A DNA stretch of 34,832 bases from Bacteroidaceae bacterium (GTDB lineage: Bacteria > Bacteroidota > Bacteroidia > Bacteroidales > Bacteroidaceae), in assembly GCA_017453465.1 (NCBI GenBank), contig JAFTEV010000016.1:1-34832 (forward strand). Reading direction: 5' to 3'. Numbering within the stretch: position 1 is the stretch's first letter; every line of letters starts with the position of its first letter. Made by a program: the position numbers and the translations under genes. Shown one piece after another: positions 1 through 34,832 of the stretch. The notes beneath the pieces were generated by a model that was not told the DNA's origin, did no database searches, and saw only the letters and a list, made by a program, of their open reading frames with translations.

Positions 1-142
1 TAACGTCAAATAATCAAGTCAAATGAGTGGATAAACGAACTCTTTCGCGAGCCAACGATGCCCTTTGAGGCACTGAAACCAACTGAACTGATTCTGAAGG
101 TACGGCTTCCACTCATAAATGTTAATTTTTAGAACTCACCTC

Positions 143-231
143 CACGAAAAGCACTTGGCGTGCTACGAATCACACGAAAGCCATCCGGATGGTTCGTGTC
201 ATTCGTAGCACCGCCCAAGGTGCTGTTCGTG
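143..231. repeat. Long near-perfect inverted repeat (89 nt hairpin)
   Basis: The centre is the perfect 12-bp palindrome CCATCCGGATGG (181-192). It is flanked by 18-nt arms (161-178 and 193-210) that pair with one mismatch. The arms continue outward with small bulges: 150-160 pairs with 211-224, and CACGAA (143-148) pairs with TTCGTG (226-231). No T-run follows either arm, so it is not a standard intrinsic terminator. It could still end a transcript from the left, or be a mobile palindromic repeat. Confidence 0.8.
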
Positions 232-277
232 AGATATAAGGCTCCAAAGGGTTTTCGTGAAGTTTCGTGTCATTCGT
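193..277 (+). repeat. Direct repeats of TTCGTGTCATTCGT
   Basis: The 14-mer TTCGTGTCATTCGT occurs at 193-206, where it is also the right arm of the hairpin, and again at 264-277. Partial copies (TTCGTG) lie between. From memory, similar TTCGTG-rich repeats are common between genes in Bacteroidales. The rest of 1-367 is AT-rich; I see no supported gene and no clear promoter in it. Confidence 0.6.
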
Positions 278-367
278 GTTGAAAAAATATTTTGCCTCAT
301 TTACAGACTATTTTATAGAAGAAATAATGACTAAAACAATTTACTATAATCTAAAAATGAAACTCAC

Positions 368-649
368 ATGAAAAAAATCTTTTCTTATTGGTATAGCAAA
401 GCTATTCTAATCCTTTTGGCGATAGTGGGAATAGGTCTCTTTGATTTCTATATAACTGAACGTCGTAAAATTGACAAAATGAAAAAAGCACTTGATACGC
501 TTGATACTGATTCGTTTTATAAAATAGAAGAGGTTTATGGCCCTCCCCCAACGGAATATCATGATAAAGATTCTGTTAACAGAATACTGGATACATTAGA
601 GAATGATAATGATGTGGAATATATTCGTACCAAACAGACTGCAAAATGA
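368..649 (+). CDS. Small membrane-anchored peptide paired with a radical SAM enzyme
   Basis: This 93-residue protein has a short basic N-terminus, one hydrophobic segment at about residues 11-28, then a charged tail. The tail holds a Y-G-P-P-P motif (57-61) and ends in Thr-Lys-Gln-Thr-Ala-Lys. There is no lipobox cysteine. Its stop overlaps the start of the radical SAM gene (ATGA at 646-649), so the two are translationally coupled. In Bacteroidetes, radical SAM enzymes of this type are usually encoded beside a small lipoprotein (the rSAM/lipoprotein system, TIGR04133/TIGR04134 as I recall). This gene sits in that position but does not look like a lipoprotein. It could be a substrate or accessory partner; no function is proven. 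It is clearly more AT-rich than the enzyme gene. Confidence 0.75.
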   Translation: MKKIFSYWYSKAILILLAIVGIGLFDFYITERRKIDKMKKALDTLDTDSFYKIEEVYGPPPTEYHDKDSVNRILDTLENDNDVEYIRTKQTAK

Positions 650-1725
650 AAGCTACATCACTATCATTCCGCAAGCGCGTAGCCCTCGAACTGTGGCATC
701 AGCGCGAGAACAGCATCCGTCGTGAGCACCCCCTGCGACAGCTCTTCTGGGAGTGCACCCTGCGTTGCAACCTGCACTGCCGCCACTGCGGGAGCGACTG
801 CAAGACTGCCACAATGAAGCCCGACATGCCCAAGGAGGACTTTCTGCGGGTGCTCGACAGCGTGGCAAAGAAGACCGACCCGCACAAGGTCTTTGTCATC
901 GTGTCGGGCGGCGAACCCCTGATGCGCGACGACCTGGAGGAATGTTGCGCCGAAATCTATGCCAAGGGATTCCCGTGGGGCATGGTGACCAACGGACTGT
1001 ATCTCACGCCAGAGCGGTTCCGCTCCCTGCTCAAGGCAGGACTCCATTCCATCACCATCAGCCTGGACGGACTGGCCGAAGAACACAACTGGATGCGCGG
1101 CCACAAAGAGAGTTTCCAGATGGTGGACCAAGCCATCACCATGCTGGTAAAGGCTCATCCGCTGGTCTTCGACATTGTCACCTGCGTCAACCGCCGCAAC
1201 TACGCCAAGCTGGACGAAATCAAGGAGTACCTCATCCAAAAGGGTGTCCGCCACTGGCGAATCTTCACCGTCTTCCCCGTGGGCCGCGCCGCGAGCGACC
1301 CCGATATGCGGCTGACGGGCGAAGAATTTCGGGGCGTGTTTGAGTACATCAAGGCCACTCGCCAAGAGGGACGCATCCATGCCAGCTACGGCTGCGAAGG
1401 CTTTCTGGGCAACTACGAGGCCGAGGTGCGCGACCACTTATTCAGCTGTCAGGCAGGCGTTACCGTAGGCTCCGTCCTCATCGACGGTTCCATCGGAGCC
1501 TGTACCAGCATCCGCGCCGACTTCAACCAGGGCAACATCTACAAAGACGACTTCATGGACGTGTGGGAACACCGCTACCATCCATACCGCAACCACGACT
1601 GGATGAAACAGGGCGACTGCGCCGACTGCCAATTCTTCCGCTACTGCCGAGGCAACGGGATGCACCTGCACGACGGCGACGGCAAGCTGCTGCTGTGCCA
1701 CGTCAAAAGGCTGCAAGAAGCCTGA
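646..1725 (+). CDS. Radical SAM/SPASM domain enzyme (rSAM/lipoprotein-system type)
   Basis: A 359-residue cytoplasmic enzyme expected to cleave S-adenosylmethionine with a 4Fe-4S cluster. The cluster motif CxxxCxxC is C41, C45, C48, with an extra cysteine at C37 and another at C52. GGEP follows at about residue 88, the usual SAM-binding step. The C-terminal third (about 265-350) has SPASM-style cysteines: Cys-Gln-Ala-Gly, then a Gly...Cys pair, then CxxC-x5-C and a final Cys near the end, implying auxiliary clusters. SPASM enzymes typically modify peptides. The overall sequence matches the Bacteroidetes rSAM/lipoprotein family (TIGR04133). The start overlaps the stop of the small upstream gene, which makes that peptide the natural partner. 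Substrate and reaction are unknown. Confidence 0.88.
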   Translation: MKATSLSFRKRVALELWHQRENSIRREHPLRQLFWECTLRCNLHCRHCGSDCKTATMKPDMPKEDFLRVLDSVAKKTDPHKVFVIVSGGEPLMRDDLEECCAEIYAKGFPWGMVTNGLYLTPERFRSLLKAGLHSITISLDGLAEEHNWMRGHKESFQMVDQAITMLVKAHPLVFDIVTCVNRRNYAKLDEIKEYLIQKGVRHWRIFTVFPVGRAASDPDMRLTGEEFRGVFEYIKATRQEGRIHASYGCEGFLGNYEAEVRDHLFSCQAGVTVGSVLIDGSIGACTSIRADFNQGNIYKDDFMDVWEHRYHPYRNHDWMKQGDCADCQFFRYCRGNGMHLHDGDGKLLLCHVKRLQEA

Positions 1726-1777
1726 AACACCCGCCGCTGCACCGGGGGACTGGTGCTGATGCAATCGGAACCGGGCG

Positions 1778-1900
1778 GGAAAGTTCTCTGGGTTCCGTGG
1801 GAAAGTTCTCCCGCAACAGCCACACTGCATTGCCACTGCGACGGCAATGCAGTGCTACTTTTGTCAGGCCCCTTTGCCACCGCCACAGCACTGCATTGCT
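1778..1900. repeat. GC-rich intergenic repeats, copy 1
   Basis: GGGAAAGTTCTC occurs twice (1778-1789, 1799-1810). A perfect 12-bp inverted repeat, CACTGCATTGCC (1823-1834) and GGCAATGCAGTG (1843-1854), has an 8-nt loop. CACTGCATTGC recurs at 1889-1899. The 18-mer at 1797-1814 differs by one base from 12245-12262. These repeats fill most of the 326-nt gap 1726-2051; the remainder holds the promoter for the next gene. Confidence 0.75.
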
Positions 1901-1984
1901 ACTGCCGCAGGACTGCTGTGCCACCGCAACGGGAAGCCTTTCGGCACAAAATTTGGCCTCAATCGGAAACTAACGGGGCAAATA

Positions 1985-2016
1985 TTTGGCTGTTTCGGAA
2001 AACAGTCGTAACTTTA
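1985..2016 (+). promoter_or_regulatory. Bacteroidetes-type promoter for the gene at 2052
   Basis: A TTTG -33 box (1985-1988), a spacer of exactly 20 nt, and TAACTTTA (2009-2016), one base off the TAnnTTTG -7 consensus. The predicted leader to the ATG at 2052 is about 30 nt. Confidence 0.6.
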
Positions 2017-2051
2017 CCGCAATTATGGACTTAACTAACCACATTACACAC

Positions 2052-5000
2052 ATGAAAAGACTATCTACCCTACTGCTGGCCCTGTCAGCCACTGCCGCAG
2101 CCGTGGCACAGACCGACGTGACCAAGTATTACCTGTCGAACTACGGGTTCGACACCGACTTCAACTACACCAAGGAGAGTTCGGTCAACGTGGCCGAAGA
2201 AGTGCTCGACATCCCCGGCTGGACAGCCGACAACTCGGCAAGCTACACCATTGCGGGCGTGTATGAAATGGGATTCAAGGGCAAGTACAACGGAGCCAGC
2301 GTGCCAGCCACGGGCTACGACGGCGAGGCCGGTGGCGGACTGGCCCTCTCTACAGGCTGGGACCAGACCTTCAAGTATTACCAGACGGTCACACTGCCCG
2401 CCGGCACCTACACACTGAGTGTGCCCACCTACAACGGCAGTGACAAGACGGCTGCCACCTCGCTCGTGGCGTGGATTCCCAGCAGTGGCACGCAGGTGGC
2501 TTCACGCCTCGCAAGCTACCCCATTGGGAAGTGGACGCTGGACAAGATAACCTTTACCCTGACCAAGACCACGACGGGCAAAATCCAGATTGGCATGAAG
2601 GCCGCTGCCAACGGTTCGGCCAACTCCGCCAAAATCTTCATCGACTATGTGAAACTGGAGGGCACCGACATGGCCGTTGATAAGACCGAGCTGGAGCAGA
2701 CCATCAGGACAGCCCTGGAATACTATGGCGACGGCTCCGGCAACGAGGCCGAGTCGCTGCTGAAGGCCATCACCGCAGCGCAGACAACCGATAGAGACGA
2801 GACGGCAGACATCATCAGCGTGCTGGAAGAGACCCGTGCACTGAACGATGCCATCGCAGCCTACCGCGCAGTGAACATCAGTGAGGAGAATCCCTACGAC
2901 GTGACCCACTACATCCAGAACCCATCCTTCGAGAAGAACGGCACCGAGGGCTGGACGGTGAGCGACCTGCAGTCGCAGTCAAACACATCGTTCACCAAGA
3001 AGCAGGGCAGCATCTACCTGGAAAAATGGGTGGGCAGCGGCAGCGTTGGCAGCGCAAGCCTCAGCCAGGTAGTGAAGAACCTGCCCAACGGAAAATACCG
3101 TCTTACCGTGGCTGCACAGAACTACACCCAGAGCAGCACCTCGAAGAGGAACACGGGAGCCTACATCTATGCCGCCGACCAGCAGACTACGGTCTATACG
3201 CCAGGCGACTACAGCGTCAGCTTCACCAGCATTGCGGGCGAAGTGGAGATTGGTTTCGTGGCCGAAAACGCCACGGGCAACTGGATTGCCGTGGATAACT
3301 TCCGCCTCTATCAAGTGGGCTACGTCGATGACACCGCACTCGTCGAGGAACTCAGCCGACTCGTCGCCACAGCCACAGCCTTGCAGACGCAGATGATGTC
3401 GGCTACAGCTGCAACGGCACTTCAGCAGAACATCGATGCCGCCAATGCCATCATTGGCGGCGCAACTGCTTACAACGCAGACACCACACTGGCCCTGCAA
3501 GCCGCCATCGCTGCCGCCGAAACAAGCATTGCCGAATATGCCGCACTGAGCCGCAAGATAGCCGCCATCCAGCCCAGCTACGACGAGACCAAGGAGGGCG
3601 CAGCCGACTTCCTCAGCGAGATTGAAAAGGCTCAGGCTTTGGCGCAAAACCCCGAAGCCACCAGTGCTGAACTGGCCGCAGCCATCGACACACTCGACAC
3701 GGCTCTGCTGGCCTTCAACCTGGCCAATGCCACACCGGGCACAGGCATAGCTCCCGCCGTGACCCAGACCAACCACTACGTGGCCACAGGTGCTACCGAG
3801 GCACTCGTGCGTGCTACGATGACGGGCAGCAACATCTTGGAGCGCGGCGTTTGCTGGAGCACGGAGCACAACCCCACTGTGCTGGATAACCGCTCCACCA
3901 AATACTTCAACCTGAAGGGCTACATCTTCCACGCCCAGGGACTGAAGCCCGCCACCGTCTATTACATTCGCCCCTACGTGATGAACAAGACCTACACCGT
4001 GGCATACGGCGATGAAATCAAGATTGTAACCCACCCCAAGGGCACCTGCACATGGTCGTGGAATGAAGGTGCACCCACTGCCGATGCTAACACACGCTGC
4101 CGCAACGCCATGAAGGAAACCATCGACTACTTCAACGAGTGGACCGGCATCAAGGGCTTCCACCTCTCTGGCTCCTACGGCGCACAGACCCAGACGGCTG
4201 ACTGCTCTTACGGCGGCTCCATGCGCATTGGTCCCAACGCCAGCTATCAAGCCATCGGCACCGTGCTGCACGAGACTGGCCACGGCGTGGGTGTAGGCAC
4301 ACACTGGCGCTGGTACAGCTGCGAAGACACCCGTGCCGACCAGGGCAAATATGGCAAATGGCTGGGACGCGAGGCCAACGAAGTGCTGCACTTCCTGGAG
4401 AACTACTACGGCGACGAAGTGTATTTCACGGGCGATGCCGTACACGGCTGGGGAACCAGTGCCAACACAAGCATTCCGAATGCCACCATCAGTTACGACT
4501 GGCTCGTGAACGGTGCCGACAAGGACAAGCACCAGGAATTGCAGTACATCGGTGGTATGTGCATCCTGCACGGCCTCTTCATCGACGGACTCTGCCCCAC
4601 ATGGAACGACCCCAACGGCATTTCGGGCTACACCTACAACTTTGATGACCAGAAGAAATACTACTTGATGAGCAAGGACACAGAGCGCGGCCTGGGCAAC
4701 GGACTGCTCTACCAGCGCAACCTCAGCTCTGTCAGCTGGAAGCCTTACTTGGAGAACGAGACCGTGAGCGACTCGGCTGCCTGGTATATGGAATATAACC
4801 CGCAGCTGGGCTACTACATGTTCAGGAACGCCATGTCGGGCCGCTACCTCACCCACTCCAATACGGCCAGCACCGTGGGTGTGAAGAGCGCAAAGTCGCC
4901 CACAACCACCGAATACTTCCAGCTCATGCCCGACCGCACCGACGTGACGCTGGCGGGCAACGACACCCAACTGACCACCCACGGATACTGGTTCACCTGG

Positions 5001-5387
5001 GCCTACAACGGCAGCAACAAGGCCATGGGAGCCAATGCGCTGAACGAGCGCACCCAGTACGGAACCATTCCGCAAGCCACATTCGACTACAGCGATGCAG
5101 CCACCCAGCAGCAGTGGATCATCATCAGCGAAGACGAACTGGAAATCTACCAGAAGATACTGGGCGTAGAGAAGAAGCCCGCTGTAAAGGGCGACTTCGA
5201 CGGTGACGGTCGCGTGACGGTGGAAGACATTGCCATCCTCATCGAAGTGTACCTCAACGGCGGCAGCACTGCGGAGGCAGGACAGGACACTGCACGCTAC
5301 GACCTGGACGAAAGCGGCAGCCTGTCAATCAACGACATTACCGTCCTCATCGAAATGTATCTCAACAACACAACAACTAAAGAATGA
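2052..5387 (+). CDS. Secreted multidomain putative metallopeptidase with C-terminal dockerin
   Basis: 1111 residues. The ATG at 2052 is chosen because it opens directly onto a signal peptide (MKRLSTLLLALSA...AVAQ). After it come two jelly-roll, carbohydrate-binding-like domains (about 25-215 and 280-425), a helical linker rich in Ala and Asp (about 425-560), and a fibronectin-like sandwich (about 570-665). A probable zinc peptidase domain follows, with H740-E-T-G-H744-G-V-G-V-G-T-H751. This resembles the metzincin HExxHxxGxxH but the third His is one residue late. A ricin-like beta-trefoil (about 860-1030) and two Ca-binding dockerin repeats (about 1045-1106; DFDGDGRVTVEDI and DLDESGSLSINDI) end the protein. 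The gene overlaps GH28 by 4 nt, suggesting joint action on plant or mucosal glycoprotein. The peptidase call is inferred from the motif alone. Confidence 0.8.
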   Translation: MKRLSTLLLALSATAAAVAQTDVTKYYLSNYGFDTDFNYTKESSVNVAEEVLDIPGWTADNSASYTIAGVYEMGFKGKYNGASVPATGYDGEAGGGLALSTGWDQTFKYYQTVTLPAGTYTLSVPTYNGSDKTAATSLVAWIPSSGTQVASRLASYPIGKWTLDKITFTLTKTTTGKIQIGMKAAANGSANSAKIFIDYVKLEGTDMAVDKTELEQTIRTALEYYGDGSGNEAESLLKAITAAQTTDRDETADIISVLEETRALNDAIAAYRAVNISEENPYDVTHYIQNPSFEKNGTEGWTVSDLQSQSNTSFTKKQGSIYLEKWVGSGSVGSASLSQVVKNLPNGKYRLTVAAQNYTQSSTSKRNTGAYIYAADQQTTVYTPGDYSVSFTSIAGEVEIGFVAENATGNWIAVDNFRLYQVGYVDDTALVEELSRLVATATALQTQMMSATAATALQQNIDAANAIIGGATAYNADTTLALQAAIAAAETSIAEYAALSRKIAAIQPSYDETKEGAADFLSEIEKAQALAQNPEATSAELAAAIDTLDTALLAFNLANATPGTGIAPAVTQTNHYVATGATEALVRATMTGSNILERGVCWSTEHNPTVLDNRSTKYFNLKGYIFHAQGLKPATVYYIRPYVMNKTYTVAYGDEIKIVTHPKGTCTWSWNEGAPTADANTRCRNAMKETIDYFNEWTGIKGFHLSGSYGAQTQTADCSYGGSMRIGPNASYQAIGTVLHETGHGVGVGTHWRWYSCEDTRADQGKYGKWLGREANEVLHFLENYYGDEVYFTGDAVHGWGTSANTSIPNATISYDWLVNGADKDKHQELQYIGGMCILHGLFIDGLCPTWNDPNGISGYTYNFDDQKKYYLMSKDTERGLGNGLLYQRNLSSVSWKPYLENETVSDSAAWYMEYNPQLGYYMFRNAMSGRYLTHSNTASTVGVKSAKSPTTTEYFQLMPDRTDVTLAGNDTQLTTHGYWFTWAYNGSNKAMGANALNERTQYGTIPQATFDYSDAATQQQWIIISEDELEIYQKILGVEKKPAVKGDFDGDGRVTVEDIAILIEVYLNGGSTAEAGQDTARYDLDESGSLSINDITVLIEMYLNNTTTKE

Positions 5388-6754
5388 AACGAACATTAAC
5401 CATCCTGATGGCGTTTGCACTGTTGCAGACGCCATCATTTGCCAAGAAAAAAGAAGTGAAAGACCTCTGGCCCGACGGCACGGAAATTAGCCAGTGGTTC
5501 AAGGACACCACCCACGTGGACCTTGCCAAACTGGGCAAGCAGTACCGCATCACAGACTACGGCGTGGTGAACGACGGACGCATCCACACGAAGGAACTGC
5601 AAGCCCTCATCGACAAGGTGGCACAGCAGGGCGGCGGTGTGATTGTAGTGCCCGAAGGCACGTACCTCACCGGCGCAGTGTTCTTCAAGCAGGGCGTACA
5701 CCTGCACCTCTATGCCGGCGGCACACTCATGGGCAGCAACGACCCCATTGACTACCCCGTGCAGAACACCCGCATCGAGGGCGAAACCTGCAAGTATTAC
5801 TCGGCCCTCATCAATGCCGACGGGCTGGACGGCTTCACCATCTCCGGACGTGGAGCCATCGACGGCAACGGCTACACGTTCTGGAAACACTTCTGGGACC
5901 GCCGCTCATGGAATCCCAAGTGTACCAACAAGGACGAGCAACGCCCTCGCCTGGTCTATGTATCGAACTGCAAGAACGTGCAGATTGAGGGCGTACACCT
6001 GCAGAACTCGCCCTTCTGGACTACACATATTTATAATAGTGAGAACGTGAAACTGCTGCGCCTCCACATCTATTCGCCCGCCAAGCCCGTGAAAGCCCCT
6101 TCGACTGATGCCATTGACCTCGACGTGGTCAGGAACATCCTGGTGAAGGACTGCTACATGTCGGTCAACGACGATGCCGTGGCCATGAAGGGCGGCAAGG
6201 GACCCTATGCCGATGCGTTCCGCACAAAGTACGACGGCATTGACCTCTCGAAGTTCCCCGAAATGCAGGGCGATGGCGGCAACGAGAATGTCATCATCGA
6301 GGACTGCGAATACGGCTTCTGCCACGGCTGCCTCACGCTCGGTTCCGAGAGCGTATATGACCACAACATCATCCTGCGCCGCATCAAGGTGGACGAAGCC
6401 AACAACCTGCTCTGGCTGAAGATGCGCCCCGACACGCCGCAACGCTATGAGTACATCACCGTGGAAGACATCACGGGCAACGCCAAGAACTTCATCCTCG
6501 TGGCTCCGTGGACACAGTTCTACGACCTGAAAGGACGCGAGAGCACACCCATGTCGTACTCCGACCACATCACCATGCGTAACATACAGTTTGACTGCAA
6601 CGTGTTCTTCAACGTCACGCCCAAGCCCGACCAGTACCGCTTAAGCAACTTCACCTTCGAGAACCTCAATGTGACGGCATGGAAAGAAGAATTACACACG
6701 GAATACGTCGATAATTTCACCGTCAAGAATGTCACTGCAACAAAAAAACAGTAG
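5384..6754 (+). CDS. Glycoside hydrolase family 28 (polygalacturonase-like)
   Basis: 456 residues with a signal peptide ending near residue 20, then a right-handed beta-helix, the GH28 fold that hydrolyses pectin backbones (galacturonan or rhamnogalacturonan). Catalytic landmarks can be placed: S240-T-D242, a variant of the usual NTD; N-D263-D264; C-H314-G, where GHG is usual; and K346 in a Trp-Leu-Lys-Met-Arg-Pro stretch, where RIK is usual. The three acidic residues, the His and the Lys are all kept, so it should be active. The substituted neighbours place it outside classical endo-polygalacturonases, perhaps among exo-acting Bacteroidetes types. Start and upstream stop share ATGA, so it is coupled to the dockerin protein. 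Exact substrate not determinable. Confidence 0.9.
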   Translation: MKRTLTILMAFALLQTPSFAKKKEVKDLWPDGTEISQWFKDTTHVDLAKLGKQYRITDYGVVNDGRIHTKELQALIDKVAQQGGGVIVVPEGTYLTGAVFFKQGVHLHLYAGGTLMGSNDPIDYPVQNTRIEGETCKYYSALINADGLDGFTISGRGAIDGNGYTFWKHFWDRRSWNPKCTNKDEQRPRLVYVSNCKNVQIEGVHLQNSPFWTTHIYNSENVKLLRLHIYSPAKPVKAPSTDAIDLDVVRNILVKDCYMSVNDDAVAMKGGKGPYADAFRTKYDGIDLSKFPEMQGDGGNENVIIEDCEYGFCHGCLTLGSESVYDHNIILRRIKVDEANNLLWLKMRPDTPQRYEYITVEDITGNAKNFILVAPWTQFYDLKGRESTPMSYSDHITMRNIQFDCNVFFNVTPKPDQYRLSNFTFENLNVTAWKEELHTEYVDNFTVKNVTATKKQ

Positions 6755-6759
6755 TTTTC

Positions 6760-6790
6760 TTTGCCAAATCACTAAAATGACCTAATTTTG
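6760..6790 (+). promoter_or_regulatory. Bacteroidetes-type promoter for the STAS operon
   Basis: TTTG (6760-6763), 19 nt, then a perfect TAATTTTG (6783-6790), just after the GH28 stop. It gives a leader of about 20 nt to the ATG at 6817 and separates the STAS genes from the glycosidase unit. Confidence 0.75.
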
Positions 6791-6816
6791 CAGAAAAATT
6801 TCAGAACTATCTTTAT

Positions 6817-7119
6817 ATGACTATCAACATCACTACAGAAAACGATACCGTAACAGGCGTACTGGATGGTCGCCTCGACACGGCTGCTGCGGCGCAGTTC
6901 GCACAAGACATGAAACCCCTGTATGACAACGCTGACAAACACATCATGCTTGATTGCGAGAAACTTTCATTCATCAGCAGTTCTGGTCTGCGACTGCTTC
7001 TCAGTCTGCGCAAGGCCACAATAGAAGGTGGAGGCGACGTAACCATCCTGAATGTCCCGCCCGAAGTAAAGCAGGTCTTCACCATTACGGGATTCTATTC
7101 ACTCTTCAAATTCCAATAG
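6817..7119 (+). CDS. STAS-domain anti-sigma factor antagonist (SpoIIAA/RsbV-like)
   Basis: A 100-residue single STAS domain. Proteins of this family bind a serine kinase/anti-sigma factor in their unphosphorylated form and are switched off when that kinase phosphorylates one serine. The signature F-I-S-S-S-G-L-R covers residues 52-59; by alignment with SpoIIAA Ser58 the phosphosite should be Ser55. It is first in a row with an RsbW-like ATPase and a second STAS protein and has its own promoter. The remaining question is what is controlled: no sigma factor gene is visible in the window. Confidence 0.88.
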   Translation: MTINITTENDTVTGVLDGRLDTAAAAQFAQDMKPLYDNADKHIMLDCEKLSFISSSGLRLLLSLRKATIEGGGDVTILNVPPEVKQVFTITGFYSLFKFQ

Positions 7120-7228
7120 TCCCCACACTGCGAACCAGAGGGTGAAGCAAGACAACATGCACCATTTGCCTTGCTTACACCCTGTTTTCTTTTGTATTCC
7201 CCCAACATCCCCAAACAGTCCTGACACC

Positions 7229-7648
7229 ATGGAAAAGCAACTGACGCTCCAGAACAAAATAGAGCAAATCTCTCTGCTGGTAGATTTTGTGAACCAGATA
7301 TGTGAAGAGCTACACCTGGATGAAGCCTTGAATTTTAATCTGAACCTCGTACTGGAAGAGGCTGTCACCAATGTCATCATGTATGCCTACCCGCAAGACG
7401 AAGCGCACACACTGACACTGAAAGCATGGACAGAAGAAGGCGGAAAGCTGGCCTTTGAGCTGTGCGACCAGGGAAAGCCCTTCAACCCCATCGAGGAAGC
7501 CCCCGAAGTGGACACGACACTCAGTGCGGAAGAAAGGCAAATCGGTGGCCTCGGCATTTTCCTCATCAAGCAAATGATGGACGAAGTGAACTACGAGTAC
7601 AAAGACCACTCAAACGTGCTCACCTTGAAAAAGAACATCAACTCATAA
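7229..7648 (+). CDS. RsbW/SpoIIAB-like serine kinase, anti-sigma type (HATPase_c_2)
   Basis: 139 residues from the ATG at 7229. An upstream in-frame ATG at 7142 would add a Pro/Cys/His-rich leader unlike the family, so 7229 is preferred. GHKL ATP-binding boxes are visible: N box LEEAVTNVIMYAY, G1 box CDQGKPFNP, and G2 box GGLGIFLIKQMMDEV. Such proteins bind and phosphorylate STAS antagonists and can hold a sigma factor or another output protein. It lies between two STAS genes (gap to the second 21 nt), so both are likely substrates. No PP2C/SpoIIE phosphatase, the usual reset enzyme, is encoded within the window. Confidence 0.88.
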   Translation: MEKQLTLQNKIEQISLLVDFVNQICEELHLDEALNFNLNLVLEEAVTNVIMYAYPQDEAHTLTLKAWTEEGGKLAFELCDQGKPFNPIEEAPEVDTTLSAEERQIGGLGIFLIKQMMDEVNYEYKDHSNVLTLKKNINS

Positions 7649-7669
7649 AAATAACGAATACAGACAGAT

Positions 7670-7945
7670 ATGAAAACAGTTTACATTGATGGACCACTCG
7701 ATGCCGTCCATCTGGAAGAAGTAAAAGAGAAGATTGCCGAAGCACAAGCACAAGTGGGCGACATCATCACGCTCGACTGCACCGAAATGTCATACATCTG
7801 CAGCTCTGGCCTGAGAGTATTCCTGCAAATGCACAAAGATGTGACAGCTGCCGGTGGCAAGCTCATCATCAAGGGACTGCAACCACTCGTGAAGAATGTC
7901 TTCAATATGACAGGATTCGCACAGGTGCTTAACATCGAGGAATAA
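7670..7945 (+). CDS. Second STAS-domain antagonist protein
   Basis: A 91-residue single STAS domain with the signature Y-I-C-S-S-G-L-R at residues 42-49; the predicted phosphoserine is Ser45. It differs clearly from the first STAS protein, so it is probably not a recent duplicate and may respond to another input or partner. It lies 21 nt after the RsbW-like gene and 47 nt before the SLC13 carrier, in the same direction, consistent with one transcript. Confidence 0.87.
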   Translation: MKTVYIDGPLDAVHLEEVKEKIAEAQAQVGDIITLDCTEMSYICSSGLRVFLQMHKDVTAAGGKLIIKGLQPLVKNVFNMTGFAQVLNIEE

Positions 7946-7992
7946 ATCTGCATCCTGAAAGAAGGAAGAGGAACAAGACTGTGTAGAAAGAA

Positions 7993-9756
7993 ATGCTATT
8001 TAGTTTGAGCCTATTTGCGTGGATAACCATCGCCATCATTGCAGCCAAGGTAGCCATCATGCTGAGAAGCAAGTTGCCAGGCGACATGCTGGCCCTTGGC
8101 ATCATTACCACACTGCTGCTTACCGGCACGCTCACACAGGACGAAGCCTTGTCGTGCTTCAGTTCACCCACGGTGATTATCGTGGGCGTGTTGTTTGTAT
8201 TAGGAGCCGGCATGGTGCATTCAGGCGTAATCCACTTGATTTCAAGGAATCTTGGCAATCCCAAGACACTGAAAATAGCCATCCTCAACCTCATGGTGCC
8301 AGTGACGCTCCTGAGTGCATTCCTCAACAGCTACACAATCATTTCCCTGTTTATCAATGTGGTGAGAGTGTGGAGCAAAAAGATTAAAATTCCCCTCTCA
8401 CAACTGCTCATTCCGCTGAGCTATGCCTCCACGCTGGGCGGTATCTGCACCATCATCGGCACACCCACCAACCTGCTCGTGGCAAACTTCTACGAAACGG
8501 GCACGGGTAAAGACATGAGATTCTTTGCCCCGCTCATTCCGGGTCTGGCCTGTGTTGTAGCAGGCACATTGCTGACCATCCTGCTGCGCCGACTGTTGCC
8601 CGTGCGCAAGTCGCCCGAAGAATCCTTCGAGAGCAGCAAGAACTACACCGTGGAACTGCTGGTCCCCACCGACTGCGACCGCATTGGCATGACGGTGGAA
8701 GAGGCCAAACTGCTCAACGTAACGGGTGGCCACCTGATTGAAATCGTGCGTTTCGACCGCGAAATCATTAGCCCGGTGCCCAACGACGAATTTATCCTTG
8801 GCGGCGACCGTCTGGTCTATACCGGAAAAATAGAAGACATCCTGCAACTGCGCGTCACCCACGGGCTGGTGAATGCAGCCCACCACGTGTTCAGCGTGAA
8901 CGAACTGGACAAGAACCGCAAGCTGCAAATGGCCAACGTGAGCATGAACAGCAGCCTGGCTGGGCAGTGCATGGCCAACTGCGATTTTGAAGAGAAACAC
9001 GGAGTCGTGCTGATTGCCGTGGCACGCGAGGGCGAGCGCATCAATGAAATTCCCCGCGAAACCATCATCCAACCCGGCGACACACTGCTCTTCGAGGGCA
9101 CCAAGATGAACCCCAACGAACTATCGGACGACCTACATTTCTTCGACCAGATAGCCCTGCCGCAACAGGGGCAGAAAACCTACGTCAGCATGTTGATACT
9201 CCTGGCCATGGTCGTGCTCTCTGGTTCCAATGTGATGACACTGCTCAACAGCGCACTGCTGGCAGCCGTTGCCATGCTCGTCACGCACTGTTGCTCCGTC
9301 GAGCAGATGCAACGCTCCATCAACTGGAAACTCATCATGGTCTTCGCGGGCAGCGTCTGCCTGGGAAAAGCCATCGACGCAACGGGCCTGTCGCACACGC
9401 TGGGCGAAATCGTGACAATCGCATCGGGCACCAATCCCCTGCTGGCACTCATCATCATCTGCCTCTTTGCCACTACCATCACGGAGTTCATCTCCAACAC
9501 CACGGCGGCTGCGGTGCTCATCCCCATTGCGCTCGACATCGCCCATGTGATGAATGCCAACCCCATGACATTCGCCATAGCCCTCATGATCAGCGTATCG
9601 TCCAGCTTTGCTACCCCCATCGGCAGCGAGGCAAACATCATGATTTACGGCTCTGGCGGCTATAAGTTCACCGACTTCATGAAGATTGGCCTGCCCATGA
9701 ACCTCGTCATCCTGGCCACCAATCTGCTGGTCACCTGTTTGGTCTATCCCTTGTAA
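7993..9756 (+). CDS. SLC13/DASS-type ion-coupled anion carrier with two RCK_C (TrkA_C) domains
   Basis: 587 residues in the inner membrane. About five N-terminal membrane segments (residues 1-205) include the substrate-loop sequence IIGTPTNLLV. Two cytosolic TrkA_C/RCK_C domains follow (about 215-285 and 305-375), and then a second membrane half with the carrier signature SNTTAAAVLIPIA and a matching ATPIGSEANIMIYG loop. The family imports sulfate or dicarboxylates with Na+. The central RCK_C pair is typical of the YfbS-like branch and points to control by a small ligand. It follows the STAS/RsbW trio and precedes another RCK_C carrier. Substrate unknown. Confidence 0.87.
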   Translation: MLFSLSLFAWITIAIIAAKVAIMLRSKLPGDMLALGIITTLLLTGTLTQDEALSCFSSPTVIIVGVLFVLGAGMVHSGVIHLISRNLGNPKTLKIAILNLMVPVTLLSAFLNSYTIISLFINVVRVWSKKIKIPLSQLLIPLSYASTLGGICTIIGTPTNLLVANFYETGTGKDMRFFAPLIPGLACVVAGTLLTILLRRLLPVRKSPEESFESSKNYTVELLVPTDCDRIGMTVEEAKLLNVTGGHLIEIVRFDREIISPVPNDEFILGGDRLVYTGKIEDILQLRVTHGLVNAAHHVFSVNELDKNRKLQMANVSMNSSLAGQCMANCDFEEKHGVVLIAVAREGERINEIPRETIIQPGDTLLFEGTKMNPNELSDDLHFFDQIALPQQGQKTYVSMLILLAMVVLSGSNVMTLLNSALLAAVAMLVTHCCSVEQMQRSINWKLIMVFAGSVCLGKAIDATGLSHTLGEIVTIASGTNPLLALIIICLFATTITEFISNTTAAAVLIPIALDIAHVMNANPMTFAIALMISVSSSFATPIGSEANIMIYGSGGYKFTDFMKIGLPMNLVILATNLLVTCLVYPL

Positions 9757-9786
9757 CTCGAAAACAACAAAATTCAAACCTATAAT

Positions 9787-11508
9787 ATGCAGTGGTTGAT
9801 TGATTTACTAATGACTGGCGGCGGCGTTGCGCACACCGTCGTACTCTACTCCATCGTCATCGCCCTGGGCGTGGCACTGGGCAGCAAAGTGAAAATTGCT
9901 GGCATCTCGCTCGGCGTTACGTGGATTCTCTTCGTGGGCATCTTGGCTGGCGACCTGCTCATGCGCGGCGGTGTGGAGGAAAACACTGCGGTGCTCAACT
10001 TCGTGCAGGACTTCGGACTCATCCTCTTCGTCTTCTCCATCGGCTTGCAGGTAGGTCCCTCATTCTTCTCCTCCCTCAAGCAGGGCGGACTGAAAGCCAA
10101 CGGCGTGGCAGCCGGCATTGTGGCACTGAACATCGTGGTCATGCTCACGCTCTACTACAGCTGCCGCAACTTCATCCCCGCAGCCGACAACCTGCCCATG
10201 ATGGTGGGCACCCTGTGCGGTGCCATTACAAACACACCCGGCCTTGGTGCCGCCAACGCCGCGCTGGACCAGATTAACGCCGTCAGCCCGAACATCTTCG
10301 GCGAAGACGGCATCCCAGTCATTGCCAACGGCTACGCCTGTGCCTACCCGCTCGGCGTTGTGGGCATCATCCTGAGCATAGTGCTCATCCGCGTCTTCTT
10401 CAAGGTAAACTTCAAGGCCGAAGAAGACCACTTCAACAAGAAGAACGGCAAGAATGAGGCCGTAAAGCCCCACCTGATGACCATCAAGGTGTTCAACCCC
10501 GCCATCAACGGAAAGACCATCCTGCAGGTGCGCGGTTTCATCGGGCGCGACTTCGTGTGCTCCCGCCTGCTCCATAATGGCCACATCACCGTGCCCAACA
10601 AGGACACCCTGCTCACCGTGGACGACAAGCTCTACATCGTCTGTGCGCACGACGACGCAGAAGCCATCATCGCCTTCATCGGACCCGAAACCGAGGTGGA
10701 CTGGGAAATTCAGGACGTGACAATGGCATCCAAGAAACTCACCGTCACCAAGAGCAGCATCAACGGCAAGACCCTGGGCTCGCTCCACTCCAGCAGCATC
10801 TACGGCGTGAACGTGACGCGCATCTACCGCTCCGGCATCGAACTCTTCGCCAGCCCCAGCGTCATCCTGCAGGTGGGCGACATCATCACCACCGTGGGTC
10901 CGGAGGACTCCGTGGACCGCTTTGCCAACAAGATAGGTGACTCGAAACAGGCTCTCGACAAGCCCAACCTGCTCACCCTCTTCGTCGGCATCCTGGTGGG
11001 CATCATCTTCGGCATGATTCCCATCTCCATCCCCGGCATGTCGGTGCCCGTGAAGCTCGGTCTGGCCGGTGGCCCGCTCATCATCGCCATCTGTCTGGGA
11101 CGCTTTGGCTACAAACTGAAGCTCGTGGCCTACACCACCAACTCCGCATCGCTCATGATTCGAGACATCGGCCTCGTCCTCTTCCTGGCCAGTGTGGGCA
11201 TCAAGGCAGGCGGCAACTTTGTCGATACCGTCATTAACGGCGGCTACCACTACGTGTGGATGGGCTTCCTCATCACCGTCATTCCGCTCATCGCGATGGG
11301 CATCTTCGCCCGCGCCAAGTGGAGGATGAACTACTTCCTCATTTCGGGCATCATGGCCGGAGCCACTACCGACCCGCCAGCACTGGCCTTCTCTACGGCG
11401 CAGGCCAACAACGGCATCCCGTCCGTAGGCTACTCCACGGTCTATCCACTCTCCATGTTCCTCCGCATCATCACCGCGCAGGTGCTCATCCTGTTCTTCT
11501 GCGGATAA
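9787..11508 (+). CDS. AspT/YidE-type carrier with two RCK_C domains (AAE family)
   Basis: 573 residues built as a duplication. Each half has about five to six membrane segments of the YidE/YbjL type. The first half carries TLCGAITNTPGLGAAN; the second carries MAGATTDPPALAFSTAQANN near the C-terminus. Between them (about 225-385) sit two TrkA_C/RCK_C domains. The founding member AspT exchanges aspartate for alanine, but most relatives, including this Bacteroidetes type, have no known substrate. It lies 30 nt behind the SLC13 gene and 9 nt before the CcdA/ArsG-like gene, so a shared transcript is likely. Two neighbouring carriers with the same regulatory domain suggest a shared signal (inference). 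Confidence 0.87.
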   Translation: MQWLIDLLMTGGGVAHTVVLYSIVIALGVALGSKVKIAGISLGVTWILFVGILAGDLLMRGGVEENTAVLNFVQDFGLILFVFSIGLQVGPSFFSSLKQGGLKANGVAAGIVALNIVVMLTLYYSCRNFIPAADNLPMMVGTLCGAITNTPGLGAANAALDQINAVSPNIFGEDGIPVIANGYACAYPLGVVGIILSIVLIRVFFKVNFKAEEDHFNKKNGKNEAVKPHLMTIKVFNPAINGKTILQVRGFIGRDFVCSRLLHNGHITVPNKDTLLTVDDKLYIVCAHDDAEAIIAFIGPETEVDWEIQDVTMASKKLTVTKSSINGKTLGSLHSSSIYGVNVTRIYRSGIELFASPSVILQVGDIITTVGPEDSVDRFANKIGDSKQALDKPNLLTLFVGILVGIIFGMIPISIPGMSVPVKLGLAGGPLIIAICLGRFGYKLKLVAYTTNSASLMIRDIGLVLFLASVGIKAGGNFVDTVINGGYHYVWMGFLITVIPLIAMGIFARAKWRMNYFLISGIMAGATTDPPALAFSTAQANNGIPSVGYSTVYPLSMFLRIITAQVLILFFCG

Positions 11509-11517
11509 AACAGACTT

Positions 11518-12216
11518 ATGAACCTCTTTCAACTCATAAACTCACTGACGCAGTCAACAGACCTTCCGCTGTTGACTGCCTTTTTCCTGGGTCTGCTCGT
11601 CGCACTCAACCCCTGCCAGCTGGCCATCAACGTGTCGGCACTGACCTACATTCTGAAACACGACAAGGCTCGCAGTGCGTCGCTCACCTACGCCATGGGC
11701 CGCTCCGCCACCTACACCCTACTGGGCTGGACACTGATGTGCCTCATCGGGGGCGGTCAGAACGTGGAGGGCGTACAGCAGCTGCTCAGCCAGGCCGAAG
11801 TGCTGCTGCCCTACATCCTCATCGCCATTGGCCTCTTCATGCTCTCCCGCTCCTTCCATGCCCACCATCACGACGGCGAGAGCTGTCACCACTCCGGGCA
11901 AATCATTCGCCGCAACGGACCCCTCGGTTCGCTCATCCTCGGCATGACCCTCGCTCTGGCCTTCTGTCCCGAAAGTGCCGTGTTCTACTTTGGGCTGATG
12001 CTCCCGCTCTCCATGACCAGCAGTGCCGGGCTGCTCGTTCCCCTCGTCTTCGCCCTGGCCGCCAGCCTGCCCGTCCTTGGGTTGGCATGGCTCATGGCAA
12101 AAGCCACACAGAAGGCAGAGCAAGTGAGCCACGCCTTCGAGCACGCCCAGCAGTGGCTCAATGCCCTCACGGGGCTTCTGTTCATCGCTGCCGGCATACT
12201 CCTGTTCTGGGAATAA
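11518..12216 (+). CDS. CcdA/TauE-like membrane protein (ArsG-like permease)
   Basis: 232 residues with about six membrane segments. Two cysteine-proline-type motifs, L-N-P-C-Q near residue 37 and F-C-P-E-S near residue 152, fall at the paired positions of CcdA-fold proteins, which carry reducing power or export thiol-reactive compounds across the inner membrane. A loop at about residues 118-131 is His-rich (H-A-H-H-H-D-G-E-S-C-H-H) and could bind a metal. Many Bacteroidetes relatives are labelled aromatic-arsenical efflux permease ArsG or sulfite exporter. No ars genes are present here, so arsenic export is only one option beside disulfide relay. It starts 9 nt after the AspT-like gene. Confidence 0.75.
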   Translation: MNLFQLINSLTQSTDLPLLTAFFLGLLVALNPCQLAINVSALTYILKHDKARSASLTYAMGRSATYTLLGWTLMCLIGGGQNVEGVQQLLSQAEVLLPYILIAIGLFMLSRSFHAHHHDGESCHHSGQIIRRNGPLGSLILGMTLALAFCPESAVFYFGLMLPLSMTSSAGLLVPLVFALAASLPVLGLAWLMAKATQKAEQVSHAFEHAQQWLNALTGLLFIAAGILLFWE

Positions 12217-12244
12217 CGCCCTGCCCCGCTGCATTGCCGCTGCC

Positions 12245-12386
12245 GTGGGGAAGTTCTCCCGCCGTTGCGGGAAAGCACTCCCACTGCGCCGCCACCCCAT
12301 TGCTACCGTCATCACACAGTTTTCCCGCTGCTGTGGCAGAACGTTGCCACGACAGCGGGAAAACTTTGCTGCGGCTGTGGGAGTGC
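12245..12386. repeat. GC-rich intergenic repeats, copy 2, with a strong hairpin
   Basis: This lies between two convergent genes. The 18-mer at 12245-12262 (GTGGGGAAGTTCTCCCGC) matches 1797-1814 in 17 of 18 bases. GTGGGAGTGC at 12377-12386 and its inverse at 12275-12284 match the unit of the array at 31478. The hairpin 12318-12365 has a perfect 13-bp outer stem (AGTTTTCCCGCTG and its complement), two mismatches, and six more pairs. It could stop converging transcripts, though no U-run follows either arm. Confidence 0.75.
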
Positions 12387-12410
12387 ATTTCCACCGAGGG
12401 AGCCATGCTG

Positions 12411-13469
12411 TTACATCTCCTTCACGATGTAAATCTGTGTGGGGAAGTGGTCGCTGTAGCCATCCTGCCAGATGCCTGCGCTGGTGGTGCGGCGGGGTGC
12501 GCCCGTGTAGCGGCCTTCGACCGTGGTCATGTATTCAGGCATGTAGATTTCGTTCTTGAAGAACTTGAAGTCCGAGCGGTCATCACCCAGCATGTTGGCA
12601 GTGAAGATTATCTGGTCGAAGAGGTTCCACATGTTGTCGTAGAGCAAGGTGCCCTGCCCCTTTTTGCGCAATATATCGTTCCAGGGGTCGTAGAGGTCCT
12701 GCGGACTTGTGATTTTCTTCTTGGAGAGCTTGGCCCCCAGTGCCTCGGTGACCGACTTGTTGTCGGGGTCGTCGTTGAGGTCGCCCATGATGACAATCTT
12801 GGCATTTGGCTGCACGGCCTGAATGGAATCGACCACGCCACGGACTATGCGGGCAATGAACTCGCGGCTCTCGCTGGATGCGGCACGCGAGGGCCAGTGG
12901 TTCACGAGGAAATGGAACTGCTCGCCCAGCAGACTGCCCTCAACGTGGAAGATGCCGCGTGTGATGTGTCCGTCACTGAATTTCTTGTAAGCCTCGGTTG
13001 TGGAAATCAGTTCGCTCTTCCGTGGCTTAAACATCTTGGGGTTATAGAGGCATGCCACGTCCACGCCGCGTGCGTCATCTCCCTCAATATGAAGGAACTT
13101 ATATCCCTTGTCTGCAAGCTTTGGTTGAGCCACCAGGTCGCGCAGCGCATTGGCGTTTTCCACCTCCGACACGCCGATGAATGCTGCCCCACCCTTGACG
13201 CGCTCTGTGCAGAGTTCGCTCAGCACTCGCGAGAGCTTCTCCAGCTTGCGCTTGTACTTCATTCCGTCCCAGTGGTAAGAGCCGTCGGGCAGGAACTCGT
13301 AGTCGTTCTTGCCCTCGTCGTGCAGGGTGTCGAAAAGGTTCTCAAGATTGTAGAATGCAATGCCCGCATAGATGGTGCGCTTCTGGGGCTGTCCGCCCAC
13401 ATCGGGAGTGGCCGACATCAGCGCAAATCCCAACAATGCGACACAAACGGATAACAAAGTTTTTTTCAT
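12411..13469 (-). CDS. Secreted endonuclease/exonuclease/phosphatase (EEP) family protein
   Basis: 352 residues with an N-terminal signal peptide (MKKTLLSVCVALLGFALMSA), hence periplasmic or exported. The EEP (DNase I-like) fold is shown by F-Y-N-L-E-N-L-F near residue 40, S-E-V-E-N with the metal-binding Glu, N-H-W-P-S with the catalytic His, G-D-L-N-D-D with the catalytic Asp/Asn, and S-D-H-F-P near the C-terminus. All the usual catalytic positions are present. The family includes DNases and phosphodiesterases. It is transcribed divergently from the TonB-receptor operon across a 168-nt region, and that operon also encodes a nuclease, so it most likely attacks nucleic acid outside the cytoplasm. 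Phosphodiesterase activity on another substrate remains possible. Confidence 0.88.
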   Translation of the reverse strand: MKKTLLSVCVALLGFALMSATPDVGGQPQKRTIYAGIAFYNLENLFDTLHDEGKNDYEFLPDGSYHWDGMKYKRKLEKLSRVLSELCTERVKGGAAFIGVSEVENANALRDLVAQPKLADKGYKFLHIEGDDARGVDVACLYNPKMFKPRKSELISTTEAYKKFSDGHITRGIFHVEGSLLGEQFHFLVNHWPSRAASSESREFIARIVRGVVDSIQAVQPNAKIVIMGDLNDDPDNKSVTEALGAKLSKKKITSPQDLYDPWNDILRKKGQGTLLYDNMWNLFDQIIFTANMLGDDRSDFKFFKNEIYMPEYMTTVEGRYTGAPRRTTSAGIWQDGYSDHFPTQIYIVKEM

Positions 13470-13594
13470 GGTAAAATGCTGTTTGTAGTTATTGATAGCG
13501 CAAATATCTTAAAAAAAATTGGTATTTCACTTATATTTCCATGTAAAATTCATCTTTTTTACAGAAAGAAGCCTCAGTTCACCAAGTTTTTTAT

Positions 13595-13602
13595 TAAATT
13601 TG
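13595..13602 (+). promoter_or_regulatory. -7 box for the TonB-receptor operon
   Basis: TAAATTTG fits TAnnTTTG, 36 nt before the ATG at 13638. No clear TTTG lies at the expected -33 distance. On the other strand a weaker box (complement of 13501-13508, one mismatch) could serve the divergent EEP gene. The whole spacer 13470-13637 is AT-rich. Confidence 0.5.
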
Positions 13603-13637
13603 TGCCCAAATAGACAAAATAAACAAAAACCATCACT

Positions 13638-16325
13638 ATGAGTAAAGGCTTTATAATTCTTACGGCAGCCCTGTGCGTAGCTTCTCACGGAATGGCTCAG
13701 AACGTGGTTCTGGCCGACTCCATCGCTGGCGAGGACGACTTCGACTTCTCGCTGACCGAGGGGCAAATTGACGAGGACGCAGAAGCTGCCAGTACCGTCA
13801 CACTGGTACAAAGCTCAAAAGACCCGTACTTGAATGAAATTGGCTACAAGTGGTCGGCCATGCGATTTAAATACCGCTCGCTCGACAACGCCTACGTGGG
13901 CAATTACATCAACGGAATCAAATTTAACAATGTGGAGAACGGACGCTTCAGCTTCTCTGGCATCACGGGCGGACTGAACGACGCCACCCGCAACAAGACG
14001 GGCGGCGGATTCCTGGACCAGTGCAAGTTTGGCTACTCACCCCTGGGCGGAGCCACCGACATTGACATCCGCGCCAGCCACTATGCCGCTGGCCACAAGG
14101 TGGGACTGGCCCTGACCAACCGCAACTATGTGGTGCGCGGACTCTACACCTATGCCACGGGCCTGATGAAGAGTGGCTGGGCACTGATGGGCAGCTTTGG
14201 CTACCGCTACTCAAAGGAGGGCAACATCGAGGGAACCTTCTACAACAGCTTCTCCTTCATGCTCGGAGCCGAAAAGCAATGGGACAAGCACAGCCTCTCG
14301 TTCAACATCTGGGGCGCACCCACCGAGCGCGGACAGCAGGGAGCATCCACCGAGGAAGCCTACTCGCTGGCTGGCACACACTTCTACAACCCCTATTGGG
14401 GCTACCAGAACGGCAAGAAGCGCAACAGCCGCGTAGTCACCGAGTTCTCGCCCAGTGCCCTGATTACGTGGGACTGGAAAATCAACGACGACACCAAGCT
14501 CTCCACCTCGGCAGCAGCCACGTGGATGAACTACGCCAGCACAGCCCTATCCTACAACAACGCCTACAACCCGCGACCCGACTACTACAAGAACCTGCCC
14601 TCGGCAGTCTTCAACGTCTATAACGATGCCTACAACGACGGCGGATGGCTCAGCGAGAACCCCGGCGTGATGGAGCAGTACCGCAACCTCTACGACTACT
14701 GGACCAGCTCGAAGTACAACCGCCAAGTGAAGTGGGACCAGATGTACGCCCAGAACGAGGCCAACAACGCCACCGGCAAAGATGCGCTCTACTACCTGGA
14801 AAAGCGTCACAACAACCAGCTGGCCTTTAACCTCAGCTCCATACTGAACGGCAAGTTCGGCACCCACGGAGCCTACACCCTGGGACTCAACGTCAACAGC
14901 ACCAAGGGTATGCACTACAAGACCATGGCAGACCTGCTGGGCGCAAGCACATTCCACGACTACGACAACTACTCACTGAACAAGTACGGCTCGCAGTCCA
15001 AGGAATACCAGAACGACCTCGACAATCCCGACCGCATCATCCGCAAGGGCGACAAGTTTGGCTACAACTATAATATATATGTAAACAAGGTGAAGGGCTT
15101 CTTCAACAATACCTGGAAGACGGGCGGCTTCACCCTCTCCTACAGCGGAGACATCGAGGGCACATGGATAGAACGCGAGGGCCTCATGCGCAACGGACGC
15201 GCAGCCAACTACTCGAAGGGCCGCAGCGGAGCAGCCAAGTTCCTGGGCGGCGGCGGCAAACTGATGCTCTCCCAGAAGATAGCTACCTCAGTGCTCTACG
15301 TGGGCGGTAGCATCGAGAGCCAAGCCCCCCTTGCCTACAACGCATTCGTGGCTCCGCGCATCAACAACAATTTCGTGGACAACCTGAAGAACGAATGGTA
15401 CTGGAACGCAGAGGCCGGCTACCAGTGGTACTTCGGCCCCGTCAGCGGTAAGGTTGCAGCCTACTACACACGCTTCAACAACGTCACCCAGCAGACAGCC
15501 TTCTACAACGACGACGCATCCTACCTCACCTACATCAGCATGACTGGCATACAGAAGGAATACAAGGGTCTGGAGGCAGCCATCACCGTGAAGCTGGTGG
15601 GCAACCTGAAGCTCAACCTCTTCGGCACACTGGCCGACGCCAAGTACCTGAACAACCCCAACGCGCAGCTGGCCTACGAAGGCTCCGACGCAGCCACCAT
15701 CAAGAGCATCAACGCCTTTGAAAACAAGGTGACAGGCGGCAACAACCCGCTGCAAGTGTTCATGAAGAACGTCAAGGTAGAGACCACACCGCTCACAGCA
15801 GCCACCGTGGGACTCAGCTACAACGTCAGCGGCTGGTATTTCGATGTGAACCTGAACTACTTCGACCGACTCTACATCTCGGCCTCACCCTACCGCCGCC
15901 TCAGCAACTCTGCCGAATGTGGCGTGACGGGCTATGCCAGCGACTACCAGTCCATCAATGTCAACACAGGCACAGTGACCGATGCCTACGGCGCAGCACA
16001 AGCCATGGCCGCCAGCGGACACGCTGCCTACGTCTATGATGCACAGACGGGCGAAGTGCTCGAAGGCTACTCGCCCGACCAGGAGAAGGCCAAAGGCGGA
16101 TTCATGCTGGATGCCAGCATCGGCAAGAGCATCTACCTGTCGGGCGGCAAGCGACTCAGCATCAACCTGCAAGTGCAGAACATCACCAACAACACCAACA
16201 TGAAGACAGGTGGCTATGAGCAGAACCGCGCCGACCGTCCCTACGACTACATCTTCTCGCGCAACAACTTCTACTACTACGCCAATGCCATCAACGCATT
16301 CCTCAACGTCAGTCTTAAATTCTAA
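13638..16325 (+). CDS. TonB-dependent outer-membrane receptor
   Basis: 895 residues with a signal peptide cleaved after about residue 20 (...ASHGMAQ). A plug domain follows (about 50-160; YVGNYINGIKFNN and the ITGGLNDATRNKTGG stretch), then a long barrel ending in Leu-Lys-Phe, the aromatic end expected of outer-membrane barrels. There is no carboxypeptidase-like N-terminal domain and no partner SusD, so this is not a standard polysaccharide-utilization receptor. The sequence closely resembles Bacteroidetes receptors found with DUF5689 lipoproteins. The next gene is 8 nt away and encodes exactly such a protein. With nucleases on both sides, oligonucleotides or nucleosides are the best cargo guess (inference). 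Confidence 0.9.
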   Translation: MSKGFIILTAALCVASHGMAQNVVLADSIAGEDDFDFSLTEGQIDEDAEAASTVTLVQSSKDPYLNEIGYKWSAMRFKYRSLDNAYVGNYINGIKFNNVENGRFSFSGITGGLNDATRNKTGGGFLDQCKFGYSPLGGATDIDIRASHYAAGHKVGLALTNRNYVVRGLYTYATGLMKSGWALMGSFGYRYSKEGNIEGTFYNSFSFMLGAEKQWDKHSLSFNIWGAPTERGQQGASTEEAYSLAGTHFYNPYWGYQNGKKRNSRVVTEFSPSALITWDWKINDDTKLSTSAAATWMNYASTALSYNNAYNPRPDYYKNLPSAVFNVYNDAYNDGGWLSENPGVMEQYRNLYDYWTSSKYNRQVKWDQMYAQNEANNATGKDALYYLEKRHNNQLAFNLSSILNGKFGTHGAYTLGLNVNSTKGMHYKTMADLLGASTFHDYDNYSLNKYGSQSKEYQNDLDNPDRIIRKGDKFGYNYNIYVNKVKGFFNNTWKTGGFTLSYSGDIEGTWIEREGLMRNGRAANYSKGRSGAAKFLGGGGKLMLSQKIATSVLYVGGSIESQAPLAYNAFVAPRINNNFVDNLKNEWYWNAEAGYQWYFGPVSGKVAAYYTRFNNVTQQTAFYNDDASYLTYISMTGIQKEYKGLEAAITVKLVGNLKLNLFGTLADAKYLNNPNAQLAYEGSDAATIKSINAFENKVTGGNNPLQVFMKNVKVETTPLTAATVGLSYNVSGWYFDVNLNYFDRLYISASPYRRLSNSAECGVTGYASDYQSINVNTGTVTDAYGAAQAMAASGHAAYVYDAQTGEVLEGYSPDQEKAKGGFMLDASIGKSIYLSGGKRLSINLQVQNITNNTNMKTGGYEQNRADRPYDYIFSRNNFYYYANAINAFLNVSLKF

Positions 16326-16333
16326 CCCGCACT

Positions 16334-17194
16334 ATGAAGAAATTACTATTCACCATACTTGCAGGAATGCTCGTAGCCTCCTGCATGAACAAATGGGACA
16401 CCGAATCGGTTGACAACGACCTCTACTCGGCCCCGAACATCGGCGAACCTACCACTACCATCCAGCAACTGCGCTCCACCTATGCCTCGGCCATCAGCAA
16501 CTCCAGCTACACGCAGGTGACAAAGGACGAAGTGGTGGAAGGCATCGTCACAGCCAACGACATCTCTGGCAACATCTACCAGTTCATCTACATCCAGCCC
16601 CTGGCAGCCGACGGCACGCTCGACACCTCGGAAGGCGGCATTGGCGTAGGCATTAAGGGCATAGGCTGTCTCTACACGCTCTACCCCGTAGGCCAGCGCA
16701 TCCGCATCAGCCTCAAAGACCTCTACGTGGGCGGCTACGGACAGGCACCCCGCATCGGTATGCCCTACATCAACACCAACGGAGCCATGCGCATGGGCCC
16801 CATGACCCTCGACATGATGAAGAAACACGTGCAGAAAGTGGGCAAACCACGTCCTGAACTCGTGGAGGCACGCGAAGTGACCGCTGCCGACCTCACCGCT
16901 GCTAACATCACCAAGCTCACCCCCATGCTCGTGGTACTGAAGAACGCCGAAATCAAAGACGCTGGCTGGCCCTACGCACACTGGGAAGTAGGCGGCGACA
17001 CCTATTCGGAGTATCACGACATCAACATTGGCGGCACCACCGTGAAGCAGCTGCTCTACACCAGCACCTCGGCCACCTTTGCCGGCGACACCATCCAGCC
17101 CGGACGGAAGACCATCTACGGACTCCTGGGCCGCTACTCCAGCAGCTACCAGCTCTCACTCCGCTCAATCGACGACATTATTGAACAGAAATAA
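16334..17194 (+). CDS. DUF5689-type surface lipoprotein
   Basis: 286 residues. The lipoprotein signal ends at C17 (V-A-S-C), so it is membrane-anchored and probably displayed beside the receptor. The body (about 55-280) matches what I recall as DUF5689: a repeated beta pattern starting at D-E-V-V-E-G-I-V-T-A-N-D, reminiscent of OB-folds. The OB-fold reading is from the strand pattern, not a search. It lies between the receptor (8-nt gap) and a second lipoprotein gene (14-nt gap). It probably takes the cargo-binding role that SusD plays in sugar systems, but no binding residue can be named. Confidence 0.82.
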   Translation: MKKLLFTILAGMLVASCMNKWDTESVDNDLYSAPNIGEPTTTIQQLRSTYASAISNSSYTQVTKDEVVEGIVTANDISGNIYQFIYIQPLAADGTLDTSEGGIGVGIKGIGCLYTLYPVGQRIRISLKDLYVGGYGQAPRIGMPYINTNGAMRMGPMTLDMMKKHVQKVGKPRPELVEAREVTAADLTAANITKLTPMLVVLKNAEIKDAGWPYAHWEVGGDTYSEYHDINIGGTTVKQLLYTSTSATFAGDTIQPGRKTIYGLLGRYSSSYQLSLRSIDDIIEQK

Positions 17195-17208
17195 ATACAC
17201 ATAGAACT

Positions 17209-19125
17209 ATGAAGAAAATACAATCACTCCTGCTCATCGCAGCAACCAGCCTCGGAATACTCACATCTTGTTCCGATGTCCCCATGCCTTACGACATCAA
17301 TGCCGGAGGCTCCACTTCCTATGGAAAGCTGATGCCCTACAAGAACGCCAGCCTCTCCACCTTCACCAGCTACGACCTCATCGAGGGTTGCCCCGCATGG
17401 AGCCAAGGCTCAAGCTACACTCAGGCCACTGGCTATCAGGCTTGGGACGGTGCTTCCACCAAAAGCAACAAGGAGGTGAAATCCTACCTCATTTCGCCAC
17501 CACTCAACACCACCTGCGCCAGCGGCAAAGTGCGCTTCTCGTTTGACCAGACACTGCGCTACAGCAACAACGTCAGCACCTGGAAAGAGAACCACAAAAT
17601 CTACATCTCGAAAGACTTCGACGGAAATGCCAAGAACTTCGACCAGGCTACATGGACACTGATCGACTTCACCCCCGAAGCCTCTACCTACAGCGACTGG
17701 ACCCTCTACAGCAGCGGCTACATACAGGTGCCCGACGAATTTGTCAACTACGACGGAGTCTATATCGCCTTCTACTTCTACGCTCCCGCTTCAGCCTCGA
17801 CCACATGGGAACTCGAAAACTTCCTCATCGAAGAGGGCGTAGCTGACAACAGCGGCCAAGGCGGTGACAACACACCCGAATCTGTAGGCACAAAGGAAGC
17901 CCCTCTCAGCGTGGCAGATGCCAAGAACAAGGTGGGCAGCACTGGCTACGTCACAGGCTACATCGTTGGCTACGTTGACGGACAGAAGCTGGAAGATGGT
18001 GCGAAGTTTGAACCCGCCACAGAGTCACAGACAGAACTCCTGCTGGCCGATACACCCAACGAAACCAACCCTGCTAACACACTGCCCGTGCAGCTGCCAG
18101 TCGGTGCACTCCGCGACGCACTCAACCCATCGCTTGCCAACAACATCGGCCAGAAGGTCACACTCTACGGCTCCTTCGAGAACTATTTCGGTGTGCCAGG
18201 CATGAAGTCAACCACCTGGGCCGAAATGAACGGACAGACCTACGGCAAAGACCCCGATGCAACAGAAGAAATCGTCGGCACACCAACGGGTACAGGCACA
18301 CAGGAAGACCCATTCAACGTGGCCGCCGTCTATGCCTTTGCAGCAGCCGGAAACTACTCTAACAGCAACCCCTCGAAGGAAGTCTATGTGAAGGGCATCG
18401 TTTCGCAAGTGGCCGACCTCAACACCAAATACAACGAGCTGAACTACTACATCTCCGACGATGGCACTACGGCAGGTCAGTTCTATGTCTATAACGGCTA
18501 TGGACTCAACGGAGAAGCCATCAATTCGACCGAGTATCTGAAGGTGGGCGATGTCGTGCTCATCTGCGGAAAAATTACTACATACAACGGCACGCATGAG
18601 TTCACCTACGGCAGCAAAATCATCTCGCTCAACGGCAATGGAGAAGGCGGCGGCGACACACCGAACCCACCGGCCCCGACTGGCAACTGGACACGCGAAG
18701 CCGACACAGGTTTTGTCAACTTCATCAACACCCTGCGCACAGCCAGCAACCGAACCACTACCCTCGTACTGGCCGACCTGCAGCTGGAGAACGCACAAGA
18801 GCCTGGCATACTCTACTTCCCCGACCAGACTGAACTCTCCTTCGAGGCTGGCAGCAACAAGAACGCGCCCAAATACTACACCGCAAGCAACGGCGTGCGC
18901 GTCTATGCCAACAACAACGTCATCATCAAGGCCAACTCACCTATCGCCCGGATTGAAATGGAGTGCGACGTTTATACTGCACAGGACGGCAAGCAAACCA
19001 GCTACGTGGGCAACAGCACCACAACCATAGCTGAGGAAAACAACACCATAACCATTTGCAACGCAGCCCCCGATGCAGGTACACAGCTCCGCATCAAGGT
19101 CATTACCATCACTTATGCTGAATAA
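17209..19125 (+). CDS. Large surface lipoprotein: choice-of-anchor J plus OB-fold-like domains
   Basis: 638 residues with a lipobox at C21 (L-T-S-C). Domain order by eye: a choice-of-anchor J-like jelly roll (about 35-210); an OB-like domain beginning G-T-K-E-A-P-L-S-V-A-D-A (about 225-350, resembling DUF6359); a second OB-like domain beginning G-T-Q-E-D-P-F-N-V-A-A-V (about 364-480); a Gly/Pro linker; and a C-terminal beta-sandwich (about 495-638). The two OB-like units share the opening pattern G-T-x-E-x-P and are probably a divergent duplication. OB-folds bind nucleic acids in many proteins, including the YhcR extracellular nuclease. It lies directly before the NucA-type nuclease gene, with an 11-nt overlap. 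Confidence 0.82.
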   Translation: MKKIQSLLLIAATSLGILTSCSDVPMPYDINAGGSTSYGKLMPYKNASLSTFTSYDLIEGCPAWSQGSSYTQATGYQAWDGASTKSNKEVKSYLISPPLNTTCASGKVRFSFDQTLRYSNNVSTWKENHKIYISKDFDGNAKNFDQATWTLIDFTPEASTYSDWTLYSSGYIQVPDEFVNYDGVYIAFYFYAPASASTTWELENFLIEEGVADNSGQGGDNTPESVGTKEAPLSVADAKNKVGSTGYVTGYIVGYVDGQKLEDGAKFEPATESQTELLLADTPNETNPANTLPVQLPVGALRDALNPSLANNIGQKVTLYGSFENYFGVPGMKSTTWAEMNGQTYGKDPDATEEIVGTPTGTGTQEDPFNVAAVYAFAAAGNYSNSNPSKEVYVKGIVSQVADLNTKYNELNYYISDDGTTAGQFYVYNGYGLNGEAINSTEYLKVGDVVLICGKITTYNGTHEFTYGSKIISLNGNGEGGGDTPNPPAPTGNWTREADTGFVNFINTLRTASNRTTTLVLADLQLENAQEPGILYFPDQTELSFEAGSNKNAPKYYTASNGVRVYANNNVIIKANSPIARIEMECDVYTAQDGKQTSYVGNSTTTIAEENNTITICNAAPDAGTQLRIKVITITYAE

Positions 19126-20110
19126 TAACAAAACCTTATCCATGGTGGCACTCATTATGCTGAGTGCCACCATTTTGCTCTCTTGCGGCAAGGACGACAC
19201 CAACACAGGCAACAGCCAGCCCTCTGGCAACGGCGGTAGCAGCGGTGGCGGCAGCAGCCATTACTCAGCCGACAACCGCAATGCCAACACCAACACTGGC
19301 GACTCCTCCGTCGAGGGCTACGAAATTCCACGGCTCAACCCACACTACGACTACATTTGCCACCGTCTCACGGGCGGCGATGTCAACTTCTGCCTGGAGT
19401 ACGACAAAGACCAAATGCACCCCCGCTGGGTGGCCTACACCTACACCACCAAGAACGCCCAGAAAAATGCGCCCACACGCACCGATGCCTGGAGTCCCGA
19501 ACCCTTCTACGACGCACAGAAGCAATACCAGTTGGCCACAGGCACCTTCCCCGGCTATACCCGTGGCCACCTCGTGGGCAGTGCCGAGCGATACTACTCC
19601 ACCGAGGCCAACGAGCAGACCTTCTACATGAGCAACATGTCGCCACAACTCTTCGCCTTCAACAGCGACTACTGGGGCGAAATCGAAGACAAGGCACGCG
19701 ACATCTGGGGACGTGGAGTCATCGACCAGCGGTCCAGCTTCTACGGCGGCACACTCTACATCGTCAAGGGCGGAGCCACCCACCGCGAAGACTACATCCT
19801 GGAGCGCATCAACGTGAAGAACACTCTGGGCCAGACCGTGAAGATGGTCGTGCCCCGCTACTACTTCATGGCCTGCCTCTTCATCTCCACCTCCGGCGAA
19901 GCCAAAGCCATCGGCTTCTGGATGGAACACAAAGACTACCACCTCAACACCAAGGACTCTGCAGCCATGCAGAACCTACGCCGCTCAGCCGTCCGCACCA
20001 TCGACGAACTCGAACAGCTCACCGGCCTCGACTTCTTCTGCAACCTCACCGACGTTGTGGAGGATGCCGTAGAGTCCAAATACGACCTTGCCGCCTGGCC
20101 TGGTCTATAA
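19115..20110 (+). CDS. DNA/RNA non-specific endonuclease (NucA/Serratia type), lipoprotein
   Basis: 331 residues from the ATG at 19115, which overlaps the previous stop by 11 nt. This start gives a lipoprotein signal with Lys6 and the lipobox L-L-S-C24; the later ATG at 19142 lacks a basic N-region and earlier ones run further into the previous gene. A Gly/Ser-rich tether (about 35-55) leads to the beta-beta-alpha-metal nuclease domain. The catalytic motif reads T149-R-G-H152, where DRGH is typical; His152 is the general base. N174 in S-N-M-S-P-Q is the metal ligand position. Such enzymes cut DNA and RNA of any sequence to short oligonucleotides. Anchored at the surface, it would feed the operon's receptor. 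Confidence 0.9.
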   Translation: MLNNNKTLSMVALIMLSATILLSCGKDDTNTGNSQPSGNGGSSGGGSSHYSADNRNANTNTGDSSVEGYEIPRLNPHYDYICHRLTGGDVNFCLEYDKDQMHPRWVAYTYTTKNAQKNAPTRTDAWSPEPFYDAQKQYQLATGTFPGYTRGHLVGSAERYYSTEANEQTFYMSNMSPQLFAFNSDYWGEIEDKARDIWGRGVIDQRSSFYGGTLYIVKGGATHREDYILERINVKNTLGQTVKMVVPRYYFMACLFISTSGEAKAIGFWMEHKDYHLNTKDSAAMQNLRRSAVRTIDELEQLTGLDFFCNLTDVVEDAVESKYDLAAWPGL

Positions 20111-20126
20111 AACCCACATTTTGAAT

Positions 20127-21326
20127 ATGAACATCGACATCCGACAAGACTGCAACGGCATGACCCTCATGCTTGCAGGACGGCTCGACACTGCGACTGC
20201 GACACAGGCCAGTGCAGCCATTGACCAAGCACTGACAACGACTGCCAGCGGCACAGACTGCCGCCTGACGTGCGATGCAGAACAGCTGGAATACATCTCC
20301 AGTTCGGGACTGCGCATACTGCTCAGCCTGGCACGACGCTACAAGGATTTCCGCATCGTCGAGGCACAGCCAGCGGTGTATGAGGTGCTGGAAACTACGG
20401 GCTTCACAAAGATGATGGCGGTGGAGCGTGCCCTGCGACGACTGAGCGTGGAGGGCTGCCAGGTCATCGGTGTGGGAGGTGTCGGCACGGTCTATCGACT
20501 GGACGGCGACACTATCATCAAGGTGTTTCGTGAGGGGACAACACTCGACGAGGTGCGCCGCGAAATCAACATGTCGAAGGAGGCTTTTGTGCTAGGAATG
20601 CCCACAGCCATCTCTTTCGATGTGGTGCGCGTGGGTGAACAGTTTGGCCTGGTCTATGAACTGCTGGAGGCCGACACACTGAGTGCGTGCATTGCGCGTG
20701 AGCCGGAGCGCATCGACGAGTTTGCCAAGAAGTATGCCGACCTGTTCCGCCAAATGCACGACATCGAGGTGCCACAAGGGGGCGGTGTGCCCTGCGCCAT
20801 GGAGCGGGAGATGCAGCAGATTCGCCATATACGTCGCTACTTTCCGCAGGAAAGCATTGACCTGATGCTGCACATCGTGGATGCCATCCCAGAGGCGAAC
20901 CGCCTACTCCATCTGGATTTGCAGACAAAGAACGCCATGGTGCAAAACGGCGAACTGATGCTGATTGACATGGGCGAAGTGGGCTACGGCCATCCGATGC
21001 TCGACCTGGGCCATGCCTATTCGGCCATGGTGACGCTGGTGGGCGACTACGACCAAATCATCGGGAAGCCCCGTCAGCAGGGAATGGACCTGTGGCAACG
21101 TGCCATCGACTACTATCTGGAAGGACTGCCTACCGAAGTTGCAGCACAGCGCAAGGCACAGATTGAAGTGGTGTCGTGTGTGCGCAATTTCAGCTGGCTC
21201 GCACTGTCCGACTCCTTCCCTGAGGCTGTTATCAATACGTGCAAGAATCTTTTTGATGAACGTATCGGACGGCGGAAGGATTACATCCTGGATGTCTGCA
21301 AGACGTTCAAGGAATGGACTGCGTAA
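20127..21326 (+). CDS. STAS domain fused to an aminoglycoside-phosphotransferase-fold kinase
   Basis: 399 residues, cytoplasmic. The ATG at 20127 is chosen over an upstream start inside the previous gene because it begins at the STAS fold. Residues 1-105 are a STAS domain with Y-I-S-S-S-G-L-R (56-63); predicted phosphoserine Ser59. Residues about 110-399 are a choline-kinase/APH-like kinase: nucleotide loop G-V-G-G-V-G-T-V-Y, Lys in I-I-K-V-F, catalytic loop H262-L-D264-L-Q-T-K-N269, and D281-M-G in place of DFG. It recalls the TIGR02172 phosphotransferase family. It starts 16 nt after the nuclease gene, so it may be the last gene of that operon. The substrate could be a nucleoside, a sugar or a protein; antibiotic resistance is unlikely from context. 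Confidence 0.85.
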   Translation: MNIDIRQDCNGMTLMLAGRLDTATATQASAAIDQALTTTASGTDCRLTCDAEQLEYISSSGLRILLSLARRYKDFRIVEAQPAVYEVLETTGFTKMMAVERALRRLSVEGCQVIGVGGVGTVYRLDGDTIIKVFREGTTLDEVRREINMSKEAFVLGMPTAISFDVVRVGEQFGLVYELLEADTLSACIAREPERIDEFAKKYADLFRQMHDIEVPQGGGVPCAMEREMQQIRHIRRYFPQESIDLMLHIVDAIPEANRLLHLDLQTKNAMVQNGELMLIDMGEVGYGHPMLDLGHAYSAMVTLVGDYDQIIGKPRQQGMDLWQRAIDYYLEGLPTEVAAQRKAQIEVVSCVRNFSWLALSDSFPEAVINTCKNLFDERIGRRKDYILDVCKTFKEWTA

Positions 21327-21329
21327 GGG

Positions 21330-22718
21330 TCAGAAAAACAGTTTCCAGAAGCTGGAAAGAATGTAGCGATTGGAGAAATGTGCGTTGAAAGTGTGGTGAT
21401 AGTCGGCTGTGAAACCCAACAGATAGTTGCGGCTGGAGAGTAGCTCCATGTCAATGCCAAAGCCGAGCGAGAAACGGGTTTGGTCGGGAAGATAGAACGA
21501 AGTGGAAGTTGTGCGCTGGAAGAACTGGCAGGATGTGGTGCGGCGAAGACCTATAAGGGGACGGAAACCCATGCGTGAGGTCGAACTGAGAGGTGTGGAG
21601 AAGTGGGCAGCAAGGTCGGCATGATAGATATACAGACGGTCGCCGGTGAAGGGAGCCGTGATGTCGTTGCCGGCAAAGGTGGTCACCTTGGCTGTGGAAG
21701 TAGCGGCCTGCAATATGGCATCGATGGAGAAGTTGGGATTCAGGTAGTAATTAAGTTCTAAGCCTGCGGAGAATGCGGCTGAAGTTTTAATCTGTGCTTC
21801 GTCCGAAGCGGAGGCAAGTGTGACTGTGCGGTCGCCCACCTCGGTGCCGGAGAGGAATTTCAGACCCGTGGGATTGTCGATGAAACGGATGGTGCGCAGG
21901 AGGTCTTTGCGCCGCAGTTCAATGCGGTTGACACCTTGTGCACCATAGATTTGGTCGGAAATGAAATAAGCTAAATTTGTTGACACAAGGCCAACGCTGG
22001 CTCCCAGGAAGATGTCGTTTGCCCAGTGGCGATTGTGGTAGAGCCGCAGGGCTTGTGTGGCTGTAGCACAAGTGTAACTGCCAAGTGTAATCCATGGCGA
22101 ATGATGACCAAATTCGCGGCTCAGGATGGCAGCTGAGGCAAAGGCTAAGGCTGCATGGCCAGAGGGAAATGCGTGGTTAGTGTGTCGGTCGGGCGACTGT
22201 TCGTTAACAGCTTGGTTCAGCCCCAATGTGATGCCGGCTGTCAAAGCCACCGAGAGAGCCGAGGCTGTGGCCATGCGGCGCAGACTGCTGCGCGACTCCA
22301 GTCCTGCAGCACGCAGTACCCAGGCTGTAGCCAGCGGTGCAGCAGCGGGCAGGTAGTCGAGCGTGTGGGCAGAGGAAGAAAAGGTACGGAAGGTGGCTGG
22401 CACATTGTGGTAGCTGCGCTCGGTAAAGGTCATAATGACGCTGCGCACGAGGGGCAGCACGCCTTCTGTGGAGAATTGCATTTCTTCCTTGAGCCGCAGG
22501 TCTTCGTAGCGTTTGATGAGGAACTGGGCTGCCTGTTGCACCTTTTCGGCCTCCATCAGAGAGTCGAGCGTGGCCAGATAGGTGCTGTCAAGCGGTTGCT
22601 GTTGCTGGGCGTAGAGAGGTTCACAATGCACAATGCATAATGCACAATGCACAATTAACAATGCACAATTCACAATTTGAGTATGTATAGCAGACTTTAT
22701 TGGCAATCGAAGTTTCAT
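21330..22718 (-). CDS. PAP2-family phosphatase with a C-terminal barrel-like region
   Basis: 462 residues from the ATG at 22718; a TTG two codons earlier is the alternative. The signal peptide (about 1-40, I-V-N-C-A-L-L-I-V-H-C..., then L-Y-A before Gln) is encoded by an AT-rich repeat. Residues about 60-290 hold the acid phosphatase core: P-D-R-H-T-N-H-A-F-P-S-G-H and R-L-Y-H-N-R-H-W-A-N-D, with the PSGH His and the final His/Asp kept. Residues about 300-462 alternate hydrophobic strands and end in W-K-L-F-F, like a small outer-membrane barrel. Family members hydrolyse phosphomonoesters, often lipid-linked. Its stop is 3 nt from the convergent STAS-kinase gene. It may be transcribed with the TPR gene upstream. 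Confidence 0.85.
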   Translation of the reverse strand: MKLRLPIKSAIHTQIVNCALLIVHCALCIVHCEPLYAQQQQPLDSTYLATLDSLMEAEKVQQAAQFLIKRYEDLRLKEEMQFSTEGVLPLVRSVIMTFTERSYHNVPATFRTFSSSAHTLDYLPAAAPLATAWVLRAAGLESRSSLRRMATASALSVALTAGITLGLNQAVNEQSPDRHTNHAFPSGHAALAFASAAILSREFGHHSPWITLGSYTCATATQALRLYHNRHWANDIFLGASVGLVSTNLAYFISDQIYGAQGVNRIELRRKDLLRTIRFIDNPTGLKFLSGTEVGDRTVTLASASDEAQIKTSAAFSAGLELNYYLNPNFSIDAILQAATSTAKVTTFAGNDITAPFTGDRLYIYHADLAAHFSTPLSSTSRMGFRPLIGLRRTTSCQFFQRTTSTSFYLPDQTRFSLGFGIDMELLSSRNYLLGFTADYHHTFNAHFSNRYILSSFWKLFF

Positions 22719-22745
22719 ACTCAAATTGTGAATTGTTAATTGTGC
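22649..22745. repeat. AT-rich repeat and inverted repeat spanning the PAP2 gene start
   Basis: Left arm 22649-22685 pairs with right arm 22716-22745. The inner 21 bp (22665-22685 with 22716-22736) are perfect and another 9-10 bp pair beyond a 7-nt bulge. The loop is 30 nt. From 22622 leftward units the sequence is a degenerate tandem of CACAATGCA/CACAATTAA. The left arm and tandem lie inside the PAP2 reading frame, and the start codon lies in the right arm. Confidence 0.85.
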
Positions 22746-22822
22746 GGTTATGCGGTTGTACGGTCGCTTTGCTTAACGGTTGTGTGGTCACAAACCATAT
22801 AACCGTACAACCGCATAACCGC
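22744..22822. repeat. Second palindrome before the PAP2 gene
   Basis: 22744-22764 (GCGGTTATGCGG...ACGGT) and 22802-22822 are perfect 21-bp inverted copies with a 37-nt loop. The loop contains a smaller imperfect pairing (GGTTGTG with CACAAACC). It occupies most of the spacer between the TPR and PAP2 genes. It could attenuate the transcript or be a mobile palindromic repeat; the ends show no clear target duplication. Confidence 0.8.
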
Positions 22823-22833
22823 AAAGAACTGAA

Positions 22834-24096
22834 TTATTTTGCAGAATAATACTTCTTGTAAGGCTTAGCCTTCTCTAACTGGTTGGAGTTGTTGTAGAGA
22901 ATGTAAAGTGCTTCACCCCAATACTCTGGGCTGTCGGGATATTTCTGCTCCAGCTGTGCAAACATGTCGATGGCGTGCTGGGTGTCCTCCTTTTTGTTTG
23001 TGGTGAGGGCATTCTGCCAAGCACACTTGGCGGGCATGGTGATAGCCTCGGTCTCGTTGGGATACTTTTCCACTGCTTCCTGGAATGTCTGCTCGGCCTT
23101 CTTGTAGTCTTTCTGGTCGAAGTAGATCTGACCTTCCATCAGGTAGGCACGCACGGTGTTGTCGTTGTCGGGCAGGTTCTGCTTGATGAGCTGAATGGTC
23201 TCCAGACAGGCTTTCTTGTCGTTGTGGTACTGGTCCTGCATCAACATGATGGCAATGTTGGCATAGACAGGTTCTGAGGGTGCAAGGCTGGCGAGACCCT
23301 TCTTCAGGTATTCCACATACTTGTCGTGGTTCTTGTCCTTGAAGCGCATAGCAAGTGCCTGGTAAGCAGTGGACTCAAACTTTGTGCCCACCAGTTCTGC
23401 GTAGGCAGCTTCCACTTCGGCATCGGTGGAAGTCTTTAGGTTGGACAGTGACTGTGCCAGGAAAGCCTTGGAGTAGCTAATCCAGTCAGCCTTGGAGGGG
23501 TTTTCAAAGTCGCTCATAAGGTGCGACTTAGCCAGTCCGTTGTAAGCAACAGTGGCATACTTAACTCCCTGCTTTACTTCTTCTTGGTTGTCTGAGCTGG
23601 AAAGCCCCTGTGCAGCCTGTAGGCAGACGAGCAGCGGGTTGGCTCCCATCTGCTGGTAACGCTTGTGCTGTGCCTGGGCTTCTTCGGGCTTCTTGGCCTG
23701 CTGCTGATAGAGGTTGTCGAAGGTCATGCAGTAGTTGGCAGTGTTGTAGGCAGCCTCCAGGAGCAGTGGCTTGCGGCTCTCGTCGGCCTTGGCCTCCACG
23801 TCATACTTCAGGTAGTACTGATACTCGATGTCAGCAGCCACCTGCCATGTGTGGGCATCGTCCTTAGTGTACTGGTTGGTCAGTGCGGGCTTTATCATTT
23901 CGCGGGCGGGGTCCATCTTCTCGAAGTTGGTCTCTTTTCTGCCGCTCTGCTCGTTCTTGACTGCACCGTTGTAGGTGGATTGTGCTTTTTTCACTACGGA
24001 TTGGGCTTCCTTCATGGCAGCCTTTTCCTCCTTTGTCATTTGTGCATTTGCAGTCATTGCTGCAAGGAGTGCACATGCAAGAATGATTTTTTTCAT
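22834..24096 (-). CDS. Periplasmic tetratricopeptide-repeat protein
   Basis: 420 residues with a signal peptide (MKKIILACALLAAMTANAQ). A Lys/Glu/Ala-rich coiled stretch follows (about 20-60), then helical pairs consistent with TPRs, clearest near the C-terminus where G-Q-I-Y-F-D-Q-K-D-Y-K-K-A-E-Q-T-F-Q fits the TPR consensus, followed by another unit ending in W-G-E-A-L-Y-I-L. It is probably a scaffold in the periplasm or at the outer membrane, with no enzymatic motif. It starts 15 nt after the gyrA stop on the same strand and is probably co-transcribed with it, a pairing with no obvious functional logic. Confidence 0.82.
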   Translation of the reverse strand: MKKIILACALLAAMTANAQMTKEEKAAMKEAQSVVKKAQSTYNGAVKNEQSGRKETNFEKMDPAREMIKPALTNQYTKDDAHTWQVAADIEYQYYLKYDVEAKADESRKPLLLEAAYNTANYCMTFDNLYQQQAKKPEEAQAQHKRYQQMGANPLLVCLQAAQGLSSSDNQEEVKQGVKYATVAYNGLAKSHLMSDFENPSKADWISYSKAFLAQSLSNLKTSTDAEVEAAYAELVGTKFESTAYQALAMRFKDKNHDKYVEYLKKGLASLAPSEPVYANIAIMLMQDQYHNDKKACLETIQLIKQNLPDNDNTVRAYLMEGQIYFDQKDYKKAEQTFQEAVEKYPNETEAITMPAKCAWQNALTTNKKEDTQHAIDMFAQLEQKYPDSPEYWGEALYILYNNSNQLEKAKPYKKYYSAK

Positions 24097-24111
24097 GACT
24101 TCATTATATAT

Positions 24112-26751
24112 TTAAAGGTTTGAGTTTTGTGTTTCTTCAGTTGTCTCGGTGTCGGTCGTGGGCGTAACGGGGTTGCCGTCAGCATCGAGTTCTTCTTCCA
24201 GTTCGGGTTCTTCGTGTTCCACAACACAGACGCTGCTGATGACGTCGTTGCGCTTCTGTATGTCGATAATCTTCACGCCCTGTGTGAGACGGCCCGACTG
24301 CTTGATGTCCTCCACTGCCACACGGATGGTAATGCCCGACTTGTTGATAATCATAATGTCCTTGTCGAGTGTCACCTTCTTGATGGCCACCAGTTTGCCT
24401 GTCTTCGGGGTGACGGCAATGGTCTTCACGCCCTTTCCGTTGCGGTTGGTGATGCGGTAGGTGTCGAGTGCGGAGCGTTTGCCCACGCCCTTTTCTGAGA
24501 GCACAAGGATGGTCGGCATTTCGGGCCATGCTTCGCGCTGGGCTTCCAGTGCTGCCTGACGCTCGTCTTCGTTCTCGATGGCTTCAATCTTCTCCATGAT
24601 TTCGTCGAAGCCTTCGGGCTTGCGGATGGAAATCATGCCAATTACCTCGTCTTCGCCGTCCTCATCAAGACGAATGGCACGCACACCTGTGGCATTGCGG
24701 CCCATGTTGCGCACGGTCTGCTCGTTGAATCGGATGGCACGTCCGCCACGGTTGGCAATGATGATTTCGTCCTGGCCGTTGGTGAGCAGCACTTCGATGA
24801 CACGGTCGCCCTCGTTGATGTTGATGGCATTGAGTCCGTTGCTGCGCGGACGTGAGTAGTCTTGCAGGCTGGTCTTCTTGATGATGCCGTTTTTGGTGCA
24901 GAAGACGATGTTGCGCGAGGCCACGTAGTCGGGGTCGTTGAATTTCTCGACACAGAGGATGGCCGTCACCTTGTCTTCCGACTCGATGTTGAGCAGGTTC
25001 TGGATGGCACGTCCCTTGAAGGTCTTTCCGCCTTCGGGAATCTCGTAGCCACGCATCCAGAAGCAGCGTCCCTTCTGGGTAAAGAAGAGCAGCGTGTTGT
25101 GGGTGTTGGCCGTGTAGATGTTCTCGATGAAGTCGCTGTCGCGAGTGGAGCCGCCCTTCACGCCGATGCCGCCACGACCCTGTGCACGAAATTCGCTCAG
25201 CGGTGTGCGCTTGATGTAGCCCAAGTGACTGACGGTGATGACTACCGGCACATTGGGATAAAAGTCTTCGGGGTTGAAGTTCTCGCTGGCTGTGTAGTCG
25301 ATGTAGGTGCGACGCTCGTCGTTGAATTTCTCTTTTACTTCAATCAATTCGTCCTTCATCACCTTCTTGCAGAGTTCGGGGTCGTCCAGAATCTGCTGCA
25401 AGTAGCTGATGAGCTTCAGCAGGTCTTCATACTCGGCGTGGAGTTCATCCACACGCAGACCCGTCAGCTGGCTGAGGCGCATATCGACGATGGCCTTCGA
25501 CTGCAGTTCGTCCAGATTGAACCGCTCCTCCAGTCCGCGCTGTGCATCGCTGGGTGTGCGCGAGGCGCGGATGATGTGCACCACTTCGTCGATGTTGTCG
25601 CAAGCAATGATGAGTCCCTCCAGAATGTGGGCACGAGCCTCAGCTTTCCGCTTTTCAAACTGTGTGCGGCGTATGGTCACGTCGTGGCGGTGGTCCACAA
25701 AGCACTGGATGCAGTCGCGCAGTGAGAGCTGCTTCGGACGCTTGTTGACGATGGCAATGCTGTTCACCGAGAAGCTCGACTGCAACTCTGTGAGTTTATA
25801 GAGTTTGTTCAGAATGACATTGGCATTGGCATCGCGCTTCACATCAATCACAATGCGCATACCCTCGCGGTCCGACTCGTCGTTCACGTTGCTGATGCCG
25901 TCAATCTTCTTTTCGTTCACCAGGTCTGCAATCTTCTTGATGAGTTCAGACTTGTTGACGTTATAGGGAATTTCGTTGACAATAATCTTGTCGTGCTGGC
26001 CGTCGTTCTCAATCTCCGTCTTAGAGCGGACCACGATGCGTCCACGCCCCGTTTCGTAGGCTTCACGCACACCGTCGATGCCGCAGATGATGCCGCCCGT
26101 GGGGAAGTCGGGAGCCTTGACATACTGCATCAGCTCCAGGCTGGTCAGTTCGGGATTGTCGATGAAGGCCACGCAGCCATCAATGACTTCACCCAAGTTG
26201 TGGGTAGGGATATTCGTGGCCATACCCACGGCGATACCCGTGGCACCATTCACCAGCAGGTTGGGAATGCGGGTAGGCAGGACGGTAGGCTCCTTCTGCG
26301 AGTTGTCGAAGTTGTCCTCCATGTCCACCGTTTCCTTCTCGATGTCCTGGAGCATGGCCTCGCCAATCTTGGAAAGGCGTGCCTCGGTGTAACGCATGGC
26401 GGCTGCACCGTCACCATCGACCGACCCGAAGTTTCCCTGCCCATCGACCAGCGTATAGCGCATGGCCCAGGGCTGAGCCAGACGCACCAGCGCGCCATAT
26501 ACCGAAGAATCGCCGTGCGGGTGCAGGTGTCCCAGCACGTCACCGACGATGCGGGCACATTTTCTGGTAGGTTTATCCGAAGTGATGCCGTTCTCGTCCA
26601 TGCTGAACAGGATGCGGCGGTGAACGGGCTTGAAGCCGTCGCGGACATCGGGCAGCGCACGGGCCACAATCACCGACATGGAGTAGTCAATGTACGACTG
26701 CTTCATCGTCTGGTTGATGTCCACTTTAATAATTCTATCTTGATCTTCCAT
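24112..26751 (-). CDS. gyrA: DNA gyrase subunit A
   Basis: 879 residues, the breakage-reunion subunit of gyrase, which with GyrB introduces negative supercoils. The catalytic tyrosine is Y121 (A-A-M-R-Y-T-E-A-R). The quinolone region reads H-P-H-G-D-S82-S-V-Y-G86, so the main resistance position Ser82 (E. coli Ser83) is wild type; Gly86 seems normal for Bacteroidetes. The GyrA box that wraps DNA is visible as Q-G-R-G-G-I-G, near residue 530. It separates gyrase from ParC, and the six-bladed C-terminal region follows. The tail is acidic (Glu/Asp/Thr-rich), as in many Bacteroidetes. Length is normal. The gap to the upstream PIN gene is 42 nt. Confidence 0.97.
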   Translation of the reverse strand: MEDQDRIIKVDINQTMKQSYIDYSMSVIVARALPDVRDGFKPVHRRILFSMDENGITSDKPTRKCARIVGDVLGHLHPHGDSSVYGALVRLAQPWAMRYTLVDGQGNFGSVDGDGAAAMRYTEARLSKIGEAMLQDIEKETVDMEDNFDNSQKEPTVLPTRIPNLLVNGATGIAVGMATNIPTHNLGEVIDGCVAFIDNPELTSLELMQYVKAPDFPTGGIICGIDGVREAYETGRGRIVVRSKTEIENDGQHDKIIVNEIPYNVNKSELIKKIADLVNEKKIDGISNVNDESDREGMRIVIDVKRDANANVILNKLYKLTELQSSFSVNSIAIVNKRPKQLSLRDCIQCFVDHRHDVTIRRTQFEKRKAEARAHILEGLIIACDNIDEVVHIIRASRTPSDAQRGLEERFNLDELQSKAIVDMRLSQLTGLRVDELHAEYEDLLKLISYLQQILDDPELCKKVMKDELIEVKEKFNDERRTYIDYTASENFNPEDFYPNVPVVITVSHLGYIKRTPLSEFRAQGRGGIGVKGGSTRDSDFIENIYTANTHNTLLFFTQKGRCFWMRGYEIPEGGKTFKGRAIQNLLNIESEDKVTAILCVEKFNDPDYVASRNIVFCTKNGIIKKTSLQDYSRPRSNGLNAININEGDRVIEVLLTNGQDEIIIANRGGRAIRFNEQTVRNMGRNATGVRAIRLDEDGEDEVIGMISIRKPEGFDEIMEKIEAIENEDERQAALEAQREAWPEMPTILVLSEKGVGKRSALDTYRITNRNGKGVKTIAVTPKTGKLVAIKKVTLDKDIMIINKSGITIRVAVEDIKQSGRLTQGVKIIDIQKRNDVISSVCVVEHEEPELEEELDADGNPVTPTTDTETTEETQNSNL

Positions 26752-26793
26752 TTATAATTTATAGTTTTAACATCTTTATTCTCAAAAAAAAAA

Positions 26794-27201
26794 TCAAACA
26801 AGCATCAGTATAGCATCATCAAGATTGATAGTTTCAACTCGTGGAAAGTCTAAATGCTTCATTACATTATAGTGATGGTCTTCTGTAACAATAAATTTTG
26901 CATTTGCGGCAACAGCACAATCCACAAACTTATTATCATCTGGGTCTGATGTAATCACCTGAAATTTGTACCACGGTGTAATAAACTGGGTATAAGGGTT
27001 ATTTGTTATGACTTCTATAGCCAGTGAAGCAAAAGCCGTACTTGCCTTGCGCTCCAATATTTCTGCATATTCTTCCAATATTTCGTTAGAAACACATAAA
27101 ATATTGCGACCATCAAGAAAAGATTTCCATAGTTCGTGATACCTGCTCCTACGAGCAATACATTGTATCAAACTGTTAGTGTCAAGTACTAATCTTGCCA
27201 T
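26794..27201 (-). CDS. PIN-domain toxin of a toxin-antitoxin pair
   Basis: 135 residues from the ATG at 27201. The PIN fold is a metal-dependent RNase: D7-T-N at the first strand, an acidic helix I-L-E-E-Y-A-E, and S-D-P-D-D-N-K-F-V-D-C-A with the clustered aspartates, then F-I-V-T-E-D-H. It matches the putative PIN-family toxins common in Bacteroidetes, which are thought to cut RNA when the antitoxin is lost. A possible TTG start at 27219 would overlap the antitoxin; the ATG is supported by a GAGGAAG Shine-Dalgarno-like site. The pair is AT-rich compared with gyrA and neighbours, in line with horizontal gain. Confidence 0.88.
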   Translation of the reverse strand: MARLVLDTNSLIQCIARRSRYHELWKSFLDGRNILCVSNEILEEYAEILERKASTAFASLAIEVITNNPYTQFITPWYKFQVITSDPDDNKFVDCAVAANAKFIVTEDHHYNVMKHLDFPRVETINLDDAILMLV

Positions 27202-27207
27202 AGTCAG

Positions 27208-27214
27208 CTTCCTC
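27208..27214 (-). promoter_or_regulatory. Ribosome-binding site deciding the toxin start
   Basis: On the minus strand GAGGAAG lies 6 nt before the ATG at 27201 and overlaps the antitoxin stop codon. It is a rare clear Shine-Dalgarno-like site in this window and favours this start over the TTG at 27219. Confidence 0.6.
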
Positions 27215-27428
27215 AACAATGTGCATGAAAATCTTCGTAACGCAATTCATCAAGCCGTTTTTGGTCTAATATGCCCTCATTCCACAATCGGTCAGACTCT
27301 TCATCGAGCTTTGACTGAAAATGGCGTGTAAGCACATCTTGGATTTCAAGAGCATACTTTTCACTATTGTTGAAAGAAAAAATCTTCAACAAATGCATTT
27401 GCGTAGGATTTAATGTAGCTGATTCCAT
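27213..27428 (-). CDS. Antitoxin of the PIN toxin pair
   Basis: 71 residues from the ATG at 27428; an earlier in-frame start at 27464 would include promoter sequence. The N-terminus M-E-S-A-T-L-N-P-T-Q-M-H-L-L-K-I-F-S-F-N and the C-terminal D-E-E-S-D-R-L-W-N-E-G-I-L matching W-x-E-G-x-L are typical of small Bacteroidetes proteins encoded directly before PIN toxins. It should bind and silence the toxin and probably its own promoter. Its stop is 11 nt before the toxin ATG. No known DNA-binding fold can be named with confidence. Confidence 0.82.
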   Translation of the reverse strand: MESATLNPTQMHLLKIFSFNNSEKYALEIQDVLTRHFQSKLDEESDRLWNEGILDQKRLDELRYEDFHAHC

Positions 27429-27453
27429 TATTATCTTTATTCCGATTTGCTTG

Positions 27454-27461
27454 CAAAGATA
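27454..27461 (-). promoter_or_regulatory. -7 box of the toxin-antitoxin operon
   Basis: The minus strand reads TATCTTTG, a perfect TAnnTTTG, 26 nt before the antitoxin ATG. A CTTG 18 nt further upstream is a weak -33 candidate. Confidence 0.55.
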
Positions 27462-27464
27462 CAC

Positions 27465-27818
27465 TTTTTTTCACGATAACAAGCCACAGTTTTAGCTAAA
27501 AAACGCAAAAACAGGGCTAAAAGGGGGCAATTTTGCACGCAGAAAGCAAAATCGGGGTACCCTCGGTGGCACAGGCAGAATGCAGTAGAAGAGAAAAGAG
27601 AGGCCGTAACGACGCTGCCGCACAAAAAAAGCACAGCCAAAACAATGGCACGAGTAGCATTGTTCCGGCTGCGCATCCCCTTTTCATTTGGAGAGGAAGC
27701 GATTCTTCCAGCGATTTTATTCAAAAAATAGACAAAGCTGTTCGGGAAGAAGCTGTTCCTCTTCCTTCCCCTTCTGCAACATTAACATAGTCAATATGCT
27801 CATTGTCTATTATAACTG
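27465..27818. other. Gene-free spacer between the toxin-antitoxin pair and the vWA gene
   Basis: This 354-nt stretch has open frames on both strands (up to 95 codons), but none has a recognisable protein, a plausible start region or neighbouring-gene codon use. The only structures are AT-rich tracts and the possible terminator at 27744-27770. Confidence 0.5.
27744..27770 (-). terminator. Possible terminator of the vWA gene
   Basis: About 50 nt after the vWA stop the minus-strand RNA can form GGGAAG...CTTCCC and the nested GGAAGA...TCTTCC stem. A run of six U follows only about 18 nt later, so the fit is loose. Confidence 0.3.
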
Positions 27819-29072
27819 TTACCTGTTCATCTTCAGTCCCAGCACACGCCAGAACTCATCGGGCAAGCACACATTCTCCATGCGCACACAGGGCTTGAAC
27901 AGCGGCGCAATCTCACTGACGGAATATCCGGCAATGCCGCAGCCCACGCGAGTAACCAGGAAGCGCAGTTCCGGGTGTATTATAGCAAAGGTCGTGAAAC
28001 GCTCCACCGCATCTTTCAGGTTTTTCATGCCCTCCATCGTGGGGATGGCATAGCTCTGTCCCTGCAGACCTTCGCCCTGCCCCCAGACTGCACCAAACTC
28101 GCGCATGGCAAAAGCAGCTGCACCGCCGCCATGATGTCCGTCAGCATTACTGCCAAAGACGAAAATCTCGTTTGCCTCCAGCTTCGTAATCCGCTCAGGC
28201 GTTACCCTGTCAGCATAATACGTATGGGCAAACTCCTGCATGCGCTCAATCTTCTCGCTCCGCGACATACAACAATCTGGCTCATTGTACATCTCGTTCA
28301 TCCTCCTGTAATAATGAAGCTTTGCCGAACTGTCACGATCCCAGGTAGAGTTGGTCCCGATATCGTCGTGGCTGAACTCCACCACATTCTCGATGGAAAG
28401 CAAATCGGTCACCTCCTTCACATTGTGAGCAGAACCCATGTAGGAGAACGACCAGCCCAGTTCCTTCAGGTACTCAATCTTCTCGCGCAAACGCTCAGCC
28501 GTCCAGATGCGGGACGAATTTTCCATGCCGTCGGTCAGTACCGTAACCACAGCCGTAGCATCTTCATCAAACCCGATGCGCCGACGCAAGGCAGTCAAAG
28601 ACTCGCCCATTGCATCATACAGCGGCGTACACCCGTTGGGCATATAGTCCTTAAACTCCCCTACCTCGTCGATGGGCACACAGTCCATGATGGTCCGCAC
28701 ATCGGGCCTGTTGTTTCCCGAATCAAACAAAACCAGCGTCAGCCAATGCTTCTGCGTCTCCCTGAACTCATTCTGAGCCATGCGGATGGTATTGATTGTC
28801 TCGTTAACGCCCGACAGCGTTGACTCGCGCAGATGGGTCATCGACCCGCTCTCGTCCACAATAATCAGATTATAGATGTGCGCCTTGCCATTTCCTACCG
28901 CCTCTTGCTTCTTAGGCTCGTCCTTCGGCTGAGCCTGGTTGTCCTTGGGCTGTGCCTGGTTGTCCTTGGGCTGTGCCGGTTCATTCTTCGGCTCAGCCTC
29001 CACGTTGTTCACTACTGGACTCTTCACTTCTTTCTTTGACCTACGGCCAAACAGCATTGAAAAAATACTCAT
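27819..29072 (-). CDS. von Willebrand A domain fused to a macro-like (A1S_2505-type) domain
   Basis: 417 residues, no signal peptide. Residues about 15-60 are a charged Pro/Gln/Lys linker with repeated A-Q-P-K-D-N-Q. Residues about 65-255 are a vWA domain with an intact MIDAS metal site: D73-E-S75-G-S77, C-T-P-L-Y-D-A and T-D-G-M-E-N. Residues about 300-417 match a family I know from phages and Bacteroidetes (A1S_2505 type): N-E-I-F-V-F-G-S-N, H-H-G-G-G-A-A, F-G-A-V-W-G-Q-G, G-Q-S-Y-A-I-P-T, V-G-C-G-I-A-G. Its glycine-rich loops resemble macrodomains that bind ADP-ribose; that ligand is inference. It stands alone with its own promoter and a long leader. Role unknown; stress or defence are open options. 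Confidence 0.85.
   Translation of the reverse strand: MSIFSMLFGRRSKKEVKSPVVNNVEAEPKNEPAQPKDNQAQPKDNQAQPKDEPKKQEAVGNGKAHIYNLIIVDESGSMTHLRESTLSGVNETINTIRMAQNEFRETQKHWLTLVLFDSGNNRPDVRTIMDCVPIDEVGEFKDYMPNGCTPLYDAMGESLTALRRRIGFDEDATAVVTVLTDGMENSSRIWTAERLREKIEYLKELGWSFSYMGSAHNVKEVTDLLSIENVVEFSHDDIGTNSTWDRDSSAKLHYYRRMNEMYNEPDCCMSRSEKIERMQEFAHTYYADRVTPERITKLEANEIFVFGSNADGHHGGGAAAFAMREFGAVWGQGEGLQGQSYAIPTMEGMKNLKDAVERFTTFAIIHPELRFLVTRVGCGIAGYSVSEIAPLFKPCVRMENVCLPDEFWRVLGLKMNR
28935..28976 (-). repeat. 21-bp tandem repeat inside the vWA gene
   Basis: Two identical 21-nt units (28935-28955, 28956-28976), with degraded partial units on both sides, encode the A-Q-P-K-D-N-Q repeat of the linker. The length is a multiple of three, so copy changes would alter linker length without breaking the frame. 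Confidence 0.85.
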
Positions 29073-29226
29073 AACAAAAAAATTTTTTAAGGGGTTTTAC
29101 ATTCATTGAGTCAAGCGCCGGCCCTTTTCTATCAAAAGCCACTCACTTTTTTTTCTTTCACCAATCTGGCCGGGAACGCACAGCCCACAAGCAACGCCCA
29201 GCCATCATTGCGTAAGAATTACGCCG

Positions 29227-29258
29227 CAAAGATACACCAAGCATTTCATTCCACCAAA
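29227..29258 (-). promoter_or_regulatory. Promoter of the vWA gene with a palindrome at the start site
   Basis: On the minus strand TTTG (complement of 29255-29258), exactly 20 nt, then TATCTTTG (29227-29234). The palindrome GCGTAA-GAA-TTACGC (29210-29224) lies where transcription should begin and could be an operator. The leader to the ATG at 29072 is about 145 nt. No gene is seen in 29073-29346. Confidence 0.65.
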
Positions 29259-29346
29259 TATTATTGCGTATTTTTTACACGTTTTGCTAAAAAAGATTTG
29301 AAAACGCCAAAGAATAGAAGTTGTCCCCCAACAATAATTATCTGAT

Positions 29347-29916
29347 TTACACCTCTATCTTTTTAATCACCTTGGCAGGAACACCACCAACAATGGTATT
29401 CGGCTCAACGTCTTTTGTCACTACAGCACCTGCGGCTACTACAGCACCATCGCCTATAGTCACGCCAGCCAAAACAGTTGCATTGGCTCCTATCCAGACG
29501 TTCTTACCAATGTGGATGGGAGCATAGCTCATGCTCTGACGCTTGGCTGGGTCAAGGTCGTGGTTGATGGTGGCCAGCACAACGTTGTGACCAATGAGTG
29601 CGCCTTCGTCGATGGTTATGCCGCCTTGATCCTGGAACTTGCACCCCATGTTGATGAATACTCTTTCGCCAACGACAGTGTTTTTACCGCAGTCGGTGTG
29701 AAACGGTGGAAACATCCCAACCGTCTTGGGAATCTCTCGCCCCCATAGTTGCTCCAACAAATCGTGCAATTGCTCTGGAGCATGATACTTGCCGTTAATC
29801 TCTGCCGTTATCTTCAGTGCCTCCTGTGACAACTGATGAAACATCATGTGAACATCGGAGCCTCCAACGACAGGTTTTCCCGATGCCATGTAGTCACGAA
29901 ACTCTTGTATTGTCAT
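29347..29916 (-). CDS. Sugar O-acetyltransferase (maltose/galactoside acetyltransferase type)
   Basis: 189 residues. An N-terminal helical cap (about 1-55) precedes a left-handed beta-helix of hexapeptide repeats (about 65-185; [20 protein letters not shown]). The catalytic His is in T-I-N-H-D near residue 118. Members of this LbH-MAT group transfer acetyl from acetyl-CoA to the 6-hydroxyl of sugars such as maltose or galactosides, and act as cytoplasmic trimers. The C-terminus V-G-G-V-P-A-K-V-I is the normal family end, so the gene is complete. It stands alone; the sugar cannot be named. Confidence 0.92.
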
Positions 29917-30062
29917 TGTCTTTTGATTTTCTATGTTTAGTGTATTTGTAAACTGCCCATGTAGGTAGAACGACCAATAGCAACAAGGTTATCTATGCCC
30001 ATGTGCCTAATCCGAATGTTTGCCATCATCAAACAGTCTGTTCGCTAAATTCCTAATTACCG

Positions 30063-30467
30063 CTACATGATTAATGGTTGGGCCATACGGTCAAAATCAT
30101 CAATCGGGATGGGACGGAAGCTGCGGACAAGGGCGATGACATCCACCTGCCGGATGAGAGTGTAGGTGCCATCTTCGAGACGGACAGTGATGTTGCAGAA
30201 ATCTTCATAACTCCATCTCTGCTCAACGATGGTATGTCCTTCGGCTAATCTGTCGGAAATCAAATAATAGGAATGAATGCAGACATGCCAGTCCTTGAAA
30301 CCAACTTTCTCCACATAAAAATCTTCTCCATCCAGACGGACAATCTCGCTTTTCAGAAGTTTGCCTTCCTGCATGATTCTTTTAGGCTTCTTTTGTCTCA
30401 TATTGACAAGGATGGCTGCAACGACAAAAATAGCCGCGAGCGACAAAAACCATAAAATCCAGCTCAT
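30063..30467 (-). CDS. Unknown membrane-anchored protein
   Basis: 134 residues. One membrane segment at about 3-21 is followed by basic residues (R-Q-K-K-P-K-R), which places the rest in the cytoplasm by the positive-inside rule. The soluble part (about 35-134) alternates strands (S-E-I-V-R-L-D-G-E-D-F-Y-V-E-K-V, then C-N-I-T-V-R-L-E-D-G-T-Y-T-L-I-R-Q-V) and has no catalytic motif I recognise. It lies between the acetyltransferase and thioesterase genes on the same strand with gaps of 146 and 54 nt. No function is proposed. Confidence 0.7.
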   Translation of the reverse strand: MSWILWFLSLAAIFVVAAILVNMRQKKPKRIMQEGKLLKSEIVRLDGEDFYVEKVGFKDWHVCIHSYYLISDRLAEGHTIVEQRWSYEDFCNITVRLEDGTYTLIRQVDVIALVRSFRPIPIDDFDRMAQPLIM

Positions 30468-30521
30468 ACAGATGAAGTTTCGAACAATTATCTATAAATT
30501 CCTGATTTATCTATTAGCATT

Positions 30522-31313
30522 TTATAAATCCCTGTTCAGCACTTCGCTGACTTCTGGTATTTCGGGCTGTGGCTGCCATCTGCTCATCAGTTCACAGACC
30601 ACTACGCCCTCCGCATTCGTCAGCGTATGGAGGTAACTACCATCATCTATGTGAGACATGTGGCAAGTTAGAGTTTCATCAAGATAGGTCTCATGCAGCC
30701 AGTGGACGATGACGGATGTCAATGTCTGCGAAGCCAGCACTTCATCGGGCATGGTCAGCAGGGCAATAGTGACATAGCTGCGATTGCTGACGTGGAAATT
30801 GAAGTCCAAGTCAAGACGGGTGGCACGATGTTCCATCTGCATGTCGCATGACTGCGGTTTCGGAAACCGCACCTTCTTATGGCTGGCAGTCATCAGCTCT
30901 TGTACAACCGTCAGCTTGTCGGCAAGGAATTCGGTAGTCTCCAGTCGCTTGGTGTCTAAGTTGAGGATGTTCCACTGGCTTGTGCCGGAAGCTATTAACT
31001 GCTCGTTATCCTTACGGACAATGCGGAAATCGCAGTAGATGCGGAGTGAAGTCAGTTCGCTCACCCATAGCTCAACCGTGAAATCCTCCGACCAGTATGT
31101 AACCGTAGGCTGAACGTCAATCTGAACCTCCGTGATGACCCACATGCGGCGCTGCTTTACGATGTCAAAAGCTGCAACATCGTGAATGGTCATCAGCCGG
31201 GCGAAACAGTCTTGGAAGTACATCAGCATGGCATTAGGGGTAAGCCTGTACAATGGCGTAATGTCAGATGCCGTTGCTGTGTAAGTGTGTCTGTATTTTC
31301 CTTCTGTAATCAT
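30522..31313 (-). CDS. Acyl-ACP thioesterase (FatA/FatB-like)
   Basis: 263 residues from the ATG at 31313; an in-frame ATG at 31421 would add an unrelated 36-residue leader, and AAGAGA just before 31313 supports the shorter form. Two hot-dog domains are expected. The first begins K-Y-R-H-T-Y-T-A-T-A-S-D-I-T with the tract W-V-I-T-E-V-Q-I-D. The second carries D-L-D-F-N-F-H-V-S-N-R-S-Y, the family's N-x-H-V-x-N catalytic stretch. The enzyme releases free fatty acids from acyl carrier protein in the cytoplasm. Its leader contains the 22-bp tandem array at 31478. Confidence 0.9.
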   Translation of the reverse strand: MITEGKYRHTYTATASDITPLYRLTPNAMLMYFQDCFARLMTIHDVAAFDIVKQRRMWVITEVQIDVQPTVTYWSEDFTVELWVSELTSLRIYCDFRIVRKDNEQLIASGTSQWNILNLDTKRLETTEFLADKLTVVQELMTASHKKVRFPKPQSCDMQMEHRATRLDLDFNFHVSNRSYVTIALLTMPDEVLASQTLTSVIVHWLHETYLDETLTCHMSHIDDGSYLHTLTNAEGVVVCELMSRWQPQPEIPEVSEVLNRDL

Positions 31314-31477
31314 TCTCTTAAGTAGAAAACAGTTGTTATTCTTTCTCGCTGTCGCAGTGCCCGCCGCAGTCGTCTGACGGGGGCAAAAAAACAGACCGAT
31401 ATATATTCCACAGCGGTTCATTCTCCCGACCGTGGGGGAAGTCCACTGCCGGGGGGAGAGAACTGCGGGAGGGAGGT

Positions 31478-31555
31478 GGGAGTGCAGTGCTGCGGCGGTG
31501 GGAGTGCAGTGCTACTGCGGTGGGAGTGCTGTGGGGCGGCTGCGGGAGTGCAGTG
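31478..31555. repeat. 22-bp tandem repeat array (GC-rich repeat family, copy 3)
   Basis: GGGAGTGCAGTG begins at 31478, 31500, 31522 (one change) and 31544, exactly 22 bp apart. The 10 bases between cores vary (for example CTGCGGCGGT, CTACTGCGGT). The array begins right beside the rluA-like stop (31561) and lies upstream of the thioesterase gene. Shorter related pieces extend to about 31430. Confidence 0.88.
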
Positions 31556-31560
31556 GGGCA

Positions 31561-32460
31561 CTACTGCAAGAGTTGTGTGAAGGCGGGGGGAAAGGGTGTC
31601 TCGAACTTGAGTAATTCGCCCGTGACGGGGTGGCGAAAGGCGAGGCGGAAGGCGTGGAGGCAGATGCGATGGAGGGGGTCGGTCTGTGCGCCGTACTTGT
31701 AGTCGCCGGCAATGCTGTGGTGGAGGTCCTGCATGTGGACGCGGATTTGGTTCTTGCGGCCTGTGTCGAGCTTGAGTTCCACGAGGCTGTAGCCGCCCCC
31801 GCGCTTGAGGGTGTGGTAGTGGGTGATGGCGCGCTTGCCGCCGTTGTCGGTGACGCTGGAGTGGACGATGAACATGCGGTCGTCGGTGAGCCAGCTGCTC
31901 ACGGTGCCGCTGTTTTGCTCCATGTCGCCCTCGCAGACGGCTATGTAGCGGCGGTCGGTGATGAGTTCCTGCCAGTTGTCGGTGAGGGTTTGCTGGATGT
32001 CGCGACGCTTGGCGAAGAGCAGGAGGCCAGAGGTCTGGCGGTCGAGGCAGTGGACGGTGTGGACGGCGAAGCTGCGGTTGGTGCGCTTCACGTATTCGTC
32101 GAGGATGTCCTTGACGGTCTGTGCCTTGTTGCCGGGCTGGGTGTTGGTGAGGATGCCGTTGGCCTTCTCGACGACGAGGATGAAGGGGTCTTCATAGACG
32201 AGTCGCACCCAGCGGCTGGCGAGTTCGTGTTTGTGTCGGCGGTTGCCTATCTGCACGAGTTGTCCGGGCCGCAGGGGGGTGTTGAACTGGGTGGTGATTT
32301 TCTTGTCCACATAGACCATGCGCTGGCTGAGGAGTTCTTTGGCGCGGGTGCGCGAAATGCCGTGGATGGCGGTCATAAGGAAGGGCAAGAGTTCGGTGAC
32401 TTCACGCACGGGGTAGTCGGTGTATCGGTTGGCAACTTTTTGGTCGAAGTAGGTGCTCAT
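31561..32460 (-). CDS. RluA-family pseudouridine synthase
   Basis: 299 residues. An N-terminal S4-like RNA-binding domain (about 18-75; S-R-T-R-A-K-E-L-L-S-Q-R-M-V-Y-V-D) precedes the catalytic domain, which converts uridine to pseudouridine in rRNA or tRNA. The nucleophile is D140 in H137-C-L-D-R-Q-T-S-G. The usual motif is HRLDxxTSG, so a Cys replaces the Arg at 138. Later motifs R-R-Y-I-A-V, G-R-K-N-Q-I-R-V-H and G-D-Y-K-Y-G are standard. Which uridine it modifies cannot be told. It is separated from rlmD by 75 nt of AT-rich repeat. Confidence 0.92.
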   Translation of the reverse strand: MSTYFDQKVANRYTDYPVREVTELLPFLMTAIHGISRTRAKELLSQRMVYVDKKITTQFNTPLRPGQLVQIGNRRHKHELASRWVRLVYEDPFILVVEKANGILTNTQPGNKAQTVKDILDEYVKRTNRSFAVHTVHCLDRQTSGLLLFAKRRDIQQTLTDNWQELITDRRYIAVCEGDMEQNSGTVSSWLTDDRMFIVHSSVTDNGGKRAITHYHTLKRGGGYSLVELKLDTGRKNQIRVHMQDLHHSIAGDYKYGAQTDPLHRICLHAFRLAFRHPVTGELLKFETPFPPAFTQLLQ

Positions 32461-32510
32461 GGGGAATCTATTTGTTTTTAACTTTCAACTTATCTTCTCT
32501 CTGCCAGAAT

Positions 32511-32540
32511 GATTTTAACTTTTAATTTTTAACTTTTAAC
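32511..32540. repeat. AT-rich intergenic repeat (TTTTAACTTTTAA type)
   Basis: Imperfect copies of TTTTAACTTTTAA/TTTTTAAC between rlmD and the rluA-like gene. It resembles AT-rich repeats common between Bacteroidales genes. Confidence 0.5.
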
Positions 32541-33954
32541 TCCTCCGCTGCAGGAGGACTACGTTCTCGACGTGCTGTGTGTGGGGAAACATATCGACGG
32601 GCTGGACGGCTTCCACGCTGTAGTCGGGGTCGAGCAGTTGCAAGTCGCGGGCTTGGGTGGCTGGGTTGCAGCTGACATAGACAATGCGCCGGGGGGCGGC
32701 AAAGAGGATGGTGTCGATAACGTCCTGGTGCATTCCGGCGCGTGGGGGGTCGGTGATGATGACGTCGGGACGGCCATGGCGGTCGATGAAGTCTCGGTTG
32801 AGGATGTCCTTCATGTCGCCGGCATAGAAGAGTGTGTTGTCTATCTGGTTGAGCTGTGAGTTGATGCGTGCGTCGTCGATGGCTTCGGGCACGTATTCTA
32901 TGCCGATGACCTGACGGGTCCTTCGAGCTACGAAGTTGGCGATGGTGCCTGTGCCGGTGTAGAGGTCATAGACGAGTTCCTGGCCCGTGAGCTGTGCGAA
33001 GTCCCTGGCCACACGGTACAGCTCGTAGGCTTGTTCGGTGTTGGTCTGGTAGAACGACTTGGGACCCACCTTGAAGCGCAGTCCCTCCATCTGTTCGTAG
33101 ATGTGGTCGGTGCCCCGGAAGCAGTGCACGGTCTGGTCGGCAAAGGTGTCGTTGGCCTTGTGGTTATCCACGTAGAGCAGGGAGGTAATCTGGGGGAACT
33201 GGTCGCTGAGGGCCTGCAGCAGGGCGTTGGCTTCGGTGCGGTCGGCTTCGTCCTCCATGCGGAACTGGATGAGCAGCATGAGTTCGCCCGTGTTGCTGCC
33301 CCTCACCATCATGCTTCGCAGCAGTCCCCGGTTTTCGCGCAGGTCGTAGAAGCTGAGCCTGTGCTGGAGGGCGTAGGAGCGGATGAAGTTGCGGATTTGG
33401 TTCTGCGTGTCGTCCATGAGGTGGCACTCGGTGATGTCGAGCACCTTGTCGAATGCGCCGGCGATGTGGAATCCCACGGCATCCATCACGTCGTAGCGGA
33501 TGTCCTGGCTGACTTCCTCCTCGGTGAGCCAGCGTTTGTTGGAGAAGCCAAACTCCAGCTTGTTCCTGTATTCGCGTGTCTTCTGGCTGCCCAGGATGGG
33601 GCGGAAGGGGGGAAGCTCCACCTTGCCGATGCGGGTGAGGTTGTCATAGACCTGCTGCTGCTTGGCCTTGAGCTGCTCGGCGTACTGGAGGCACTGCCAC
33701 TTGCAGCCGCCGCACACGCCGTAGTGTGGGCAGAAGGGCTGGGCGCGCAGGGGCGAGCGGCGGTGGAACTTCACGGCCACGGCCTCCATGTAGTTGGCTT
33801 TCTTGCGCTTCACTTGCAGGTCAACCACGTCGCCAGGCACTACGTAGGGCACGAAGACCACGCGGTCGTCCACCCGTGCGAGGGCTTTCCCCTCGGCTGC
33901 TATGGCGGAAATCTCCACCTCTGTGAGCAGGGGCAGTTTCTTCTTTTTTCTCAT
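32536..33954 (-). CDS. rlmD: 23S rRNA (uracil-C5)-methyltransferase, RlmD/TrmA family
   Basis: 472 residues. An N-terminal TRAM RNA-binding domain (about 8-65) is followed by a 4Fe-4S cysteine set C75, C81, C84 and a later Cys in I-T-E-C-H. The Rossmann methyltransferase core has Y-T-G-T-G-T, I-T-D-P-P-R-A-G and the catalytic Cys in V-S-C-N-P. The enzyme transfers methyl from S-adenosylmethionine to C5 of a 23S rRNA uridine. RlmD (U1939) is the closest standard name, but Bacteroidetes often have two TrmA-family paralogues, so the exact position is not certain. The start overlaps the stop of the membrane-protein gene (ATGA at 33951-33954). Confidence 0.92.
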   Translation of the reverse strand: MRKKKKLPLLTEVEISAIAAEGKALARVDDRVVFVPYVVPGDVVDLQVKRKKANYMEAVAVKFHRRSPLRAQPFCPHYGVCGGCKWQCLQYAEQLKAKQQQVYDNLTRIGKVELPPFRPILGSQKTREYRNKLEFGFSNKRWLTEEEVSQDIRYDVMDAVGFHIAGAFDKVLDITECHLMDDTQNQIRNFIRSYALQHRLSFYDLRENRGLLRSMMVRGSNTGELMLLIQFRMEDEADRTEANALLQALSDQFPQITSLLYVDNHKANDTFADQTVHCFRGTDHIYEQMEGLRFKVGPKSFYQTNTEQAYELYRVARDFAQLTGQELVYDLYTGTGTIANFVARRTRQVIGIEYVPEAIDDARINSQLNQIDNTLFYAGDMKDILNRDFIDRHGRPDVIITDPPRAGMHQDVIDTILFAAPRRIVYVSCNPATQARDLQLLDPDYSVEAVQPVDMFPHTQHVENVVLLQRRS

Positions 33955-34562
33955 TTCTTCTTGGGTATAATCGTTTCAATCTCGGCATCCTCCGTCCGGC
34001 AGATTTTCCTGCGCAGGGGGAAGGGCAGCAAGCAGTCGGCCAGCACGATGGAGAGCAGGTAGTTGATGACGAAGAGCACGGCGTAGAACTTCCAGTGCAG
34101 TCCGTCGGGCAGGCTGACAGTGTCGCCCGTCTGCTGCGATGTGGCGATGGCCATCTTGATGACGCGAATGGCTATCTGCGGCACTGACACCATGAAGCAG
34201 ACAAAGCCGTAGAAGAGCAGACAAGTGACTGTGAGCGAGAGGAATGTGCGGAAGTGGCGGAAGTAATACTTCAGTGCCTTCAACCACACCTTGGGGTTGA
34301 GCGCGGTGAGCACGTTGCGGGCTGCTGCCCGATAGACACTGGGCATACGCTGTGCCCCTACCTCGAAGCCCCGCTCCTTCACATCGAGCAGACGGAACAT
34401 GATGCCTTGCAGGAAGCAGAAGGGCACGATGGCCGCCCAGGGAACCCACGTGAGGCAGGCGGCCAGCAGCAGCATCACGGGCAGGCTGATGCGCAGCGTG
34501 TAGAGGAAATGGCCGCTCAGGAAGCTGATGGCTTCCGAAATACATCTGATGTTCTTTTTCAT
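33951..34562 (-). CDS. Small multi-pass membrane protein of unknown function
   Basis: 203 residues with membrane segments at about 20-38, 41-57, 108-130 and 158-180, and a basic C-terminus ending in Pro-Lys-Lys-Lys. A positively charged central loop (about 75-105) lies between the second and third segments. No catalytic motif is recognised. It is the first gene of a two-gene operon, coupled to rlmD by a 4-nt overlap, with its own clear promoter. This pairing is the only clue to its role. Confidence 0.82.
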   Translation of the reverse strand: MKKNIRCISEAISFLSGHFLYTLRISLPVMLLLAACLTWVPWAAIVPFCFLQGIMFRLLDVKERGFEVGAQRMPSVYRAAARNVLTALNPKVWLKALKYYFRHFRTFLSLTVTCLLFYGFVCFMVSVPQIAIRVIKMAIATSQQTGDTVSLPDGLHWKFYAVLFVINYLLSIVLADCLLPFPLRRKICRTEDAEIETIIPKKK

Positions 34563-34638
34563 GCGTGAATGTTGATTCTCCAGCCGCCGAAAGAGTGGTT
34601 TTTCGCCATGCCGGAAACATTTTTGAGTAAAAGTTCGG

Positions 34639-34670
34639 CAAAATTACAAGGTTTTTATTAGCTTTGCAAA
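34639..34670 (-). promoter_or_regulatory. Promoter of the membrane protein-rlmD operon
   Basis: On the minus strand TTTG (complement of 34667-34670), exactly 20 nt, then a perfect TAATTTTG (34639-34646). The leader to the ATG at 34562 is about 70 nt. Confidence 0.75.
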
Positions 34671-34774
34671 AATTTTAAGTTTGTTTAATTATATTGCTGT
34701 CCGATAAAAGTGCGAAGTAGTATAGATTCCATAAAAATAGGGGGCCAGACCTGAGCCTTTCCCCCAAGATTTTG

Positions 34775-34782
34775 TAATTTTG
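34775..34782 (+). promoter_or_regulatory. -7 box for the gene at the right edge
   Basis: A perfect TAATTTTG, 30 nt before the ATG at 34813. No TTTG lies at the usual -33 distance. Confidence 0.5.
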
Positions 34783-34812
34783 CAGCGACCAAACAACAAA
34801 ACTTACAAAATC

Positions 34813-34832
34813 ATGGACAAAGGTACAACAAA
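34813..34832 (+). CDS. Start of a gene cut by the window edge
   Basis: ATG GAC AAA GGT ACA ACA (Met-Asp-Lys-Gly-Thr-Thr) follows a -7 box and an A-rich leader. Only six codons are visible, so the product cannot be named. Confidence 0.5.

Follow-up and report, generated by a model that had tools for sequence, protein, structure and literature searches.

A locus at 12411..21326 of the window, the whole stretch of 34,832 nt that was analysed (contig JAFTEV010000016.1, assembly GCA_017453465.1, Bacteroidaceae bacterium), carries an EEP nuclease gene diverging from an operon that encodes a receptor, two lipoproteins, a NUC nuclease and a STAS-kinase fusion (Table 1). The source organism is a Prevotella-like bacterium. 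ORF coordinates give intergenic gaps of 8, 14, -11 and 16 nt from the receptor through the STAS-kinase, with the DUF5689 gene directly after the receptor at the 8-nt gap, in exact agreement with the genes and gaps of a preliminary description of this DNA; its statement that SusD is missing also held, as no SusD family in Pfam was matched by the locus proteins. For NUC, the longest ORF starts at 19073, upstream of the call given in the table. The promoter element ahead of the receptor was assigned by what we take to be the Bacteroidetes-type -7 consensus. On the receptor strand this box (TAnnTTTG) is present in 41 of 62 intergenic regions, the window included, compared with a mean of 8.4 and a maximum of 14 in 50 mononucleotide shuffles; on the opposite strand the raw count is 34 of 62.

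Table 1 Features of the locus, with positions in the window.
Feature	Position	Strand	Remarks
EEP nuclease (Exo_endo_phos_3)	12411..13469	-	PF19580, E=1e-93; divergent from receptor
Divergent intergenic region, EEP to receptor	13470..13637	.	-7 box TAAATTTG at 13595-13602 before receptor
Receptor, 895 aa, divergent TonB-dependent type	13638..16325	+	plug-like N terminus, C-terminal Phe
DUF5689 lipoprotein, lipobox VASC|M	16334..17194	+	PF18942, E=2e-46
Second lipoprotein, lipobox LTSC|S: anchor domain, DUF6359, OB-fold	17209..19125	+	PF19886 (DUF6359), E=2e-27
NUC, DNA/RNA non-specific endonuclease, lipobox LLSC|GKDD, surface-type	19115..20110	+	PF01223, E=5e-38
STAS-kinase fusion, STAS_2 + APH	20127..21326	+	16 nt after NUC

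The motifs of both nucleases are intact. Among 162 EEP homologs, GD[LFMW]N was found in all 162, SDHxP in 158 and N.EN in 157 (104 under a stricter pattern); we take N.EN, GD.N and SDH.P to be the EEP active-site motifs. The window EEP has an ordinary signal peptide read from its sequence, no lipobox and no sorting domain detectable by Pfam, and the lipobox pattern occurs in only 15 of the 162 homologs. This enzyme was described earlier as secreted; a periplasmic location is at least as likely and is the one predicted here. NUC matches the Anabaena nuclease 2o3b (E=5e-16), and the columns of one His, both Asn and the Glu, to which we assign the roles of catalytic His, Mg-binding Asn and Glu as in NucA, are kept in 91 of 91 homologs, the window included. 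The first residue of the DRGH motif is Thr in the window protein. A lipobox pattern is present in 68 of 90 NUC homologs.

The window receptor matched no Pfam family at E<=0.01, Plug included, and its probable assignment as a TonB receptor comes from relatives that carry CarboxypepD_reg and Plug domains. Plug exceeds the cut-off in the receptors of loci L094 and L060, is weak in those of L089, L103, L007, L044 and L035, and was not found by Pfam in those of L118, L069 and L077; CarboxypepD_reg exceeds the Pfam cut-off in L118, L069, L077, L035, L094 and L103. This N-terminal domain, accessory rather than defining, is absent from the window receptor. The second lipoprotein had been described as a two-OB-fold protein. 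In the window copy the second OB-fold falls below the Pfam cut-off (E=0.007), but 30 of 59 family members scanned (alignment A3) match that OB family at E<=0.01. By sequence, the anchor domain is the probable counterpart of the C-terminal region in fused DUF5689 lipoproteins from other families; positions 37-198 of the profile align with residues ~280-455 of the fused proteins at E values from ~1e-33 to 1e-48. Pfam DUF5017 was not matched in the window second lipoprotein, and its anchor profile missed the L118 protein at E 1e-4. Sequence searches of solved structures with single sequences gave no match up to E=1 for the receptor, the DUF5689 protein or the OB lipoprotein, and none up to E=0.1 for EEP; profiles of alignments A2 and A3 reached E 0.036 or worse, including the nucleic-acid-binding lipoprotein 3f1z at E=0.31, which we do not count as evidence. 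Alignments A2, A3 and A4 comprise the window plus 66, 58 and 62 of 78, 71 and 78 eligible proteins, respectively.

Gene neighbourhoods were surveyed in two sets. The first comprised 100 regions, one from each of the 62 further family genomes positive for DUF5689 and 38 from the phylum list taken roughly by score; since DUF5689 was the basis of choice, its counts there are true by construction. A receptor with DUF5689 downstream was found in 60 of the 62 family regions (L040 and L087 have no receptor); of these 60, 54 have EEP within 7 kb, 44 have NUC within 8 kb and 50 have an OB/anchor gene downstream, and EEP is divergent in 40 of the 57 family regions that extend far enough upstream. Outside the family, 24 of 38 regions have a receptor (only distantly related in L060 and L063), EEP being divergent in 15 of the 24 and absent within 7 kb in 9, with NUC within 8 kb in none. 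The second set, found by receptor alone, consisted of the best 80 of at least 582 confirmed receptor loci, 8 of which duplicate loci of the first set. Among these best 80, EEP diverges from the receptor in 62 of the 71 that reach far enough upstream (60 under a strict rule, which L181 and L215 fail solely because the EEP and receptor ORFs overlap) and lies downstream in L149 and L167, while DUF5689 is the next gene in 77 of 79 (L137 and L143 fail through ORF overlap). The recurrence of this arrangement exceeds what chance would give. Receptors regularly found without nucleases, which were to count against nucleic acid as cargo, are therefore not seen within the family and are seen in part outside it.

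At genome level, receptor and DUF5689 agree in presence or absence in 119 of the 121 genomes of the family: both occur in 62 (one receptor partial) and neither in 57. An ortholog-level receptor (at least 570 bits, a cut set by eye at a score gap, the next score being 429 from a partial) is present in 61 of the 121, all 61 with DUF5689. The preliminary description gave the pairing as recurrent in Bacteroidetes and proposed a survey of co-occurrence, in which the gene set proved to be widely shared. The unit that is conserved consists of a receptor gene with a DUF5689 lipoprotein gene after it and, as a rule, EEP nearby; family genomes mostly supplement it with an anchor/OB-fold lipoprotein, and a surface NUC is often present too. 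Locus L153, from the tractable commensal Paraprevotella clara, is one that carries the module. The STAS-kinase, earlier counted as part of the system, drops out of the unit: it was found only in the window, and none was present in the searched loci L007-L106 and L117-L216. It matched TIGR02172 at E=1e-33, below the cut-off. The optional status of NUC, present in 34 of 53 loci among the best 80 of at least 582, also bears on a role in clearance or defence, in which the nucleases would remove extracellular DNA at the surface and the receptor would serve another purpose. The surface-type lipobox pattern on most NUC homologs would suit such a role, but with receptor and DUF5689 constant, NUC optional and EEP predicted to be periplasmic, we regard it as very improbable.

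A function for homologs of the central pair has been established in Riemerella anatipestifer, a duck bacterium, where the receptor RA0C_RS04915 and the DUF5689+DUF5017 protein RA0C_RS04920 are each essential for natural transformation, markerless deletion of either gene abolishing it (limit ~4e-10 versus ~5e-5 in the wild type; PMC8459023). The earlier remark that the pair has no proven cargo passes over this result, and DNA uptake toward ComEC, not food, becomes the first candidate. Locus L118 has the order ComEC, 145 aa, 542 aa, EEP, receptor with CarboxypepD_reg and DUF5689+DUF5017, matching in order and domains the published RS04895, 04915 and 04920, and from this we infer that the genome is probably R. 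anatipestifer and the receptor RA0C_RS04915. The window receptor is 26% identical to that of L118 over 884 aa (E=1e-63) and the DUF5689 protein 30% over 164 aa (E=1e-11), and the EEP proteins match at E=3e-59. Against the NCBIfam model lipo_M949_1556, the L118 DUF5689 protein scores 599 bits, over the cut-off, and the window DUF5689 protein E=5e-17, far under it.

Of 21 loci of the L118 family (19 plus L049 and L100), only 4 are linked to competence genes, DprA lying near 3 and ComEC near 1, and such linkage was absent from the other surveyed loci. The window's own genome has ComEC and DprA away from the module. ComEC, DprA and HHH_3 occur in 119, 119 and 121 of 121 family genomes, so near to universal that their co-occurrence with the module is uninformative; the best HHH_3 matches are mostly proteins of 700+ aa, not ComEA, and presumably Tex. 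Transformation was lower in tonBA and tonBB mutants of R. anatipestifer, the tonBB effect being ascribed by the authors to poor iron use (PMC8383284), and F. johnsoniae, despite carrying homologs of these Riemerella genes, did not prove competent in the assay reported (PMC8459023).

Gene content and order, homology to the Riemerella pair, the OB families, the nuclease motifs and the presence of ComEC and DprA are direct observations, and with them the locus is probably an outer-membrane module for DNA capture, cleavage and import, with ComEC as the simplest destination. The DUF5689 and anchor/OB-fold lipoproteins would bind DNA at the surface beside the receptor, surface NUC would nick or cut long DNA and so create ends, and the receptor, as a TonB-type barrel, would pass DNA through its channel into the periplasm with energy from TonB. 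There EEP would act on the incoming DNA, and ComEC, encoded elsewhere in the genome, would move one strand into the cytoplasm; such uptake may serve transformation and not nutrition alone. The first proposal, that nucleic acid is captured, cut and brought in, remains the best reading; the gene set is widely shared, and OB-folds are recognised by sequence in the lipoprotein family. Besides the narrow linkage to competence genes, the near universality of those genes, the explanation given for the tonBB effect and the F. johnsoniae result, several findings weigh against DNA uptake: identity to the Riemerella-type receptor and DUF5689 protein is only 26-30% and the functional data come from outside Bacteroidales, only 2 of 11 genomes of the window's own genus carry the module, 14 of the 38 non-family regions contain DUF5689 but no receptor, the DUF5689 search also matches in the Bacillus subtilis control, and the own-genome ComEC open frame, at 422 aa, is shorter than in many relatives. 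Two nucleases could also destroy transforming DNA.

The neighbours of EEP include a uridine-kinase-family gene in 35 surveyed loci and a histidine-phosphatase-family gene in 22, which fit scavenging. In a scavenging system NUC would cut DNA or RNA, the OB lipoproteins would hold oligonucleotides, the receptor would import them and periplasmic EEP would degrade them to nucleotides for phosphorus or nucleosides, transformation in Riemerella being one function of such a general importer. The two nucleases with all motifs preserved, a TonB-type receptor and surface lipoproteins resembling nutrient uptake, and the addition of NUC and OB parts in the window's family, with NUC in 0 of 24 receptor regions outside it, are consistent with this. 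However, the only homologs tested experimentally are essential for transformation (PMC8459023), the kinase and phosphatase neighbours are limited to Prevotella-type loci, and ten widespread neighbour families that were annotated (two unmatched) include neither a nucleotidase nor any transporter designated for nucleosides; we consider scavenging the less likely reading.

As a DNA-uptake module, the locus would supply specific genes for outer-membrane DNA import in Bacteroidales, extend by two nucleases a system hitherto defined by two outer-membrane genes, suggest a possible role for DUF5689 and DUF6359, and bear on gene movement among gut bacteria. According to a report on Porphyromonas gingivalis (PMC11532111), ComEA and ComEC are essential there, periplasmic DNA import is unclear to the authors, type II/IV secretion systems were not identified and a pilus-like structure is not involved. 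More tentatively, it is possible that Bacteroidota import DNA independently of a type IV pilus, by way of a dedicated TonB-type barrel family that DUF5689/DUF5017/OB-fold lipoproteins load and that commonly has a nuclease as partner; the window, with its surface nuclease, split lipoproteins and periplasmic nuclease, would then be the most elaborate version and represent the missing outer-membrane step in Bacteroidales transformation.

Among known systems, EndA of Streptococcus pneumoniae, a NUC-family nuclease with a part in DNA uptake during transformation, is only an analogy to the window NUC; it is membrane-anchored, in a Gram-positive host with a pilus-type uptake system. Paralog loci L225, L227, L228 and L229 have the same kind of receptor, a lipoprotein of the anchor type and a nuclease, either NUC or EEP, but DUF5689 was not found there and their receptors score 106-216 bits versus at least 570 for orthologs. 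Like SusCD polysaccharide utilization loci, the window operon combines a TonB-type receptor with surface lipoproteins, which could make it an ordinary SusC-like locus for polysaccharide or glycoprotein uptake with incidental nucleases. The unit has nucleases in place of SusD and glycan enzymes, though, and nucleases recur as neighbours across families; in 4 of 8 regions with a paralogous receptor one adjoins a lipoprotein, which also favours DNA uptake. Such a locus is scarcely credible here, and a polysaccharide locus was rejected. The closest likeness is to the Riemerella pair, with a homologous receptor followed by a DUF5689 lipoprotein in the same order and EEP divergent upstream, as seen through the probable Riemerella locus L118. 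In contrast to Riemerella, identity is 26-30%, the window receptor has no CarboxypepD domain, ComEC and DprA were not found nearby, the lipoprotein is split in two, and DUF6359/OB domains and NUC are added. The role of the receptor/DUF5689 pair in Riemerella is already published; what is new here is its Bacteroidales form, the nucleases of that form and the paralog family.

The gene layout proposed in the preliminary description was reproduced exactly by ORF calls in the window, which is contig C79 of a 3.16 Mb genome assembled in 108 contigs, with intergenic gaps of 8, 14, -11 and 16 nt. Its inclusion of the STAS-kinase as an operon member was not borne out, as among the loci searched (L007-L106 and L117-L216) the window alone carries this gene. 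Strong Pfam scores were obtained for the EEP nuclease (PF19580), DUF5689 (PF18942), DUF6359 (PF19886) and NUC (PF01223), and the receptor gave no Pfam match at E ≤ 0.01. A plain signal peptide was read from the EEP sequence, and lipoboxes from those of the DUF5689 protein, the second lipoprotein and NUC. The STAS-kinase fusion, together with two small STAS ORFs flanking an RsbW-like HATPase, may make up a partner-switching set whose genes lie on either side of the module.

Features of the window and composition of eight regions encoding a paralogous receptor
Region	Positions (strand)	Content
Window	1986-6754	Large DUF5013 protein with dockerin type I domain, then GH28 enzyme
Window	6817-7119	STAS ORF
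Window	7142-7648	RsbW-like HATPase
Window	7670-7945	STAS ORF
Window	7993-11508	Adjoining CitMHS- and Asp-Al_Ex-family transporters, each with TrkA_C domains
Window	11518-12216	ArsG-like DsbD_2 protein, after the two TrkA_C-bearing transporters
Window	12411-13469 (-)	EEP nuclease
Window	13638-16325 (+)	Receptor
Window	16334-17194	DUF5689 lipoprotein
Window	17209-19125	Second (OB/anchor) lipoprotein
Window	19115-20110	NUC, non-specific endonuclease
Window	20127-21326	STAS-kinase fusion (TIGR02172-like), after NUC
L225, L227, L228		Paralogous receptor, then OB/anchor-type lipoprotein and NUC
L229		Paralogous receptor with DUF5017 lipoprotein and EEP nuclease
L226, L237, L238		Paralogous receptor with lipoprotein; no nuclease found next to the lipoprotein
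L230		Paralogous receptor; neither lipoprotein nor nuclease found

DUF5689 is present in 63 of the 121 genomes of the family and in 80 of 158 across the phylum. Using profiles seeded from the window genes, we surveyed the regions of all 62 other DUF5689-positive family genomes and 38 regions from the phylum list. In these DUF5689-chosen regions, the receptor with DUF5689 downstream was found in 60/62 family cases and, outside the family, in 24/38, DUF5689 lying downstream in all 24. The association of both nucleases with this pair, suggested earlier, proved widespread in the family, where 54/60 regions had EEP no more than 7 kb from the receptor (divergent in 40 of the 57 with room upstream) and 44/60 had NUC within 8 kb; outside the family it stood only in part, with divergent EEP at 15 of the 24 receptor regions and, by profile search, NUC at none. 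When loci were chosen by the receptor only, the best 80 of at least 582 (8 repeating the DUF5689-chosen set) carried names such as Bacteroidaceae, Prevotellaceae, Prevotella, Paraprevotella, Alloprevotella and Segatella. Within these best 80, DUF5689 was the next gene in 77/79 by a strict rule, the remaining two being overlaps; the OB/anchor profile was found downstream in 67/67, EEP was divergent in 62/71, and NUC lay within 6.5 kb in 34/53. An ortholog-level receptor occurs in 61 of the 121 family genomes, all 61 of which encode DUF5689; exceptions to the pairing are G177, with DUF5689 alone, and two genomes whose receptor is partial: G186, which has DUF5689, and G199, which lacks it.

Paralogous receptors, scoring 106-216 bits, occur in 13 of 58 family genomes lacking DUF5689 and in some that possess it. 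Since a nuclease is adjacent in some but not all of the eight regions fetched, nuclease partnership in the receptor group is recurrent, not universal.

Other families encode one lipoprotein of ~450 aa in which DUF5689 is joined to a C-terminal domain. A homologous domain in the lineage of the window forms the N-terminal part of a separate second lipoprotein (E ~1e-33 to 1e-48 for its profile against the fused proteins), onto which DUF6359 and an OB-fold have been added. The OB-fold family PF01336 matches 30/59 and DUF6359 25/59 family members of this second lipoprotein; among DUF5689 proteins, only 2/63 match an OB family. The His, Asn and Glu columns of NUC, a lipoprotein of the surface type, are conserved in 91/91 homologs, and in the window protein Thr replaces the first Asp of DRGH.

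In Riemerella anatipestifer, markerless deletion of RA0C_RS04915, an outer-membrane protein with a CarboxypepD domain, or of the adjoining RA0C_RS04920 (DUF5689 and DUF5017) abolished natural transformation, and ComEC (RS04895) and RecA (RS04870) are close by locus tag (PMC8459023). The NCBIfam model lipo_M949_1556, named from an R. anatipestifer gene (PMC12566107), exceeded its cut-off in 20/80 genomes of family f4, putatively Weeksellaceae. One f4 region, L118, whose genome we take for R. anatipestifer, encodes in order ComEC, proteins of 145 and 542 aa, EEP, a receptor with a CarboxypepD domain and DUF5689 with DUF5017. As these fit tags RS04895, 04900, 04905, 04910, 04915 and 04920 one for one, RS04910, which is not among the deletions in the available text of PMC8459023, would be a putative EEP nuclease. 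The window proteins match those of L118 with E=1e-63 (receptor), 1e-11 (DUF5689) and 3e-59 (EEP). In three further regions of the 21 examined from f4, DprA is close to the receptor; two of these come from a single genus and the third from a different one. The remaining surveyed loci yielded neither DprA nor ComEC.

These homologs suggest a DNA-uptake role in Bacteroidales. From the gene content, order, homology, intact nuclease motifs and lipoprotein OB-fold families established at sequence level, we infer that the lipoproteins would capture DNA, which NUC would cut; DNA would then pass through the receptor barrel, be acted on by EEP in the periplasm and enter through ComEC. TonB might energise passage, although this is a guess, because the lowered transformation of R. 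anatipestifer tonBB mutants, seen also for tonBA, was put down by its authors to iron in the case of tonBB (PMC8383284). The main rival is that the module serves nutrition instead of DNA uptake for transformation. ComEC and DprA, both encoded in the window's genome, are near-universal and therefore cannot discriminate. Against DNA uptake also count the low identity to the Riemerella genes, the patchiness of the module in its own genus (2/11 genomes), DUF5689 without receptor in 14/38 outside regions, DUF5689 matches in the Bacillus subtilis control, and the lack of competence of F. johnsoniae in a published assay (PMC8459023). Uridine-kinase and phosphatase neighbours also count against it: in a neighbour census, the next most widespread neighbours were a uridine-kinase-family gene in 35 loci, a 196-aa gene with no annotation in 27 and a histidine phosphatase in 22, all on the EEP side of Prevotella-type loci. 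The first two lie on the EEP strand, ~1.8-3 kb upstream of the receptor (L171-L215 and others).

In the window's genome the ComEC open frame, on contigs C83 and C89, spans 422 aa, compared with ~700 aa in many relatives, and is similarly short in genus g95. Identical-score matches for ComEC on these contigs, and for EEP_3 on C12 and C92, probably reflect redundant assembly (contamination 6%).

For P. gingivalis, the authors of PMC11532111 describe the outer-membrane step as unknown. In an open-access collection without preprints, one paper mentioned DUF5689, and we found no account of the module as it occurs in Bacteroidales, of its EEP or NUC partners, or of the family of paralogous receptors. 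For Riemerella, the role of receptor and DUF5689 in transformation and the idea of DNA binding and import are already published, as a speculative model; the available text states RS04915 homologs only in Flavobacteriaceae, yet calls homologs of the four new proteins widespread in Bacteroidetes (PMC8459023). Judged by sequence homology, RS04915-type proteins do occur in Bacteroidales, with conserved gene order.
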